A DNA stretch of 64,000 bases, taken from positions 1 through 64,000 of the forward strand of contig JAKOPZ010000010.1 in NCBI GenBank assembly GCA_029778615.1. Direction: 5' to 3'. The notes beneath the pieces are model-generated. The model made no database searches, was not told where the DNA came from, and worked only from the letters and a program-made list of their open reading frames with translations. Position numbers and translations under genes: made by a program. The first letter of the stretch is position 1; each line of letters starts with the position of its first letter. This document shows positions 1 to 64,000 of this stretch, in pieces. Source of the DNA: Chloroflexota bacterium (GTDB lineage Bacteria > Chloroflexota > Anaerolineae > UBA4142 > SHND01).

Positions 1-1008
1 AACGCGGCGCGCGAGGGCAAGGACAACGCGCCCGAATCCGAAGAAATTCCGTTTTACAGTTCCGCCGAAATTTTACGCACGAAACGTTTCGACCAATTCA
101 CCGAAGAGGAATTGCGCGCGGCGCGGCGTTTCATCGAGCAAATGAATTGGCGCGTCGGCTTAAGAAAAACGCGGCGCTATAAAAGAATTTCGCGCGGCGC
201 ACGTCTCGATTTGTCACGCGCGTTACGGCGAAATTTGAAACACGGCGCGGAATTGTACGATTTGCCCGCGCGCGAAAAAAAGTTCAAACCGCGTCCGTTG
301 GTAATTCTCGCGGACATCAGCGGTTCGATGGAACACTATTCGCGCATGGTGCTCCATCTCGTCCACGCGTTGAGCGCGAGCGATGTCGCGTCGCATGTGG
401 AAACGTTCGTATTCAGCACGCGGCTTTCGCACATCACGAACGATTTGAAACGCAAAAGCGTTGATGCCGCGCTCGCGCGTGTAACCGCGCACGTTCAAGA
501 TTTCGGCGGCGGCACGCGTATCGGCGACGCGTTGAAAACATTCAATTACAAATGGGCGCGGCGCGTGTTACGCAACGGCGCGGTGGTGCTAATCATCAGC
601 GATGGATGGGACAGAGGGGATTTGGAAATACTGCGGGATGAGATGGCGCGCTTGCAAAAAAATTCCGCGCGTTTGATTTGGCTGAATCCGTTGTTGAGCG
701 GCGCACCGTTTCAAGCCGAAGCGCAGGGTTTGAAAATCGCGCTGAATTTTGTGGACGACCATTTGTCGGTGCAAAATCTCGCGTCGCTGGAACAATTGGT
801 GAATGTGTTGGGAACAATTGGGGATTCGCGCCCCGAACGCCGCCAACTGCCGCGTGTTGAAATTCCGCGCGAGGAAACGCGAACGCAAAAAAGAATGGAC
901 CCGACGCAACTTGCGACGAGTGATTATGTGCGAAGGACGATGGTGGTGAAAATTGTGAATGGAGTGCCGACGTTCGTGCAGGACGAAAATCCGAGTGATT
1001 TGTATTGA
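1..1008 (+). CDS. VWA domain protein, CoxE-like (5' end outside window)
   Basis: The reading frame is open from base 1, so the N-terminus lies upstream; about 335 residues are visible. A von Willebrand A domain is shown by the MIDAS motif DISGSM (codons near 322-340) followed by the hydrophobic VWA helix, and by a GGGTRIGDAL segment that supplies the second metal-binding Thr. This arrangement fits the CoxE-like VWA family, which usually works with a MoxR-type AAA+ ATPase encoded nearby; that partner would be upstream of the window. The exact substrate is unknown. The stop codon overlaps the long form of the next reading frame, so the two genes may be cotranscribed. The family call is firm, the function is inferred. 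Confidence 0.85.
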   Translation, partial: NAAREGKDNAPESEEIPFYSSAEILRTKRFDQFTEEELRAARRFIEQMNWRVGLRKTRRYKRISRGARLDLSRALRRNLKHGAELYDLPAREKKFKPRPLVILADISGSMEHYSRMVLHLVHALSASDVASHVETFVFSTRLSHITNDLKRKSVDAALARVTAHVQDFGGGTRIGDALKTFNYKWARRVLRNGAVVLIISDGWDRGDLEILRDEMARLQKNSARLIWLNPLLSGAPFQAEAQGLKIALNFVDDHLSVQNLASLEQLVNVLGTIGDSRPERRQLPRVEIPREETRTQKRMDPTQLATSDYVRRTMVVKIVNGVPTFVQDENPSDLY

Positions 1009-1025
1009 GAGGTTTCCACGAAGAA

Positions 1026-2000
1026 ATGTTTTTCATTTTCCGAACTACAATCCTACCCATCATAGTTGTTCTCTATCTCTCGTCTTGTGTAACACCATCC
1101 TCCACACCCCTCCCCCCATCCACCACAACACCGCCCACCATCGCCACATCCGCACCGACACAAGAACCAACAGTCATCGCGCCGACCATCGCGCCAACCG
1201 TCAATCCCCAATCTCCAGTCTCCAATCTCCTTCCCATTTTCGACACGCACGCGCATTACAGCCGCAATTCGTGGAGCGTGTATTCGCCGCAAGACATTAT
1301 CAATAAACTCATCAACGCGAATGTGGCGCGCGCATTGATTTCGAGTTCGCCTGATGAAGGCACGCGGCGATTGTATGAACTCGACCCCGTTCGCATTGTG
1401 CCGGGACTGCGTCCATATCACGACGACGTGACGACGACGAATTGGGAGACGAGCGAAAAAACATTGCCGTATTTGGAAGAAAGAATTGATTCGCCGATTT
1501 ACGTCGCGCTCGGCGAAATTCATGTTCACGTTCAAAATATCGAATCGCCGATTTTTCAAAACGCGGTGAAACGCGCGCTCGCGCGCAATTTGATTCTGCA
1601 CATTCATTCCGACGCCGAAACGATTCGCGCGGTTTATAAAATCGCGCCCGATGCAAAAATTTTGTGGGCGCACGCGGGTTTGATAGAGTCGCCGCAGACC
1701 GTTTCGCAAGTGTTGGACGAATTTCCGAATCTGTGGACTGACATTTCGATTCGCGAGTATTCCATTGCACCAAATGGAAAATTGTCCGACGAGTGGAGCG
1801 CGTTATTTTTGAAACATCCCGACCGCATAACGATTGGGAGCGATACGTGGATTCCCGAACGCTGGACGAGTTACGAAAAAATCATCGAACATGACCGCGC
1901 ATGGTTGAATCAACTGCCGCGCGAGGTCGCAGAACAAATCGCATTTCGCAACGCGGTGAAATTGTTTGGAATAAAGGATGCGAGCGATTTGCAAAAATAA
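1026..2000 (+). CDS. Amidohydrolase-family TIM-barrel lipoprotein
   Basis: A 324-residue protein. The N-terminus is a lipoprotein signal: hydrophobic residues 3-18 and a lipobox LSSC with Cys21. A Thr/Pro-rich linker (about 22-68) follows, then a metal-dependent hydrolase barrel starting with the metal-binding DTHAH motif (residues 73-77). Further on are LHIHSD, WAHAG and GSDTW, which match the later metal ligands and catalytic Asp of the Amidohydro_2 group. The ATG at 1026 is preferred over the in-frame TTG at 1005 because it begins directly at the signal peptide. It is predicted to be a membrane-anchored extracytoplasmic hydrolase of unknown substrate. The linker DNA contains the heptamer repeat listed separately. 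Confidence 0.82.
   Translation: MFFIFRTTILPIIVVLYLSSCVTPSSTPLPPSTTTPPTIATSAPTQEPTVIAPTIAPTVNPQSPVSNLLPIFDTHAHYSRNSWSVYSPQDIINKLINANVARALISSSPDEGTRRLYELDPVRIVPGLRPYHDDVTTTNWETSEKTLPYLEERIDSPIYVALGEIHVHVQNIESPIFQNAVKRALARNLILHIHSDAETIRAVYKIAPDAKILWAHAGLIESPQTVSQVLDEFPNLWTDISIREYSIAPNGKLSDEWSALFLKHPDRITIGSDTWIPERWTSYEKIIEHDRAWLNQLPREVAEQIAFRNAVKLFGIKDASDLQK
1201..1228. repeat. Heptamer tandem repeat (CCAATCT type) inside a coding linker
   Basis: Four 7-nt units follow one another: TCAATCC, CCAATCT, CCAGTCT, CCAATCT. They encode part of the flexible linker of the amidohydrolase lipoprotein. Similar degenerate units occur near 15048, 31116, 34261 and 37121. Confidence 0.6.
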
Positions 2001-2050
2001 AGGACGGCGGAGATTTCCACCGTCCTTACTACTTGCTACCTACTACTTTT
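2000..2050. terminator. Hairpin terminator between convergent genes
   Basis: AAGGACGG (2000-2007) pairs with CCGTCCTT (2020-2027), with a smaller GG/CC stem inside the loop. A T-rich stretch ends in a T run at about 2045-2051. It separates the amidohydrolase lipoprotein from the convergent acyl-CoA synthetase. Confidence 0.6.
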
Positions 2051-2055
2051 TTCCC

Positions 2056-3780
2056 CTACTTCTTGTCCCCGTTCGCCGCCATTTTTGCTTTTTCTTCGGC
2101 GACCAATTCGCGCCGCAAAATTTTTCCAATCATCGTCTTGGGCAGCGCGTCGCGGAATTCCAGCGCACGCGGCACTTTGTACGGCGCGAGATTTTGTTTG
2201 CAAAACGCGATGATTTCTTCTGCCGTCGCGGTTTGCCCCGGTTTCAACACCACGAACGCTTTTGCCGATTCCCCGCGATACGAATCGGGAATGCCTATCG
2301 CCGTTGCTTCCAGCACGGCGGGATGTTGGTACAACACCTCTTCGATTTCGCGTGGATAAATGTTGTAACCGCCCGAAATAATCATTTCCTTCAAACGGTC
2401 CACGATGCGGAAATAGCCGTCCTCATCCATCACCGCCACATCGCCCGTGTGCAGCCACCCATCGCGAATGGTCTTCATCGTCTCGTCGGGTTTGTTCCAA
2501 TAGCCCTTCATTACCTGCGGACCCTTGACGCACAATTCGCCGGGCGTTCCTATCGGCACTTCTTTATCGCCGGTTTCCACATCAAACAATTTCACGTCGG
2601 TATCCGGCATCGGCACGCCGATGGTGCCGATGCGATTTTCGCCAAACACCGGATTCGCCGTCACGACCGGCGATGCTTCGCTCAAGCCGTAACCTTCCAC
2701 CAAACGTCCGCCCGTAATCTCACCGAACTTTTTCGAAACTTCGATGGGCAGTCCCGCCGCGCCGCTGATGCACGCCTTGATAGATTTCATATCATATTTC
2801 CCGACGTTGGGATTGTTGTTGATGGCGGTGTACAGCGTTGGCACACCGGGAAAGAACGATGGCTTGTGTTTGTCAATCGCTTTGAGTAAATGGTCCAGAT
2901 CGCGCGGATTCGGTATGAGAATCAACGTTCCCGCGAGCAGCATCGCTTCGTTCAAACATGTCGTCATGGCGTACGAATGAAACATCGGCAGCGCGGTCAA
3001 AAATCCTTCGTGCCCTTCCTTCGCCCACGGAATCCACGCGCGCAGTTGGACTGTATTTGCCATCAAATTGCGATGTGCCAATTGCGCCGCTTTGGGCAAG
3101 CCGGTGGTGCCGCCCGTGTACAACAACACCGCGTCGTCCTCCGGTTTCACGTCCACACTCGGCGGCACCGTGGATTCATTTTGCATCACGTCTTGAAACC
3201 AATGGTCACCCGAAACGAGTTCCACGCGATGCCCTTCCTTTTTTTCCATCGCGAGCGTAAACAATGTTCTCAGCACGGTGGGAAAATATTCTTTGATGTT
3301 GGCCACAATCACATTCTTGACTCGCGTCTTGCCGCGCACCTCTTGCAACTTTGGATAAAACTGTGACAACGCCACAATCGTTTCCGCGCCCGAATCCTGC
3401 AAAATAAATTCCAACTCGCGCGGTGTATAAATGGGATTCACCGGCGCAATCACTGCGCCCGCTTTCAGCGCGCCATAAAACGCGATGGCAAACTGCGGGC
3501 AGTTGGGTAAATAAATCGCCACGCGGTCGCCTTTTTTCACACCCATTTTCACCAGCGCGTTCGCAAAGCGATTCACCGCCTCGCGCAACGCGCGATACGA
3601 GACTTGCGCGTCCATCAATGGTTGTCCGGGCAATTTGTGCGCGACCGCGCCAAAAATCATCGCCGCGCGGTCCGGATACTCGGCGGCAGCATCATCCAGC
3701 AATTTAAACAAAGGCGCTTGCGGATAGGTCAAGGTCGAGGGCACACCTTGTTCATAATTCTTGTACCAAACGCGTTCCAT
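2056..3780 (-). CDS. fadD: Long-chain fatty-acid--CoA ligase
   Basis: A 574-residue AMP-forming acyl-CoA synthetase (ANL superfamily). It activates fatty acids to acyl-CoA through an acyl-adenylate. The phosphate-binding motif YTGGTTGLPK, the GYGLSEASP motif, the HTGDVAVMDEDGYF hinge region and the C-terminal GKILRREL with the catalytic Lys are all present in order. The start at 3780 is chosen because AAAGGAG lies about 6 nt upstream; a longer frame to 3864 has no such signal. No membrane segment is seen. It is probably a single-gene unit facing away from udk. Substrate chain length cannot be read from the sequence. Confidence 0.93.
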   Translation of the reverse strand: MERVWYKNYEQGVPSTLTYPQAPLFKLLDDAAAEYPDRAAMIFGAVAHKLPGQPLMDAQVSYRALREAVNRFANALVKMGVKKGDRVAIYLPNCPQFAIAFYGALKAGAVIAPVNPIYTPRELEFILQDSGAETIVALSQFYPKLQEVRGKTRVKNVIVANIKEYFPTVLRTLFTLAMEKKEGHRVELVSGDHWFQDVMQNESTVPPSVDVKPEDDAVLLYTGGTTGLPKAAQLAHRNLMANTVQLRAWIPWAKEGHEGFLTALPMFHSYAMTTCLNEAMLLAGTLILIPNPRDLDHLLKAIDKHKPSFFPGVPTLYTAINNNPNVGKYDMKSIKACISGAAGLPIEVSKKFGEITGGRLVEGYGLSEASPVVTANPVFGENRIGTIGVPMPDTDVKLFDVETGDKEVPIGTPGELCVKGPQVMKGYWNKPDETMKTIRDGWLHTGDVAVMDEDGYFRIVDRLKEMIISGGYNIYPREIEEVLYQHPAVLEATAIGIPDSYRGESAKAFVVLKPGQTATAEEIIAFCKQNLAPYKVPRALEFRDALPKTMIGKILRRELVAEEKAKMAANGDKK

Positions 3781-3954
3781 TTTTCTCCTTTCGTCATTGA
3801 AACAGGGAGGAACAGTCAGAGTAGTGCTCGCGCGCATTTTACGAAACCCACTTTCAGGTGTCAAGGGTCATTGCACCTGTGTTTAGCGCGGCAATGGTCA
3901 TGCCCTCGCCACCACATCGAGGTTGTCATCGCCTTTCGGCTGACGCAATCGTTG

Positions 3955-3960
3955 TATAAT
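3955..3960 (+). promoter_or_regulatory. -10 box overlapping the start of udk
   Basis: A perfect TATAAT lies at 3955-3960, so the annotated ATG (3959) overlaps it. Transcription would begin near 3967-3968, where an in-frame GTG stands. No convincing -35 was found. It suggests a leaderless transcript starting at GTG 3968. Confidence 0.45.
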
Positions 3961-4591
3961 GACGTTTGTGCACGCATTGGTGATTGGTCTCGCAGGCGGC
4001 TCCGGTTCGGGCAAAACAACTATCGCCCGTACGATTATGGAACGCGTCGGACGCGACCGCATCGCCTTTGTGCAGCACGATGCCTATTACTGCGACCAAA
4101 GCGATGTGCCGTTTGAAATTCGCGCGCAGGTAAATTATGACCATCCCGATTCGTTGGAGACCTCACTGCTCATCAAGCATCTCCACGCGCTGCGCGCGGG
4201 GCAGGCAGTGGATGTTCCCGTTTACGATTTTTCTCTCTTTACGCGCACGCACGAAACGACGCGCATCGAACCGCGTCCCGTGATTTTGGTCGAAGGCATT
4301 TTGATTTTTGTGGACCCGCTCTTGCGTGCCCTGTTCGACATTAAATTGTATGTGGATGCGCCCGCCGACTTGCGATTCATTCGTCGCCTCCAACGCGACA
4401 TGACAGAGCGCAATCGCTCACCCGAGAGTGTGATACGCCAATATCTGGAAACCGTGCGCCCGATGCACATCGAATTTGTCGAGCCGACCAAACGCTTTGC
4501 CGATTTAATTCTGCCCGAAGGCGGCTTTAATCCGGTCGGCGTGGATGTCATCGTCGCGCGCGTGCGGGCGATGTTGGAGGCAAAAGGTTAA
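3959..4591 (+). CDS. udk: Uridine kinase
   Basis: A 210-residue P-loop kinase phosphorylating uridine or cytidine in pyrimidine salvage. The Walker A motif GGSGSGKTT is at residues 13-21. HDAYYCD, YDHPDS, the substrate-loop sequence VYDFSLFTRT and LVEGILIF follow, all typical of uridine kinases, and length is normal. The start is uncertain: ATG 3959 overlaps a TATAAT box, so the in-frame GTG at 3968 may be the true start, shortening the protein by three residues with no loss of domain. The HepT-like gene follows after 67 nt. Confidence 0.92.
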   Translation: MTFVHALVIGLAGGSGSGKTTIARTIMERVGRDRIAFVQHDAYYCDQSDVPFEIRAQVNYDHPDSLETSLLIKHLHALRAGQAVDVPVYDFSLFTRTHETTRIEPRPVILVEGILIFVDPLLRALFDIKLYVDAPADLRFIRRLQRDMTERNRSPESVIRQYLETVRPMHIEFVEPTKRFADLILPEGGFNPVGVDVIVARVRAMLEAKG

Positions 4592-4658
4592 CGATGAAAA
4601 ATTTGAAACGGCTGCGCGAGCAGGGCGAGATGATGAATCGAGAGCAAGGGCAGATGCA

Positions 4659-5117
4659 ATGAACCCATCCCTTCTCCCCAAACTGGACGCGCTCGAAACG
4701 TATCTTGCCGACCTCAAAGAAATCCACGTCGCCAATTTTGACGCGTACGAGCAAGACAAGATGCTGCGCCGCTACGCCGAACGAATGCTGCACATGACCA
4801 TTGATGCGTGCATTCAAATCGGCATTGATATTTTGACCCAGGCGGGACTGCGCGCGCCGGAAAATTATCACGACGTTTTTAGCGTGCTCGGCGAACACAA
4901 GATTTTGTCGCCCTTGCTGGTGCATTCGATGACGATGATGGTCGAGTTACGCAATGTGCTGGTGTACGAATACGATGTCGTTGACCACATGATGGTGTAT
5001 AGTGTGTTGAAACGCCGTTTGGATGACCTCGCGGAATTTGTGCGCGCGATTCGCGCGTATGCCAACGGCGAACCGTACGTCCCCTCCCCTCTCTTTGAAC
5101 CGGAAGCGAACGACTAG
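4659..5117 (+). CDS. HepT-like (DUF86) protein with altered catalytic motif
   Basis: A 152-residue all-helical protein of the HepT/DUF86 family, known as the RNase toxin half of HepT-MntA pairs. The family motif R-x4-H-x-Y appears here as RNVLVYEY: the Arg and final Tyr are kept but the His codon is TAC (Tyr). No MntA-type nucleotidyltransferase (GSx10DxD) was found next to it; upstream is uridine kinase, downstream the flippase. The ATG at 4659 begins a compact HepT-length protein, whereas the longer frame overlaps udk. It may be an inactive or diverged stand-alone member. The family call is good; toxin activity is doubtful. Confidence 0.75.
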   Translation: MNPSLLPKLDALETYLADLKEIHVANFDAYEQDKMLRRYAERMLHMTIDACIQIGIDILTQAGLRAPENYHDVFSVLGEHKILSPLLVHSMTMMVELRNVLVYEYDVVDHMMVYSVLKRRLDDLAEFVRAIRAYANGEPYVPSPLFEPEAND

Positions 5118-5134
5118 CGCGCGCGGGAATTTCG

Positions 5135-6688
5135 ATGCCCCCCGATGAACACGCGCTCGGTGAGCGAGACGCTCGCGAGCTTTCTTTGGCAACTCGCATC
5201 GTGCGCGGCGGCGCGGCAGTGGCGCTCGCTTCGTATTTTCTCTTTGCGTTCGGCTTTCTCTCCAACCTCGCGCTCACGCGGCTGCTCGCGCCCGCCGATT
5301 TTGGAATTTTCGCGCTCGGCACTTTTTTTTTCGCCCTCGTCAATCTCCGCGCCAAGTCCGGCATTGACCAATCGTTCGCGCAGTATCAAAACACCGACGC
5401 GGAAGCTTCGGGAACGTTTGCGGTTTTGAGTATCGCCACCGGCGCGGCGTCCCTGCTGGTCGCGCTGTTGGCAGTTCCCATTTTGGGCGCGCTCGGTTAT
5501 CCGCAAGCGGTGACCCTCGCAATGCTCGTGCTGGCAGGCGTAGGCGTGATGGATTCTGTGATGGGCATCGCGTGGGTGCATCTTGACAAAGCGCTTTTGT
5601 TCACGCGCGTAAGTCTCGTGACTGCCGTCGCGTTTCCGCTTTCCTACTTGCCCGCGTTTGTACTCGCCTTTAACGGCGGTGGGTACTGGGCGCTGCTCGC
5701 GCAAAATATCGCGTATTCGATTTTGCTCTTGGTTGGCTTGTGGCTGACGGCGCGCCGCGTGTTGCCGCATGTGTGGCAGCAGCGTTGGACATTTTCAAAA
5801 ACGCTCGCCAAACAATTTTTGCGCTTTGGAATTTTCGTCGGGCTCGCAACAATTTTTTCCACCATCGTCTATCAGTTTGATAATTTTCTCGTCGGCACGT
5901 TCGTGAATCTGGAAACGCTCGGCTATTATGACCGCGCGTATCGCATCGCGCAGTGGTCATCCATTTTGATTGGCAGTGTGCTCACGCGCACCGCGTTCTA
6001 TGCGTATGCGCGTCTGCAAAAGGACGTCGCGCGTTTGACCAAAACCGCGCAAATGTCATTGTGGATTGTGACAACACTCGCAGTCCCGATTGCGCTTGCC
6101 ATCTTTGTTTCAGCGGACCCGCTCGTACTATTTCTGTTTGGCGAAAAATGGCTGCCGAGCGCACCGCTGTTGAAATTTCTCGTCGCGTATTCCATTCTGC
6201 GTCCGCTGCTCGACGACGCCAGTTCGCTGTTTATTGCCGTTGGACATCCGCGCCGCACGACGCTCGTCGTCATTTTTCAGGCGCTGGCTTTGATTCTCGC
6301 GGCGACGCCATTGACATTTCAATTTGGCGCAGTGGGAACGGCGAGCGGTGTCGGCATCGCGTTTGGCGTGGGTCTGATTGTCACATATTATTTTGTGCGC
6401 CGCACCCTGCCTGCCCTTTCCCTCCGCGATGCCTTCGCGGTGCCGCTGCTCGCAACAGTGCTCACGGCAAGCGCGGCAATACCCGCTGCCGGTTGGCTGG
6501 GCACGCGGCAGTTACCATCGGTCGTAACCTTGAGTTTGGAAGGCGCGCTGACGATGGCACTCTATTTCGCGGTGACGTTTGCGATGCGCCCACACGTTAC
6601 GCGCGAGCGCGCGCAGTACGTGTGGCGTTTGTTTCGCCAAAAGGAAGCGGCGCGACAAGTTTCGATTGGAGAATCTGGCAATGAATGA
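5135..6688 (+). CDS. Polysaccharide flippase, Wzx/MATE-like (MOP superfamily)
   Basis: A 517-residue integral membrane protein with about twelve to fourteen hydrophobic segments from residue 24 on. The N-terminal pattern LTRLLAPADFGIFAL and the mid-protein YQFDNFLVGTF...LGYYDRAYRIAQ are typical of the polysaccharide synthesis/export family that flips lipid-linked oligosaccharides across the membrane. It opens a run of eight genes with 1-17 nt overlaps or very small gaps, all for sugar polymer synthesis, which supports the role. The substrate is unknown. Its end overlaps the next gene by 8 nt. Confidence 0.9.
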   Translation: MPPDEHALGERDARELSLATRIVRGGAAVALASYFLFAFGFLSNLALTRLLAPADFGIFALGTFFFALVNLRAKSGIDQSFAQYQNTDAEASGTFAVLSIATGAASLLVALLAVPILGALGYPQAVTLAMLVLAGVGVMDSVMGIAWVHLDKALLFTRVSLVTAVAFPLSYLPAFVLAFNGGGYWALLAQNIAYSILLLVGLWLTARRVLPHVWQQRWTFSKTLAKQFLRFGIFVGLATIFSTIVYQFDNFLVGTFVNLETLGYYDRAYRIAQWSSILIGSVLTRTAFYAYARLQKDVARLTKTAQMSLWIVTTLAVPIALAIFVSADPLVLFLFGEKWLPSAPLLKFLVAYSILRPLLDDASSLFIAVGHPRRTTLVVIFQALALILAATPLTFQFGAVGTASGVGIAFGVGLIVTYYFVRRTLPALSLRDAFAVPLLATVLTASAAIPAAGWLGTRQLPSVVTLSLEGALTMALYFAVTFAMRPHVTRERAQYVWRLFRQKEAARQVSIGESGNE

Positions 6689-7292
6689 TGTGTTTATTCA
6701 TCCGAACGCGGTTGTTTCGGACCAAGCCGAAATCGGCGCGGGCACAAAAATTTGGATGAACGTCCAAATTCGCGAAAATGTAAAAATTGGACGCAGCTGT
6801 ATTATCGGTCGCAATACCTATATCGAAGACGGTGTCACACTCGGCGACAACTGCAAGGTGCAAAACAACGCGCTGTTGTACCGCAGCGCGACGTTAGAAG
6901 ACGGCGTGTTCATCGGACCCGGCGTCATTCTCACCAACGACAAAATTCCGCGCGCAGTGAATCCCGATGGCTCTCTCAAAAGCGCTGACGATTGGCATGC
7001 GGGACACATTCACATCGGGCGCGGCGCGTCCATCGGCGCGGGCGCTGTCGTACTGACGGATTTATCCGTCGGCGCGTGGGCAATGGTGGCAGCTGGCGCG
7101 CTTATTACGAAAAATGTTCCCGCGCACGCGTTGGTTGTCGGTATTCCCGCGCGCATCGTCGGATATGTGTGCAAATGCGGACAACGTTTGATTGCGCACG
7201 GACACAACGGCGACCGCATTTGGATTTGCACGCGCGACGGTCTGCAATATCGCATGGGCGCGCACGGTGACTTGGAAAGCGAGACCGCCTAG
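6681..7292 (+). CDS. Left-handed beta-helix N-acetyltransferase, WbpD/WlbB-like
   Basis: A 203-residue hexapeptide-repeat acyltransferase. Repeats run from about residue 8 to 155, for example GAGTKIWMNVQI and HIGRGASIGAGAVV. The end has the VGIPARIVGYVCKCG signature shared with enzymes that N-acetylate UDP-3-amino-uronic sugars. In such pathways the sugar nucleotide first passes a WbpA-type dehydrogenase, and one is encoded at 28233. The ATG at 6681 overlaps the flippase end by 8 nt. The aminotransferase and oxidase of that pathway are not in this window, so the exact substrate is inferred. Confidence 0.85.
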   Translation: MNDVFIHPNAVVSDQAEIGAGTKIWMNVQIRENVKIGRSCIIGRNTYIEDGVTLGDNCKVQNNALLYRSATLEDGVFIGPGVILTNDKIPRAVNPDGSLKSADDWHAGHIHIGRGASIGAGAVVLTDLSVGAWAMVAAGALITKNVPAHALVVGIPARIVGYVCKCGQRLIAHGHNGDRIWICTRDGLQYRMGAHGDLESETA

Positions 7293-7295
7293 ACG

Positions 7296-8264
7296 ATGCC
7301 GCGCGTCAGCATTCTCATTCCCGCGTACAACCGCGCCAACTATTTGTCCGAAACGCTTGCGAGCGCGTTGGCGCAAACGCTTGATGACATCGAGATTATT
7401 GTCGTGGATGACGGCTCCACTGACGAAACGGCGCGTGTGGTGCACGCGATTTCTGATGTGCGCGTCCGATACACATATCAAGAAAATCGCGGGGTGAGCG
7501 CGGCGCTGAACACCGCGTGGCGCGCGGCGTCCAGTGAGTTTGTCGCGATTCTTGGCTCGGATGATGTAATGCTGCCGGAGCAAATTGCAACGCTCCTGCC
7601 GCCGCTGGAAGAGGATGCGCGCGTCGGTGTTGTGTATGCGCGGGCAATCGGGATGGATGCGCAAGGCGCACCGCTCACGCAATTGAGCGGCGCGCCCGAA
7701 CGCTTTGCAGGGCAAACGCTTTTGAGTTTGGTCTATGGCGATTTTGTATGTCCGATTGCGGTGCTGATTCGCCGCGCTGCGCTCGCCGAGTGCGGTGGGT
7801 ATGACGAGTCGTTGATTGGAAATGAAGATTGGGACTTGTGGATTCGGCTCGCGCGCACATACAAATTTGTCTATGTGCCGCGCGTCCTCGCGCGCTATCG
7901 TTATCATTCGCAGAATCTGACGCGCACCAAATCCGCGCGCATGGAGCGTTTGATGCAGGACCGCGTGCGCGTGCTCGATAAATTCTTCGCGCAGCCCGAT
8001 GTGCCTGCCGAAATTCTGACTATCAAACCCATCGCGTATCGCAACGTCTACATGGATTGGATGATTCGCTATCTCGAACGCGGCGATTTCAAAAACGCGT
8101 ATGCCAAATTTCAGACGGCGCGCGCGCTCTCGCCCGCGCCGTTGCGATTCTTGCCCCGCGCCGCTGCTGTGGTGGCGTACTATTTCGTTTTGAGCAAAAC
8201 GCACTGGGGCGTGCGCTTGGTGGAGGCGCTCACCGCGCGCCGCCGTCAGCGTGCCTCCTCATGA
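7296..8264 (+). CDS. Glycosyltransferase family 2
   Basis: A 322-residue GT-A enzyme. The N-terminus VSILIPAYNRANYLSETL, IIVVDDGSTDET and the DxD-like GSDDVM give the nucleotide-sugar and metal sites. GNEDWDLWIRLA contains the ED pair near the acceptor site. It likely adds one sugar to the lipid-linked repeat unit at the cytoplasmic face. It starts 3 nt after the acetyltransferase, and its stop overlaps the next start as ATGA, so it is translationally coupled. Confidence 0.9.
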   Translation: MPRVSILIPAYNRANYLSETLASALAQTLDDIEIIVVDDGSTDETARVVHAISDVRVRYTYQENRGVSAALNTAWRAASSEFVAILGSDDVMLPEQIATLLPPLEEDARVGVVYARAIGMDAQGAPLTQLSGAPERFAGQTLLSLVYGDFVCPIAVLIRRAALAECGGYDESLIGNEDWDLWIRLARTYKFVYVPRVLARYRYHSQNLTRTKSARMERLMQDRVRVLDKFFAQPDVPAEILTIKPIAYRNVYMDWMIRYLERGDFKNAYAKFQTARALSPAPLRFLPRAAAVVAYYFVLSKTHWGVRLVEALTARRRQRASS

Positions 8265-9388
8265 GCGAAATCAAACCGCGCCTCGCGCTCGTGAGCATCG
8301 GCATTCGCCGCGACCTCCTCGCGCCGCTCGTTTATTTTTCCAAATTCGAATTGGTCCATTTTTACAAAAAAAGTGTGTACGGTGATTTGACCGCCGACGA
8401 TTTTGACCAAACACTGGTTGCGTATTCGTCGCCGCACGATTTGTATCAACAACTCGTGCGCGCCCAACCCGATGTGATTCAGAGCGTCGAGCCATTTTCG
8501 TTTTACACCCAGCCCTTTCTTTGGGCATCGCTTTACGCGGCGCGCCAAACGCACGCGTCACTTTTTGCAGTGACGTACGAAAATCGTCCGCTTGCAGAGA
8601 AATTTGGCGCATGGCGCGCGGCATTGCTGCGCCGCGCATTAGAAATTTTTTTCGCGCGCGCGTGTTTGGTCATCACGCTGAACGACGGTGCGCGCGAAAA
8701 TGTTTTACAGTGTCATGCCGCGCTGCACAAAATTGTGCGCGCGATGTGGGGCAGTTGGGGCGTGGACCTGCGCGAGTTTTTCCCACGCGCGAAAAACTAT
8801 GGCGAGCGTTCCGTACAGGCGCCGGTCATTTTGTTCGTCGGGCGCCTGCACGCGGAAAAAGGCGTTTTCGTTTTGCTCGACGCGTTCGCCCAAATTCGAC
8901 AGCAGTTTTCCAACGCACACTTAAAGTTGGTCGGCGACGGACCCGCCCGCGCGGAACTTGGGGCGCGCATTCAAGCATTCGGTTTGTCCCAATGCGTCAC
9001 GCTAACGGGAACGATGAAGCACCGCGACCTTCCCGAAATTTTTCGCCACGCGGATATTTTTTGTGCGCCGTCGCTGACCACGCGCAAATGGGCGGAACAA
9101 GTGGGCATGTCCGCACTGCAAGCGATGGCGAGCGGCTTGCCGATTGTTTCCACAACGAGCGGCGCAATTCCCGAATACATTCCCGATGGCGTTGCGGGAA
9201 TTTTGGTTCGCGAGAATGATGCTCGCGCGCTGGCAGACGCGTTGCGCGCGCTGCTCGCGCAGCCCGAACGCGCGCGGGAAATGGGACAGCGCGGTTATGG
9301 CTATGCGCGGGCGCACTATGACGCGCAAGCGAATGTGGAACGCGGTCAAGCATTGGTGATGGAGCACTGCCTTGCGCGTCGCGTTTGA
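8261..9388 (+). CDS. Glycosyltransferase family 4
   Basis: A 375-residue GT-B enzyme. The C-terminal half carries ILFVGRLHAEKGVFVLLDAF, LVGDGPAR and the nucleotide-binding region with QVGMSALQAMASGLPIVSTTSGAIPEYI, typical of GT4 retaining transferases. The usual E-x7-E is less exact here (VGMSALQAM). ATG 8261 is preferred because of the ATGA overlap with the GT2 gene. It is part of the polysaccharide operon; donor and acceptor are not predictable. Confidence 0.88.
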   Translation: MSEIKPRLALVSIGIRRDLLAPLVYFSKFELVHFYKKSVYGDLTADDFDQTLVAYSSPHDLYQQLVRAQPDVIQSVEPFSFYTQPFLWASLYAARQTHASLFAVTYENRPLAEKFGAWRAALLRRALEIFFARACLVITLNDGARENVLQCHAALHKIVRAMWGSWGVDLREFFPRAKNYGERSVQAPVILFVGRLHAEKGVFVLLDAFAQIRQQFSNAHLKLVGDGPARAELGARIQAFGLSQCVTLTGTMKHRDLPEIFRHADIFCAPSLTTRKWAEQVGMSALQAMASGLPIVSTTSGAIPEYIPDGVAGILVRENDARALADALRALLAQPERAREMGQRGYGYARAHYDAQANVERGQALVMEHCLARRV

Positions 9389-10472
9389 CTCAAGTTCGAT
9401 GCGCGGACGCAAAACTGGCATCGGCGCCTATACAGAGCAATTGCGGCGCGCTCTGAATACATACGCGCCGCAAATTGAAACTCTCTTGCTCGACGATGGC
9501 ATGGGCGTTGCACAGCGCACCGACCTACGCATGTGGCGCGAACAATTTACGCTGCCGCGCCTCGCGCAACAGGCGAACGCGGACTTGTTACATCTGACGG
9601 GTTTCGCCGCGCCGTTGCGTTCGCGTGTTCCCGTCATTCTGACCGTGATGGATTTGATTGGCGTTTTGTTTTCAAAAAATTTCCCGCCCGCGTCGCGTTT
9701 TTATTGGAGCCGCTATTTGCCTTTTACACTGCGCGCGGCGCGTCACATCGTCACGCTCTCCGAAAATACAAAACGCGATGTGATGCGCCTGACACGCGTG
9801 CCTGCCGAACACATCACAGTCATTCCGCCCGGCATTGACGCGCGGTTTCAAAGAATCCAAGCCGCGCCCGAATTGCAAGAAACGCGCGCGCGCTTGCAAT
9901 TGCCCGAACGCTTTTTTCTCTTTGTCAGTACGCTCGAACCGCGCAAAGGCATTGACACGCTCCTCAACGCCTATGCGAAAATCGCCGCGCAGGTGGACGA
10001 ACATCTCATCATCGTCGGCAAGCGCGGCTGGTATTACGAAACATTGTTCGCCCAAGTCCGCGCGTTGAATTTGGAAACGCGCGCGCATTTCCTCGATTAC
10101 GTTGCGGATGACGATTTGCCTTGTGTGTACACGCTTGCGACGGCGTTCGTTTTTCCGTCACGCTATGAAGGATTCGGTCTGACACCGCTCGAAGCGATGG
10201 CGTGCGGCGCGCCCGTTATTTGTTCCAATGCTGCCTCTCTGCCCAAAGTAGTTGACAAAGCAGGCATCTTGCTAGCGCCAAATGATATGGAAGGATTCGC
10301 GCGTGCGATGCGCGAACTTGCCGCGAATGAACCGCGCCGAAATGATTTAGGCGCAAAAGGATTGGCGCGCGCGAAAACATTTTCATGGCAAAAATCGGCA
10401 TTGGAATTGGCAGAGCTCTATTTCCACCTCGCGCCAAATCAAGAATCGAAAATCGAAAATCGAAAATTCTGA
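9372..10472 (+). CDS. Glycosyltransferase family 4
   Basis: A 366-residue GT4. The N-terminus VAFDSSSMRGRKTGIGAYTEQL is the acceptor-binding Gly loop of this subgroup. LFVSTLEPRKGIDTLL and [23 protein letters not shown], the latter with the E-x7-E motif, define the donor side. The start is TTG 9372, overlapping the previous gene by 17 nt; a later ATG (9399) would remove the first beta strand. The last residues are encoded by three AATCGAA heptamers, so the C-terminal tail looks like read-through of a simple repeat. Confidence 0.88.
   Translation: MRVAFDSSSMRGRKTGIGAYTEQLRRALNTYAPQIETLLLDDGMGVAQRTDLRMWREQFTLPRLAQQANADLLHLTGFAAPLRSRVPVILTVMDLIGVLFSKNFPPASRFYWSRYLPFTLRAARHIVTLSENTKRDVMRLTRVPAEHITVIPPGIDARFQRIQAAPELQETRARLQLPERFFLFVSTLEPRKGIDTLLNAYAKIAAQVDEHLIIVGKRGWYYETLFAQVRALNLETRAHFLDYVADDDLPCVYTLATAFVFPSRYEGFGLTPLEAMACGAPVICSNAASLPKVVDKAGILLAPNDMEGFARAMRELAANEPRRNDLGAKGLARAKTFSWQKSALELAELYFHLAPNQESKIENRKF
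10444..10464. repeat. AATCGAA heptamer, three tandem copies
   Basis: Three exact AATCGAA copies (10444-10450, 10451-10457, 10458-10464), followed by AATTC. They encode the tail of the GT4 ending at 10472. Confidence 0.75.
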
Positions 10473-11603
10473 ATGCGCATCACTCTTGACCTTTCGCCAT
10501 ACCTTCATCGTCACGCGGGTTTGGGACGCTACGCGGGCGAACTCTTGAACGCGCTCTGCGAATTTGCGCCGCAGCACGAATACACCGCGTTGTATCACGC
10601 GACGCGCGAACTGTCCGCGCAAGATTTGCCGCAGGCGACGCGTCCAGTGCGAGTGCCGCTGGGTGCGAAACCGTGGCGCATGAGTGTTTTGCTCGCCTAT
10701 TACGCAGGCGTGAGCATGGACCGCTGGCTGCCGGCGAGCGAAATTTTTCACGGGACCGACCATCTCTTGCCGCCGCTGAAAAATTCAAAATCCATTTTCA
10801 CCATTCACGATTTAATTTTTCGGTTTTTTCCCGAATATCATCTGCCGCTCAATCGCTGGTTTCTCGACCTCATGCTGCCGAAATTTATGCAGCGCGCGGA
10901 TGCCATTATTGCCGTGTCCGAAAATACAAAACGCGATGTGGTGCGCTTGATGAATATTCCCCCCGAAAAAATCACGGTCATTTATGAAGCGGCAAGTTCT
11001 GTATTTCGTCCGATGGAAAGCCGCGACGTTTTGGAACGCGTGCGCGCGGCGTACCAATTGCCGCCGCGCTTTATTTTATTTTTCAGTACCATCGAGCCGC
11101 GCAAAAATTTGGTCACGCTGCTTGATGCGTACGCGGAATTGTTGAGACGGCAGATTGAAATTCCGCCGTTGGTTGTCATGGGACGCAAAGGTTGGTTGTA
11201 TCAGGACACGCTGCGGCGCATTGGCGATTTGGATTTGACGCAGCGCGTCATTTTGACCGATTGGGTCGAGAGCGCGGATGTGCCAGCCGTTTTGAATATG
11301 GCGGACGTTTTTGTTTTTCCGTCATTGTACGAAGGATTTGGCTTGACGCCGCTCGAAGCGATGGCGTGCGGCGCGCCCGTCATTTCTTCCAACGCCTCAT
11401 CACTGCCCGAAGTTGTGGGGGACGCGGGAATTTTGGTCGAGCCGCGCGATGTCAAGGGCTTTGCCGATGCGATGGCGCGCGTACTGCAAGATGACGCACT
11501 GCGTCATGAATTGCACACGAAGGGTCTGACGCAAGCAAGTCGTTTTTCATGGGAACGCGCCGCGCGTGAAACTCTCGCGTTGTACGAGCGCGTGTTGAAA
11601 TAA
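10473..11603 (+). CDS. Glycosyltransferase family 4
   Basis: A 376-residue GT4, close in pattern to its two neighbours. [22 protein letters not shown] forms the acceptor loop. [17 protein letters not shown] and [26 protein letters not shown] carry the donor motifs with E-x7-E. It starts immediately after the stop of the upstream gene. The shared SENTKRDV sequence with the gene before suggests duplication within the operon. Confidence 0.9.
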
Positions 11604-12728
11604 ATGGCAACATTTCTGTTGGATGGACGAACGATTCAAGACCACTATCCGGGCATCGGGCGCTATGCGTTCAACCTCGCGCGCGCGTTGGCGGTGACTT
11701 GTCCTGAACATCGCGTGCGTATGCTGCTCGACCCGCACGCGTACAACAGTCGTTTCGACTTGGTCACGCTGACGGCGCAGCCGAATGTCGAGACGATTCC
11801 CGTGCGCGCGCGCGTTTTTTCACCCGCTGAACAGCGCATGGGGCGCAATCCTGCTTTACTTTTCAACGCGCGCGTGTGGCATTCACCTTATTACGCGCTT
11901 CCATTGACACTGCCCATTCCCGCCGTCGTCACGCTCGCGGATTTGACGCCACTCGTACTGCCGGAAGAAATGCCCAATCCTTCCAAACGCATGTTGTATC
12001 GTGTTTTGAATTTGGCGGCGGCGCGGCGCGCGAACGCAGTCCTCACATTTTCCAATGCTTCGCGTTTTGATTTGGAAAGGTTGTTGGGAATTCCCCCTGA
12101 AAAAATTTTTGTGATTCCGCTGGCAGCCGATTCAATCTTTCAGCCCGCGCGCGCGGCGGACATTGAAAATGTGCGCGTCGCGCTAAATCTGCCGCCGCAG
12201 TACGCACTCTATGTCGGCAGCAACAAACCGCATAAAAATTTGGCGCGGCTCATTCAGGCGTGGACGGCAGTGCAAGCGGAAGCGGTGTTGGTCATCGCCG
12301 GCGTGTGGGACCCGCGCTATCCGCAAGCCAAGCAGCTCGTCGCACAGTGGGGGTTGCAGGAACGCGTTCTGTTTCGCCATAACATCGCAGAAAATCTCCT
12401 ACCGACACTTATCAGCGGCGCGCGCCTATTCGTTTTTCCTTCGGTGCATGAAGGGTTCGGACTGCCTCCGCTCGAAGCGATGGCTTGCGGGACGCCTGTC
12501 GTTTGCTCACACGCATCGAGCTTGCCCGAAGTAATTGGCGACGCGGCAATGGTGTTTGACCCCTTCAACCCGCAAGACATTGCCAACACGTGCGCGCAGG
12601 TGCTGGACAATGCAAACGCGCGCTTTCAAATGCGCGCGAAAAGTTTGTACCAAGCCAAACACTTCTCTTGGGAACGCACCGCGCGCGAAACGATGAACGT
12701 GTATCAACACGTGAGCGGTGTGCTGTGA
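11604..12728 (+). CDS. Glycosyltransferase family 4
   Basis: A 374-residue GT4 with the same architecture: FLLDGRTIQDHYPGIGRYAFNL at the N-terminus, LYVGSNKPHKNLARLIQAW in the donor domain, and [23 protein letters not shown] with E-x7-E. It starts directly after the stop of the preceding gene and ends in GTGA, coupling to the next one. Likely another member of the duplicated GT4 set. Confidence 0.9.
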   Translation: MATFLLDGRTIQDHYPGIGRYAFNLARALAVTCPEHRVRMLLDPHAYNSRFDLVTLTAQPNVETIPVRARVFSPAEQRMGRNPALLFNARVWHSPYYALPLTLPIPAVVTLADLTPLVLPEEMPNPSKRMLYRVLNLAAARRANAVLTFSNASRFDLERLLGIPPEKIFVIPLAADSIFQPARAADIENVRVALNLPPQYALYVGSNKPHKNLARLIQAWTAVQAEAVLVIAGVWDPRYPQAKQLVAQWGLQERVLFRHNIAENLLPTLISGARLFVFPSVHEGFGLPPLEAMACGTPVVCSHASSLPEVIGDAAMVFDPFNPQDIANTCAQVLDNANARFQMRAKSLYQAKHFSWERTARETMNVYQHVSGVL

Positions 12729-13813
12729 AAATTCTTCATCTCTATAAAGACTATTTTCCCGTACTGGGCGGAATTGAAAATCACGTCAGGTTGCTCGCCG
12801 AAGCCCAAGCCGCGCGCGGACACGACGTTACCGTGTTGGTCACGAGTCTCACGCGCAATACGCACATTGAAACCCTAAACGGTGTGCGCGTCCTTTTTGC
12901 TGCGCGGTTATTTAATCTTTCCTCTGCGCCGTTCAGCATCGAATTCTTTCCGCGCGCGCGCGAAATAGAAACGGACATTGCGCATTTACATTCGCCGTAC
13001 CCGTTCGGAGAAATGGCGAATTATTTTTTTGGACGCGCTCGCGCCACCGTCCTCACCTATCATAGCGATATTGTGCGACAGCGCGTACTCGGTGCGTTGT
13101 ACACGCCGTTCTTGCATCGCGTTCTCGCGCGCGTCAACACTATCATTGCGACGAGTCCGAACTATATTGAATCGTCGCGCGTGTTGCAGCAATGGAAAAC
13201 AAAATGCGTGGTCGTGCCGTTGGCAATTTCACAAAACGCGCGCGTCGCACAACAAAGCAACTCGAATGGGAATCACTTACTCTTTGTCGGGCGCTTGCGT
13301 TATTACAAAGGCGTACATTATTTACTCGAGGCGCTGACGTTTTTGCCTGACGCGCGCTTGACGATTGTGGGAACGGGTCCGATGCAGCGCACATGGAAAA
13401 ATGTGGCGGAGGCATTGAACGTTTCCGAGCGCGTGCATTGGGCTGGGGAAGTGAGCGACGCGGATTTGTCGGCGTACTATGCGGCGTGCGATGTTTTTGT
13501 TTTGCCGTGCTCGGAACGCAGTGAAGCATTCGGCGCGGTACAACTCGAAGCGATGGCGGCGGGCAAACCTGTCGTATCGTGCGATGTGGACACGGGTGTT
13601 GCGTGGGTGAATCAAAACGACATTACGGGATTGGTCGTTCCGCCCAAAAATTCGCGCGCGTTGGCAGATGCCATTGCGCGCTTGTTGAATGATGACGCAC
13701 TGCGTCATAAATTGGGTAAGGCGGGACGATTGCGCGTGGAGCAAGAATTTACTCTGCAGAAAATGGTGGATGGGGTAATGCGTGTGTACGAACGTGCGTT
13801 GACAAAATACTAA
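12725..13813 (+). CDS. Glycosyltransferase family 4
   Basis: A 362-residue GT4, last gene of the operon. ILHLYKDYFPVLGGIENHVRLLAEAQAARGHDVTVL is the classic start of the PimA/WcaL-like group. LFVGRLRYYKGVHYLLEAL and CSERSEAFGAVQLEAMAAGKPVVS give the donor site. The start is GTG 12725, overlapping the previous stop as GTGA; the longer frame would overlap the whole end of the previous gene. Confidence 0.9.
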   Translation: MKILHLYKDYFPVLGGIENHVRLLAEAQAARGHDVTVLVTSLTRNTHIETLNGVRVLFAARLFNLSSAPFSIEFFPRAREIETDIAHLHSPYPFGEMANYFFGRARATVLTYHSDIVRQRVLGALYTPFLHRVLARVNTIIATSPNYIESSRVLQQWKTKCVVVPLAISQNARVAQQSNSNGNHLLFVGRLRYYKGVHYLLEALTFLPDARLTIVGTGPMQRTWKNVAEALNVSERVHWAGEVSDADLSAYYAACDVFVLPCSERSEAFGAVQLEAMAAGKPVVSCDVDTGVAWVNQNDITGLVVPPKNSRALADAIARLLNDDALRHKLGKAGRLRVEQEFTLQKMVDGVMRVYERALTKY

Positions 13814-13847
13814 ACCTGCAAGGTCTCGGAGACTTTGCAGGTTTTTT
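13812..13847. terminator. Strong bidirectional intrinsic terminator
   Basis: A hairpin of about 15 bp (AAACCTGCAAGGTCT against AGACTTTGCAGGTTT, one G-T pair) is followed by TTTTTT on the plus strand. It ends the polysaccharide operon and the convergent pst-pho operon. Confidence 0.85.
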
Positions 13848-15019
13848 CATTCCCCCGACGGCAGCGTAAAATAAAACGTCGAACCTTTTCCTTCCGTACT
13901 CTCGACCCAAATTTTACCGCCGTGCGCTTCGACAATGTGTTTTGAGATGGCAAGCCCCAAACCCGTACCGCGCAATTCGCCTTGCGTGCGCGTGCGCGCG
14001 CGGTCCACTTTGTAAAAGCGTTCAAAAATGCGCGGCAAATCTTTTTCGGGGATACCGATGCCATTGTCTTGGATAGAAATTTCCACATCCGCGCCCTCAT
14101 TGCGCCACACCGCGCGCAGTGCGATATGTCCGCCGTTTGGCGTGAATTTGAGCGCGTTGTGCGTGAGATTGCCGATGACTTTGCGAATGGCTTGCGGGTC
14201 GGCGAGAACTTCCATATCGGGCGGCACATGGGTTTCCAGCGTGATGTGTTTGCGTTCCGCCTGCGGACGAAGCGGCGTCAGCGCGTCATTGACCAAATCG
14301 GCGGCAAAGAGCGTAACTAGACGAATGGGCGCTTGTCCGGATTCAATCAACGCGAGGTCCATCAATTCGTCGGTGAGTTGTTTCAAAAGGTCAATTTGCG
14401 TCCGCGCTTTGTTCATCAAATCGGTCACGAGCTCTTTGTCATTCAACACCTCGTCGTTGAGCGTTTCCGCGAGGAGTTGGAGTGAAGTGACGGGCGTCCG
14501 GAGTTCATGCGAAATGTTGGCGACGAATTCGCGGCGGGCGCGTCCGAGCCGCTGTAATTCGGTCACTTCGCCGATGCCGAGGAGCGCGCCGCGTTGGTCC
14601 CCATCTCCAATTGCCACCGCGCGCACATGAAACGCGCGTTCCCCTTTGACCACCGTTTGACTGACGTTGCCTCCGCTTTCGCCCAACACTTGATTCACCA
14701 ATGGCTGTAAATCATAGCCCCATGCCACCTCGCGCAGGGAACGCGTCGAGTCGTTTGTCACTTGCAGCAAATCGCGCGCGGTGTCATTCATGTACGTGAC
14801 CATACCGTCGGCAGCCACTTGGACAATTCCATCGGAGGTGACGCGCGTGAACGCGGTCAACTGCTCGTCGAGTGCGCGGCGCGCGTGCTCCAACGCGTCG
14901 AGGCGCGCGGCATGTTCGGCGCAATCACGCGCTTGGGCTTTGGCGCGCTGCCGGACACACCACAAGATAAAAAGCAAGGCGACGATAACGAGAATCGCCG
15001 CCCCGAAGAGAATTTCCAA
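13847..15019 (-). CDS. phoR: Phosphate-sensing histidine kinase, PhoR-like
   Basis: A 390-residue membrane kinase. One N-terminal membrane segment (residues 3-21), a short coiled stretch, a PAS-like domain (about 52-155), then HisKA with [12 protein letters not shown] (His171) and an HATPase domain with N-box [18 protein letters not shown] and GTGLGLAI. The single-membrane-segment plus PAS layout and its place after a PhoB/PhoP-type regulator at the end of pst-phoU point to the PhoR group. It is the last gene of the operon, ending at the bidirectional terminator. Confidence 0.88.
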
Positions 15020-15028
15020 ATAGAGCTT

Positions 15029-15075
15029 GGAGATTAGAGATTAGAGACCAATCTCCAGTCTCTAATCTCCCGTCT
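15029..15075. repeat. Inverted heptamer repeat between response regulator and kinase genes
   Basis: GGAGATTAGAGA (15029-15040) is the exact reverse complement of TCTCTAATCTCC (15059-15070). The right side is a run of heptamers CCAATCT, CCAGTCT, CTAATCT, CCCGTCT. It fills the short gap between the two genes and could fold in the mRNA, possibly setting relative expression. Confidence 0.6.
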
Positions 15076-15080
15076 CATCC

Positions 15081-15839
15081 TTATCCCGAAAACCGATAGC
15101 CGAGTCCGCGCACTGTTTCAATCCGCGTCGGGTTCGCGGGGTCGTTTTCGATTTTTTCGCGGAGCCAACGAATATGCACATCCACTGTACGCGAATCGCC
15201 CGCGAAATCAAAACCCCATACGCGTTGTAGCAATAAATCGCGCGTCAAGACCGCGCCCTTGTGTCGAATCAGTTCTGCAAGCAAATCAAATTCTTTGGGC
15301 GGCAGGTTCAAACTTTTGCCGTTGCGGACGGCGCGATGTCCCACCAAATCCAAGAGGAGGTCGCCCGACTGCAATTTGGTTTCGACGCGATGCTGACCGC
15401 GCCGCATCACCGCGCGCAAACGCGCCATCAATTCGCCAAGCGAAAACGGTTTGACAATGTAATCATCGGCGCCCGTATCGAGTCCGACGATGCGGTCCAC
15501 TTCGCTGCTGCGCGCGGTGAGTAGAACGATTGGCACATCCATTTCGCGGCGCAAGGTGCGACACACCGTCAGCCCATCGAGTCCCGGCAGCATTACGTCG
15601 AGAACGATGAGGTCCGGTTTGTGTTCGCGCGCGAGGTCGAGCGCGGCGACGCCGTCGCTCGCGCGAATCACGTCATATCCTTCGCGCATCAGATTGAAAC
15701 TCAACGTGTCGAGCAACGTTTGGTCATCTTCGACGAGCAACAGTTTTGGCATATCCACTCGCGGGCTGGCTTCATTGACGCTGTAGGACTTGACAGCCGT
15801 CGCCAGAGTTTTTGGTTCACTCATCATACGCAAACTCAC
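15081..15839 (-). CDS. phoB: Response regulator, OmpR/PhoB type
   Basis: A 252-residue regulator. The receiver domain has acidic residues VEDD and phosphoacceptor Asp81 (counting from GTG), the conserved Thr in LLTARS and Lys in YIVKPF. The C-terminal winged helix contains PPKEFDLLAELIRHKGAVLTRDLL and DVHIRWLREKIE. The start is ambiguous. GTG 15839 overlaps the upstream stop as GTGA, ATG 15827 is an alternative, and ATG 15752 would begin right at the receiver core. The ~29-residue N-terminal extension is unusual for this family. It likely binds the Pho-box-like repeats noted upstream of pstS. Confidence 0.9.
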   Translation of the reverse strand: MSLRMMSEPKTLATAVKSYSVNEASPRVDMPKLLLVEDDQTLLDTLSFNLMREGYDVIRASDGVAALDLAREHKPDLIVLDVMLPGLDGLTVCRTLRREMDVPIVLLTARSSEVDRIVGLDTGADDYIVKPFSLGELMARLRAVMRRGQHRVETKLQSGDLLLDLVGHRAVRNGKSLNLPPKEFDLLAELIRHKGAVLTRDLLLQRVWGFDFAGDSRTVDVHIRWLREKIENDPANPTRIETVRGLGYRFSG

Positions 15840-16291
15840 TTTTCTAACAGCGGGGCAGGAGCCGCTTGGCGCGCCGCCAACGTTTGCGCGACAAATTCAC
15901 GCAAACGCGTTTCCAGCGCGTCGGCGGTACGGCGGAACGCTTCCAATTTTTCGTCCGTATCGCCATTCGTCGCGGACGGGTCCGGCATCCCCCAATGCAG
16001 ACGCATCGCCGCGCCGGGGAAAAACGGACACACCTCTTCGTCGCACAAGGTAATCACATAATCGAATGGTTGGTTGACGAAGTCTTGTACGCTTTTGGAA
16101 TAGTGTGCGCTCGCGTCAATCCCGCGATCTTGAAGCACGCGAATGGCAAATGGATTCACGCTGGATGGTTCACTGCCCGCGCTGAATACATCAACAGAAT
16201 CGCCCGCCATCGCGCGCAACAGTCCTTCCGCCATTTGTGAACGCGCCGAATTGTGAACGCAGAGAAAAAGTACTCGCGTTTTCATCATCAT
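15836..16291 (-). CDS. Arsenate reductase / low-molecular-weight phosphatase-like protein
   Basis: A 151-residue LMW-PTP/thioredoxin-linked ArsC fold protein. The catalytic P-loop Cys-x5-Arg is intact in FLCVHNSARSQ, and the general-acid region reads HWGMPDPS. A later Cys pair region, CDEEVC, matches the resolving cysteines of ArsC. It sits between phoU and the response regulator in the phosphate operon, so it may detoxify arsenate taken up by Pst, or dephosphorylate a protein. Three ATG codons (16291, 16288, 16285) stand in a row and the exact start is open. Confidence 0.88.
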   Translation of the reverse strand: MMMKTRVLFLCVHNSARSQMAEGLLRAMAGDSVDVFSAGSEPSSVNPFAIRVLQDRGIDASAHYSKSVQDFVNQPFDYVITLCDEEVCPFFPGAAMRLHWGMPDPSATNGDTDEKLEAFRRTADALETRLREFVAQTLAARQAAPAPLLEK

Positions 16292-16296
16292 GTCTT

Positions 16297-16968
16297 TTAC
16301 GATACCTCGCGCTGCACATTCAAATCTTCCAACTGTCCCGTCTTGGCATAAACGACGCGTTCGGCAATGTTGGTGACACAATCGCCGATGCGCTCGAGAT
16401 TGTGTCCCGCAAACAAAAGGTTCATCGCGCGCGTCACCGTGCGCGGGTCTTCGACAATGTAACTCATCAATTCGCGGAATACCTGTTTGTATAAATTGTC
16501 AATGTCATCGTCCATCGCGGCAACGGCTTGCGCGGCTTGAGCATCTTCTTGAGCAAACGCGTCAAGTGCGCGTCCCAACATCAATTGACACAGCTCTGCC
16601 ATGCGCGGCAAATCAACGAGCGGTTTCAACAAGGGCTCGCTGCCCAAATAAATTGTGATTTCGGCTAAATTCTTCGCGTGGTCGGCGATGCGCTCCAACT
16701 CTATCGCAATGAGTTGAATCGAAAGGATTTCGCGCAAGTCGCGCGCCATCGGCGATTGCGTCGCCATCAAAAAATAACACTGCTCTTCCAATTCGTACCG
16801 CGTCTGGTTCAGCGCGGTGTCGTTTTGAATGATGGATTCTGCCAGGGCGCGGTCACGCGTTTTCAACGTGTCCATCGCGTCGCCGATGACATGCTGCACG
16901 CGCGCGCCATATTCGAGCAGATTGATTTTGAGTTGCGAGATGGAAATGTCAAACGATGTTCGGGGCAT
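16297..16968 (-). CDS. phoU: Phosphate signalling protein PhoU
   Basis: A 223-residue helical protein made of two three-helix bundles, each with the PhoU metal-binding type motif: ELERIADHAKNLAE in the first half and NLERIGDCVTNIAERV in the second. It links the Pst transporter to the PhoR-type kinase and represses the pathway when phosphate is plentiful. Length and motif spacing are normal. It lies 8 nt after pstB, in the usual order. Confidence 0.95.
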   Translation of the reverse strand: MPRTSFDISISQLKINLLEYGARVQHVIGDAMDTLKTRDRALAESIIQNDTALNQTRYELEEQCYFLMATQSPMARDLREILSIQLIAIELERIADHAKNLAEITIYLGSEPLLKPLVDLPRMAELCQLMLGRALDAFAQEDAQAAQAVAAMDDDIDNLYKQVFRELMSYIVEDPRTVTRAMNLLFAGHNLERIGDCVTNIAERVVYAKTGQLEDLNVQREVS

Positions 16969-16976
16969 GAAAACCT

Positions 16977-17819
16977 CTATCCAAAGCGACCCGTCACGTA
17001 ATCTTCGGTCCGCTTGTCTTGCGGATTCGTGAAAATTTGGCGCGTCTTGTTGAATTCAATCATTTCCCCCGCGCGGTCCGGACGCATCATCATCATTGCC
17101 GTATAGTCCGAAACGCGCGCGGCTTGCTGCATGTTGTGAGTGACAATGATGATTGTGTAATTGTTTCGCAGGTCGCGCATCAAATCCTCGATTTTGATTG
17201 TAGCCACAGGGTCGAGCGCAGAGCAAGGTTCATCCATCAACACCACTTCGGGTTCGACCGCAATCATGCGCGCAATGCACAAACGCTGTTGCTGTCCGCC
17301 CGAAAGCGCGAGTCCCGACTCGTGCAACTTGTCCTTGACCTCATCCCACAGCGCAGAACCGCGCAATGATTTTTCGACTATCTCATCCAAAACTTTTTTG
17401 TCGCGAATCCCCAACAAGCGCGGTCCATAAATTACATTGTCATAAATTGATTTCGGAAAAGGATTGGGACGTTGAAAGACCATGCCGACGCGCCGCCGCA
17501 CACTCACGACATCCATGTTCGGCGCATAAATGTTTTCACCATCGAGTAGAATTTCCCCTTCCACGCGCGCGTGTGGGACCAAATCATTCATGCGGTCCAA
17601 CGTGCGCAAGAGGGTTGATTTGCCGCAGCCCGATGGTCCGATGATTGCGGTAATTTGGTTTTCAGGAAATTCCAAGTTGATGTCTGCCAGCGCGCGAAAG
17701 GAACCATAGTAAAAATTCATGTTTCGCACAAGCATTTTGGGTGACGGAGCCGCATCTTTTTGCACAGAACGCATTGACAACGCAGGCGGCAAAACTTGGA
17801 CCTGTTCGTGTGACATCAT
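16977..17819 (-). CDS. pstB: Phosphate ABC transporter ATP-binding protein PstB
   Basis: A 280-residue ABC ATPase. Walker [11 protein letters not shown]-loop [15 protein letters not shown], signature LSGGQQQR, Walker [14 protein letters not shown] and the switch His in [10 protein letters not shown] are intact. FPKSIYDNV is characteristic of PstB. An extra ~30 residues precede the usual start. It powers high-affinity phosphate import with PstC and PstA, encoded just before it. Confidence 0.96.
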
Positions 17820-17843
17820 GTTTCATCCTCAATCGTTTGCGAT

Positions 17844-18740
17844 TTAGCGTCCGCGCAATTTTCGTTCTTGCCAAGAAGCGACTCCGCGCGCAATGATTTC
17901 CAAACCCATCACGAGCGCGATTAACACGAGCGCGGTTGCCCATGCTTTGTCCTGCCAATCGCGATAGGGTGAAATCGCGTACACATAAATCTGATGCGGC
18001 AGTGTCGCAATCGGCTGGTCAAGCGCGGTGCTGAAAAACGGATTACCAAACGCGGTGAATAACATCGGCGCGGCTTCGCCCGCGACGCGCGCAATGCCCA
18101 ACATGATGCCTGTAATCACGCCGCTCATCGCCGCGGGCAGCAACACGTTCAACGCAGTGCGCCAATCCGCCGCGCCCAACGCTAACGAACCATCGCGCAA
18201 CGTTTTTGGCACGAGTTTCAACATTTCTTCGGTGGTTCGCAAAACAATCGGCGTCATGATAATCGCGAGGGCGAATCCGCCCGAGAGCGCAGAAAAATGT
18301 CCCTGCGTCAAAACGAACACCGTGTATGCAAAAATGCCCATGATGATGGAAGGCACGCCCGACAAGACATCGGTGCTGAAACGAATCAATGTGCCGAGCA
18401 GCGTATTCGGACGCGCATACACATAAAACGCGGCGGTCAAACTCACGGGAATTGAAATCGCGCATGCAATCCCGACGACGATGGCAGAGCCGACAATCGC
18501 GTTCAAAATTCCGCCGCCGGGTACGCCAACGGGAGTGGGAAGCTGTGTAAAGAAATCAAGACTCAACGCGCCGACGCCGCGTTGAACCACATAGCCCAAA
18601 ATCCACACGAGCGGAATCACCGCAATCAACGCGGCGAGACCGCACAGCGCGAGCATGACGCGATTGACGATTTGACGCGTGCGGTAATTCGACCGCGCGC
18701 GGTGTTGCGCCGCGCGCACGGGAGACAAGGCGGATTCCAT
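17844..18740 (-). CDS. pstA: Phosphate ABC transporter permease PstA
   Basis: A 298-residue membrane protein with about six transmembrane segments. The cytoplasmic coupling loop GAADWRTALNVLLPAAMSGVITG is the EAA-type motif that contacts PstB. ATG 18740 is chosen since the longer frame runs back into pstC. It forms the channel with PstC, whose stop lies 19 nt upstream. Confidence 0.94.
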   Translation of the reverse strand: MESALSPVRAAQHRARSNYRTRQIVNRVMLALCGLAALIAVIPLVWILGYVVQRGVGALSLDFFTQLPTPVGVPGGGILNAIVGSAIVVGIACAISIPVSLTAAFYVYARPNTLLGTLIRFSTDVLSGVPSIIMGIFAYTVFVLTQGHFSALSGGFALAIIMTPIVLRTTEEMLKLVPKTLRDGSLALGAADWRTALNVLLPAAMSGVITGIMLGIARVAGEAAPMLFTAFGNPFFSTALDQPIATLPHQIYVYAISPYRDWQDKAWATALVLIALVMGLEIIARGVASWQERKLRGR

Positions 18741-18759
18741 TTTAATTTTTGTAAAATAA

Positions 18760-19746
18760 TTACGCGCGCGCTTCGGTCGGGATACGCCGCGCAACGCGCC
18801 ACACGAGCAAGCGCGCAATGATATTGACGAGCAGAGTCAACGCAAACAACACGAGCCCGATTTCAATCAATGCCTCGCGATAAAGGTCCGTCGTCGCTTC
18901 GGTAAATTCATTCGCAATGATGCTCGCCATCGTATAACCCGGATGCAGCAGTGACGCGGACAAATCGAGATTGTTGCCAATCACCATTGTCACTGCAATC
19001 GTTTCGCCCATCGCGCGTCCGAGCGCAAGAATGATTGCGCCGAGAATTCCCGAAAGCCCATACGGAATTAAATTTTGCGTAATCATTTCCCACTGCGTCG
19101 CGCCGAGTCCAAGTGCGCCTTCGCGCTGTGCGTTCGGGATTGCCAAAAAGACATCGCGGGAAATCGCGACCAACGTCGGCAAAACCATAATCGAAAGAAT
19201 CAGCGTTGCGGCGAGACGACTCGGTCCAAAAACAGGTCCTTGAAAAATTGGCAGAAATCCCAAGTTGTCATTCAAAAATTGCGCGAACGGTTTGACTACA
19301 CTCGGCACAAAAACGTACAAGCCCCACAATCCAAAAATCACACTCGGCACCGCCGCAAGCAATTCAACTAAAAAGCCGAGGGGTTGACGCAGCCATGCGG
19401 GCGCGAGTTCTGAAAGAAAAATTGCGATGCCCAGCCCAATCGGGACGGCAATCAGCAAGGCAAAAATAGAAGTTTGAATTGTTCCGTACAAAAATGGGAG
19501 CGCACCAAAATCTTCAATGACGGGGTCCCAATTTGTGCCCGTCAGAAAATCGAGCCCGAATTTGGCGCGCGCGAGCGCGGAATTTTGCCAGAGTTCAAAA
19601 CCAGTTGCGGCGGTGACGAGAACGACGAGCAGTCCCGCCACCACCGTCAAGGTACGAAAAATAACGTCGCCATGTTCAATGCGACGCACAAGTTCGCTCC
19701 ACGGCGAGTTTCGTTTTTGACGTTTGATTTCGGCAATGACCGACAT
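18760..19746 (-). CDS. pstC: Phosphate ABC transporter permease PstC
   Basis: A 328-residue membrane protein. A cytoplasmic N-terminus, first membrane segment at about 34-53, a large periplasmic loop ending in FGALPFLYGTIQTS, then five more segments. The coupling loop GLGATQWEMITQNLIPYGLSGILG matches PstC. It pairs with PstA. The 74-nt gap from pstS holds a perfect palindrome. Confidence 0.95.
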   Translation of the reverse strand: MSVIAEIKRQKRNSPWSELVRRIEHGDVIFRTLTVVAGLLVVLVTAATGFELWQNSALARAKFGLDFLTGTNWDPVIEDFGALPFLYGTIQTSIFALLIAVPIGLGIAIFLSELAPAWLRQPLGFLVELLAAVPSVIFGLWGLYVFVPSVVKPFAQFLNDNLGFLPIFQGPVFGPSRLAATLILSIMVLPTLVAISRDVFLAIPNAQREGALGLGATQWEMITQNLIPYGLSGILGAIILALGRAMGETIAVTMVIGNNLDLSASLLHPGYTMASIIANEFTEATTDLYREALIEIGLVLFALTLLVNIIARLLVWRVARRIPTEARA

Positions 19747-19769
19747 GCGCTCCTCGACAGGTATGCATA

Positions 19770-19798
19770 GTAGAGACGAGTCGCTGACTCGTCTCTAC
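19770..19798. repeat. Perfect 13-bp palindrome (TAGAGACG type) between pstS and pstC
   Basis: GTAGAGACGAGTC (19770-19782) and its exact reverse complement (19786-19798) flank a 3-nt loop GCT. There is no T run after it. In the transcript it could protect or attenuate, which would lower pstCAB relative to pstS. It shares the TAGAGACG arm with the hairpin at 23260. Confidence 0.75.
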
Positions 19799-19820
19799 CC
19801 ATATTTCGCGTATTCGGATT

Positions 19821-20987
19821 CTACAACGGATTGCCTTTGCAGGTCATCTTGTCGAGTTTTCCGAGCACCTGTTGTTTCACGTCATCCGGCAGCGGCACAT
19901 ATTTCAAATCGGTCGCGTCCTTTGTTCCTTCCGTCAACGCCCATTTGAAAAATTCCACAAACTTTTTGCCTTTGGTGCAGTCTTCCTGATTCATGTAATT
20001 CAAGAGATACGTGTAACCCGCGATGGGGTACGAATTTTTCCCGGGCGCGTCCACAATCGAGATGGCTAGTTTGTCGCCGAGGTTGGCGCCAAAATCGCTC
20101 ATGGCCTGTTGGACGCCCTCCGGAGTTTTTCCCACGTCCACGTATTCGCCCGCTTTGTTTTGCGGAATCCCGTACGGGAGTTTATTGGTCAATGCGTATG
20201 CGAGTTCGACGTAACCGATTGCGCCATCATTCTGCGAGACCAAACCCGAAACGCCTTCGTTACCCTTGCCGCCCAAACCCGTTGGCCATTTGACCGATGT
20301 GGCGTTGCCTACTTTTTCTTTCCATTCGGGACTCACTTTAGAGAGATAGTCGGTAAAGATATATGTTGTGCCGGAACCATCAGAGCGATGAACGACGATG
20401 ATGTCTTTGGCAGGAAGTTTGATATCGGGGTTGGCTTGCTGCAAGATTGGGTCATTCCACTTGGTAATTTTGCCGAGGAAAATGTCTGCTGTCGCCGTGT
20501 ACGGTAATTTCAAAAGCGCCGTTATCGGTTTACCATCTTCGCCCAACAAATTGTACGCCAGCACTTCGGCGCCGGCAACGGTGGGAAACATTTGAATCCC
20601 TGCCGCTTTGGCTAATTGCTCGTCGTTCAAAATTGCATCGCTCGCGCCAAAGTCAACCGTCTTTGCCGTAATCTGCGCGATGCCGCCGCCCGAACCGATA
20701 GATTGATAATTGAATTTCACTGTCGGGTCAACGAACGCGTAATCATAAAACCATTTCGAGTACAACGGGAAGGGGAACGTCGCGCCCGCGCCATTCATAG
20801 CGAGCGAACCCGAAGCGGGAGCTGGCGCGCCCGGTGTCGCCGTAATCACTTGCGGCGCGGCGGTTTCTTTGACCACAACGGTTTGAACAACCGGCGCCGA
20901 TGTCGGGGCTGCGGTTGGCGCACATGCCGCCGCAAAAAGCGCGAATGCCATCATCAACAGCGCAATCAGTCCACTTGACTTGAACAT
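19821..20987 (-). CDS. pstS: Phosphate-binding lipoprotein PstS
   Basis: A 388-residue extracytoplasmic phosphate-binding protein. The N-terminus is a lipoprotein signal with LFAAAC, followed by a Thr/Pro/Ala linker. The binding domain begins NGAGATFPFPLYSKWFYDYA and includes the phosphate-site motif YQSIGSGGGIAQI and VVHRSDGSGTTYIFTDYL. ATG 20987 has the strong ribosome site AGGAGGAG; the longer frame is not needed. It is the first gene of the operon. Confidence 0.96.
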   Translation of the reverse strand: MFKSSGLIALLMMAFALFAAACAPTAAPTSAPVVQTVVVKETAAPQVITATPGAPAPASGSLAMNGAGATFPFPLYSKWFYDYAFVDPTVKFNYQSIGSGGGIAQITAKTVDFGASDAILNDEQLAKAAGIQMFPTVAGAEVLAYNLLGEDGKPITALLKLPYTATADIFLGKITKWNDPILQQANPDIKLPAKDIIVVHRSDGSGTTYIFTDYLSKVSPEWKEKVGNATSVKWPTGLGGKGNEGVSGLVSQNDGAIGYVELAYALTNKLPYGIPQNKAGEYVDVGKTPEGVQQAMSDFGANLGDKLAISIVDAPGKNSYPIAGYTYLLNYMNQEDCTKGKKFVEFFKWALTEGTKDATDLKYVPLPDDVKQQVLGKLDKMTCKGNPL

Positions 20988-21091
20988 ACTTTTTCTCCTC
21001 CTGAGAAAACTTTTGATTTGCAATGCAGAACAATATCGGGTCAAGTATCGCGCGTTCGCCTTAACAATCCTTCAAGAACGGACAAAGGCAA

Positions 21092-21120
21092 TGTAAAGTT
21101 CGCGTTAACTCTTCTTAACA
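21092..21120 (-). promoter_or_regulatory. Pho-box-like direct repeats upstream of pstS
   Basis: Read on the plus strand, three 7-nt units are separated by exactly 4 nt: TGTAAAG, CGTTAAC, CTTAACA. This is the spacing used by PhoB/PhoP-type regulators. It lies about 105 nt before the pstS start. A 29-nt window beginning one base later is identical at 21 of 29 positions to 23222-23250. Confidence 0.6.
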
Positions 21121-21122
21121 CA

Positions 21123-21166
21123 ACAAAAAAAAAGACTGCGTCTCTTGCAGCGCAGTCTTTTTTTTA
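21123..21166. terminator. Bidirectional intrinsic terminator
   Basis: AAAGACTGCG (21131-21140) pairs with CGCAGTCTTT (21151-21160). An A run stands on the left and a T run on the right, so it works both ways. It closes the arsR-permease unit and insulates the pstS promoter. Confidence 0.85.
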
Positions 21167-21179
21167 CCTAATCCGTTTG

Positions 21180-21974
21180 TCATATGATAAGATTGAACAC
21201 GTAACCCGTTACCACAATCGCGCAGGCAATCACAAAAATAAAAAGTGCGAGCAGCGGCGGTTTGAGAACGCGTCGCAGAATAATCATTTCGGGCAAACTC
21301 AAGCCAACGACGGACATCATGAACGCGAGAACGGTGCCGAGCGACGCGCCTTTTTCCATCAGCGACGATGCAATTGGAATCACACCCGCGGCATTGGAAT
21401 ACAATGGCACACCAACGAGAACTGCCGCCGGTACAGACCACCATGCGTCTTTGCCAAGAATACTTGCCAGCGCGTCGGTGGGAACATAGCCGTGAATGAA
21501 TGCGCCAACGGCAATTCCGATTACGACATACAACCACACCTTGCCCACGATTTCGCGCACCGCGCGCGTTGCCAATGCAAATCGTTCATTCCAATCCGGT
21601 CGCGCCGAATCATCGTCTGCGGCATTGAATTGCATTTGCCACACAAAATCCTCGACCCATCCCTCGACGCGCAAGCGCCCAATGATGACGCCCGACACAA
21701 TTGCAATCAGCAGCCCCGAAATCAAATACAACGCGGCGGTGCGCCAACCAAACAGTCCGACCAACATCACCAACGCGACTTCGTTGATAATTGGTGCAGC
21801 AATCAAAAAGGAAAAGGTGACGCCGAGCGGAATGCCCGATTCCACAAAACCGATAAACAACGGGACTGCGCTGCATGAACAAAAGGGAGTCAATACACCA
21901 AGACCCGCTGCCAAAACATTTCCGACGCCTTCGCGTTTTCCGCCGAGCAATCGTCGCGTTCGTTCCGCGCTAAA
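21180..21974 (-). pseudogene. ArsP-type permease lacking its N-terminal membrane segments
   Basis: The frame encodes the permease core including the hallmark TPFCSCSAVPLFIGF, the IINEVALVML helix, and the second half VPLYSNAAGVIPI. Family members (COG0701, ArsP_1) usually begin with roughly 60-80 more residues holding one or two membrane helices before a segment like FFSAERTRRLLGGK. Here homology-like sequence starts at about 21974 with TFFSAERTRRLL, has no good start codon there (TTG 21950 is the first), and directly abuts the truncated thioredoxin-like gene. A deletion has probably fused the two. It may be dead or may make a short permease from TTG 21950 (256 residues). Confidence 0.75.
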
Positions 21975-22098
21975 GAACGTGATTGGTCACCAACTGAACA
22001 TCCGCTTGTACGCCCAATTCGCGCACCGCTTGCTCTGCGCGTGTTTGGACTGTATGACAATTGTTGCAGCCCGAGCCGAGAATCTGAACCTTTAACAT
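21970..22098 (-). pseudogene. Truncated redox-active disulfide (thioredoxin-fold) protein
   Basis: A 42-codon frame starting MLKVQILGSGCNNCH, with the CxxC site at residues 11-14. It matches the first half of the small thioredoxin-like proteins (about 75-80 residues) often encoded beside ArsR and this permease. After VQLVTNH the frame stops within three codons, where the family normally continues with a cis-Pro segment (TPALVVDG-like). The start overlaps the arsR stop as TGATG. The missing C-terminal half and missing permease N-terminus meet at the same point, indicating one deletion. Confidence 0.78.
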
Positions 22099-22424
22099 CA
22101 TTTGTCTCCATTCCTGGCACAATGGGGACACGCACACGCGGTAATTTTTTTATGCGTGGTCGGTTCCCCCAACGCATCGAGCAGCCCCATGACGCGCGGG
22201 TCAGCAATGTGGTAATACACGCGCAGCCCCTCTCTGCGGTCTTGGAGAATGCCGGCATCGCGCAGATACGCGAGTTGTTGTGAAACGTATGGCTGACGTT
22301 GCGCGAGCAGCGCGGTCAAATGACACACACATTCTTCGCCGCCGTACAATGCTGCCAGCAAACGCAAGCGTTCAGGATGTGCCAACGCTTTCAAGAGTTC
22401 CACCGATTGCGATACCATGTTCAT
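22098..22424 (-). CDS. arsR: ArsR/SmtB-family metalloregulator
   Basis: A 108-residue winged-helix repressor. The recognition region contains ECVCHL (Cys32 and Cys34), the alpha-3 metal/metalloid site of arsenic-sensing ArsR proteins, then QPYVSQQLAYLRDAGIL as the DNA-reading helix. A second Cys cluster, CACPHC, closes the protein and is not part of the minimal family. ATG 22424 has GAGG 5-8 nt upstream; the longer frame runs through the operator. It likely represses its own unit and releases DNA on binding As(III) or a similar metal. Confidence 0.93.
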   Translation of the reverse strand: MNMVSQSVELLKALAHPERLRLLAALYGGEECVCHLTALLAQRQPYVSQQLAYLRDAGILQDRREGLRVYYHIADPRVMGLLDALGEPTTHKKITACACPHCARNGDK

Positions 22425-22433
22425 TGTGCCTCG

Positions 22434-22461
22434 AACTATATTCAAAAATCTGAATATAGTT
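22434..22461. promoter_or_regulatory. ArsR operator, perfect 11-bp inverted repeat
   Basis: AACTATATTCA (22434-22444) and TGAATATAGTT (22451-22461) are exact reverse complements separated by 6 nt. The TTCA-N6-TGAA core is the usual ArsR/SmtB site. It lies 10 nt upstream of the arsR start, so bound repressor would block the promoter. Confidence 0.85.
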
Positions 22462-22560
22462 TGGCGGCGTTCGGTCAAAATCGCGTCGCGGCACAGTTCA
22501 AATCTCGTAGCAAAATGACGCCATGCGGTTTGCAGAGATGAAACCAGAAAACATCGAGGA

Positions 22561-22595
22561 AAAAATCAAGGACACATGCCACAGCTCATGTGTCC
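22561..22595 (-). terminator. Intrinsic terminator of the inactive ArsC-like gene
   Basis: GGACACATG (22570-22578) pairs perfectly with CATGTGTCC (22587-22595). On the minus strand the stem is followed by TTGATTTTTT. It lies about 70 nt after the end of the gene at 22667-23137. Confidence 0.7.
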
Positions 22596-22666
22596 GTGAA
22601 AAAAAGAGGAGGATAAAGATGGCGATTCGTCTGTGGAATACAACGGGTCAAAATAGTACGGTCGTT

Positions 22667-23137
22667 TCAAGAACGCAGCATCCACTGCGTTATCAATTCG
22701 CGCTGCAACAACGCGGGATGAATCCAATCGCTTGTTGTCGCATCAAAACGGAGCCGCTGCAATTCGACAATCAATTCTTGGACGCGACAGCGAATCGCGT
22801 CGCGCTGAATCCGATAGTGAATCACATCTTTGCCCGTCGGGTCTTGAAAATCCCAAATCGCGTCTGGTGTGAACGCGCCGGGAAAAACATCCTTGCCCAT
22901 CAACACCACAAAATCCGCTTGCGCCAACAAAGTGCTGTTCACCGGTTTGGGCAAGAGTGCGCGCGTTTCCATTCCCGCTTCTTGCAATACTTGAATCGTC
23001 AAGGGGTCAGGCCGCGCGGCGGGCATCGTGCCGCACGAGTACGCTTTCGCCCAGCCATCGGCAAATTGATTGAACCATGCTTCGGCCATCTGGCTCCGCG
23101 CGGTGTTGCGAAGGTCAATAAACAAAATTCGTTTCAT
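22667..23137 (-). CDS. ArsC/LMW-PTP-fold protein with Asp in place of the catalytic Cys
   Basis: A 156-residue protein of the low-molecular-weight phosphatase fold. The P-loop reads FIDLRNTARSQMAE, so the nucleophile Cys of Cys-x5-Arg is Asp8 while Arg14 and the following SQMAE helix are kept. The general-acid region WDFQDPTGKD still has DP. A Cys to Asp change needs two base changes, so it is not a single read error. It likely binds an oxyanion or phosphoprotein without catalysis. ATG 23137 has AAGGA upstream. Possible Pho-type repeats lie upstream of it. Compare the intact paralogue ending at 15836. Confidence 0.85.
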   Translation of the reverse strand: MKRILFIDLRNTARSQMAEAWFNQFADGWAKAYSCGTMPAARPDPLTIQVLQEAGMETRALLPKPVNSTLLAQADFVVLMGKDVFPGAFTPDAIWDFQDPTGKDVIHYRIQRDAIRCRVQELIVELQRLRFDATTSDWIHPALLQRELITQWMLRS

Positions 23138-23220
23138 GGAAATATCCTTGTTATTTCTCGCTGGCAAGCATAAGGATAACGCCTGTGCATTAAACGCCCT
23201 TTACGCGCGCTTCAAGCGAA

Positions 23221-23249
23221 CGTAAACTTTGCGTAAAGCATTGTTAATA
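23221..23249. promoter_or_regulatory. Pho-box-like direct repeats in the divergent region
   Basis: CGTAAAC, CGTAAAG and GTTAATA are spaced by exactly 4 nt, the same 7-4-7-4-7 layout as at pstS. It lies 84 nt from the start of the inactive ArsC-like gene (minus strand, same relative orientation as at pstS) and 86 nt from the ligase gene on the plus strand. Confidence 0.5.
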
Positions 23250-23259
23250 CAAACGGTGT

Positions 23260-23284
23260 AGAGACGTTTCGCCAAAACGTCTCT
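23260..23284. repeat. 10-bp palindrome with TAGAGACG arm
   Basis: AGAGACGTTT (23260-23269) and AAACGTCTCT (23275-23284) flank a 5-nt loop. The left arm is preceded by T, giving the same TAGAGACG beginning as at 19771. It could be a small dispersed repeat. Confidence 0.6.
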
Positions 23285-23313
23285 TTGCGCTAAAGCAACA
23301 CCCGTTATAGAAT
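23285..23313 (+). promoter_or_regulatory. Candidate promoter of the O-antigen ligase/TPR gene
   Basis: TTGCGC (23285-23290), a 17-nt spacer, and TAGAAT (23308-23313). Transcription would start near 23320, leaving a leader of about 15 nt before ATG 23335. Confidence 0.4.
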
Positions 23314-23334
23314 CTCGCCGCTCTGGAAAAAATC

Positions 23335-26300
23335 ATGTTCCCACCTTCCCGTCTCGCACTGTTTTGCGAAAAATTCATTCAAGTCGGCTGGCTCGTCGCC
23401 TTGATTCTCGCTCCGCTCTTTTTCAACATTTATTCGAGCCGCGTCTTTGAACCTGACAAAATCACATTGATACGTTCGCTCGCCCTGGCAATGGCTGCCA
23501 TGTGGCTCGTGCTGCGCGCGGAACGTTGGCGCGGGCGCGCGGTGGTGCGCCGACGCGAAACGGCGTCCGGTCTCCCTCTCCGCGCGTGGGCAACGAATCT
23601 CTCGGACGACAATCCGCTGACCCTCCCGACATTATTTTTGATTCTCGCCTACATCATCAGCACAGTGCTTTCGCTTTCACCCACAGTTTCGTTTTTTGGT
23701 TCGTATCAACGTTTGCAAGGTCTCTACACCTACTCTGCCTATCTCGTCATTTTTTTCCTCGCCGCCGGTCTTGTGCGCACCCGCGCGGATGTGGAACGCG
23801 CCATCAACATCGTCCTGGTCGTCAGTTTTCCCATCGCCGTATACGGCATCCTTCAACATTATTTTGTTGACCCGCTGCCGTGGGTCGGCGACGTAACCAC
23901 ACGCGTTGCTTCGAATTTGGGCAATTCGATTTTTATTGGCGCGTTCCTCATTCTCACTATTCCGCTTGCGCTCGCGCGCTTGCTTGAATCCGCACAGCGG
24001 GTCGCCAAAACGGTTGCGCCGCCGTTGGCAGTTTACGCCGCCGTGCTCGTTACGCTGCTCGCGGTGGCTGCCGCGTGGGGCTTGACCTTTGACCTCGGCG
24101 CGAAACCGCTCATCGAAACCAACTACACCGGCACGCTCACACCAGAGCAACTTGTGCTCGCGTCGGGCGCGTTCCATCTCGCGTTCTTTGCATCGGTGCT
24201 TGTGATTGCATTGTGGTGGGGCGTCGCCTTTTTGCTCAAACAGCGCGTGAGTAATTTTCTCTTGGTCGGTTTGTATGCGGCGCTGCTCGCGATTGAATTG
24301 GTCGCGCTGTTATTTTCGCAGAGTCGCGGTCCTCTGCTCGGCATTCTCGGCGGCTTGTTCACGTTTGGCGTCCTCTATGCCATTGTGCGCGGGGCGCGCC
24401 GCGTTGCACTGGGCTCCGTCGGCGCAGCGTTGACGGTGCTCGTGCTCCTCGCGCTCATCAATATCCCCAATTCGCCGCTCTCGCCACTGCGCGATTTGCC
24501 GTACATCGGGCGCATGGGACGCGTGTTTGAACTGGAAGGCGGGACAGGACGCGTGCGCGTGTTGATTTGGCAGGGCGCGTTAAAATTGGTTGTCCCTCAC
24601 GAGCCATTATGGTCGCCGCTCTCCGGAGATGACGCCTTTAACATCGTGCGCCCGCTGTTCGGCTATGGACCCGAAACGATGTATGTGGCGTACACCAAAT
24701 TCTATCCGCCCGAACTCGGCACGCTGGAATCGCGCAACGCGACGCCCGACCGTTCGCACAATGAAACGTTCGACGCGTTGGTTACCACCGGACTCTTTGG
24801 GTTCATCGCAGAAAATATTTTGTTCCTCACCATTTTCTATTTCGCGCTGAAATGGCTCGGCTTGATGCCGTCCACGCGCGCGCGCAACTTATTTATCGCG
24901 TTATGGTTCGGCGTCGGCGTTTTGCTCGCGGTGCTTTTCGGTTTCGCACTCGGCTGGGAATTTATTGGCGTCGCCCTGCCGGGCGGAATGATTCTCGGGA
25001 TGTTTGTGTATCTCATTGCGTTCACGCTGCGGAGCCGAAACGAAACGAATGAACCAACGCCCAATGCTTTGTGGCTTGTCGCGCTCACTTCGATTTTTGT
25101 CGCGCATTTCGTCGAAATCCATTTCGGGATTGCGATTGTTTCTACGCGCCTTTACTTTTGGTTTTTTGCGGCGGTGTTTGTGCTGCTCGGACTCGGACGC
25201 GTCACGATGCAAGAAGAGTTCGCGCCGACCATTGTCGAGCCCAAAGAGAAACTCGCTGCGGAGGCGAGCGCGCCGCGACGCAAACGCACTCAAACCGCTG
25301 TCTCGGGCACTGCGCGCAGAGAACAGCCCGCCGTGCGCCGCGTTTCCACCGCGCCATTGATTACGTATGCGTTCTTGGTCGGCTTGATGCTCGCGGTGAT
25401 GGGTTATGATTACATCACCACAAACAACATTGGCACGCTCGGCGGTCAGGCGATGAGCGGTTTGGACATTGTGCGGAGCGCGCTCACGTTGAAACAAACG
25501 ACCGAAGGGGTGATGCCGTCTTTTGCGATGCTCTGGCTGTTTGTGGGGACGCTGTGGCTCGGGTTGGGGATATGCGCGAACGAATGGGGACGCAGTTTTA
25601 GACTCGGCGCGCGCGATTGGAGTGTCGCAGTCCTGCTATTTCTCGTATTGGCGTTTGCCATTTTTTCGGGGCTCGCGTTTTATCACATTCTCTTGATTGC
25701 CACCGTCGGCGAAACGATTCTCGACGCGCTCTTGACTGCCGTCGTAATGTTTTACGTTTTCACATTTCTGGTCGTCATCGTCTGCGCGATTACGCTGATG
25801 TTTGATGAACCTCTGCCCACTGTTTGGGTGAATCGCACCACCAATTATGTGGTCTTGCCCGTGCTGGCGCTCGTCGCGCTCGTTTTGATTTTGGCAACCA
25901 ATATTGACCCGATTCGCGCGGACATGTTGTACAAACAAGCCGCGAATTTGACGGGGCAGGACAATGCGCGCGCGATTACATTTTTGCAGCGCGCGCTCGC
26001 GCTCCAACCACAACAAGATTATTACGATTTGTTCTTGGGACGCGCGTATTTGGACGCCGCGAAAAGCGCGACGGATGTGGCACAGCAGGTGGATGATTTG
26101 AATCTAGCACAACAAGCGCTTGACCGCGCGCGCGACATTAATCCGTACAACACCGACCATTCCGCGAATCTCGCGCGTTTGGCGCAAGCGCGCGGCGCGT
26201 TGGCGCGCGACCCAGCTGTGCAAATTGATGCGTACAAGCAAGCGGCAGTGTATTTCGACCAGGCGAATCGGCTCAGCCCGAACACCGCGCATTTGTACGA

Positions 26301-27222
26301 CCAGCACGCGCAAGCGCTCTTGGAATATGCGGATGTGCTGAAAGCGAACGGCAAGAGTAATGACGCCATTATTGATTTGGCGCGCCAACAAATCCAAAAC
26401 GCGTTGAACGTGGACGCGACCTTTTGTCTCACCTACGCCGTCCGCGCGCAGGCGCAGACGGCGTGGCGCGCGCGCGTTGCCGACGCCTTGAAAGCGATAG
26501 AGTATGCGCCGCAATGCGGCGATGTGTTTTACAGTGAAGGTTTGTCGCTCGCGGTGAATGAATTGGCGCACGCCGGCGATGAAGCGGCGGCTGCCAAAGA
26601 AGACGACGCGTTCGAACAAGTCATGAGCCAAGCCGCGCAAACAAATCCTTCGCTCGAAGTTTTTACGACGCTCGCGAATTTTTATTCCAAAGCCGGACGC
26701 GTGACGCAAGCCATCGCCGCGACGGACGGCGCGCTCGCGCACATTCCCGCGAACGACGCGACCACGCGCAAACGCTACGAGGATTTTCGTTTTACGCTGG
26801 TTGAATTGCAAAAGGCGTTGGACGCGGCGAACGCATCGCCGCAAGATGTGGAATTGCAGCGCGCAGTCGCGCAGCAGTGGCTCGCGCGCGGGCAAATTGA
26901 TTTTGCGCTGCCCGCGTATCAACGCGTGCTCGCGCTCAAACCCGATGATTTGGACGCGCAACGTCAGGTGACACTGTTGTTGATTGCGAGCGACCAATTG
27001 ACAGAGGCACAAGCGCATTTGGCGTTTGTGCTGGCACATGCGCCGGCGGAACAAGCCGCATTGTGGCAAGGATTGAATCGCGTGCTGAGCGACATTGCCG
27101 CGAACAATACGGACGATGCGATTTCGCAGTTGGACGCGCTGGTAAAAAATGCCGACAAGAATGATTTCGCGTTGATGAGCGCGTTACGCCAACTCGCCAC
27201 AAGTCTGCACGCCGGGGGTTGA
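23335..27222 (+). CDS. O-antigen ligase/polymerase-like membrane protein with TPR domain
   Basis: A 1295-residue protein. About twelve or more membrane segments fill residues 15-860, interrupted by a basic Arg-rich loop (about 640-670). The Wzy_C/WaaL-type core holds SQSRGPLLGILGG (residues 328-340) and the extracytoplasmic loop with RSHNETFDALVTTGLFG near 473, as in ligases and polymerases of lipid-linked glycans. From about 865 the rest is TPR-like helical repeat. It likely joins or polymerises polysaccharide outside the membrane, with the TPR part binding partners. WecA-like and dehydrogenase genes follow closely. Confidence 0.85.
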   Translation: MFPPSRLALFCEKFIQVGWLVALILAPLFFNIYSSRVFEPDKITLIRSLALAMAAMWLVLRAERWRGRAVVRRRETASGLPLRAWATNLSDDNPLTLPTLFLILAYIISTVLSLSPTVSFFGSYQRLQGLYTYSAYLVIFFLAAGLVRTRADVERAINIVLVVSFPIAVYGILQHYFVDPLPWVGDVTTRVASNLGNSIFIGAFLILTIPLALARLLESAQRVAKTVAPPLAVYAAVLVTLLAVAAAWGLTFDLGAKPLIETNYTGTLTPEQLVLASGAFHLAFFASVLVIALWWGVAFLLKQRVSNFLLVGLYAALLAIELVALLFSQSRGPLLGILGGLFTFGVLYAIVRGARRVALGSVGAALTVLVLLALINIPNSPLSPLRDLPYIGRMGRVFELEGGTGRVRVLIWQGALKLVVPHEPLWSPLSGDDAFNIVRPLFGYGPETMYVAYTKFYPPELGTLESRNATPDRSHNETFDALVTTGLFGFIAENILFLTIFYFALKWLGLMPSTRARNLFIALWFGVGVLLAVLFGFALGWEFIGVALPGGMILGMFVYLIAFTLRSRNETNEPTPNALWLVALTSIFVAHFVEIHFGIAIVSTRLYFWFFAAVFVLLGLGRVTMQEEFAPTIVEPKEKLAAEASAPRRKRTQTAVSGTARREQPAVRRVSTAPLITYAFLVGLMLAVMGYDYITTNNIGTLGGQAMSGLDIVRSALTLKQTTEGVMPSFAMLWLFVGTLWLGLGICANEWGRSFRLGARDWSVAVLLFLVLAFAIFSGLAFYHILLIATVGETILDALLTAVVMFYVFTFLVVIVCAITLMFDEPLPTVWVNRTTNYVVLPVLALVALVLILATNIDPIRADMLYKQAANLTGQDNARAITFLQRALALQPQQDYYDLFLGRAYLDAAKSATDVAQQVDDLNLAQQALDRARDINPYNTDHSANLARLAQARGALARDPAVQIDAYKQAAVYFDQANRLSPNTAHLYDQHAQALLEYADVLKANGKSNDAIIDLARQQIQNALNVDATFCLTYAVRAQAQTAWRARVADALKAIEYAPQCGDVFYSEGLSLAVNELAHAGDEAAAAKEDDAFEQVMSQAAQTNPSLEVFTTLANFYSKAGRVTQAIAATDGALAHIPANDATTRKRYEDFRFTLVELQKALDAANASPQDVELQRAVAQQWLARGQIDFALPAYQRVLALKPDDLDAQRQVTLLLIASDQLTEAQAHLAFVLAHAPAEQAALWQGLNRVLSDIAANNTDDAISQLDALVKNADKNDFALMSALRQLATSLHAGG

Positions 27223-27228
27223 CACACC

Positions 27229-28233
27229 ATGCAAACGATTCTGTTGATTTTGCTTGCATCGCTCGTGTTTGCCGTTGCGGCAACGCCACTTGCCCGCCGC
27301 GTCGCGTTTGCCTTGGGCATTCTCGACCAACCCAATGCGCGCAAAGTTCACACGTCGCCGGTGCCGTTACTCGGCGGCGTTGCTATTTATGTTGCGTTTC
27401 TCGGCGCGCTCCTTTTGTTTAGCGATGCGTTCTATGTGAATCAGGTCATCGGTATTTTGCTCGGCGCAACGTGGGTCTCGTTTCTCGGCATTTGGGACGA
27501 TTGGCGCACTCTGCGTCCGGCAGTCAAACTCGCGGGGCAATTGATTCCGATTGCGATTTTGATTTTGACGGGCGTGCGCGTCGAATTTCTACGCAATTCA
27601 TTTTTAAATGTTTTGGTCACGGCGGCGTGGATTGTGGGCATCACGAACGCGGTAAATTTTTTGGATAACATGGACGGACTTTCGGGTGGCGTTGCTGCGA
27701 TTGCGAGCGCGTGGTTTCTCGCGTTGAGTCTTCTCAACGGACAATTTTTAGTGGCGCCGTTCGCCGCCGCGTTATTGGGCGCGTCGCTCGGTTTCTTGGT
27801 GTATAATTTCAACCCTGCGCGGATTTTTATGGGCGACGCGGGCAGTTTGTTCTTGGGATTCATGCTCGCCGCTGTCGGTTTGAAATTGCGTTTTCCGGCA
27901 CATCCCGATACGATTACGTGGATGATTCCCGTTCTCGTGCTCGGAGTTCCCGTTTTGGACATGACGCTCGTGACGCTGGCGCGGCTGCGGCGCGGTGTGA
28001 ATCCTTGGACGACAGCGGGCAAAGACCATCTCTCGCATCGTCTCGTGAAAATGGGTATGAGTTACCGCCGCGCCGTATTGACAATCTATGCGTTGTGCGT
28101 ACTGTGTGGCGCGCTTGCTCTGCTGGTGCAATACGTCTCTTTTGAAATTGCCTATGCGCTTTTCGCGTTCGCGCTGTGCGCGGGCGCGGCAGTTATTTTC
28201 TTTTTTGAAAGGATGAACACCCAAACACTATAA
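27229..28233 (+). CDS. Undecaprenyl-phosphate sugar-1-phosphate transferase, WecA/MraY family
   Basis: A 334-residue polytopic membrane enzyme that starts lipid-linked glycan synthesis by moving a sugar-1-phosphate onto undecaprenyl phosphate. LGIWDDW, NAVNFLDNMDGLSGG, ARIFMGDAGSLFLGF and DHLSHRL are the conserved cytoplasmic motifs with catalytic Asp and His residues. About ten membrane segments are visible. It lies 6 nt after the ligase gene, and its stop overlaps the next start as TAATG. Confidence 0.92.
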   Translation: MQTILLILLASLVFAVAATPLARRVAFALGILDQPNARKVHTSPVPLLGGVAIYVAFLGALLLFSDAFYVNQVIGILLGATWVSFLGIWDDWRTLRPAVKLAGQLIPIAILILTGVRVEFLRNSFLNVLVTAAWIVGITNAVNFLDNMDGLSGGVAAIASAWFLALSLLNGQFLVAPFAAALLGASLGFLVYNFNPARIFMGDAGSLFLGFMLAAVGLKLRFPAHPDTITWMIPVLVLGVPVLDMTLVTLARLRRGVNPWTTAGKDHLSHRLVKMGMSYRRAVLTIYALCVLCGALALLVQYVSFEIAYALFAFALCAGAAVIFFFERMNTQTL

Positions 28234-29630
28234 TGACCGATTTATCTTTGGATTTGACACAAGCGCTTGCGGAAAAAATTAACACGCGCACCGCGCGCAT
28301 CGCCGTCATTGGCATTGGTTATGTCGGACTGCCGCTTGCCACCGCCTTTGCCGCCGCCGGTTTTGTCACAGTCGGACTCGACCTTGACGCACGCAAAACA
28401 CAAGCCATCCAGCGCGGCGAATCGTACATCCCCGATGTCGAGAGCGCGCTCGTCGCAAAACTTGTCGCCAGTGAAACTCTGCGCGCGACCGACGACGAAA
28501 CAACTCTCGCGGATGCCGATGTAATTTTCATTTGTGTACCGACGCCGTTCGACCGCATGAAAGCGCCCGACTTGGGCATGATTCGCAGTGCCAGTGAAAG
28601 CATTGCGCGTCATTTGCGGCGCGGGCAAATGGTGATTCTCCAAAGCACCACCTATCCCGGAACGACAGAAGAATTTGTGTTGCCGATTCTGGAAACGAGC
28701 GGATTCAAAGCCGGGCAAGATTTTTATCTCGCGTTTTCGCCGGAACGAATTGACCCGGGCAACAAAGAGTGGAGCGCGAACAACATGCCCAAAGTGTTGG
28801 GTGGACTTACACCGCAATCCACTGAACTCGCGCGCGCGTTGTTGGCAACGCTGACGCCACAGGTGCATTTGGTTTCCACACCCCGCGCGGCGGAAATGAC
28901 AAAACTGCTGGAAAATATATTTCGCAGTGTAAACATTGCGCTCGTCAACGAATTGGCATTGTTGTGTGAACGCATGGACATTAATATTTGGGAAGTGATT
29001 GACGCCGCAAAAACGAAACCGTTTGGCTTTATGCCCTTTTACCCCGGCGCGGGAGTGGGCGGGCACTGCATTCCGGTGGACCCGTATTATCTTTCATGGA
29101 AAGCGCGCGAATTTGATTTTTATACCAAATTTATCGAACTCGCCGCCGAAGTCAATCAGTCCATGCCCTTCCATGTGGTCAATCTCGTCGCGGACGCGGT
29201 GAACCGCGATGGCAAAGCCTTGCGCGGCGCGCAAATTCTGATTCTTGGCGTCGCGTTCAAACGCGATATTGACGACGCGCGCAATTCGCCTGCCGAACGC
29301 GTTATCGAATTGCTGCGCGCGCGCCACGCCCACGTTTCGTACCACGACCCATATGTGCCGCAGTTTCACATCGGGGATAGCGTGTTTTATCCCGACGCGC
29401 AAGTGCTGGACGGCGTCGCGTTGACACCCGCGAGTGTGCGCGCGGCGGATGTGGTGGTCATTGTTACGGGACATCGCGTGGTAGATTATGGGATGGTGCT
29501 CGCCAACGCCCGACGCGTGGTGGATACGACCAATGTCACCGCGCCGCTCCCGGGCAATGGAAAGGTGCTCCGCCTCGGCGCGCCATCAGCGGATTCCGCC
29601 GCAGACGGTAAAGCAAACGGCAGCACATGA
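28233..29630 (+). CDS. UDP-sugar 6-dehydrogenase, WbpA-like
   Basis: A 465-residue nucleotide-sugar dehydrogenase. Rossmann motif GIGYVGLPLA (residues 29-38), FICVPTP, STTYPGTTEE, the Lys in TKLLEN and catalytic Cys in GGHCIPVDPYYL are present. The pattern fits the UDP-GlcNAc/UDP-ManNAc dehydrogenase branch rather than UDP-glucose dehydrogenase. It would supply the uronic acid that the WbpD-like acetyltransferase at 6681 modifies. A TATAAT at 28229-28234 overlaps the start, but here it may be only the TAATG junction. TTG 28248 is a less likely start. Confidence 0.9.
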   Translation: MTDLSLDLTQALAEKINTRTARIAVIGIGYVGLPLATAFAAAGFVTVGLDLDARKTQAIQRGESYIPDVESALVAKLVASETLRATDDETTLADADVIFICVPTPFDRMKAPDLGMIRSASESIARHLRRGQMVILQSTTYPGTTEEFVLPILETSGFKAGQDFYLAFSPERIDPGNKEWSANNMPKVLGGLTPQSTELARALLATLTPQVHLVSTPRAAEMTKLLENIFRSVNIALVNELALLCERMDINIWEVIDAAKTKPFGFMPFYPGAGVGGHCIPVDPYYLSWKAREFDFYTKFIELAAEVNQSMPFHVVNLVADAVNRDGKALRGAQILILGVAFKRDIDDARNSPAERVIELLRARHAHVSYHDPYVPQFHIGDSVFYPDAQVLDGVALTPASVRAADVVVIVTGHRVVDYGMVLANARRVVDTTNVTAPLPGNGKVLRLGAPSADSAADGKANGST

Positions 29631-30250
29631 CGTCTCCACTTGTTTCGCTTCAACCCGTTCCACCACCGCTGCTCATCGTCGTTTCCGGACCGAGCGGCGT
29701 GGGCAAGGACGCGACGCTCAAGCGCATGCAAGCGCGTAATATGCCGTTTCACTTTGTAGTGACGACGACGACGCGCCCACAGCGCGCGAACGAAGTGGAA
29801 GGCGAGGACTATCATTTCGCTTCGATGGCAGAGTTTCAAGAAAAATTGGCGCGGGGTGATTTTTTAGAATACGCGAATGTGTATGGCAACATGTACGGCA
29901 ATTCCAAGAGCGATATTGAAAACGCGTTGGCGCGCGGCTCTGACGTGATAATGCGGATTGATGTACAAGGCGCCGCGACCCTTCGCAAAAAAGTGGACGG
30001 CGCGATTTTTATTTTTCTGCTTTCGACCCTGCAAGAATTGGAAACGCGCTTGCGCGCGCGCAAAACCGAAAATGAAGATGCCTTGCAGACGCGCCTCAAT
30101 CTCGCCGCGCGCGAAATGGAAGAACGAGTGCATTTCGATTATTGCTTGTGGAATGAAAACAGTCATTTGGACGACACCGTTCAAGACATCATCGCCATCC
30201 TGCGCGCCGAAAAATTGAGAACGCACCCGCGCCAAGTTAGATTCAGGTGA
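29627..30250 (+). CDS. gmk: Guanylate kinase
   Basis: A 207-residue nucleotide kinase converting GMP to GDP. The P-loop reads GPSGVGKDATL, with Asp where most family members have Ser/Thr or Gly-Thr. The GMP-binding signature TTTTRPQRANEVEGEDYHF and YGNSKSDIENAL are normal, as is overall length. The start overlaps the dehydrogenase stop as ATGA. Placement with glycan genes is probably chance operon structure. Confidence 0.9.
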   Translation: MTSPLVSLQPVPPPLLIVVSGPSGVGKDATLKRMQARNMPFHFVVTTTTRPQRANEVEGEDYHFASMAEFQEKLARGDFLEYANVYGNMYGNSKSDIENALARGSDVIMRIDVQGAATLRKKVDGAIFIFLLSTLQELETRLRARKTENEDALQTRLNLAAREMEERVHFDYCLWNENSHLDDTVQDIIAILRAEKLRTHPRQVRFR

Positions 30251-30255
30251 CGGAG

Positions 30256-30293
30256 GAGGCAAGACGAACGCGTCGAATGGTTCGTCTTGCCTC
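30256..30293. repeat. Perfect 14-bp inverted repeat after gmk
   Basis: GAGGCAAGACGAAC (30256-30269) and GTTCGTCTTGCCTC (30280-30293) pair fully around a 10-nt loop. There is no T run, so it is a weak terminator or mRNA-stabilising hairpin. Because it lies here, the DUF72 start at 30310 is preferred over 30247. Confidence 0.65.
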
Positions 30294-30309
30294 ATTCGTC
30301 GTTCGTCTC

Positions 30310-31086
30310 ATGTTATACATTGGCACGAGCGGTTTCCAGTATGACGATTGGGTCGGACCGTACTATCCGGAAGGTTTACCCAAAGAGAATTGGCTGTCGT
30401 TTTACGCGCAAGAATTTCAAACGCTGGAAATCAATTTCACGTATTATCGAATGCCGACCGCGCGCGGTTTGGCGGGCATGGCGCGCAAAGTTCCCGAAGG
30501 ATTTTGTTTCGCCATCAAAGCGACGAAGGAAATGACCCACGCGCGCGAACGCGCGAACAATGTCTTTGAACAATTCCAAGACGCGTTGCAGCCGCTCATC
30601 GCGGAGAACAAATTTGGAGTCATCCTCGCGCAGTTCCCCAGTTCGTTTCATCGGAACGACGAAGCGCGCGACTATATGAAATATTTGCGCGCGCAATTGG
30701 ACACGCTGCCCGTCGTCGTCGAACTGCGAAACAAGGAATGGGTGGACGACGAACACGCCGAAGAGACGTTTGAATTTTTGAATCAAAATCAATTGGGCTA
30801 TTGCTGTGTGGACGAACCCTTTTTCCCGCGCGTCGCGCAAGTGACCTCCAAGATTGCGTACGTGCGTTTTCACGGGCGCAATTACAAAAAGTGGTGGCGG
30901 CACGAACACGCGTGGGAACGCTACGATTACACCTATTCGGTTCAAGAGCTGCAAGAGTGGACACCGAAAATTGAACAGATGAACGCCATGGCAGAGAACA
31001 CGTTCGTCTTTTCCAACAATCACTATCGCGCGCAAGGCATTGACACGGCACGCCAATTGAAATTGCTTTTGACGAACGCGTCATAG
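30310..31086 (+). CDS. DUF72 (YecE-like) TIM-barrel protein
   Basis: A 258-residue protein starting LYIGTSGFQYDDWVGPYYPEG, the DUF72 signature, with LEINFTYYRMP, FCFAIKATKEMTH, FVFSNNHYRAQG further on. The family has a TIM-barrel fold and unproven function. ATG 30310 matches the normal family start; the longer frame would read through a hairpin. Confidence 0.88.
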   Translation: MLYIGTSGFQYDDWVGPYYPEGLPKENWLSFYAQEFQTLEINFTYYRMPTARGLAGMARKVPEGFCFAIKATKEMTHARERANNVFEQFQDALQPLIAENKFGVILAQFPSSFHRNDEARDYMKYLRAQLDTLPVVVELRNKEWVDDEHAEETFEFLNQNQLGYCCVDEPFFPRVAQVTSKIAYVRFHGRNYKKWWRHEHAWERYDYTYSVQELQEWTPKIEQMNAMAENTFVFSNNHYRAQGIDTARQLKLLLTNAS

Positions 31087-31150
31087 CACCGCGCGCGCAA
31101 AAGCAATCCGCTTTGCCAATCCCAAACTCCGGTCTCGATTCTCTTTTTCC

Positions 31151-32137
31151 ATGTCCAGCGAAACCCCTCTTTTGAAACCCATGTCTGCCGGCGACATTTT
31201 GGATGCCGCCATCCGCCTCTATCGCCAAAATTTCATTCCACTCGTAACGATTGTGGCGATTGTAAATGTCCCGATTCTGGTTCTCCAGTCCGTTGGTTAC
31301 GCCTTTGTTCTTCCGCTCTCGGATGACCCGAACGCGTTCAGAAACTTGAATCCGTCCACCGTCGGCATCTTTTTTGGTATCCTCACGTTCGTGGTCGCCC
31401 TTGTCGGCGGAATTTTTTCGTTGCTTGAATTGGGTGCGTTGACCGCGTTTGTTTCCGAACGCTTTTTGGGGCATGAGATGACGGTCCGCCGCGCGTATCG
31501 CGTCGCGTTCGGGCGCGCGGTCTCGCTGCTCATTGCCGCGATTTTATTTTTCTTTGCAGTACTCGCTCTCGTGGCGGTTGTGATGGGCATAATCTTTGTG
31601 CCGGTCTTGGCGCTCGGCGTTTCGGGCGGCACCAATCAGACCGGTAACGCGTTGGCAGGCATTGCTTTTTTATGTTTGTGTGTGTTGTTCATCCCGCTCT
31701 TGCTCGGCGTTGCGTACTTTACCACGCGGTGGATTTTTTGGATTCAAGCCATCGTCATTGAACAGTACAACAGCACCGGCGGGTTGGGACGCAGTTGGAA
31801 ATTGGTCAAGGGCAGTTTTTGGCGCGTGTTTGGTTTTTTGCTGTTGATTTCGCTCATGGTGTATTTTCTCACGCTCGGTCCGGTCGGCGCCATGTCGGTG
31901 GGCTTGGTATTTTTGCCTTCGCCGCTCTTGCGTTTCGTTTTGCAAAGTATCCTCAGCGGAATCATTGGCATTCTCGTCGCACCGCTGCAATATACAACGC
32001 TCACGGTGTTGTATTACGATTTGCGTATTCGCAAAGAAGGTTTCGATTTGCAAATGCAAATGCAGGACACACCCCCCGGCTCGAGCGGACTTGAACCGCC
32101 TCTCGATTTGCCCTCACTTATTCCGGGTTCCTCATGA
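31151..32137 (+). CDS. Multi-pass membrane protein with glycerophosphodiesterase-type membrane domain
   Basis: A 328-residue protein with about six membrane segments. The N-terminal pattern PMSAGDILDAAIRLYRQNFIPLV and the late GLGRSWKLVKGSFWRVFGFLLL are seen in membrane proteins annotated as DUF7847/GDPD membrane-domain. No catalytic domain is present. It opens the DUF4129-DUF4350-MoxR-DUF58 block and overlaps the next gene as ATGA. Function is unknown. Confidence 0.75.
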   Translation: MSSETPLLKPMSAGDILDAAIRLYRQNFIPLVTIVAIVNVPILVLQSVGYAFVLPLSDDPNAFRNLNPSTVGIFFGILTFVVALVGGIFSLLELGALTAFVSERFLGHEMTVRRAYRVAFGRAVSLLIAAILFFFAVLALVAVVMGIIFVPVLALGVSGGTNQTGNALAGIAFLCLCVLFIPLLLGVAYFTTRWIFWIQAIVIEQYNSTGGLGRSWKLVKGSFWRVFGFLLLISLMVYFLTLGPVGAMSVGLVFLPSPLLRFVLQSILSGIIGILVAPLQYTTLTVLYYDLRIRKEGFDLQMQMQDTPPGSSGLEPPLDLPSLIPGSS

Positions 32138-33081
32138 CGATGCGCGTCCTTCGCGTTGGCTTGCTTGGTCTGCTCTTGGTGGTTGGCGGTTTGGGATGGC
32201 TCGTTCCGCCCATTCTGCGCGCGCAGGCATCTATATCGTTTGACGAATATCACCGCGCCGTCGCGCAAGCGCTCGCGCTCACCCAACAAGCCAGCGCGCT
32301 GCCATCCTCCGAACGCGCGACGCTCTTGAACCGCGCGGCAAACGAACTGGAATCCATTCGCCTCGCGCAAACCCCGTCGGGCGCGAACGCGGCGATTGAC
32401 AATTCCGAATTGCTGACGTTACTGCGCGATGCCAACAAGACCGAAATCGCGCGTGCGCGCCTCGCGGCGCTTGAAGACGCGCTGGCACAACCGCTCGCCA
32501 ATGTCTCTGCCAATGATTTATCTACCTTGCGCGATATTTTAAGTCGTCCGCCATTTACGGCAACAGAAAATTGGTACGACGCGATTTTGCGCGCGCTCCA
32601 AGAATTTTTGGACCGCTTGTTTCAGAACACCGCGCAAGGTGTTTTTGACGCGCGCGATATTTTGGTTGTCCTCGCGCTGCTTGCGGTGGGTGCCGTGTTG
32701 GTTTATTTTTTCCGAACGCTGCGCCGCAATTTGGTGGATGACCAAGAACTGCCGATGCCGCTGTTGGAGAATGACGCGCGCACACCCGCCGAAGCGTTCG
32801 ACAATGCCGAGCGTTTCATCCACGCGGGCGACTTGCGTTCGGCGGTGCGCCAATTGTATTTGGCGACACTGCTGCTGCTCGACCAACGCGGGCGCATCAA
32901 ATATGACCCCACGTTAACGAATCGCGAATACTTGAGGCAAGCGGCGCGCGACCCGCGCGCCGCCGCGGCGCTCGAACCCATCGTCGAAACCTTTGACCGC
33001 ACGTGGTACGGCTCGAAACCCATCTCGCGTCAAGAATTTGAAACGTATCGGCGGCGTGTGGAGCAGGTGCGCGAATTATGA
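32134..33081 (+). CDS. DUF4129 membrane protein
   Basis: A 315-residue protein: signal-like N-terminal membrane segment, a helical extracytoplasmic region, a second membrane segment at about 180-196 (DILVVLALLAVGAVLVYFF), and a cytoplasmic C-terminal domain with VRQLYLATLLLLDQRGRIKYDPTLTNREYLRQ, the DUF4129 pattern. This domain typically accompanies MoxR-DUF58 genes. It is coupled to both neighbours by ATGA overlaps. Confidence 0.8.
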   Translation: MTMRVLRVGLLGLLLVVGGLGWLVPPILRAQASISFDEYHRAVAQALALTQQASALPSSERATLLNRAANELESIRLAQTPSGANAAIDNSELLTLLRDANKTEIARARLAALEDALAQPLANVSANDLSTLRDILSRPPFTATENWYDAILRALQEFLDRLFQNTAQGVFDARDILVVLALLAVGAVLVYFFRTLRRNLVDDQELPMPLLENDARTPAEAFDNAERFIHAGDLRSAVRQLYLATLLLLDQRGRIKYDPTLTNREYLRQAARDPRAAAALEPIVETFDRTWYGSKPISRQEFETYRRRVEQVREL

Positions 33082-34244
33082 AACGCCTGCGTCTCGGGCG
33101 CGATGTGTGGCTGCTGCTCGCGCTCTTTATCCTTATTGGAATTTTCTCCGCGTTCATCGCGCTGCGCCAACGCGAATTTGCAGAGGCGCAAGCAATTCAA
33201 ACGCGCTATTCCTCGCATGGGGCGCAAGGCAATGGCACCCTCGCGTTGTACATGTGGCTCGACCGCATGGGCTATCGCGTGGAACGCATCGAAAATCGCG
33301 CGTTTCAAATTTCTGATACCACGCGCGTTTTGTTTGTGCTCGGTCCCATTCAAACCATCGAACAAAATGAAGCCGCATATATTTTGCAGTGGGTCGCGCG
33401 CGGCAATACCTTGATTGTCGCCGACAACGCGGGCTTGGCATCCAACAATTTGTTTCGCGCGCTGTCAGTGGAACCGGACACGCTCGCCGAGCGCGCGGAA
33501 CGCGTTGGCTTGACGCAACCGCTCGTGGACGCGTCGGTGGATGAAATGCAAATCCAGACATTCAACGGACTCGCCTTCGAGAATGGAAATTTCACCGCCT
33601 ACGCGCAGGCAAAAGGCAAACCAGTGCTGGCGCGCGTCAAGCATGGCGATGGCATCGTCTGGATTTCAAGCGCGCCCGCGCTGTTTACGAATCAAAACTT
33701 GAACGACGAGGACAACGCGCGAGTCGTCGCCGCGCTCGTGGCAAATCTGCCGCGCGCAAGCGGAATCGCCTTTGACGAATATCATCTCGGTTTGCAAACG
33801 CAAGAGACAGGTGGATTTATCGAGGTGCTGTACGATACACCGTGGGGCTGGGGCGTTTTGTTTGCCATCGTCGCCGTCTTTTTCTATCTCGCCGTGAACG
33901 GGCAGCGTTTCGGACGCGTAATGCCGATTCCCAAAACGCTTGCGCGCCGCAGTCCGAGCGAATACGTCACCTCGATGGCAAATCTGTTCCGACGCGCCAA
34001 CAAACGCGGCATGGTGCTGTACCACTATCGCCATTCGTTAAAGCGGCGGCTTGGTCGTCCCTATCATCTCAATCCGGAACTCGGCGATGAACGGTACATC
34101 GAGATGCTCACGCGTCTACGTCCGGAAGTGGACCGCGCGGAATTGGTACGCATTTTGAATACACTGCGTCGTACCGACATTTCCGAAGCCGAACTCGTCC
34201 AAGCCGCAGAACAGGCGGTAACTTTTGGGGGACGGCGAACGTAA
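33078..34244 (+). CDS. DUF4350 membrane protein
   Basis: A 388-residue protein with an N-terminal membrane segment, an extracytoplasmic domain beginning YSSHGAQGNGTLALYMWLDRMGYRVERIE (typical of DUF4350), and a second membrane segment at about 257-273. The C-terminal cytoplasmic part is basic. It is predicted to work with the neighbouring MoxR ATPase, by association only. Confidence 0.8.
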   Translation: MKRLRLGRDVWLLLALFILIGIFSAFIALRQREFAEAQAIQTRYSSHGAQGNGTLALYMWLDRMGYRVERIENRAFQISDTTRVLFVLGPIQTIEQNEAAYILQWVARGNTLIVADNAGLASNNLFRALSVEPDTLAERAERVGLTQPLVDASVDEMQIQTFNGLAFENGNFTAYAQAKGKPVLARVKHGDGIVWISSAPALFTNQNLNDEDNARVVAALVANLPRASGIAFDEYHLGLQTQETGGFIEVLYDTPWGWGVLFAIVAVFFYLAVNGQRFGRVMPIPKTLARRSPSEYVTSMANLFRRANKRGMVLYHYRHSLKRRLGRPYHLNPELGDERYIEMLTRLRPEVDRAELVRILNTLRRTDISEAELVQAAEQAVTFGGRRT

Positions 34245-34256
34245 AAAAGCAATCGG

Positions 34257-34290
34257 GATTCAGTCTCTAATTTCTCTTCCCATCTCCATT
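34257..34290. repeat. Degenerate heptamer tract before moxR
   Basis: CAGTCTC, TAATTTC, TCTTCCC, ATCTCC-like units occupy the short gap between the DUF4350 gene and the MoxR ATPase. It resembles the tracts at 1201, 15048 and 37121 but is less regular. Confidence 0.4.
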
Positions 34291-34297
34291 TTTTTCC

Positions 34298-35245
34298 ATG
34301 AACACACAAGCCGCTTACCAAGCTCTCTTGACGGAATCGAAAAAAGCATTGGTCGGGCAAGACCCTGTATTTGAACAAATGGTCATTGCCTTGTTTGTGC
34401 GCGGACACGTTTTGCTCGAAGGCGTGCCGGGCACCGCGAAAACGCTCGCGGCGAAAACATTGGCGCATCTCGTGCGCGCCGAATTCAAGCGCGTGCAATT
34501 CACGCCCGACTTGATGCCGTCGGATATTGTCGGCACCCAAGTGTTTGATATGAACACGAGCAAGTTTTATTTGAAACACGGACCCGTTTTTGCGAATGTG
34601 GTGCTCGCGGATGAAATCAATCGCGCGCCCGCAAAAACACAAGCCGCGCTGCTCGAAGCAATGGAAGAACGGCAGGTCACTATTGAAGGGGAACGCCATA
34701 CGCTGCCCGAACCGTTTCTTGTTTTGGCGACGCAAAATCCTGTCGAGTACGAAGGAACGTATCCCCTGCCCGAAGCGCAACTCGACCGCTTCCTTTTCAA
34801 AACAATTGTCGGGTATCCCGCACTCGACGCGGAAGCAGATATATTGCGGCGCTATCATCACGGTTTCGACGCGCATCGCCTCGCGGACGCGGGCTTGACG
34901 CCGATTCTCTCGCCTGCTGATTTGTCACAGCTGCGCGCGGAAATTGACAGCATCACCGTTGAGGACGGAATTCTCACGTACATTACAAAATTGTCCGACG
35001 CGACGCGTCGCGCGAACGACCTTGCTTTGGGCGCAAGTCCGCGCGCTTCGATTGCGATGCTGCTCGCGTCCAAGGCGTACGCGGCGATGCAAGGACGCAG
35101 CTATGTTGTCCCTGACGATGTGAAATATGTCGCGCTGCCCGTTTTGCGTCACCGCATCTTGTTGAAACCCGAAGCGGAAATCGAAGGATTGAACGCGGAT
35201 GGAATTATTCAACGCCTGTTGGCGTCGGTGGATGTGCCGAGATAG
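34298..35245 (+). CDS. MoxR-family AAA+ ATPase
   Basis: A 315-residue AAA+ chaperone-like ATPase. Walker A GVPGTAKT, Walker [25 protein letters not shown], sensor 1 [25 protein letters not shown] and a C-terminal lid with [27 protein letters not shown] are intact. MoxR proteins act with VWA or DUF58 partners in maturation or stress; a DUF58 gene is two genes downstream. Confidence 0.93.
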
Positions 35246-35280
35246 TGCGATAGTGTGAGAGTGTGATAGTGCGAGAGTGC
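35241..35280. repeat. Octamer tandem repeat, five copies
   Basis: GATAGTGC, GATAGTGT, GAGAGTGT, GATAGTGC, GAGAGTGC stand head to tail (consensus GAKAGTGY). The first unit includes the moxR stop codon; the array ends just before the zinc-ribbon gene start. Confidence 0.8.
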
Positions 35281-35284
35281 GCGA

Positions 35285-35647
35285 ATGTCTGACGCTGCGC
35301 TCGAAAGATTCCATATGCAAGAACCTTTTTCCAACACCGCGCGCGAATTGAGCTGCCCGAACTGCGGTGCGCCGTACCAGCTTCCCGCGTTCGGCAATCA
35401 AACTGTGTGTGAGTATTGCGGCGCGCGCTTTCTCGTGCCCGCAAACGTGCGCGCATCCAACACAAATCAGTTGGCAGATGCGCCGACCATTGAAATCACC
35501 GTTCCCCCAGTGCAGACCGATGCTGCGCGCTGGGTCAAGTGGTTGGTGATTTTCATTGTCATTGTTACGGTGGTGCCAACGGTCTGCGGCGTCGGCGCGG
35601 CAGTGTGCGGCGCGCTGGCTCCGCTCGGCGTATTTTTCTTTCGCTAA
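35285..35647 (+). CDS. Small zinc-ribbon membrane protein
   Basis: A 120-residue protein. A zinc ribbon is formed by CPNC (Cys24, Cys27) and CEYC (Cys42, Cys45), followed by a linker and a hydrophobic C-terminal region (about 84-118) giving one or two membrane segments. It sits between moxR and the DUF58 gene, so it may be an accessory membrane-anchored part of that system. Function is unknown. Confidence 0.72.
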   Translation: MSDAALERFHMQEPFSNTARELSCPNCGAPYQLPAFGNQTVCEYCGARFLVPANVRASNTNQLADAPTIEITVPPVQTDAARWVKWLVIFIVIVTVVPTVCGVGAAVCGALAPLGVFFFR

Positions 35648-35748
35648 GAGACGCTTTCAAAATGGCTAAACTGGATTGGCATTGTCGGATAATCAAATGA
35701 GTGTCAGCATCGAGCGTTTTTGCTGAATTCATTTTAAAAGCGCCTCTC
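35648..35748. mobile_element. Possible 101-bp inverted-repeat element (MITE-like)
   Basis: GAGACGCTTTCAAAATG (35648-35664) matches the reverse complement of 35730-35748, GAGAGGCGCTTTTAAAATG, except for a 2-nt gap and one base. The element starts directly after the zinc-ribbon stop and ends directly at the DUF58 ATG. No target duplication was identified, so it could instead be a long-loop hairpin. Confidence 0.4.
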
Positions 35749-37122
35749 ATGCTGCTCACGCCGCGCGCCCTCTTGCTTTTGCTTTTCACCGCGCCGCTGC
35801 TCGCGCTTGGCGCGCTCGCGCCGCTGATGGTGTACGTGGGCATTGGTTATTTGCTGCTCGTCGTCGCCATGATTGCGGCAGACCGCGCGCTTTCCCCGAA
35901 ACCGCAACAATTTACATTGACGCGCCAAAACGATGCGCGCCTTTCACTCGGTGCAGAAAATCGCGTAGTGGTGCGCGTGGAAAACAACAGCCGCCGCGCC
36001 GTGCGCGCGATGGCGCGTGATGAATTTCCACCACAATTTCGCGCGGACAAGATTTTCCTCGATGCCCGCGCCCAACAACACGAAAACGCGCGCGCCATAC
36101 CCTTTCTCTTCAAGCCGCGCATTCCAGTCGAGTTGCTTTATCATGTCAATCCTCCGCGTCGCGGTGATTATCAGTTCGGCGATTTGAATTTGCGCTGGTG
36201 GGGCGTGTTAGGTTTGGTCATTCGCCAAGCGCGTTTTCCCGCGCGTGCGCCCGTCAAGGTCTATCCGAATTTGTTGGACATTCGCAAATATGAATTGCAA
36301 GCGCGCAAAGGGATGCTGCAAGAAATCGGTCTGCGTCAGGCGCGCATGTTGGGCAGCGGCACCGAATTTGAACGCTTGCGCGAATATCAACTCGACGACG
36401 AATTTCGCAAGATTGATTGGAAAGCAACGGCGCGGCGCGGCAAACCTGTCACGCGCGAATTTGAAACCGAAAAAAGTCAGACGGTGATGTGTTTGTTGGA
36501 CGCGGGGCGTTTGATGCGTCCGCCCGTGAACGACGCGGCGAATCAGACGGGACACGCGCTGGCGAAAATTGATTATTCCATCAACGCGGTGTTGATGCTC
36601 GCGTACGTCGCGGCATTGCGCGGCGACCGCGTGGGCTTGCTCACGTTCGCGGATGAAGTGACGAATTATCTCGCGCCGCGCGCGGGACGCGGACAATTCT
36701 ACAAAATGTTGGCGCTGTTGTACGCGGTCGAGTCACAGCCCGTCGAGTCGGATTATGTGCGCGCGTTCTCGTATCTCGGCGCAAAACATAAAAAGCGTTC
36801 GCTCATTGTGATATTTTCCGACATTGCGACGGGCATCGCCGCCAATACGTTGGTGCGCCAACTCGCGCCCCTTTCGCCGCGCCATCTCGTCTTGCTCGTC
36901 GCCATCAGCGACCCGACCATCGTCCAACTTGCGAGCCAAATTCCGCGCGATTCCGCGAGCGTGTACGAACGCGCGGTGGCGGAGCAATTGGTGGACGAGC
37001 GCACATTGATTTTGGAAACGCTGCGCCAACGCGGCGTGCTTACGCTCGACGTTCCGGCGAACCAATTGACCGTCGCGGTGGTAAACAAATATTTGGAATT
37101 AAAAGCGCGGGGGCGGATTTGA
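35749..37122 (+). CDS. DUF58 family protein
   Basis: A 457-residue protein. Two N-terminal membrane segments (about 5-45) are followed by a beta-rich region and the DUF58 hallmark GSGTEFERLREYQLDDEFRKIDWKATARRGKPVTREFE, then a VWA-like domain. It is the usual partner of MoxR ATPases. ATG 35749 puts the membrane segment at the very N-terminus; a GTG at 35701 would add 16 residues encoded by the inverted-repeat element. Confidence 0.88.
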   Translation: MLLTPRALLLLLFTAPLLALGALAPLMVYVGIGYLLLVVAMIAADRALSPKPQQFTLTRQNDARLSLGAENRVVVRVENNSRRAVRAMARDEFPPQFRADKIFLDARAQQHENARAIPFLFKPRIPVELLYHVNPPRRGDYQFGDLNLRWWGVLGLVIRQARFPARAPVKVYPNLLDIRKYELQARKGMLQEIGLRQARMLGSGTEFERLREYQLDDEFRKIDWKATARRGKPVTREFETEKSQTVMCLLDAGRLMRPPVNDAANQTGHALAKIDYSINAVLMLAYVAALRGDRVGLLTFADEVTNYLAPRAGRGQFYKMLALLYAVESQPVESDYVRAFSYLGAKHKKRSLIVIFSDIATGIAANTLVRQLAPLSPRHLVLLVAISDPTIVQLASQIPRDSASVYERAVAEQLVDERTLILETLRQRGVLTLDVPANQLTVAVVNKYLELKARGRI

Positions 37123-37192
37123 GACTGGAGACCCGAGACTGGAGTGTGGAGATTGAATTCTGCCTAATCTCTAGTCTCGGTTCCCTTTTTTC
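37121..37192. repeat. Inverted heptamer tract between convergent genes
   Basis: Five units GAGACTG, GAGACCC, GAGACTG, GAGTGTG, GAGATTG (37121-37155) face CTAATCT, CTAGTCT on the right, followed by a T-rich run. The arms can pair, so it probably serves as the terminator between the DUF58 and SpoIIM-like genes. Confidence 0.6.
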
Positions 37193-38135
37193 TTGCCACC
37201 AACAACAAATACGCGTACATCAAAACACCGGTCAAAATTCCGCCGCCATATTTTACAGGCGCGGGAATTGCATTGGACGGCGAAATAATTCCTTCAATGA
37301 TTCCTGCGAGGATGAGAAACGGCGCCGTGCCGAGCAGCAAGCGAATGGATTTGTTTGCCGCGACGCCCAGCGCATCGCGCCGCGAGTACAGCCCCGGACG
37401 CAGTAACGCATAGCCGAGCATCAATCCTGCGCCACCTGCCATAGTGATTTCACTCAATTCCAAAAACGCGTGCCCCACGACAAATTCGTACAAGGGCGCG
37501 GCGTGGTTATAGTAATGCAGCAGCCCGAACACGGTCCCAAAGTGAACGCCGCTGAACATCAAAATATAGACCGTCCAAAATCCAAACAGCATTCCACCCG
37601 CGTACGCTTGAAACGCGACGCCGAGATTGTGTGTCATAATACTCGCCGCGCCCACCTGATTGGCTTCGTTCAATTCTTTCCACCATGGATGCCCTGAACG
37701 AATCCATTCAATCGCAATGGGCGAAAGCACAACGTTCGCGGCGTCGGGATACCAAAACGTTACAAACATCGCAATGCCCCACGGCACAAACAGCAGCAGC
37801 GCCGCGACGAACGTGAACGGCAGCAGCTCGCGATATAATTGCGGCAATCCATAACGATAAAAATTCCGCACGCGCCGCCATATCAGCGGTTCGCCGCGAT
37901 AGACGACGGGATGCGCGCGCCCGACGAGATGGTTCAAATACGCGGTCACATCATTTTGCGGCAAGTCACGCTGCGCGATGGCAAGGTCAGATGTGGCGCT
38001 GCGGTACAATTGTCCAAACTCGACCAACTCGGCTTGCGAGAGCGAACGCACTTGGTCGCGTTCAATCCGCATCAAAAATTTTTCTAACCGTTCCCAGTCT
38101 CGTTTGCGTTGGCGCAGCAATTCTTCAGGTTGCAT
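37164..38135 (-). CDS. Stage II sporulation protein M (SpoIIM/DUF95)-like membrane protein
   Basis: A 323-residue protein. A cytoplasmic helical N-terminus (about 1-105) precedes five or six membrane segments with NLGVAFQAYAGGMLFGFWTVYIL and HAFLELSEITMAGGAGLMLGYAL, the SpoIIM family pattern (the E in FLELSEI is conserved). In this phylum it is part of the RDD/DUF58/MoxR neighbourhood and does not imply sporulation. It is divergent from the RDD gene with only 2 nt between the starts. Confidence 0.87.
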   Translation of the reverse strand: MQPEELLRQRKRDWERLEKFLMRIERDQVRSLSQAELVEFGQLYRSATSDLAIAQRDLPQNDVTAYLNHLVGRAHPVVYRGEPLIWRRVRNFYRYGLPQLYRELLPFTFVAALLLFVPWGIAMFVTFWYPDAANVVLSPIAIEWIRSGHPWWKELNEANQVGAASIMTHNLGVAFQAYAGGMLFGFWTVYILMFSGVHFGTVFGLLHYYNHAAPLYEFVVGHAFLELSEITMAGGAGLMLGYALLRPGLYSRRDALGVAANKSIRLLLGTAPFLILAGIIEGIISPSNAIPAPVKYGGGILTGVLMYAYLLLVARKKGTETRD

Positions 38136-38137
38136 AA

Positions 38138-38920
38138 ATGGAATTTACTCCCACCGACCAATTTGTCGTCGAAACTCCAGAGAACATTCGCTTTGGGTAT
38201 GATGTCGCAGATATTGGTTCGCGCTTTCTTGCCGTCTTGCTCGATTCTTTGATTCAAGGCGTGTTGTATATTCTTTTGCTGTTGGCAATTGTGATTATCA
38301 CGCAGCAGCTCGCGCGCATCGAACTGCCCGACTGGGCAGCGCAGCTGCTTGCCGTGCTCTTGATTCTAGTACTCTTTATGATTCAATTCGGATATTTTTT
38401 GTTCTTTGAACTGGTAATGAACGGACAAACACCGGGCAAACGTTTGTTACACTTGCGCGTCATCAAAGAGAACGGCTACCCACTCGCGCCGCTCGACGCA
38501 ATCATTCGCAATATGGTGCGCGTGATTGATTTTTTTCCGTTCGCGTATGGTGTGGGTGTCATTGTCATGTTTTTCAACAAACGCGCAAAACGGCTCGGCG
38601 ATTTTGCGGCGGGCACGCTCGTGGTGAAAATGCGCGACCAGGTGAAATTGCAACAGCTCGCCACAACATCGCAAGCGCTCAAGCCCACTGCCGCGCCGCT
38701 GTTAGCGGACGCGCATCGCCTGGATGAGAATGATATTGAACTCGCCGAAACATTTTTACAACGCCGCGCGCAAATGAGTGACCCCGCGCCGCTTACGGTG
38801 CAAATCGCGCAGCGCCTCGCGAAAAAAATGGCGCGCGCCGATGTGCCTGTCACTCCCACTGCCGCGCTGACATTTTTACAAGATGTGGTCAACGCGTATC
38901 GCGCCCCGCGCGGCAGCTAA
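38138..38920 (+). CDS. RDD-family membrane protein
   Basis: A 260-residue protein. The RDD domain (about 18-165) has VADIGSRFLAVLLDSLIQG, GQTPGKRLLHLRVIKENGYPLAPLDAIIRNMVRVIDF and KRLGDFAAGTLVVK, with three or four membrane segments; the C-terminal 90 residues are soluble and helical. The family has been linked to transport or stress but the role is unclear. It starts 2 nt from the divergent SpoIIM-like gene, so the two must share a control region inside coding DNA. Confidence 0.88.
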   Translation: MEFTPTDQFVVETPENIRFGYDVADIGSRFLAVLLDSLIQGVLYILLLLAIVIITQQLARIELPDWAAQLLAVLLILVLFMIQFGYFLFFELVMNGQTPGKRLLHLRVIKENGYPLAPLDAIIRNMVRVIDFFPFAYGVGVIVMFFNKRAKRLGDFAAGTLVVKMRDQVKLQQLATTSQALKPTAAPLLADAHRLDENDIELAETFLQRRAQMSDPAPLTVQIAQRLAKKMARADVPVTPTAALTFLQDVVNAYRAPRGS

Positions 38921-38975
38921 TTGTATGCCTGCCGGGTCTTCTGACAAGCTCCGCCTTTTGGTTTGATGCTCCACC

Positions 38976-39974
38976 ATGTTTTTGCGTGCTCTCTCGTGTT
39001 GGCTGGCAATTCTCGGCGTCCTCGTTTTCTCCACTCCGCTTGACGCGCAAGACGGCAGCGCGTTTCTCGAGCGCGCCATTCCGCTCGCGCAAAAATCACA
39101 ACGCGAAACAACCGTGCCCGCGTCCGTTACGCTGGCGCAGGCGATGTGGGAAACCGGGCGCGGCGTCAGTCCCATCGGGGAGGCAAATAATTTTTTTGGC
39201 ATCAAAGCAGCAGGGGCATCGGATGCCGACGTGAATGTTGGACCGATTGCCAACGGCTGGGTGTGGGCGTGGACCAAGGAATGGGATGGAAACAAATACA
39301 TCTCGCGCCGCGAACGGTTTCGCCAATACGCGAACATGCAAGACTCGTTTCGCGACCACGGCTTGTTGTTGGCGACGACGCCGCGCTATGCCGATGCGAT
39401 GCGCGCGGTGGACGATGCGCGGGAATTTGCGAGACGACTCGCCGCAGCAGGATACGCTACTTCGCCAACGTATGCGGAGGATTTGATTCGGTTGATGGAC
39501 GCGGAGGATTTGTACCAATACGATTTGCCGCGCAATGATTTGGAATTGGTGGCGCAATCCGAGACGGTGCAGGTGCAGCGCGGACAAATTTTCCAAATTT
39601 ATTTTGATGTGAAAAATATCGGATTCGGAACGTGGAGTCCGTCAGCCAATTATTATTTGGCAAGTACCAACAGTAACTCGTTGAGCGCCGCCGCGCAGCA
39701 ACCCCTAGACCAATTGGTGCCGCCCGAACGCGTGAAACGTTGGGCAATTACAATGGTTGCGCCCGATACAGCGGGCACGTTCACATCGCGCTGGCGAATG
39801 AAACACGGGACGGAAGATTTTGGTCCGGAGCTCAGCGTGCGGGTTGAGGTGCAAGCGGCGCCCGCGCTCGCGTTGTGGTATTGGGTCGGCGGAGCCGTTG
39901 CACTGGGCGCGTTGTTGTTGGGCGGGGGAATTGTGCTCGCCAAAACGCGCACAAAAAAACTCCTACACTCGTGA
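38976..39974 (+). CDS. Secreted glucosaminidase with NBR1-like Ig domain
   Basis: A 332-residue protein. Signal peptide (1-24, cut after a DAQ-like site), then a FlgJ/LytG-type glucosaminidase domain (about 30-175) with TLAQAMWETGRG (likely catalytic Glu59) and ANNFFGIKA. An Ig-like domain resembling the NBR1 central domain (about 190-290, VKNIGFGTWSPSANYYL...ERVKRWAITMVAPDTAGTFTSRWRM) follows, then a C-terminal membrane anchor (about 298-322). It probably trims peptidoglycan while anchored outside. Confidence 0.87.
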   Translation: MFLRALSCWLAILGVLVFSTPLDAQDGSAFLERAIPLAQKSQRETTVPASVTLAQAMWETGRGVSPIGEANNFFGIKAAGASDADVNVGPIANGWVWAWTKEWDGNKYISRRERFRQYANMQDSFRDHGLLLATTPRYADAMRAVDDAREFARRLAAAGYATSPTYAEDLIRLMDAEDLYQYDLPRNDLELVAQSETVQVQRGQIFQIYFDVKNIGFGTWSPSANYYLASTNSNSLSAAAQQPLDQLVPPERVKRWAITMVAPDTAGTFTSRWRMKHGTEDFGPELSVRVEVQAAPALALWYWVGGAVALGALLLGGGIVLAKTRTKKLLHS

Positions 39975-39991
39975 GGATTCGAGCGCAGGAG
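39953..39991 (-). terminator. Intrinsic terminator of the small helical gene
   Basis: On the minus strand CTCCTGCGCTCG (39991-39980) pairs with CGAGTGTAGGAG (39971-39960) at 10 of 12 positions and is followed by TTTTTTT. It supports transcription of the minus-strand 68-residue gene; it overlaps the end of the glucosaminidase gene. Confidence 0.6.
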
Positions 39992-40054
39992 GAATGAGCA
40001 AGCGGGTATCCGCGTACGGAAATGATTTTCGTTTTGAGAGTTTCGAGCGCGGCG

Positions 40055-40261
40055 CTAGTCAAGACGTTGCTGTGTGCGATACCAATCGTTCAGCGCTTCG
40101 GACAATTCAAATTCGGCAGAGCCAATATCCAACATCGCGCTCGCCGTCTCGTCATGGTCCGGGTTCTGTTTGAGCGTATTGCTCCGTTTTTGAATTACCT
40201 TTTCTTGATATTTGCGTGCGGCTTTGGCAACGCGGCGCAGAGCATTCAGTTCTTTGTCCAT
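40055..40261 (-). CDS. Small helical protein of unknown function
   Basis: A 68-residue, highly charged protein, predicted to be mostly alpha-helical (for example the run ELNALRRVAKAARKYQEKV). GGAG lies about 10 nt before ATG 40261, and a hairpin with a T run follows on the same strand, so it looks like a real single-gene unit. I do not recognise the family. It is divergent from the HPr-kinase-like gene and could be unrelated to it. Confidence 0.6.
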   Translation of the reverse strand: MDKELNALRRVAKAARKYQEKVIQKRSNTLKQNPDHDETASAMLDIGSAEFELSEALNDWYRTQQRLD

Positions 40262-40347
40262 GATTGTGAGCTCCGAAAAAAATTTTCCCCCCAGCCGACC
40301 TAAGGTGAGAATACCACTTGGCGCAAAGCAACGTCAACAGATTTTTA

Positions 40348-40376
40348 TTGCAAAATCGTTACAAAGCAGTTAAAGT
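40348..40376 (+). promoter_or_regulatory. Promoter of the HPr-kinase-like/GT unit
   Basis: TTGCAA (40348-40353), a 17-nt spacer, and TAAAGT (40371-40376). The start would fall near 40383, leaving only about 6 nt before ATG 40389, with no ribosome-binding site. Confidence 0.5.
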
Positions 40377-40388
40377 AGCCAAAAATAG

Positions 40389-41456
40389 ATGCTTTCTGAA
40401 TCCCTACAGACTTTTGCCGCCGGCTTTTACCGCCACGTGGATGAAACCTTCCAACGCGCGGTATCAAAATTGGGCGGCACACATGATTTCGATTTTTCCA
40501 TCGCCGGACACATTGTGCGTCTCAGTTTTGCGGGAACTGCAACCGTCGCCGCGCTCACGCGCGCGCTCGCGCATCTCCGCGTGCACGGCGTGACGACGGC
40601 AGAGATTACGATTCAGATATGGGAAGTTCAAGAGAGCGGCATCGCGCCGCCGCCGCCGATTTGGGGGACGGACGCTTACGCGCAGCGCGGTGAGGTGCGC
40701 GGATTCAACGACGCGCGCTACGCGACCGTTTTTCATCCCGACGGACGAGTCTTGTTTGTGTACGACGCGGTGGAGCGGCGGGGCACGGTTGTAGTTTTTG
40801 ATACGGCGGACTTGCCCGCGTACGAGCGCGCCGCGCCGCTCCGTCCAATTCTGACCCAAGCGCTGGCTTTATACGGAACACAGTACGCTCACGCGGGAGC
40901 GGTGGGATTTCCGGATGGCGGTGTGCTTTTGGCAGGCAAAAGCGGCGCGGGAAAATCCACCACTTCGCTCGCGTGCTTGAATTCCGATTTATTGTTTGCC
41001 GGTGATGATTATTGCGCGCTGCAAGTGGACAAGCAGCCCATTGCGCACAGTTTGTACAACAGCGCCAAAGGCACGTCGCAAACCGTCGCGCACTTGCCGT
41101 TTCTCGAACCGTATATTCAATTTTGGGATACCGAAGGTTCCGCCAAAGCGATTTGGTATTTGTACGAGCATCTGCCGCACAAAATGATTTCGCAGTTTCC
41201 ACTGTGCGCGATTTTGCTTCCGCGCGTGACGAGACAAGTCTCTACGCATTTAATCTCCGCGCCGCCCCATGCTGCGCTGGTCGCGTTGGCGCCCAGTACC
41301 ATTCAACAATTGCCCAATGCCGACGCGCAGGTCTTGCGGCGGCTCGCGGTCATTGCGCGCCATCTGCCCTGTTATTATTTGGATGTGGGAACAGACATGG
41401 CGCAAATTCCCCAAACGATTGAAAATTTCCTGTATATGCAAGGAGCGCGCCAATGA
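40389..41456 (+). CDS. HPr kinase-like P-loop protein
   Basis: A 355-residue protein whose C-terminal half resembles the HPr(Ser) kinase fold: HAGAV (168-172), Walker A GKSGAGKST (183-191) and the acidic pair in FAGDDYCAL (206-207). The N-terminal ~150 residues are not the usual HprK domain and I do not recognise them. No HPr or PTS gene is seen. Family members of this kind are often encoded beside glycosyltransferases or peptide-modification genes. Here two GT genes follow with ATGA overlaps, so it may phosphorylate a sugar, a glycan intermediate or a partner protein. Confidence 0.78.
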   Translation: MLSESLQTFAAGFYRHVDETFQRAVSKLGGTHDFDFSIAGHIVRLSFAGTATVAALTRALAHLRVHGVTTAEITIQIWEVQESGIAPPPPIWGTDAYAQRGEVRGFNDARYATVFHPDGRVLFVYDAVERRGTVVVFDTADLPAYERAAPLRPILTQALALYGTQYAHAGAVGFPDGGVLLAGKSGAGKSTTSLACLNSDLLFAGDDYCALQVDKQPIAHSLYNSAKGTSQTVAHLPFLEPYIQFWDTEGSAKAIWYLYEHLPHKMISQFPLCAILLPRVTRQVSTHLISAPPHAALVALAPSTIQQLPNADAQVLRRLAVIARHLPCYYLDVGTDMAQIPQTIENFLYMQGARQ

Positions 41457-43225
41457 AAAAAAAGCGCGCGCTCACCACATTACTGCTCGGCGCAAGCTAT
41501 CAAGCATTCTGGAACCGCTACTGCCGCGCGAACTGGGAACAATACGCCGCGCGCCATGATGCCGACTTGATTCTTTTCGACACGCCGCTCGACGACTCGC
41601 CGCGCGCCAAAAGACGCGGCGTGGCATGGCAAAAACTTTTGACGCCGGTTCAACCGCAAACGCGCGACTATGAACAATTGGTGTGGCTCGACGCAGACAT
41701 GCTCATTCATCCGCGCGCGGCATGGGTCGGCACTGATGTCCCATTGCATCTCGTCGGCGCAACCGACGAATACGCGTATCCCACCCCGGATTTGAATCGC
41801 CGCGCGCTCGCGCAGTTGTACGCCATTTGGGAAAAGAATCGTGTCCCCTTTGAGCGCAACCTGACGCCGCAAGAATTTTATCGTGTGGCGGGTTTCCCTA
41901 TCGAGTTTGACCGCGCGGTGCAATCGGGCATGTTGGTCCTCTCTCCGCGTTATCACCGCGAGCTGTTCGCATACGTGTATGACCATTATGAGGAAGCGAC
42001 CCAACTCAAGGGGTTACGAGAGGAAATGCGCCCGCTCTCATTTGAACTGTTGCGCGCGCAGCAGGTGCATTGGCTTGACGCGCGCTGGTGCGCGAATTGG
42101 TTGTTTTACCAGACGCTCCACTTTCCGTTCTTGCATCCGGAAAACGCGTCTCTCTTGTTGACGCGCTGTATCACGCGCGCGCTCTCTGCCAATTACTTTT
42201 TACATTTTGCGGGCGCGCATCATCAAATCTCAGCAGTAGATTTCGACGACCCGTGTTTCGCTGCCCCGCCTCGGTCTGCCCCCCCCCCTTCAAGCCCCGC
42301 CGCGCCATGCACAAGTCCTGTCGCGCTGTTTGTGTTCAATCGTCCGGACACCACCGCCCAAGTGCTCAAGACAATTCGCGCCGTGCGCCCGCGCGAGCTG
42401 TATGTAATTGCTGACGGACCGCGCGCGGAACATGCGGACGATGACGCGCTGTGTCGCGCGGCGCGTGAGGTTGCACTGCAAATAGATTGGGACTGCGCCG
42501 TCAAGACAAATTTCGCGGAAAAAAATTTGGGACTGAAAGCGCGCGTCGAAAGCGGACTGGATTGGCTGTTTCAACAGGTGGCGGAAGCGATTGTGCTCGA
42601 AGATGACTGTGTGCCGGACGCGACCTTTTTCCGCTTTTGCGATGAGCTGCTGGAACGTTATCGCCATGACGAGCAAGTGATGATGATTTCCGGATGCGAT
42701 TTCAAATTCGGCTTGAGCCGCAGCACAAGCAGTTACACATTTTCGCGTTATCCACTCATCTGGGGTTGGGCGACGTGGCGACGCGCGTGGGCGCGCAATG
42801 ACCCGAACATGTCCACACTCCCGCGCGCGATGCAAACAAATCGTCTGCGCGAACTTTTGGGCGACGCACATGCCGCGCAATACTGGGCATTCGTCTTGTA
42901 CGACAATTACAAAACGCATACGACATGGGATTACGCGTGGCTGTGGAGCATCTGGGAACACGACGGCTTGTGCGTTCATCCAAACATCAATCTCGTCGCA
43001 AACGTTGGCTTTGGCGCGAACGCCACACACACACGCGATGCCGACAATTTATTTTCGCAAATGCTGCGCGCGCCCATGCCATTCCCGCTCACCCATCCGC
43101 CCAACATCGCGCGCAATCCGGACGACGATGCGTTGATTGAAGAAATTGCGTTTGGCGGGACCATTCGCCGCCTTTGGCAAAGGGTGCGCGGACAGCGCGC
43201 CATACATCACGCGCAGCCAACATGA
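41453..43225 (+). CDS. Two-domain glycosyltransferase fusion
   Basis: A 590-residue protein. The N-terminal domain (1-265) has a GT-A style site LVWLDADMLIHP (DAD at 80-82) of a GT8/nucleotide-diphospho-sugar type. A Pro/Ser-rich linker (about 270-287) joins it to a second GT-A domain (from 289) with VALFVFNRPDTTAQVLKTI, YVIADGPR, KNLGLKARVESGLDWLF and VLEDDCVPD (EDD at 383-385), as in GT2-like HlpA-type proteins. It thus could add two sugars in sequence. It overlaps genes on both sides as ATGA. Confidence 0.82.
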   Translation: MKKKRALTTLLLGASYQAFWNRYCRANWEQYAARHDADLILFDTPLDDSPRAKRRGVAWQKLLTPVQPQTRDYEQLVWLDADMLIHPRAAWVGTDVPLHLVGATDEYAYPTPDLNRRALAQLYAIWEKNRVPFERNLTPQEFYRVAGFPIEFDRAVQSGMLVLSPRYHRELFAYVYDHYEEATQLKGLREEMRPLSFELLRAQQVHWLDARWCANWLFYQTLHFPFLHPENASLLLTRCITRALSANYFLHFAGAHHQISAVDFDDPCFAAPPRSAPPPSSPAAPCTSPVALFVFNRPDTTAQVLKTIRAVRPRELYVIADGPRAEHADDDALCRAAREVALQIDWDCAVKTNFAEKNLGLKARVESGLDWLFQQVAEAIVLEDDCVPDATFFRFCDELLERYRHDEQVMMISGCDFKFGLSRSTSSYTFSRYPLIWGWATWRRAWARNDPNMSTLPRAMQTNRLRELLGDAHAAQYWAFVLYDNYKTHTTWDYAWLWSIWEHDGLCVHPNINLVANVGFGANATHTRDADNLFSQMLRAPMPFPLTHPPNIARNPDDDALIEEIAFGGTIRRLWQRVRGQRAIHHAQPT

Positions 43226-44676
43226 AAGTATTGCTTGTTGTGCCGCGTTTGGTGCCCGGCGGCGCGTGCCGCTCGACAATTGATTTGGCGCGCGCCGCAG
43301 GCGCGCAATTCCCTTTGCAATTTTCCATTCTCTCGCTAGCCCAAGCCGACCCACAACTTGTACAGCAAGTGAGCGCGGCGGGACTGGAAGTTGTTCCGAA
43401 TCAGGATGCCGAAACGGTCACGCGCGCATTGGCGCACGCGGACATTGTGCATCTCGGATTTTGGAACACGCCCGAAGTGTATGGCTGGCTCAAAGCGCCG
43501 CTGCCCGCGCGGCGTCTCGTTATCACATACCACATCAACGGCGCATTTCCATCCCAAGTTATCACCCAGTCGGTCTTGGAGATGGCGGATTGGAACATTA
43601 TCGCAACCACGCGCACACGCGACCTGCCGGTAGTGCAACGCGCGCGGGCAACGCGCCCCGAACGCTTTTGCATTATTCCTTCCGCCGCGCGCATGGTTGA
43701 CGTTGAATCCGAACGCGCACAAAATCATCGTGTGCGTGTGGGTTACGTAGGAACCGTAGATTTTGTTAAAATGCATCCGCGCTATGTGGAAATGTGCGCG
43801 GCGGTGAATTTGCCCGATGTAACATTTTGCGTCGCCGGTAGTGGGGATGGATTCAAAACACTCGCGCGACAAGCGCAGGCGCGCGGCATTGAGCATCAAT
43901 TTGAGCTGCGCGGATATTTGACACACCCAAATCCGTATCTCGCCACGCTCGATATTTTTGGTTATCCGTTATGTCGCGAAACGTATGCGACGACAGACCT
44001 TGTTGTTCAACAAGCGATGTGGCAAGGCGTGCCGCCGGTCATTCTGCCCTACGGCGGCGTGACCGACCTTGTACAACACCGGGAAACGGGAATGATCGTT
44101 GCGCCCGAAGCGTATGCGGAAACACTTCGCGAACTCGTTTTGAACGAGCCACTGCGCGCGCGGTTGGGCGCGCACGCACGCGCGTACGCGCGCGAACATT
44201 TCGGCGCGGACAAACACGCGGTATCATTACATACCGTGTACGAGCGCGCGATGCAGTTTGATAAAGACACGCGCGCGTGGCACAGTGAAATATCTGCTTC
44301 GCGCTTTGCCGGCGCCGACGCGTTTATGGAATCCATCGGCGGATTTGCCGCGCCGTATCGCGACAGCGCGAACGGTGACGACGCGATGAAAATTCGCGCG
44401 GCAGAGAAACACATCGCCAATGCACTGCCCGGCGAGTCCGGATTCGGTGGCGGAGGATTTTTGGATTATCGGCGCGCGTATCCGCAAGATGCGCTCCTGC
44501 GGTTGTGGTCGGGCTTGGTGCTGGGACAGGCGGGACGTTATGCGCTCGCTGCCGCAGAATTTGCTGCGGCGCGCGCATTTGGTTTGGATGCGGCGCGCGT
44601 CGAGCCCTATTTGCAACGCGTCGCGGAACATCTGCCGCCTTTTGAGCAAGCACAAGAGGCAAAGCATTCGCAATGA
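43222..44676 (+). CDS. Glycosyltransferase family 4 with C-terminal helical extension
   Basis: A 484-residue protein. GT4 domain (1-365): VLLVVPRLVPGGACRSTIDLA, VGYVGTVDFVKMHPRYV, and the donor region PLCRETYATTDLVVQQAMWQGVPPVILPYGG. About 110 extra residues follow, ending in a TPR-like segment (LWSGLVLGQAGRYALAAAEFAAARAFG). ATG 43222 overlaps the upstream stop as ATGA. The extension may bind a partner of the HPr-kinase-like/GT unit. Confidence 0.85.
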   Translation: MKVLLVVPRLVPGGACRSTIDLARAAGAQFPLQFSILSLAQADPQLVQQVSAAGLEVVPNQDAETVTRALAHADIVHLGFWNTPEVYGWLKAPLPARRLVITYHINGAFPSQVITQSVLEMADWNIIATTRTRDLPVVQRARATRPERFCIIPSAARMVDVESERAQNHRVRVGYVGTVDFVKMHPRYVEMCAAVNLPDVTFCVAGSGDGFKTLARQAQARGIEHQFELRGYLTHPNPYLATLDIFGYPLCRETYATTDLVVQQAMWQGVPPVILPYGGVTDLVQHRETGMIVAPEAYAETLRELVLNEPLRARLGAHARAYAREHFGADKHAVSLHTVYERAMQFDKDTRAWHSEISASRFAGADAFMESIGGFAAPYRDSANGDDAMKIRAAEKHIANALPGESGFGGGGFLDYRRAYPQDALLRLWSGLVLGQAGRYALAAAEFAAARAFGLDAARVEPYLQRVAEHLPPFEQAQEAKHSQ

Positions 44677-44751
44677 TCATGTCGCAAGCGAAGCACAATT
44701 CCGCGAATGCTTTGCCCGTACAGGCAAACGTGAGTTTGTTCAAGCTGAAAG

Positions 44752-44757
44752 TATAAT
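44752..44757 (+). promoter_or_regulatory. TATAAT directly before the EEP gene start
   Basis: A perfect -10 box ends one base before ATG 44758. If used, transcription would begin inside the coding frame, so either a downstream TTG (44776) is the true start or the box is fortuitous. No -35 at normal spacing was found. Confidence 0.3.
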
Positions 44758-45555
44758 ATGTCTGAATTTTCGCTGTTGAGTTTAAATACATTTGGACTGC
44801 CGATGTTTTTAGGTGTTGGTCGCTTGCTTCGTCTCACCCGTCAGCTGGACCGCTTTCCAACATCCGTTTTGTGTTTTCAAGAAATTCAGCAAAACGCGTA
44901 TGTTCCGTTATTGAATCGCAGTCTGCCCGACTATCCGCATCGCGCGTTTGAATCAAGTTTCTTTGCGCCGAAAGGCGGCTTGTTCACGGCGGCGCGTCCG
45001 CCGCTGTTGGCGAGTCATTTTGTGCCGTACGAAAATCGCGGACGCCCCTTGAGCGCGGGATTCGCGGATTGGGCGTTGAACAAAGGCGTCCTGCAATCCG
45101 AGATGAATATCGAGGGACAGCGCGTTGTAGTGATGAACACGCATCTACACGCCAACTATGCGGGACACTGGCATCCCGATAACAGCATGTCACGAATTCA
45201 GCGTGACCAGGTGCTGCATCTTGCCGCGATGGTTAATGAACATGATGCCGATACGTTGGTGATTGTGTGCGGCGATTTTAATTTTCCGCGCGGTACGTTT
45301 TTGTACCAAGAACTATTGAGTGCGGCGCCTTTGGACGACCCGCTTGCCGATGACCCGCGTCCAACGTATCGTCCCTTTCCGCTGATGCCGACGAAATATT
45401 CGATTCCGATTGATTTTGTTTTGGTGCGCGCGCCGCTGCACCGCCGCGTGAGGTTAGATGCCGACATAGTGGAAATTCAAGATGAATCGCGCAGGTTCGC
45501 GCCGCGACGTTTCTTGACGGACCACAACGCGCTGACATTGCGCGTGCAATGGTAG
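44758..45555 (+). CDS. Endonuclease/exonuclease/phosphatase (EEP) family hydrolase
   Basis: A 265-residue metal-dependent hydrolase. The EEP motifs appear in order: SLNTFG, CFQEIQQ (metal Glu), NTHLHANY, CGDFNFPRG (catalytic Asp/Asn), IDFVLVRA and LTDHNALTL. Long loops (for example near 100-125) resemble sphingomyelinase-like members, so the substrate may be a phospholipid or nucleic acid. No signal peptide is seen, which favours a cytoplasmic enzyme. Confidence 0.85.
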   Translation: MSEFSLLSLNTFGLPMFLGVGRLLRLTRQLDRFPTSVLCFQEIQQNAYVPLLNRSLPDYPHRAFESSFFAPKGGLFTAARPPLLASHFVPYENRGRPLSAGFADWALNKGVLQSEMNIEGQRVVVMNTHLHANYAGHWHPDNSMSRIQRDQVLHLAAMVNEHDADTLVIVCGDFNFPRGTFLYQELLSAAPLDDPLADDPRPTYRPFPLMPTKYSIPIDFVLVRAPLHRRVRLDADIVEIQDESRRFAPRRFLTDHNALTLRVQW

Positions 45556-45594
45556 CTTTAACATCACACGACGGGACTTGGTTTACAAACTTTG

Positions 45595-48500
45595 ATGGAT
45601 ACGTTACTCGCCTTTATTCCGATTGACCGCCAAATCGCGTTGGCATCGTACATTCCTCTCCGCGCCAACACACGCGGCGCCGCGCTCTTTGCCGACCTGT
45701 CCGGCTTTACGCCGTTGACTGAGGCATTGGTGCGCGCGTTGGGCGCACAGCGCGGCGCGGAAGAATTGACGCGGCAGTTGAATTTGGTGTACGACGCGTT
45801 GATTTCCCAAGTGGAAAATTATCGCGGGACGGTCATCGGCTTTAGCGGAGATGCCATCACGTGTTGGTTTGAAGACGACGAAGGTTTGCGCGCGCTCGCG
45901 GCGGCGTTGGCGATGCAAAGCCAAATGGAAAATTTCGCGGCGGTGCCGATTCCCAATGGCGGGACGGTGGCGCTCGCGCTCAAAGCGGCGGTGGTCAGCG
46001 GACCCGTGCGGCGTTTTGCCGTCGGCGACCCCGAAATCCAATTGATTGATGTTTTGGCGGGCGCGACGCTGGACCGGCTCGCGGAAACCGAACATCACGC
46101 GGACAAAGGCGAAGTGGTAACGAACGCGCAAACTGCGCGCGCGCTCGGCGATGCCATTCATGTGGCGCGGTGGAAACAAGAACACGATGTCGCGTATGCT
46201 GTCGTGGACGCGCTGCGGCATCAAGTGGTACCGCAACCGTGGGAACGTCCCGAACGCAACGCGCTGCGCGCCGACGAAATTCGCCCATGGCTTTTGCCCG
46301 AAGTGTTTACGCGCCTTTCCTCCGCGCAGCCGTCCTTTCTTGCCGAGTTGCGCCCGGCGGTTTCACTGTTCATGCGTTTTGGCGGAATTGATTTTGAACA
46401 AGACGCAGACGCGGGCGCCAAGCTCGACGCGTATGTGAAATGGGTTCAAGGCGTTGTCCATGCCTACGACGGCATTCTCGTCCAACTCACCATCGGCGAC
46501 AAAGGCAGCTATTTGTATGCCGCGTTCGGCGCGCCCATCGCGCATGATGACGACGCCATTCGCGCGGTGCGCGCCGCGCGCGAATTGCAGCAGCCCCCCG
46601 CGCATTTGCATTACATCACGCCGCCGCAAATCGGCATCAGTCGCGGGCGCATGCGCGTTGGTCCGTATGGCGGCACCACGCGCCGCACGTATGGTGTTTT
46701 GGGCGACGAAGTAAACGTCGCCGCGCGTTTGATGCAAGCCGCGCGCGAGGGACAAATTCTCGTCACCGAGCGCGTTGCCGATGTGACCGAGCGCGCGTTC
46801 GAGTACGAACGGCTCGAACCCATTCGCGTCAAAGGGAAAAGTGAACCGCTGCGGATTCTGGCATTGACGCGCGAACGCGCCGAAGTTGCGCGCGCGATGG
46901 AAGAAGATTACGCGCTGCCAATGGTCGGACGCACACAGGAACTCGAAATCATTCAACACGCCGTCGAGCGCGCGAGCGGCGGCGAAGGACAAGTGATTGT
47001 TTTGATGGGCGAAGCGGGGGTGGGCAAATCGCGTTTGGCGCACGAAGCGCTGCGGCGCGCGGTGCGCGCGGGGTTTGAACAGTATCGCGGCGAATGTCCC
47101 TCGTACGGCGCCAACAGCAGTTATTTGGTTTGGCATTCCATTTGGCGCGCGTTTTTTGAAATCGCGAACGATGTGACACTTGCAGAGCAAATCGCGCAAT
47201 TGGAAACGCAGCTGCGCGAAATTAATCCGAATCTCGTTTTGCGCGCGCCCCTGCTCGGCGCGGCGCTGAACCTTCCGATTCCCGAAAACGACTTGACACG
47301 TTCGCTCGACGCGCGCGTACGAAAACAATTACTGGAAGGATTACTGCTCGAATGTGTTCGCGCGCGCGCGCTGGAAACACCCCTCGTCTTTTTATTGGAA
47401 GACTTGCATTGGATTGACGCGCTGTCACAGGACTTGTTGGAGGCGCTGGCGCGCGATGCCACCGACCTCCCCAATCTCTTTATCGTCACGCTTCGCCCGC
47501 CCGATTTGGAACGCGGCGGCGCGCGCGGCGAAGCCACCACACGGCTCTTGCGTCTCGCGCATACCACGCTCTTGCAGCTCGCCGACTTTTCACGCGAGGA
47601 TGCGGCGCAGTTGATTGCAATGAAATGGCAGCAAGAAGATGAGGGCAGGCGACCGCTGGACGCGCAAGTTGTGGAACGCTTGACCGCGCGCGCCGGTGGC
47701 AATCCGTTTTATATCGAGGAACTGTTGAACTATATGCGCGACCGCGGACTCGACCCGCGCGACCCGCGCACGCTCGACGCGTTAGATTTGCCCGATAGTT
47801 TGTCGTCGTTGATTCTCAGTCGCATTGACCGCTTGTCCGAAGCGCAGCGCTCCACCCTCAAAGTGGCGAGCATCATCGGCAGGCAATTTTCGTTTCAGTG
47901 GTTGTGGGGCGTCTATCCCACACTGGGCGAAACGACGACTGTGCGTACGGACCTCGACGACATGAGCCGCCTTGATTTGACGCCGCTCGACCAGCCCGAC
48001 CCACAGCGCTCGTACATTTTTCGTCATGCGCTCACGCATCAAGTGACGTACGAAAGTCAACCCTACGCGACCCGCGCGGAATTGCACGGACACCTCGGTT
48101 ATTTTTTGGAAACGGCGTATGGAGATGAAATTGAAAACTATGTTGACTTGTTGGCGTACCATTTTGACCGCAGTGAAGTGACCGCCAAGCGGCGCGAATA
48201 TTTAATCAAGGCAGGCGAACAAGCCCAAGCGGAATACGCGAACGACGCGGCGATTTCGTATTATCGGCGCGTGCTGCCGCTTTTGAGCCGACCCGAAAAA
48301 CTTGGCATCATGTTGAAACTCGGGCAAGTCTATGAAGTGGTCGGACAGTGGAATGAAGCGAGCACGTTGTATCAAGAGGGTTTGGAATTGGCAGGACAAT
48401 TGCACGATGCCGCTGCGGATGCGCGCTATCGCGCCGCGCTCGGTGTACTGTCGCGCAAGCGCGGCGATTTTGCCGCCGCAACCGAGTGGCTGGACCAAGC

Positions 48501-49281
48501 GCGCACCCGATTTCAAGAATTGAACGACCGCGCCGGTATTGGACAGGTGCTGCACGAATCCGGCACCCTCGCGGCGCAGCAGGGTGAACTGGATAAGGCG
48601 CGCGCCTGTTATCAAGAGAGTTTAGAGATTCGCCGCGCAGCGGATGAAAAACGTTTGATAGGAAATCTGTTGAGTAATCTCGGCATCATTGCGCGCATGA
48701 AAGGCGAGTACGAGAGCGCGGAAGCATTGTACGGCGAAGCATTGACCCTGCGCCGCGAAATCGGAGACCGCTGGGGCATTGCCGTTTCACTGAACAATCT
48801 CGGACTGCTGAAACGCTTTCAAGGCGAATTCGCGCAAGGACGCGCGATGTTGGAAGAATCGCTCGCGCTGTGGCGTGAAATCGGTGACCGTTGGTTTTTG
48901 GCAAACACGCTGACCAGTTTGGGCGAAGTTTTGATTGACCAGAGCGAGGGCACCGCCGCACGTGAACGTTTGGAAGAGAGTCTCACCATTACACGCGCGC
49001 TGGGCGATAAACGTTCGATTGCGTTCTTGTTGGAAAATTTTGCGCGCGTTGGCATTTTGCAGCGCGAAGCACTGCGCGCGGTCAAACTCGCGGGCGCGGC
49101 GAGCGCGCTGCGTCAATCTATTGGCGCGCCGCTGCCGGAAGCAGAGCAAAAGATTTTGGACGAACGATTGCAAACGGCGCGCGAGACGTATGGGGAACAG
49201 GTCGTGCAGGAGATGTGGGAGGCGGGCAAACAATTGACGATGGATGAAGCGATGGCATACGCGCTATCCGACGCGACTTGA
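45595..49281 (+). CDS. Adenylate/guanylate cyclase-AAA ATPase-TPR regulator
   Basis: A 1228-residue protein. Two class III cyclase domains come first. Domain 1 (about 25-200) holds both metal Asp residues (FADLSGF, D34; FSGDAIT, D86). Domain 2 (about 255-420) has Arg261 at the first metal position but carries the transition-state pair in VNVAARL (Asn374, Arg378). An AAA/NB-ARC-like ATPase (Walker A GEAGVGKS, 472-479; FLLEDLHWID) and about eight TPR units (roughly 880-1190) follow. The pair probably works as an internal pseudo-heterodimer. TTG 45592 is one codon earlier and less likely. Confidence 0.88.
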   Translation: MDTLLAFIPIDRQIALASYIPLRANTRGAALFADLSGFTPLTEALVRALGAQRGAEELTRQLNLVYDALISQVENYRGTVIGFSGDAITCWFEDDEGLRALAAALAMQSQMENFAAVPIPNGGTVALALKAAVVSGPVRRFAVGDPEIQLIDVLAGATLDRLAETEHHADKGEVVTNAQTARALGDAIHVARWKQEHDVAYAVVDALRHQVVPQPWERPERNALRADEIRPWLLPEVFTRLSSAQPSFLAELRPAVSLFMRFGGIDFEQDADAGAKLDAYVKWVQGVVHAYDGILVQLTIGDKGSYLYAAFGAPIAHDDDAIRAVRAARELQQPPAHLHYITPPQIGISRGRMRVGPYGGTTRRTYGVLGDEVNVAARLMQAAREGQILVTERVADVTERAFEYERLEPIRVKGKSEPLRILALTRERAEVARAMEEDYALPMVGRTQELEIIQHAVERASGGEGQVIVLMGEAGVGKSRLAHEALRRAVRAGFEQYRGECPSYGANSSYLVWHSIWRAFFEIANDVTLAEQIAQLETQLREINPNLVLRAPLLGAALNLPIPENDLTRSLDARVRKQLLEGLLLECVRARALETPLVFLLEDLHWIDALSQDLLEALARDATDLPNLFIVTLRPPDLERGGARGEATTRLLRLAHTTLLQLADFSREDAAQLIAMKWQQEDEGRRPLDAQVVERLTARAGGNPFYIEELLNYMRDRGLDPRDPRTLDALDLPDSLSSLILSRIDRLSEAQRSTLKVASIIGRQFSFQWLWGVYPTLGETTTVRTDLDDMSRLDLTPLDQPDPQRSYIFRHALTHQVTYESQPYATRAELHGHLGYFLETAYGDEIENYVDLLAYHFDRSEVTAKRREYLIKAGEQAQAEYANDAAISYYRRVLPLLSRPEKLGIMLKLGQVYEVVGQWNEASTLYQEGLELAGQLHDAAADARYRAALGVLSRKRGDFAAATEWLDQARTRFQELNDRAGIGQVLHESGTLAAQQGELDKARACYQESLEIRRAADEKRLIGNLLSNLGIIARMKGEYESAEALYGEALTLRREIGDRWGIAVSLNNLGLLKRFQGEFAQGRAMLEESLALWREIGDRWFLANTLTSLGEVLIDQSEGTAARERLEESLTITRALGDKRSIAFLLENFARVGILQREALRAVKLAGAASALRQSIGAPLPEAEQKILDERLQTARETYGEQVVQEMWEAGKQLTMDEAMAYALSDAT

Positions 49282-49286
49282 CGCGC

Positions 49287-50129
49287 TCAATGCATTAGCT
49301 CCAGAACATAGAAACTTTGCGCGCGACCTTGCGCGTCCGTTGCGTTGAAAAAATCGGTTGCCGCGTAGCCCATTTCAAACGCGCGCTCCAAGCTGGCGCG
49401 CGTTTTTTCGCGCCATTCGATTGCCAAAGGCAGGTTGCGCCGCTTGACCGTGTAAAGATTGGCAGGGATTTCGACGAGCAGAGTTTCGCCTTCCAACGGG
49501 CGCTCGCTCACAATACGCGGCAGCGCGTCCGCTGTCCATTCAATTGTGTACACACGCGGCAAATGTTTCATTTCCTCCGTCTGCCGCGTTTCTGTTGCGC
49601 GTGCGGCGACGCGTGGACTTGTGAGAAACCATTCAACCTCGAAGCGGTCCGAAGCAATTCCCGCATTCAACGCGTCCGTCATTTCCCCATATGCGTTGCG
49701 AAAATAACGTCGCGCGATGGCGCCGAGACGCGCGAGATTGAGATGTGCGTTGCCTGCTTGCAGTGGGTCAAAAGTCCAAGTCATTAAATCGAGTCCTTGC
49801 TTGAGCGCCTCGTCACGTTGAAACCATTTCAGCCGCGCGCCCACACCATGTCCCTGCGCTTCACGTACTACGGCGAGCATGTGCGAGGTGTGTTTCAAGC
49901 GCCGCGTGCCGTTAACCGTTTCACTGCCGAGAAACCCGAACGCGAAACCGAGCATTTGCGCGTTCGCGAACGCGCCGACCAAGAGCCCGCCATTTTTGAT
50001 GGCAGTGATGAGCAGATTCGCGGGAACGACCTCGTGATAATCGGGCATGTCCCACACGCGCTTTTGCAATTCCTCACACTGCAAACAATCGTCCCACGTT
50101 TTGCACAATCGAATTTCAACGTCGCTCAT
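49287..50129 (-). CDS. GNAT-like acyltransferase, COG3375 type
   Basis: A 280-residue protein. The N-terminal half has the GNAT pattern: VEIRLCKTWDDCLQCEELQKRVW, LVGAFANAQMLGFAFGFLG, and the acetyl-CoA loop VVREAQGHGVGARLKWFQRDEALKQG. The large C-terminal half matches the uncharacterised COG3375 layout. The acceptor is unknown. ATG 50129 avoids an extension into the terminator. It ends 5 nt from the convergent cyclase gene. Confidence 0.75.
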   Translation of the reverse strand: MSDVEIRLCKTWDDCLQCEELQKRVWDMPDYHEVVPANLLITAIKNGGLLVGAFANAQMLGFAFGFLGSETVNGTRRLKHTSHMLAVVREAQGHGVGARLKWFQRDEALKQGLDLMTWTFDPLQAGNAHLNLARLGAIARRYFRNAYGEMTDALNAGIASDRFEVEWFLTSPRVAARATETRQTEEMKHLPRVYTIEWTADALPRIVSERPLEGETLLVEIPANLYTVKRRNLPLAIEWREKTRASLERAFEMGYAATDFFNATDAQGRAQSFYVLELMH

Positions 50130-50162
50130 GTCAAGAAATGCGGTGCCGCGAACTGCGGCGCT

Positions 50163-50199
50163 CAAAAAAACAATTCACGCGGCGTTAGCGTGAATTGTT
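50163..50199 (-). terminator. Intrinsic terminator of the Fn3 gene
   Basis: AACAATTCACGC (50169-50180) pairs perfectly with GCGTGAATTGTT (50188-50199). On the minus strand it is followed by TTTTTTTGAG, ending the 50208-50813 unit. Confidence 0.75.
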
Positions 50200-50207
50200 T
50201 TCGCAAA

Positions 50208-50813
50208 TTATTTTTCGGGTGAGCGAAATGATTCGGGCATTGACCATGGTCCCCAGCCCGCATCGTTTCCGCCGCGCACCCGCCATTTGTACATTGTGGC
50301 GGGCTTGAGTTCGTGCGCGGCATCCAATGTAATCGCCGTTTGCGCCGCAATGAGGGAAGCGCTTTTGCCGCGACCAAAGTGAGGGTCGGGTGACCATTCC
50401 ACTTCATAGCGCGTGGCGCCGCCGACGTACATCCAGCGCAGGTTTGGCGTAAGCGAGCTAATGGGCAGACCGCCTTTGGGCACGAGAATGCTCGGCGCGC
50501 CAACAGGCGCTTCCAGCGGACGCGGCGGGGGCAAAACCACCGGCGGGCGCGTTACTTCGGGGCGCGTGATGGTGATGGATGGCGGTTTCTTTTTAACAGG
50601 CGGGGCTTGCGCGGGCACGACGGCAGCTTTGCCGTTGGGCTTGGCTTTTTTCGCCACTTTGGCTGCCGCTTTGGTTTGGGGTGCTCTCGACGCTTTTGCT
50701 CTTTTGCTTGGTGCCGATGGGCGCGGTTTCACGTCGCGCGCGGCGAGTTTTTTCAAGAAACCAACCACTCCTCGCGACGTCGATTTCGATTTTGCATTTT
50801 TCTTGTCAGCCAT
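50208..50813 (-). CDS. Basic low-complexity protein with fibronectin type III domain
   Basis: A 201-residue protein. The first ~100 residues are Lys/Ala/Pro-rich and likely disordered; the rest (about 108-198) is an Fn3-like domain with LTPNLRWMYVGGATRYEVEWSPDPHF and TMYKWRVRGGNDAGWGPWS. There is no signal peptide or membrane segment, which is odd for an Fn3 protein in a bacterium. It lies just after the large lipoprotein on the same strand. Function is unknown; it may bind nucleic acid or polymer through the basic tail. Confidence 0.65.
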   Translation of the reverse strand: MADKKNAKSKSTSRGVVGFLKKLAARDVKPRPSAPSKRAKASRAPQTKAAAKVAKKAKPNGKAAVVPAQAPPVKKKPPSITITRPEVTRPPVVLPPPRPLEAPVGAPSILVPKGGLPISSLTPNLRWMYVGGATRYEVEWSPDPHFGRGKSASLIAAQTAITLDAAHELKPATMYKWRVRGGNDAGWGPWSMPESFRSPEK

Positions 50814-50828
50814 AATAGATTGCCTTCT

Positions 50829-52628
50829 TCAAGGCGCGAGACACGGATTCGGTTCGGACGAGCTATTGCGCCAGCCGCACCATGATTGACCGCCATTCCA
50901 GTTCCCGCTGAACTGCAGTGCATTGTATCCGGCGAGAAAGAATTGGATTGTCCCTTGACTCGCGTTACTAATTTTCCAATTTCCCGTCAAAATGGTTTGA
51001 CCGCTCCCGTATGTGATGGTCCCGTTAATCGTGCCGTTGCAATACGTTCCGGTCACGGTGTTATCTTTGCGCGTCAGCTGCATGTCGCACAATGTCGTGC
51101 CGCTGTATTTTGTGTTCCAATTGCCCTGAAAGCTGCAACCGTTCGGAAAGTTTTGTCCGGGGCGCGCGCCGCACCAGCTGTTTGTGCCGTTCCAATTTCC
51201 CGTAAAGCGTTTGCCGTCGCCACTCAAAGTAAATTCAATCGGCAATGTTTGATTCTTGGTGTAGGTTCCGGTCAAGACATTTCCGGACACGATGCCCGCA
51301 AGCACCCCGTTCCCGCCTTCCAAATCATTTTGATACGTTCCGGTGACGGTGGTCCCATTTTGCGTCAAGGTCATTGTCCCAAAATTGTGCACCCACTGCC
51401 CCGCGAAATTTCCGGCTGCCGCGTTCACTGTAATCGTCACTGTTTTCTGGCGCGTCTGTCCGCTGTTGTTGCATTTCGCGGTAAGCGTGTAATCGGTCGT
51501 CGCGTTGGGCGAAACGACGCGGTTGCCGGGCGTGATGATGCCTTCGTTGCTAAACTCGCCGCCGTCGAGCCGCGCTTCGCTCGCATTCGTTACTGCGCTC
51601 CAACTCAACGTGGTGGATTGTCCCGCCGTAATCGTGGTGGAAGAGGCGGTAAAGGTGAAATCATTCGGTTGACCCGAACAACCGGCGACAGTTGGCGGGG
51701 GCGTGTTGGTTGGAGGAACGGCTGTTACGGGTGCAGGTACGTTGATGACGACAGACAATGTAGGTCCAAACAATTGTCCGGCGGAACCGCGCATCCGCCA
51801 ATTTCCGGTGTACACGCCATACGCGGCGGGCGAAGTCATCGGCACCACCAAATCGGCGGTCGCGCCGGGCTGCGTCAAGGGAACGGGATATACACCGCTC
51901 GTTGCCATTTGCGTGCCGCTGACAAATACAAAGGAATAGTTATCCCAAACGCACGTGCCGTTATTTTGAACGCGCCACGTTTTGGTAAAGACCGCGTTCG
52001 GCACAAAAATTGTGCCGTCGGGAATTGTGACATCCGCAATGAACTTGGCGCTAACAACGCAAGTGGGCGGCGCGGTGGGCGGCGGAACATCCGTGGCGGG
52101 AATCGGTGTGGTGGTGATGAGGACGGTCACAACCGGAATCGGAGTGGGAACATCGGTTTGCGGAATGTTTGTATCTTGAGGGGTGGCAGTGGCAAGCGGG
52201 ACCGCCGTGGCAATCGAACCAATCGGCGTTGGCGGAACACTTCCGCCCTGCTCTTTAACATTGACCAAAATACCGCTGTCGGACGTCGCGCCTTGCGAAT
52301 TGGTCGCGCGAACGGTAATTGTATGCTGTCCGACAGTTCCGGCAGTCCAGGTTTGAATCAATGAAAACTGCGCCTGTCCTTGTGTAACCGGACTGGGGTC
52401 TTCTTGTACGACGTTGCCGTCCACGAGCAAAGAAACTTTGACGATTCCTGAAGGGTCCGTCGAAGTGGATTGGACGACTACATTTTCGCCACTGACATAC
52501 ACACTCCCGCTTGGCGGCGAAGCAATGATAACTGTGGGTTTGGTCGCCTGACCGCCGATACCCTGACAGCCGATTATGACAAGCGCGAGAGCCGCGAAAA
52601 CTTGCGAGAGTATGATGTTTTTTCGCAC
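50829..52628 (-). CDS. Large multi-domain lipoprotein with Ig-like, NBR1-like and duplicated beta domains
   Basis: A 599-residue lipoprotein. Signal with Cys21 in VIIGC; Ig-like domain (about 28-120); Thr/Pro-rich linker; NBR1-like Ig domain (about 190-300, VFTKTWRVQNNGTCVWDNYSFVF); a third Ig-like domain (about 318-405, STTITAGQSTTLSWS); then two ~88-residue beta-rich repeats, each ending with a SWCG motif and a C-terminal Cys. The start is GTG 52628 with AAGGA about 5 nt upstream and a good promoter. Likely a surface adhesion or glycan-binding protein. Confidence 0.83.
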   Translation of the reverse strand: MRKNIILSQVFAALALVIIGCQGIGGQATKPTVIIASPPSGSVYVSGENVVVQSTSTDPSGIVKVSLLVDGNVVQEDPSPVTQGQAQFSLIQTWTAGTVGQHTITVRATNSQGATSDSGILVNVKEQGGSVPPTPIGSIATAVPLATATPQDTNIPQTDVPTPIPVVTVLITTTPIPATDVPPPTAPPTCVVSAKFIADVTIPDGTIFVPNAVFTKTWRVQNNGTCVWDNYSFVFVSGTQMATSGVYPVPLTQPGATADLVVPMTSPAAYGVYTGNWRMRGSAGQLFGPTLSVVINVPAPVTAVPPTNTPPPTVAGCSGQPNDFTFTASSTTITAGQSTTLSWSAVTNASEARLDGGEFSNEGIITPGNRVVSPNATTDYTLTAKCNNSGQTRQKTVTITVNAAAGNFAGQWVHNFGTMTLTQNGTTVTGTYQNDLEGGNGVLAGIVSGNVLTGTYTKNQTLPIEFTLSGDGKRFTGNWNGTNSWCGARPGQNFPNGCSFQGNWNTKYSGTTLCDMQLTRKDNTVTGTYCNGTINGTITYGSGQTILTGNWKISNASQGTIQFFLAGYNALQFSGNWNGGQSWCGWRNSSSEPNPCLAP

Positions 52629-52663
52629 AATTAGTCCTTGTTCGGTGGATTCCCCTGCCGACA

Positions 52664-52692
52664 AGTATAACATAGAGCGTTTGCTTATTCAA
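52664..52692 (-). promoter_or_regulatory. Promoter of the large lipoprotein gene
   Basis: On the minus strand: TTGAAT (52692-52687), 17-nt spacer, TATACT (52669-52664). Transcription would start near 52657, giving a ~29-nt leader with AAGGA before GTG 52628, the normal arrangement. Confidence 0.65.
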
Positions 52693-52740
52693 CCTTTGTG
52701 CGCGGATTGTAAAAATTGTGCGGATTGTTTGTTCGCTTAC

Positions 52741-52775
52741 AAAAAAACTTGCAGCCGCGTATGGGCTGCAAGTTT
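52741..52775 (-). terminator. Intrinsic terminator of the sensor kinase operon
   Basis: AAACTTGCAGCC (52745-52756) pairs with GGCTGCAAGTTT (52764-52775). On the minus strand the stem runs into a T run (52747-52741), 18 nt after the hybrid kinase stop. Confidence 0.8.
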
Positions 52776-52792
52776 CGACCGTAAACCGCCAC

Positions 52793-54379
52793 TCAAGACA
52801 AACGAACCGAATCCGGGGGTCTGCGCGGTAACGAAATATAAAAGCAACTGCCGCGTTCAACCTGACTCTCGACCCAAATTTTTCCGCCGTGCGCGCGTGC
52901 CATTTTATCTGCCAAGGTCAGCCCCAACCCCAAACCCCCTTCCGAACGCGTCAACGAGTGACTTGCCTGATAAAACGGTTCAAAGATATGCTCAATCTGC
53001 GCGGCTTCAAGCCCTTTGCCTTCATCTTGAACTCGGACAACAATTTGGTCTTGGTCGCCTTCCGCCGCAATTCGCACACGCGTATTGCGCGGCGAAAATT
53101 TGATAGCGTTCGAAAGCAAACTGCCGAGCATCAAATCCAACATTGCGCGGTCCGCTTGAACGCTGCCCACTTCAGGAGCAACGTCCAGCTCAATTGTCTG
53201 CCCTCGCTCCAACGCCAAGGTCCGATACGCGCTCACCACTTCGCGCACCACCTGGTCAATTTGACACGCGGTCAAACGCAGTTCGGCGGAACCCTCATTC
53301 AATTTCTGCAGGTTTAACATGTCGTTCGCAACATTTTGCAAACGTTCCGCCTGTGTGACAACTTCCGTCGCATAACCCTGATATTCTCCGGTGAGCTTGT
53401 CGCGCAGAAGCATCGCATAACCGTGCAGGACGGCGAGCGGCGTCCGCAACTCGTGTCCCGCGATATTGATGAATTCGCTCTTGAGATGGTCCAATTCGCG
53501 CGCGTTGACATAGGCGCGGCTGATGTCACTCAACAAGTCTACATTTTCCAACGTCGCCGCCGCGTGCGCCACAATCAGATTGAACATGTCCAAATTACTC
53601 TGCGACGGCGGAGTCTGCACCGCGCCAATGATAATTCCCAACGTTCGCTCGCGCGCGCTCAATGGCGCGCTGACAAGATGCGCCAAACGTTCCATGAGCA
53701 CCGGCAAACGGTGCGCGGCGCGTTCATTCCAGACTTGGACTTGACTCGTCAAATCTTCGACTTGTTTGATTTGCGACGGATACATGATGCTGTCGCTCAA
53801 GGGCGCAAGAAATCCGCGCGCCGCCGCGACAGTCAGCACCTGTCCATCGCGGCTCGCATCCAAAAACATCGCGTCGCCCGTTTCAAAAATATCGCAGGTG
53901 GCATTGAGCAAATGCTCATACACCTGATCGCGCGTACGCGAGACCATTAATTTCTCCGAAGTTTGCAACAATGGGACGAGCGCGCGCAAGCGCGTATTCT
54001 CGCGACGCAGATACGATTTTTCCAGCGCTTTGGAAACCGTGATACGCAAGCTGTCCAACGTGAACGGCTTGATAAGGAATTCGTCCACGCCGAGCGACAG
54101 TGCTTGAATCGCCATGTCCATATTGCTGTAACCCGTCATGGTGATAATCGTCATTTCGACGCCGCGCGCGCGCAGCCGTTCCGTAACTTCCAAACCGTTC
54201 AGCCCGGGCAAGCGTATATCCGTCAACAACAAATCAAACGGTTGCGCTTCGAGTTTGGTCAGCGCCTCTTCACCACGTTTTGCTTCCGCCACGCTATAAC
54301 CATCGGCAGTCAGAATCCGTTCGCACAACGCGAGAATCGCGGGGTCGTCATCCACAACAAGAATTCGTTCAGCTGACAT
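52793..54379 (-). CDS. Hybrid response regulator-GAF-histidine kinase
   Basis: A 528-residue cytoplasmic protein. Receiver domain (1-120) with Asp11/Asp12, phosphoacceptor Asp54 in LLTDIRLPG and Lys in FLIKPF; a GAF-like domain (about 145-285); HisKA with FINIAGHELRTP (His309); HATPase with NAIKFSP, DEGKGL and GGLGLGLTLA. It overlaps the end of the 8-GAF kinase gene by 11 nt, so its receiver may be phosphorylated by that kinase, feeding a relay. GTG 54397 is an alternative start. Confidence 0.9.
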   Translation of the reverse strand: MSAERILVVDDDPAILALCERILTADGYSVAEAKRGEEALTKLEAQPFDLLLTDIRLPGLNGLEVTERLRARGVEMTIITMTGYSNMDMAIQALSLGVDEFLIKPFTLDSLRITVSKALEKSYLRRENTRLRALVPLLQTSEKLMVSRTRDQVYEHLLNATCDIFETGDAMFLDASRDGQVLTVAAARGFLAPLSDSIMYPSQIKQVEDLTSQVQVWNERAAHRLPVLMERLAHLVSAPLSARERTLGIIIGAVQTPPSQSNLDMFNLIVAHAAATLENVDLLSDISRAYVNARELDHLKSEFINIAGHELRTPLAVLHGYAMLLRDKLTGEYQGYATEVVTQAERLQNVANDMLNLQKLNEGSAELRLTACQIDQVVREVVSAYRTLALERGQTIELDVAPEVGSVQADRAMLDLMLGSLLSNAIKFSPRNTRVRIAAEGDQDQIVVRVQDEGKGLEAAQIEHIFEPFYQASHSLTRSEGGLGLGLTLADKMARAHGGKIWVESQVERGSCFYISLPRRPPDSVRLS

Positions 54380-57300
54380 CTGGAATACTTCCCCCACGCG
54401 GGCGTGGCAATGTAAATTTCACGATGGTATATTTTCCTTCTTCACTTTCAAGCCAAATCGCTCCGCCGTGACTTTTGATAATGCGCTCGGCTGTATACAA
54501 CCCGAGCCCGATACCGCGCACAACGCCCGATTCAATTTTGGTAGTATAACCCGGCTCGAAAACGCGTTTCAAATCCGCCGCCGGAATGCCATAACCGCTA
54601 TCGCGCACCGAACACAAAATTTGTTCCTCGTCGCCGCCGGTGGCTTGGACATCAATGCGTCCACCATGCGGCATGGCTTCGAGTGAATTGATAAGCAGAT
54701 TGTTCAACACCTGGTCAATCAATTGCGGATTCGCGCTGACCCACAACGGTTCAGCCGGCAGTGTGGACGTGACTGCAATATCTTGCGCGTCATCGCGCAT
54801 TTGGAATTTTTCGACGGCATGGCGAATCACATCCGCCAGATTAATGGTCTCGGCGTGTCCGCCTTCGACATGTGACAATTTCACAAATTCTTGGACAATG
54901 CGCGCGATGCGCTGCGCCGCAACGCTGATGGTATCCACTTCGCTGCGCCATGCTTCGGTGGACGGTCCTTCCGGAATGCTCTCCATCATCAACTGCGAAT
55001 GTCCCACAATCGCGGTCAGCGGATTATTGATTTCGTGCGCGAGCCCCGCAACCAATTCTCCAATCGCCGCGCGGCGTTCACTTTCCACAAGACGGTCTTG
55101 GGTATTCCGCAGTTGTTCCAATTGCTGCCGCGTCTGTTCATACAAACGCGCATTCTCGATTGCCACTGCCGCGTGACTCGCCAGCGTATTAAAGAAACCA
55201 ATTTCTTCGTCAGTGAACAAACGCTCGGTACGCGTGCTCACGTCAATCACGCCGATGGTGCGGTCTTCGACTTGGAGCGGCACCCCCAAGTACGAAACGA
55301 TACCTTCGCTATCGGATGCCTGCCGATGTACCCAGCGCGGGTCATGCCGCACGTTGCGCAAGTACAACGGTTCGCCGCGTTCCAAAATCCAACCTGCCGC
55401 GCCTTCGTTCGCCTTGAGCCGCAATTCGCGGAATGCTTTCAAGTCGCGCGAACCGCGTTGCCGCAATCCGTACAACTCGCGCGTTTGCGGGTCGCGCATA
55501 AAAATCACACCCAAGTCCGCGCGCATTTGTGTTACCGCGTGTTGGAGAATCAGGTCGAGGCGGTCCACAAAATTCATTGTCGAAAGAATGGCGACTTCGA
55601 TAGTTTGCAGCGCGTTGATGCGCGCCAGCCGTTCCTGCGCGCGCGTAAACAATTTCGCGTTCTCAATCGCGACGGCGAGTTGGTCGGCAATGGCTTCAAA
55701 CATTCGCACGTCATCGCGGACAAATTTGTTCGGCTGCGCGCTCGCGACATTCAACACCCCAATCACACGTTCCGCCGATTTGATGGGAATTGCGACTTCG
55801 GAAAGCGGCACCCAGTTTCCGATCTTGGCAAAACGCGGGTCGCGCGAGGTATCGTTCGACAGCTGCGTCTGTCCCGTTTGCGCGGCAAGTCCCATCAGTC
55901 CTCTGCCAAGCGGTTGACGGAACGTGGGCGTTAGCATTTGCTGCACATCGGCAGAAGTGGCGGCGGGACGCAGTTCATTCGTTTCCGGGTCCACCAACAT
56001 CACCATGACGCCTTGAAACCCAAAGTCCTGACTCAGTGCCTGAATGATGCCTGTCAAAAGGGTGTCCAGATTCAGCGCGCCCGCGATGCGACGACTCGCC
56101 TGATACAAAAGCGCTTGTTGCGCGGCGCTGCGTTGCGAATGTTGATGTAAACGCGCATTGTCCACGGCGAACGCCACCTGCTGTGCCAGCGCAAACAGAA
56201 AACGTTGCTCCTCGGCAGTGAATGGTTCGACGGGGACGCGCTGCAATGCCATGACTCCAATTGCTTCGGACTTGATAAGCAGTGGGATGCCAATGTACGA
56301 AGGACTCGCCGCAGGCGTTCCGTGTTCACCCGGCTTGACCGGCAAGCTCTCCCATTGGCGTTCCACATCGTCAATGACCAACGGGCGGCGATTGGAAACA
56401 ACCCAGCCCGCGAACCCTGCCTCGTCAAGCGGTTTGCTGAACGGTTCCAGCGCCTTGCCCTGGTCAATGAACAACGCGAAATTCAAATTCTCCTCTTCGT
56501 CGCGCAGCGCAATATCAAAACCGCTCAATGTGAAATGCTTGGTGATTTGCTCATAGATGATTTGCAGCTGCTCACCCAAGTCCAGCGTCGAGCTCACCGC
56601 CAAACCGATTTCGTACAAACTGCTTTGCTCTTTGGCGCGGCGTTGTGCTTCTTGCAACAAACGCGCGTTCGAGATGGCGAGTCCCGCTTGCGACGCGACG
56701 ATAGCCGCGCGCGCCAATTCCGGTTCGCCGAAACCTTGCGCGTCGTGACGGTCACACAACAACAACACGCCAATCACATCGCGCTCTTTCATAATCGGTA
56801 CGGCGAGACACGCGGCAGGTTCCACGACGTCGCGCAGGAGAGATGACAACTGCGGTGAATTTTGGGCATCATGCAAAATGAACCCGCGCGCGAGTCGCAG
56901 CGTGCGCGCAAGCAAATTGCCCAACTGGTCCACATCCACAAAAGTGCCAAGCAGCGCATCGCGTCCTGTGCCCGCCGCCGCGCGACAAACGAGGCGCGTG
57001 CGTTCCAATCCGGAAGCCGACGCGCTCCCGCCGTTGCCTTGTGCTTGTCCTTCTTGACGCGCCCCCGCGCGCACCGTCTCGCGCAAAAAGATTGCCGCCG
57101 TATCCGTCCCGAACAGTGCCAACGCTTCGCGACACAAAATTTCAATCAGCTGCATCAGGTCGAGAGTAGACGTAACCGTGATGCCCAATTGTCCAAGCCG
57201 CGTCGCAAACCGTTCGCGCCCGAGCGCTTCGCGATAGAGTGAGGCATTTGTGGAAGCAATTGCCAGCTGTTCACTCAAGACCGCAAGCAGAGCAAGGTCG

Positions 57301-59840
57301 TCTTCTTTGAGTGTGTTATCGCGCGATTCTTCTACATTCACTACACCAAGCACGCGCCCCTCGCGCAAAATGGGCACACAGATTTCCGACACGACATCAT
57401 CGTGCCCGACAACGTAATCGGGGTCGCTTTGCACATTCCGCACAAACGTAGAGCGTCCCGTGCGCGCCACGCGTCCCAACACACCGCGCGAAACGTCCCA
57501 CGTTTCCCCGCGTTCGCGGTCTGCGACCGATGCTTTGCATCGCAGCACATCGCCGTCCAATTCGTAAATGCTCACATAGCGATAACCGAGTTGGGCTGCC
57601 AACGCGTGCGCCGCGCGTTCCATGACCACATCGAGGTCCAGTGACGCGCTGATGGCGCGACTGATTTCGTTCAACAAGGTGAGCTCGCGCGTGCGGCGTT
57701 CGGACTCGGCAAAGAGACGCGCGTTGTCCAACGCGAGGGCAACGTGCTGCGCGACGGCGATGAGAAAACGTTCGTCTTCGGTGGTGAACGCGTTGGGCTG
57801 AAAACTCTGCGCGCAAATGATGCCGATGATGCGTTCTTTGAGCATTAACGGCACGCCGAGCCAACTGCGCGCAGGGCGCGTAATGTGCGCGGGCGACGCG
57901 GGCAAATCCGTGTTTTCTTGCATGTCGTCGAGAACGAGTGATTTATGATTGCGAATCACCCACCCCGCCAGACCTGCCTGGTCGAGCGGCACCTGCACGG
58001 GACGCAGGAACCAACCTTCCTCCACCACATACTCGACGCGCAGTTCGGCGCGCGCTTCGTCGTACAGCGCGACAAAAAAAGTGTCTGCGCGCAAAAGTTG
58101 ATTCACGTTTTCGTACAACAAACGCAGCTGCTCGCGCAAATTCAAGGTCGAAGTGGTTGCCAAGCCAATCGAGCGCAAGGTTGCCAATTCTTCGGCGCGG
58201 CGTTTCGTTTCGTGAAAGAGAGAGGAATTGTGAATGGCGACCGCGAGCTGCGGCGCAATGGCACCAATCAAACTCACTTCGGTCGTCGTCAACGTGTGCG
58301 GTTCTTTCCACAAAAATTGAATGACGCCAATGATACGGTCATAGGCGCGCAGAGGCACGGTGTAAATGGAAGCGAACGTTTCGAGTGTATTGCGCCGCAT
58401 TCGTCGGTCGTCCTTGGGGACATCGGCGACGAATTGCGGTTTGCCCGTTTGCGCGACAGCGCCGCCAAATCCTTCGCCGATTTTGAGCGGATGCGCTTTG
58501 AATTCATTGACGACGGTGGTGGACAAGCCGCGATGCGCGGCGAGTTCCAAAATATTTTTTTGCGAATTGAGAATTGCGACCAACGTCGCATCCGCGCTGA
58601 CGGCGGAAAGTACCGCGCCCAAGGCATCATTCAGCATTGCGCTAATGTCGGTGATTTGCGCGGCGGACTGGGTGACCGCATTCAACGCGGACAATTCTTG
58701 AATTTTGCGTTGGACTTGGTGATACAATTGCGCGTTGTCAATCGCGATTGCCGCATGGTCGCTCAGACCCAAGAGCGCTTCTTCTTCGACGCGCGTAAAT
58801 TGGTGCGGCTCCAAGAAAACCACATTCATTACCGCAATCACGCGGTCCGATTTGATAATCGGAAAACCCGCAATCGCTTTCAACGCCCACGCGCGCGCTT
58901 GCAGGGATTGAAAAAAGGGATGTAATTCGGCTTGATTGATTATCAACGGTTGTTTGGTTTGGACGACGCGCGCGGAAAAACCATCTTGACGCGGAACATT
59001 CACAACCGTGCCGCGATGTCCGTCTGACCAGATGCCGACACCGGGCGAAAATTGTTTCGTATCCTGGTCAAACGGATAAATGTGAACGTCGGTGGCTTTG
59101 ACCAATTTGAGCGCGCTTTCGCCCACGGCGGCGAGCACCTGGTCCAATTCGAGTAAGGAGGCAAGACGCTTGCCAATGTCGCGCAGGGTATTCACTTGCT
59201 CGACGCGTATGGCAAGTTGTTCGGCGGATTCGCCCAGTTCTTGTTCGCGTTCGTGACTGCGTTGGCTAAAAGTGATGGCAACAATCAAGGTCAAGACCAT
59301 CATCGCCACAAACACAATCAGCGCGCCATCCACAAAGGCTTGATTGCGCCACAGTTCGGTTTCGGGAAAGAGTCCGATGTTGTAGCGTTCAATCCAACCA
59401 TAGTACGTGCCGATGGTGACCAAAATCATCAACAAGATGGCGAGCAGCGCGTGCAAGCCCAACGTGCGCGTCGAAGAGGTCAACCCGTCGGCAAAGATAT
59501 AGATAAAGTAGAGCGGCGTGAGTGGGCTGGTGATGCCGCCGGTATAGTAAATCGCGCCGGTCAACAAAATGAGTTCGACAATGACTTGGAGCTGCCCGGC
59601 GATGAGAAGCATTTGAAGTGCGCGCGGTTCCGTTTTCGCGAGTTGCAGCCGCCGCAAGACGATCCATACGACAGCCAATTCGGCGACGTACAAGACGGCA
59701 ATACGGAGCAAGAACTCGAGCTGAAAATAAACGTACCACCGCGCGCCGAGCAGCCCGGCGATGATGAGCGCGAGTCCGATACTTCGCAGACGCAAGTTGG
59801 AGGCGCGCTTTTCTGCCAGAGCTTGAAATTGTTCTTTCAT
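54369..59840 (-). CDS. Membrane histidine kinase with eight GAF domains
   Basis: A 1823-residue kinase. Six or so membrane segments (18-190), then eight consecutive GAF-like domains at about 220-375, 383-545, 552-712, 720-872, 880-1065, 1072-1235, 1242-1402 and 1408-1570. A short coil and HisKA (ELVAGLAHEINNPLTA, His1602) and HATPase (NNLLINSLEA, DSGYGIP, GIGLGLYTAE) complete it. GAF5 carries a Gly/Ser/Gln-rich insert (about 924-948). None has the usual bilin Cys context that I can see. ATG 59840 begins before the first helix. It is cotranscribed with the hybrid regulator. Confidence 0.9.
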   Translation of the reverse strand: MKEQFQALAEKRASNLRLRSIGLALIIAGLLGARWYVYFQLEFLLRIAVLYVAELAVVWIVLRRLQLAKTEPRALQMLLIAGQLQVIVELILLTGAIYYTGGITSPLTPLYFIYIFADGLTSSTRTLGLHALLAILLMILVTIGTYYGWIERYNIGLFPETELWRNQAFVDGALIVFVAMMVLTLIVAITFSQRSHEREQELGESAEQLAIRVEQVNTLRDIGKRLASLLELDQVLAAVGESALKLVKATDVHIYPFDQDTKQFSPGVGIWSDGHRGTVVNVPRQDGFSARVVQTKQPLIINQAELHPFFQSLQARAWALKAIAGFPIIKSDRVIAVMNVVFLEPHQFTRVEEEALLGLSDHAAIAIDNAQLYHQVQRKIQELSALNAVTQSAAQITDISAMLNDALGAVLSAVSADATLVAILNSQKNILELAAHRGLSTTVVNEFKAHPLKIGEGFGGAVAQTGKPQFVADVPKDDRRMRRNTLETFASIYTVPLRAYDRIIGVIQFLWKEPHTLTTTEVSLIGAIAPQLAVAIHNSSLFHETKRRAEELATLRSIGLATTSTLNLREQLRLLYENVNQLLRADTFFVALYDEARAELRVEYVVEEGWFLRPVQVPLDQAGLAGWVIRNHKSLVLDDMQENTDLPASPAHITRPARSWLGVPLMLKERIIGIICAQSFQPNAFTTEDERFLIAVAQHVALALDNARLFAESERRTRELTLLNEISRAISASLDLDVVMERAAHALAAQLGYRYVSIYELDGDVLRCKASVADRERGETWDVSRGVLGRVARTGRSTFVRNVQSDPDYVVGHDDVVSEICVPILREGRVLGVVNVEESRDNTLKEDDLALLAVLSEQLAIASTNASLYREALGRERFATRLGQLGITVTSTLDLMQLIEILCREALALFGTDTAAIFLRETVRAGARQEGQAQGNGGSASASGLERTRLVCRAAAGTGRDALLGTFVDVDQLGNLLARTLRLARGFILHDAQNSPQLSSLLRDVVEPAACLAVPIMKERDVIGVLLLCDRHDAQGFGEPELARAAIVASQAGLAISNARLLQEAQRRAKEQSSLYEIGLAVSSTLDLGEQLQIIYEQITKHFTLSGFDIALRDEEENLNFALFIDQGKALEPFSKPLDEAGFAGWVVSNRRPLVIDDVERQWESLPVKPGEHGTPAASPSYIGIPLLIKSEAIGVMALQRVPVEPFTAEEQRFLFALAQQVAFAVDNARLHQHSQRSAAQQALLYQASRRIAGALNLDTLLTGIIQALSQDFGFQGVMVMLVDPETNELRPAATSADVQQMLTPTFRQPLGRGLMGLAAQTGQTQLSNDTSRDPRFAKIGNWVPLSEVAIPIKSAERVIGVLNVASAQPNKFVRDDVRMFEAIADQLAVAIENAKLFTRAQERLARINALQTIEVAILSTMNFVDRLDLILQHAVTQMRADLGVIFMRDPQTRELYGLRQRGSRDLKAFRELRLKANEGAAGWILERGEPLYLRNVRHDPRWVHRQASDSEGIVSYLGVPLQVEDRTIGVIDVSTRTERLFTDEEIGFFNTLASHAAVAIENARLYEQTRQQLEQLRNTQDRLVESERRAAIGELVAGLAHEINNPLTAIVGHSQLMMESIPEGPSTEAWRSEVDTISVAAQRIARIVQEFVKLSHVEGGHAETINLADVIRHAVEKFQMRDDAQDIAVTSTLPAEPLWVSANPQLIDQVLNNLLINSLEAMPHGGRIDVQATGGDEEQILCSVRDSGYGIPAADLKRVFEPGYTTKIESGVVRGIGLGLYTAERIIKSHGGAIWLESEEGKYTIVKFTLPRPRGGSIPDVS

Positions 59841-59961
59841 GGGGTCTTGGATTTCTGCGCGAACAGGATTGAAACGCAGATGAGATGTTTTACGCGGAAA
59901 ACACGATGGGTACGAGTGTACTCGCGTGTGGAACACGTGTCAACAGGAAATTTGGCAATCC

Positions 59962-60115
59962 CAAGGCAACTGCAAAGTCGCGCCAATTGTCATTTCGAGC
60001 GGATGCGAGAAATCTCAACCTTTCGTGACAAACGAGATTTCTCACAGAGTTTACCCCGAAGGATTGAGGGGTTCGAAATGACATATCCTTGTCAAGGGAC
60101 TTTGCAGTCGCCTTA
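59962..60115. mobile_element. 154-bp MITE-like element with 10-bp target duplication
   Basis: Terminal repeats CAAGGCAACTGCAAAGTC and, reversed, TAAGGCGACTGCAAAGTC agree at 16 of 18 positions. The same 10 bp, TTGGCAATCC, lies directly outside both ends (59952-59961 and 60116-60125), as a target duplication should. Inside are nested palindromes: TGTCATTTCGA/TCGAAATGACA and GAGAAATCTC/GAGATTTCTC. It has no coding capacity and would need a transposase elsewhere. Confidence 0.78.
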
Positions 60116-60137
60116 TTGGCAATCCAGCGCCGACAAA

Positions 60138-60165
60138 TTGACTATTTCGTTTTTCAGCATACACT
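60138..60165 (+). promoter_or_regulatory. Promoter of the RodZ-like gene, giving a leaderless mRNA
   Basis: TTGACT (60138-60143), 16-nt spacer, TACACT (60160-60165). The predicted start, 7 nt on, falls at or next to ATG 60173. No ribosome-binding site is present. Confidence 0.65.
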
Positions 60166-60172
60166 GACTTGG

Positions 60173-61612
60173 ATGTCGCTCGGAGATACATTACGCCGCG
60201 CTCGCGAGGCGCGCCGCATCAGTTTGAACCAAGCCGCGTTGGAAACACGCATTCGCCAAACGGTTTTGGAAACGCTCGAAGCGGAGGATTTCGCGGCGCT
60301 GCCCCCGCGTCCTTTTTTGCGCGGCTTGCTGCGAAATTACGCGTTGTATTTGCATCTGGATGCGGACTCGGTTTTGGAAGAATACGATGTAGCGACAGGA
60401 CACGCCCTGCCGCCCGCCCCGCGTGCCGCGCAACCCGACGACACGAACGAGTCTCCCGCTGCGCCGCCAATGTCGCCGCCCGCTTCGACGCCCGAGACCA
60501 CTGCGCGCGGCGGCGAAGCATTTTCATTTCCACCGTTTCAAATTGCACCGTCCGCCAAAGCGCCAGAGTTTATTCAAGCCGAATTGGAGCCGATGCAGTC
60601 CGCGCCATTTCAGATGGCTCCCGACATGGCGGCGGACGAGCAAGCCGCGACGGCACCGCTCAATCTTTCTCAAGAGCCACCAACGTTCGCGCAGCGTATT
60701 GGCAGTACGCGGATTCCCGAAGCAGTCGCCATCGTTGCCATCGCCGTCGCGTTGTTTGCGCTCGTCTCCGTCGGCTTTAGCACACTGCAAAATTTTCCAA
60801 ATCCGCTCGGCGCGCTGCCGACGGCGGAACCCACGCGCATTCCTACCGCAACCATTCCAGCCGGAAGTACGCCCACCGCGATTCCGACCATTCTGGAAAC
60901 CGTTTTGCCGACGAGCGCGCTCGCAGCGATTCCTGCGACCGCGAGTGCGACACCTACCGGCGGAACGTTGGAGCCAACGCAAGTTGTGCTTGTTACGCCC
61001 ACGCTCAATGTGCCGCCCGACGCGCAAATGACACTCGTCGTAGAAGCGAATGGGGCGATGGGCGTTTGGGTCATCGTGGACGAAGACAGTGTGTTGAACG
61101 ACACGCTTCAGAACGAGACGCGCACGTTTACGGCGCACTCGCGATTGTTTGTGCAAATCAAAAATATCGGCAACGGGCGCGTCTTTTTTCAAGGCACGCG
61201 CATTTTGCCGCGCGACCAACAAGAGCGTTCCGAGCTGAGTCGCGCGTGGTTAATGAGCCCGCTCGGCACGCCGGTCATTGTTCCGCCCACACCGTATCCT
61301 TCGCCGGTTGCCGCGACGGAATTCCCGACGCGCACGCCGCAGCCAACCGAAACGGCAACACAGACGGCGACGAACGAACCGAGCGCGACCGCCACCGACA
61401 CGTTGACGCCGACGCCGACCATCACGCGCACGGCGACCGCTACAGCCACGCGCACGACATCGTCTACAACAACGCGCACCTTGACGGCAACGTCAACCGC
61501 AACGCGCACGCGCACTGCCACACCAACAGCATTGTCCACGCGCACGCGCACGACAACACCAACCGCGTCATCCACGCGCACCGCGACATCCACGCGCACG
61601 CCGACGCGCTAA
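60173..61612 (+). CDS. RodZ-like protein: HTH, membrane segment, Thr-rich tail
   Basis: A 479-residue protein. N-terminal Xre/HTH_25 domain (1-72, LGDTLRRAREARRISLNQAALETRIR), a disordered cytoplasmic linker, one membrane segment (about 183-203), and an extracytoplasmic beta domain of DUF4115 type (about 282-366). The last ~110 residues are almost only Thr, Ala, Arg, Ser and Pro. RodZ links the cell-shape machinery to the membrane; here no mreB is nearby, so the role is inferred by architecture. The tail may be O-glycosylated or span the wall. Confidence 0.82.
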   Translation: MSLGDTLRRAREARRISLNQAALETRIRQTVLETLEAEDFAALPPRPFLRGLLRNYALYLHLDADSVLEEYDVATGHALPPAPRAAQPDDTNESPAAPPMSPPASTPETTARGGEAFSFPPFQIAPSAKAPEFIQAELEPMQSAPFQMAPDMAADEQAATAPLNLSQEPPTFAQRIGSTRIPEAVAIVAIAVALFALVSVGFSTLQNFPNPLGALPTAEPTRIPTATIPAGSTPTAIPTILETVLPTSALAAIPATASATPTGGTLEPTQVVLVTPTLNVPPDAQMTLVVEANGAMGVWVIVDEDSVLNDTLQNETRTFTAHSRLFVQIKNIGNGRVFFQGTRILPRDQQERSELSRAWLMSPLGTPVIVPPTPYPSPVAATEFPTRTPQPTETATQTATNEPSATATDTLTPTPTITRTATATATRTTSSTTTRTLTATSTATRTRTATPTALSTRTRTTTPTASSTRTATSTRTPTR

Positions 61613-61620
61613 AGCTTTTG

Positions 61621-61629
61621 TGATACACT
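61621..61629 (+). promoter_or_regulatory. Extended -10 promoter of rimO
   Basis: TGATACACT is an extended -10 (TG, one base, TACACT at 61624-61629) only 4 nt before ATG 61634. The second in-frame ATG at 61646 would fit a start 16 nt downstream. Confidence 0.45.
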
Positions 61630-61633
61630 AGAA

Positions 61634-63055
61634 ATGTCAAGTAAAATGTCGAATCGTTTTTATATTCAAACGTTGGGCTGTGCCAAAAATACCGCCGACT
61701 CGGACGGCATCGGTGCGGTGCTGGAGCGTGCCGGTTTTGAGAACGCGGGCGCGCCGGAAGATGCCGATGTGATGATTGTGAACACGTGCGGTTTTTTGCA
61801 AGCGTCGCGGCAAGAATCACTGGAAGCAATGCGCGCGCTCGGACAACTCAAACACAGCGGACAGTTGTTGATTGCGGCGGGCTGTCTCATTTCGCGCTAT
61901 GGCGAAAATGTGAAACAAGAAGTGCCGAGCGTGGACGGCGTGATTGATGCGGGCAGATGGCAAGCGATGCCGCGTTTCATCGAGTATCTGCGTGAACATG
62001 GGCGAGGGGATGGCGCGTGGCTCGACGACGCGTATTTGAATTTGCCGCGCGAACAAATCGGCGCGCGTTCGGTGACCGAGTACTTGCCGCGTCACGCGCA
62101 CGGACCGAGCGCGTTTTTGAAAATCGCCGACGGCTGTGACCGCCCCTGCACCTTTTGCATCATTCCCGCCATCAAAGGCGGACATCGCAGCAAGCGCATG
62201 GAAGATGTCATCGCCGAGGCGCGCGAGTTGGTCGCGCAAGGGGTCCAAGAAATTGTGTTGGTCGCGCAAGATACCACCGCGTACGGTTGGGACTGGGGAC
62301 AACGCGATGTGCTGGCAACGTTGATGGAGCGCCTTTGCAATGAGGTGGAAGGAATGCGCTGGCTGCGTTTGATGTATGCGTATCCCGGACATGTGACCCC
62401 GCGTTTGATTCAAGTGATGGCGCGCTATCCGCAGATTGTGCATTACCTTGACGTGCCGCTCCAACACGGCGACGCGCGCGTGCTGCATCGCATGAAGCGT
62501 CCGAATCCGATTACGACGGGACGCATGTTGGACGATTTGCGCGCGGCGATGCCGGACCTTTCGATGCGGACCACTTTTATCGTCGGCTTTCCGGGCGAGA
62601 CCGAACAGGAATTTGAAGGGCTGCTGGAATTTATCGAGACACAGCAATTTGACCGCGTAGGCATTTTTGAATATTCGCGCGAAGAAGGAACACCGGCAGG
62701 CGCGATGGAACAGCAGATTGCGCACAAAGTCAAAGCGCGGCGGCGACACGAAGCGATGCTGTTGCAGCAATCCATCTCGCGAGCAAAAAATCGCGCGTTC
62801 GTGGGCAAGACGCTGGATGTGCTGCTGGAAGGCGTGGGCGAGGTGGTGCCCGAAAACGAACATGTGGGCACGGCGGCAGCGCTGCGCGACCCTGCACTGA
62901 ACTGCGCGAATTGTGTCAGCATCGGACGCAGTTATCGCGATGCGCCCGAAGTGGACGGGATTGTCATTGTGGAAGGAGAATTTCCCGTCGGCAAGATGCT
63001 GCGCGTAAAAATCACACAAGCAAGCGAGTACGATTTGATTGGGCAACCGGTCTGA
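61634..63055 (+). CDS. rimO: Ribosomal protein S12 methylthiotransferase RimO
   Basis: A 473-residue radical-SAM enzyme that adds a methylthio group to an Asp of ribosomal protein S12. The UPF0004 domain supplies Cys16, Cys52 and Cys84; the radical-SAM cluster is CDRPCTFC (Cys168, 172, 175). LDVPLQHGDARVLHRMKRP and FIVGFPGETEQEFE are typical. The C-terminal TRAM-like domain contains an insert with two Cys (CANC) that I do not recall in standard RimO. ATG 61646 is an alternative start. Confidence 0.93.
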   Translation: MSSKMSNRFYIQTLGCAKNTADSDGIGAVLERAGFENAGAPEDADVMIVNTCGFLQASRQESLEAMRALGQLKHSGQLLIAAGCLISRYGENVKQEVPSVDGVIDAGRWQAMPRFIEYLREHGRGDGAWLDDAYLNLPREQIGARSVTEYLPRHAHGPSAFLKIADGCDRPCTFCIIPAIKGGHRSKRMEDVIAEARELVAQGVQEIVLVAQDTTAYGWDWGQRDVLATLMERLCNEVEGMRWLRLMYAYPGHVTPRLIQVMARYPQIVHYLDVPLQHGDARVLHRMKRPNPITTGRMLDDLRAAMPDLSMRTTFIVGFPGETEQEFEGLLEFIETQQFDRVGIFEYSREEGTPAGAMEQQIAHKVKARRRHEAMLLQQSISRAKNRAFVGKTLDVLLEGVGEVVPENEHVGTAAALRDPALNCANCVSIGRSYRDAPEVDGIVIVEGEFPVGKMLRVKITQASEYDLIGQPV

Positions 63056-63088
63056 AAAAAAAAGTTGCTGCGCCACATAGCGCAGCAA
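63056..63088. terminator. Hairpin after rimO
   Basis: TTGCTGCGC (63065-63073) pairs with GCGCAGCAA (63080-63088). The A run precedes the stem on the plus strand, and no T run follows, so termination for rimO is uncertain; it would act better on minus-strand transcripts. Confidence 0.4.
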
Positions 63089-63102
63089 TACCCACAATCC
63101 CA

Positions 63103-63132
63103 TTGCCGCGCGCGGTGCGCTTGTGCTAAAAT
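63103..63132 (+). promoter_or_regulatory. Promoter of the small anchored protein gene
   Basis: TTGCCG (63103-63108), 18-nt spacer, TAAAAT (63127-63132) preceded by TGC, so it is an extended -10. ATG 63142 stands 9 nt beyond, about where transcription should start. Confidence 0.5.
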
Positions 63133-63141
63133 GTCCCCACC

Positions 63142-63594
63142 ATGTTGCCCTGGCTCATCCTCGCGCTCGCCGTAATCGTCGTCGTGGCTGCCGCGTATTA
63201 TTACTGGCAAACGCGCGTCAACATTCCCCAATTGACGTACACCCTTTTGCCGCCGTACGAAATTCCCGATGTGATTTTGGTAAGCGGTCTCCTCGTCGAA
63301 AATCGCGGCAAGCAGCCCGCGCCCAATATCAAAATCGCCATCCAATTCAACGGCGAAAGCGCGCCCATGATTCATCACATGCAAGTTGCGAGCGCAGAGA
63401 ATGCAGTCCTCCGCAGCGGCGGCGAACGTCACACCTTTGCCAACATCAGCGCGAAATCGCTGCGCCCGCGCGGTAAAGTTGTAGTGTACTGGGCAGCCGC
63501 GCAAAACGCACAGCCGCAAATCACCGTCACGAGCTATCAGCCCACGCAAGAATCGTTTCTCCAAAAATTACTCCCGCGCAAATCGAACGCCTAA
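63142..63594 (+). CDS. Membrane-anchored protein of unknown function
   Basis: A 150-residue protein: N-terminal membrane anchor (2-22), then a beta-rich extracytoplasmic domain with VILVSGLLVENRGKQPAPNIKIAIQF, similar in style to small Ig-like or DUF-type adhesion domains. I do not recognise a family. It ends shortly before the last gene, which has its own promoter. Confidence 0.7.
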   Translation: MLPWLILALAVIVVVAAAYYYWQTRVNIPQLTYTLLPPYEIPDVILVSGLLVENRGKQPAPNIKIAIQFNGESAPMIHHMQVASAENAVLRSGGERHTFANISAKSLRPRGKVVVYWAAAQNAQPQITVTSYQPTQESFLQKLLPRKSNA

Positions 63595-63633
63595 ACGAAT
63601 TCCGAGCACAACCGCAAGACCTCTCACGCACGC

Positions 63634-63662
63634 GTAACCGCCACTTAACACGTCTCTAAACC
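63634..63662 (+). promoter_or_regulatory. Pho-box-like direct repeats before the last gene
   Basis: GTAACCG, TTAACAC and CTAAACC are separated by 4 nt each and end 9 nt before the -10 box at 63672. This is the classic position for a PhoB-type activator. Sequence match to the pstS site is partial. Confidence 0.4.
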
Positions 63663-63668
63663 TGCGTA

Positions 63669-63677
63669 TGCTATAAT
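63669..63677 (+). promoter_or_regulatory. Extended -10 promoter of the last gene
   Basis: TGCTATAAT gives a perfect extended -10 (TATAAT at 63672-63677). ATG 63685 lies 7 nt beyond, so the transcript would be leaderless. Confidence 0.6.
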
Positions 63678-63684
63678 CCCGCGC

Positions 63685-64000
63685 ATGCGTAAACTTTTTT
63701 TCGCACTCATCATTGTTTTGCTTTTTGCCATTTGTGCCGGCGTCGGCGCATTTGGCTATCTTTTTTATTTGGGCAACTCGACAACGATTTCCGCAACACC
63801 CGCACCCATCGTTGCCGCCGTTACGAACGCGCCGACGCACGCGCCAACTGTCGCGACTCTAACTCTGCCCACGGCCGAAACGCCCAAGACACCCGTCGCT
63901 CATGACGATGATAATGCGATGCCCTCCAAACCCGAGCTCTCGACGTTGGACAAGTTGGAAGCCATTGTCTATCCTTCCAATGACCGCGTGCGGTTGGCGG
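63685..64000 (+). CDS. Membrane-anchored protein, 3' end outside window
   Basis: The first 105 codons are visible. A signal or membrane anchor (residues 4-30, LFFALIIVLLFAICAGVGAF) is followed by a Thr/Pro/Ala-rich linker and an acidic stretch, then LDKLEAIVYPSNDRVRLA. It is likely an extracytoplasmic protein; the functional domain lies beyond the window, so no function is proposed. Confidence 0.75.
   Translation, partial: MRKLFFALIIVLLFAICAGVGAFGYLFYLGNSTTISATPAPIVAAVTNAPTHAPTVATLTLPTAETPKTPVAHDDDNAMPSKPELSTLDKLEAIVYPSNDRVRLA

Follow-up and report, generated by a model that had tools for sequence, protein, structure and literature searches.

An inserted kinase and glycosyltransferase cassette in a Chloroflexota genome and the tail-bearing PqqD-fold partner of its relatives

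Gene organisation of the locus

Three overlapping open reading frames were present on the forward strand at 40389-44676 of the window (the whole 64,000-nucleotide stretch of DNA that was analysed), as the initial annotation had described. The first (40389-41456) encodes a kinase of 355 amino acids with the HprK/PEPCK fold. The second (41453-43225) encodes a fused protein with two putative glycosyltransferase (GT) domains, at 41453-42298 and 42299-43225. For the third, a GT4 glycosyltransferase, the longest reading frame covers 43174-44676 from a TTG codon, but the ATG at 43222 is the more likely start, because it gives a 4-base ATGA overlap like that of the first junction and the TTG is favoured by frame length only; the protein then has 484 amino acids (43222-44676). 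The ATGA overlaps at 41453 and 43222 couple the three frames. Upstream of the kinase lies an intergenic stretch (40262-40388), the position that is occupied by a PqqD-like gene in two sister cassettes, and before it a gene for a 68-residue protein on the reverse strand (40055-40261). A gene of the endonuclease/exonuclease/phosphatase family, recognised with Pfam, follows the GT4 gene on the forward strand (44758-45555).

The kinase

As a single sequence, the kinase matched Pfam Hpr_kinase_C with an E-value of 4e-4, which was below the cut-off, and an HPr kinase in the PDB with an E-value of 0.017. A profile of 21 members reached the solved HPr kinases in the PDB at 1e-5. The AlphaFold2 model had a pLDDT of 94.7 and was aligned by Foldseek with PEP carboxykinases along almost its entire length (E-value 2.8e-10, TM about 0.5); among viral structures, viral PEPCKs were the only matches. 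These results agree with the earlier assignment as a P-loop kinase of the HPr-kinase type. As the model matches PEPCKs over nearly its full length, the N-terminal part of about 150 residues, which had been taken for an unrecognised domain, instead belongs to a PEPCK-type fold as its N-terminal lobe. Residues H168, K189 (in the P-loop GKSGAGKS), D206, D207 and K253 were present, so that the His, P-loop Lys and Asp-Asp pair of the PEPCK-type P-loop kinases are all found. The kinase is about 50-55% identical to its closest relatives, and all catalytic residues are nevertheless kept.

The score against the HPr kinase/phosphorylase equivalog TIGR00679 was 22.4 bits, far from the cut-off of 240 bits, and the RGLG signature of HPr kinases was not found in the window kinase. 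The absence of HPr and PTS genes noted previously holds for the surroundings of the locus, but not for the genome: a single HPr domain was found on another contig (C93), within a DhaM-HPr-PtsI-like protein (L195, 2423-4864), where it carries the Ser46-like sequence NAKSINAV.

The glycosyltransferases

Neither half of the middle protein matched a Pfam or NCBIfam family. The N-terminal half, a putative GT-A domain, has a DAD motif (residues 80-82) only. The C-terminal half has EDD at residues 383-385 and the sequence GWATWRRAW; its stand-alone relatives, of about 320 residues, share conserved EDD and GWATW motifs and gave weak matches to GNT-I and GT2-like models. A PDB profile search with the C-terminal domain returned nothing significant, and AlphaFold2, run on a two-sequence alignment of the double protein, gave a pLDDT of 30 and no usable model. 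Given the weak GNT-I-like and GT2-like matches of the relatives and the DAD and EDD motifs, the middle protein is a probable rather than a proven glycosyltransferase. What had been annotated as a double glycosyltransferase is therefore a two-domain fusion as described, with halves whose GT identity is probable. The whole fusion was seen in the window and in the related genome G003 only, and the C-terminal half recurs alone.

The third protein was confirmed as GT4 (Pfam Glycos_transf_1, 2.2e-18), and has a C-terminal extension of about 130 residues. Its family recurs beside the C-terminal-type GT at three further loci (L180, L182 and L170). The window order of kinase, C-terminal-type GT and GT4 was also observed in a genome of a second phylum (G361), and the pair of C-terminal-type GT and GT4 adjoins the kinase in G350 and in G188, the latter cassette additionally having several GT2 genes.

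The insertion site

In three congeners (G001, G002 and G004; loci L167, L168 and L169), the gene of the 68-residue protein is directly followed by the phosphatase-family gene. The cassette occupies exactly this gap in G003, in G005 and in the window. These empty sites indicate that the cassette was inserted between the two genes, and 40389-44676 is one inserted unit. The 68-residue protein, which the initial annotation had considered as a possible member of the unit, is conserved in each of the five congeners sampled (58-74% identity). Its gene was found in all six genomes of the genus, with or without the cassette, including one with neither the kinase nor the tail protein described below; it is therefore a real gene but a resident neighbour, independent of the cassette, and was ruled out as a component. 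It marks the upstream border, as the phosphatase-family gene, also resident and not part of the cassette, marks the downstream one. Further downstream (45592-49281), a protein of 1229 amino acids with a cyclase-like domain, an AAA ATPase and TPR repeats is encoded, and this gene is kept beside the cassette slot in the relatives L003 and L167.

A tail-bearing PqqD/RRE protein in related cassettes

In L003 and L004, which are sister cassettes in the same slot, in L005 from an Acidobacteriota metagenome-assembled genome (MAG), and in many more, the kinase gene is immediately preceded by a gene whose product has the PqqD/RRE fold and a C-terminal tail (tail-PqqD). The tail proteins scored above the PqqD cut-off of PF05402 (E-values of 1.4e-16 and 1.5e-9). 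The tail, of about 20 residues, is near-invariant, with the consensus KYTDMQDLLLLDPIHEVDExGWP. Over 34 tails, D120, D128, P129, H131 and G137 were invariant and W138 and P139 nearly so. No Ser, Thr or Tyr was invariant among them; position 119 was T or S in 28 of the 34 and otherwise D, E or N. A related cassette is harboured by a plasmid of the cyanobacterium Crinalium epipsammum PCC 9333. Neither the motif DPIHDVD nor the term 'HprK-related kinase' was found in the literature searched, and searches of it for PqqD, HPr kinase and glycosyltransferases in combination yielded chiefly a survey of lasso peptides.

A separate precursor peptide of the YxxP/WxxP type was also considered, and none was conserved near the cassettes. 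The 1038 small ORFs near cassettes yielded no conserved precursor candidate, including any with a YxxPxV leader. Among the small peptides of the cassettes, the tail alone is conserved.

The tail-PqqD gene is absent from the window locus, and no remnant of it was found there. The only tail protein of this genome is encoded on another contig (C229 of G000), followed by two GT2 genes and with no kinase. In gene trees this C229 set grouped with a mini-cassette of G003 (contig C265), from which it follows that C229 is not simply the lost half of the window locus; a relocated half was accordingly not favoured. Rather than a moved fragment, the C229 set is probably a second locus, already present before the adaptor was lost. 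Split cassettes were observed in other genomes too: at L076, L082, L083 and L088 the tail-PqqD gene lies beside MsbA-type ABC genes, and the kinase and GTs of the same genomes are at another site.

Co-inheritance of the kinase, the tail protein and the glycosyltransferases

A census of the class covered 298 genomes, with thresholds of at least 123 bits for the tail-PqqD and at least 286 bits for the window-type kinase. The tail-PqqD was present in 18 genomes, the kinase in 19 and both in 18 (Fisher 6e-28); with the own genus removed, the numbers were 13, 14 and 13 (Fisher 1e-21), these Fisher values being descriptive and weakened because related genomes are not independent samples. For a second phylum (297 genomes) the corresponding counts were 9, 10 and 9, and the tenth kinase genome (G506) has an adjacent PqqD gene with a degenerate tail. 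In the class sample, only one kinase came from a genome lacking the tail protein (G274; L146, 9650-10801); it has no GTs nearby, and its catalytic positions are altered (H to N, DD to DS and K to E).

Cassette-type GTs were located within 5 kb of 31 of 33 window-type kinases and of none of nine more distant HprK-like kinases (Fisher 1e-7, again descriptive). The kinase loci were sampled partly through the tail-PqqD and partly through the kinase itself, and neighbouring genes were labelled by comparison with cassette references. The two window-type kinases without GTs were L026, at a contig edge, and the G274 orphan. Three of the nine distant kinases are part of lasso-type sets that include B2 and AsnB genes. 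The comparison of homologue neighbourhoods that had been proposed with the initial annotation thus found a constant link between kinase and glycosyltransferases, and their coupling as one co-inherited unit is upheld. The window copy has the adjacent GTs and lacks the adjacent tail-PqqD. Some cassettes include a PF14907 nucleotidyltransferase and an ABC exporter, both lacking in the window, and some are neighboured by FkbM methyltransferase, sulfotransferase and SDR genes. The relatives and the source genome are mostly MAGs, in which a missing gene can reflect an assembly gap.

Comparison with known systems

The best reading of the cassette is that it resembles a phospho-RiPP maturation set, related to the sets of RRE, HprK kinase and nucleotidyltransferase of the paeninodin-type lasso peptides and of the LPPs. 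The LPP sets combine an LppK kinase with an RRE, an NTP transferase and an MsbA-like exporter (PMC13381572, Nat Commun 2026). The cassettes share with them a discrete PqqD/RRE protein, an HprK-like kinase and, in some cases only, the NTP transferase and MsbA-like exporter, as well as a location in GT-rich surface-polysaccharide loci and a patchy distribution. In contrast, the LPP sets were reported from Bacillota only, and they encode their precursor separately (LppA, with a YxxP leader) together with LppS, a protein of the signal-peptidase type (PMC13381572), whereas in the cassettes the RRE has an invariant C-terminal tail, GTs are core genes and no precursor was found.

The lasso sets of the paeninodin and pseudomycoidin type (PadeK, ThcoK, PsmK, PsmN) likewise have an HprK-like H-K-D-D kinase beside a PqqD B1 protein. 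These four residues are reportedly essential to lasso kinases (PMC9266682), and H168, K189, D206 and D207 of the window kinase correspond to them. The same review describes, for pseudomycoidin, phosphorylation and sugar transfer on one peptide, by PsmK and then PsmN (PMC9266682). Unlike these sets, the window-type kinases have no lasso cyclase, B2 protease or precursor nearby: an AsnB-like cyclase with a B2 protease was not found within 8 kb of any of them, and the pair does accompany three of the distant kinases (L151, L152 and L031). The lasso-type kinases of the class scored below 80 bits and had no GTs within 5 kb.

The HPr-rel-A models (TIGR04352/TIGR04353) also describe a PqqD-like peptide chaperone with an HprK-related kinase, but the cassette proteins did not reach either cut-off (16-40 bits against 200 for the kinases, 31 against 35 for PqqD), and the PqqD model, of 74 residues, does not cover the tail. 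With HPr kinase/phosphorylase and PEP carboxykinase the window kinase shares the P-loop PEPCK fold; it differs in having no HPr-kinase signature, no nearby HPr gene and other genomic company.

Proposed function and alternative explanations

The existence of the cassette, its border at this locus and its missing partner can be stated with high confidence. The three window genes represent one copy of an accessory, patchily distributed and mobile cassette, which occurs in three phyla (Chloroflexota, Acidobacteriota and Cyanobacteriota). Its core consists of the tail-bearing PqqD/RRE-fold adaptor, the HprK/PEPCK-fold kinase and a varying complement of glycosyltransferases (GT2, GT4 and GNT-I-like); the PF14907 nucleotidyltransferase and an MsbA-type ABC exporter are often present as well. 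The adaptor may bind and present an acceptor, which the kinase would phosphorylate; the GTs, with the nucleotidyltransferase where present, might then build a sugar on the phosphorylated acceptor, yielding an exported or surface phospho-glycoconjugate or glycopeptide. This biochemical order of events is tentative, and we rate it at somewhat below an even chance. In this genome, the window kinase and GTs may depend on the C229 tail protein in trans, or else be idle; the pairing in trans is an assumption, as the window copy has no tail-PqqD, GT2 genes, local nucleotidyltransferase or transporter. Taken as a whole, an accessory phospho-glycoconjugate or glycopeptide pathway, split in this genome, is the best explanation overall, with a probability of roughly 0.5; this and the other conclusions rest largely on MAGs and on sequence comparison. 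The most likely role of the tail is to dock the kinase rather than to accept the phosphate: no other partner is as constant as the kinase, and phosphorylation at the tail is disfavoured because none of its hydroxyl residues is invariant.

The main rival is that the substrate of the kinase is an intermediate of surface-polysaccharide synthesis (a sugar, a nucleotide-sugar or a lipid), the PqqD-tail protein being an assembly or regulatory adaptor only and no peptide being modified. The constant company of GTs, the FkbM methyltransferase, sulfotransferase and SDR neighbours of some cassettes, the separate EPS-like cluster at 5-27 kb of the window and the failure to find a precursor near the cassettes would all fit such a role. 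It is nonetheless rather unlikely, since the characterised RRE-adjacent HprK-like kinases phosphorylate a peptide Ser (PMC13381572, PMC9266682) and the H-K-D-D residues are retained here.

The tail-PqqD might alternatively be adaptor and substrate at once, its own tail being phosphorylated at the T or S of YTDM and then glycosylated. The gene adjoins that of the kinase, the tail is the sole conserved small peptide, and a hydroxyl residue occupies position 119 in most tails. However, the invariant tail residues are D, D, P, H and G, with no Ser, Thr or Tyr among them, the cassettes with a T to D change (L005, L084 and L087) still have intact kinases, and an S/T/D/N pattern is also usual for a helix N-cap. 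The substitutions by D, E or N weaken the tail Thr as an obligatory phosphosite, and we consider this explanation improbable. The same low standing is given to the broader proposal that the tailed RRE is a self-contained carrier, its one chain uniting the adaptor with a peptide that is invariant across phyla, and that the kinase and GTs would build a phosphate-linked glycan on it. If true, it would imply a peptide-primed phosphoglycan pathway of an undescribed kind in at least Chloroflexota, Acidobacteriota and Cyanobacteriota.

Slightly less probable again is that the window copy is a decaying remnant with no present function, having lost the adaptor and two GT2 genes. The sister cassettes in the same slot do have these genes, and no trace of the adaptor is left at the locus, but the three frames are intact and tightly coupled, the catalytic kinase residues are all kept despite the divergence from the closest relatives, and a tail protein is available in trans on C229. 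That the kinase is an HPr kinase for carbon regulation, as its HprK-like P-loop and the Ser46-like C93 domain could suggest, is very improbable given 22 bits against 240 for the equivalog, the missing RGLG signature and a kinase family that travels with tail-PqqD and GTs.

The present data supply a partner list (tailed RRE, HprK-like kinase and GTs) for a widespread and apparently undescribed cassette, and connect phospho-RiPP-type machinery with glycan synthesis outside Bacillota. The invariant 20-residue tail offers a compact handle on kinase recruitment versus modification. Should the kinase and GTs act on a common acceptor, glycosylation through a phosphate, of which pseudomycoidin is an example, would extend well beyond the handful of lasso peptides in which it is known.

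Other loci of the genome

A surface-polysaccharide-like cluster was observed elsewhere in the window (5135-13813 and 23335-27222), comprising a flippase-type protein, one GT2 and four or five GT4 genes in a row, and further on a 1295-amino-acid protein that combines an O-antigen ligase domain with TPRs. On contig C60 of the same genome (L044), two small ORFs (6205-6390 and 11023-11235) with W-E-T-P-x-[VL] leaders adjoin genes for a PqqD protein, an AsnB-size protein, a PF14907-like nucleotidyltransferase and a sulfotransferase-like protein; they are probable lasso peptide precursors with their cluster. A second lasso-type set of this genome is present on contig C103 (L031, 1639-5267), with AsnB-like, lasso B2-like and PqqD genes, close to which a nucleotidyltransferase and a divergent kinase of the HprK-like type are encoded.
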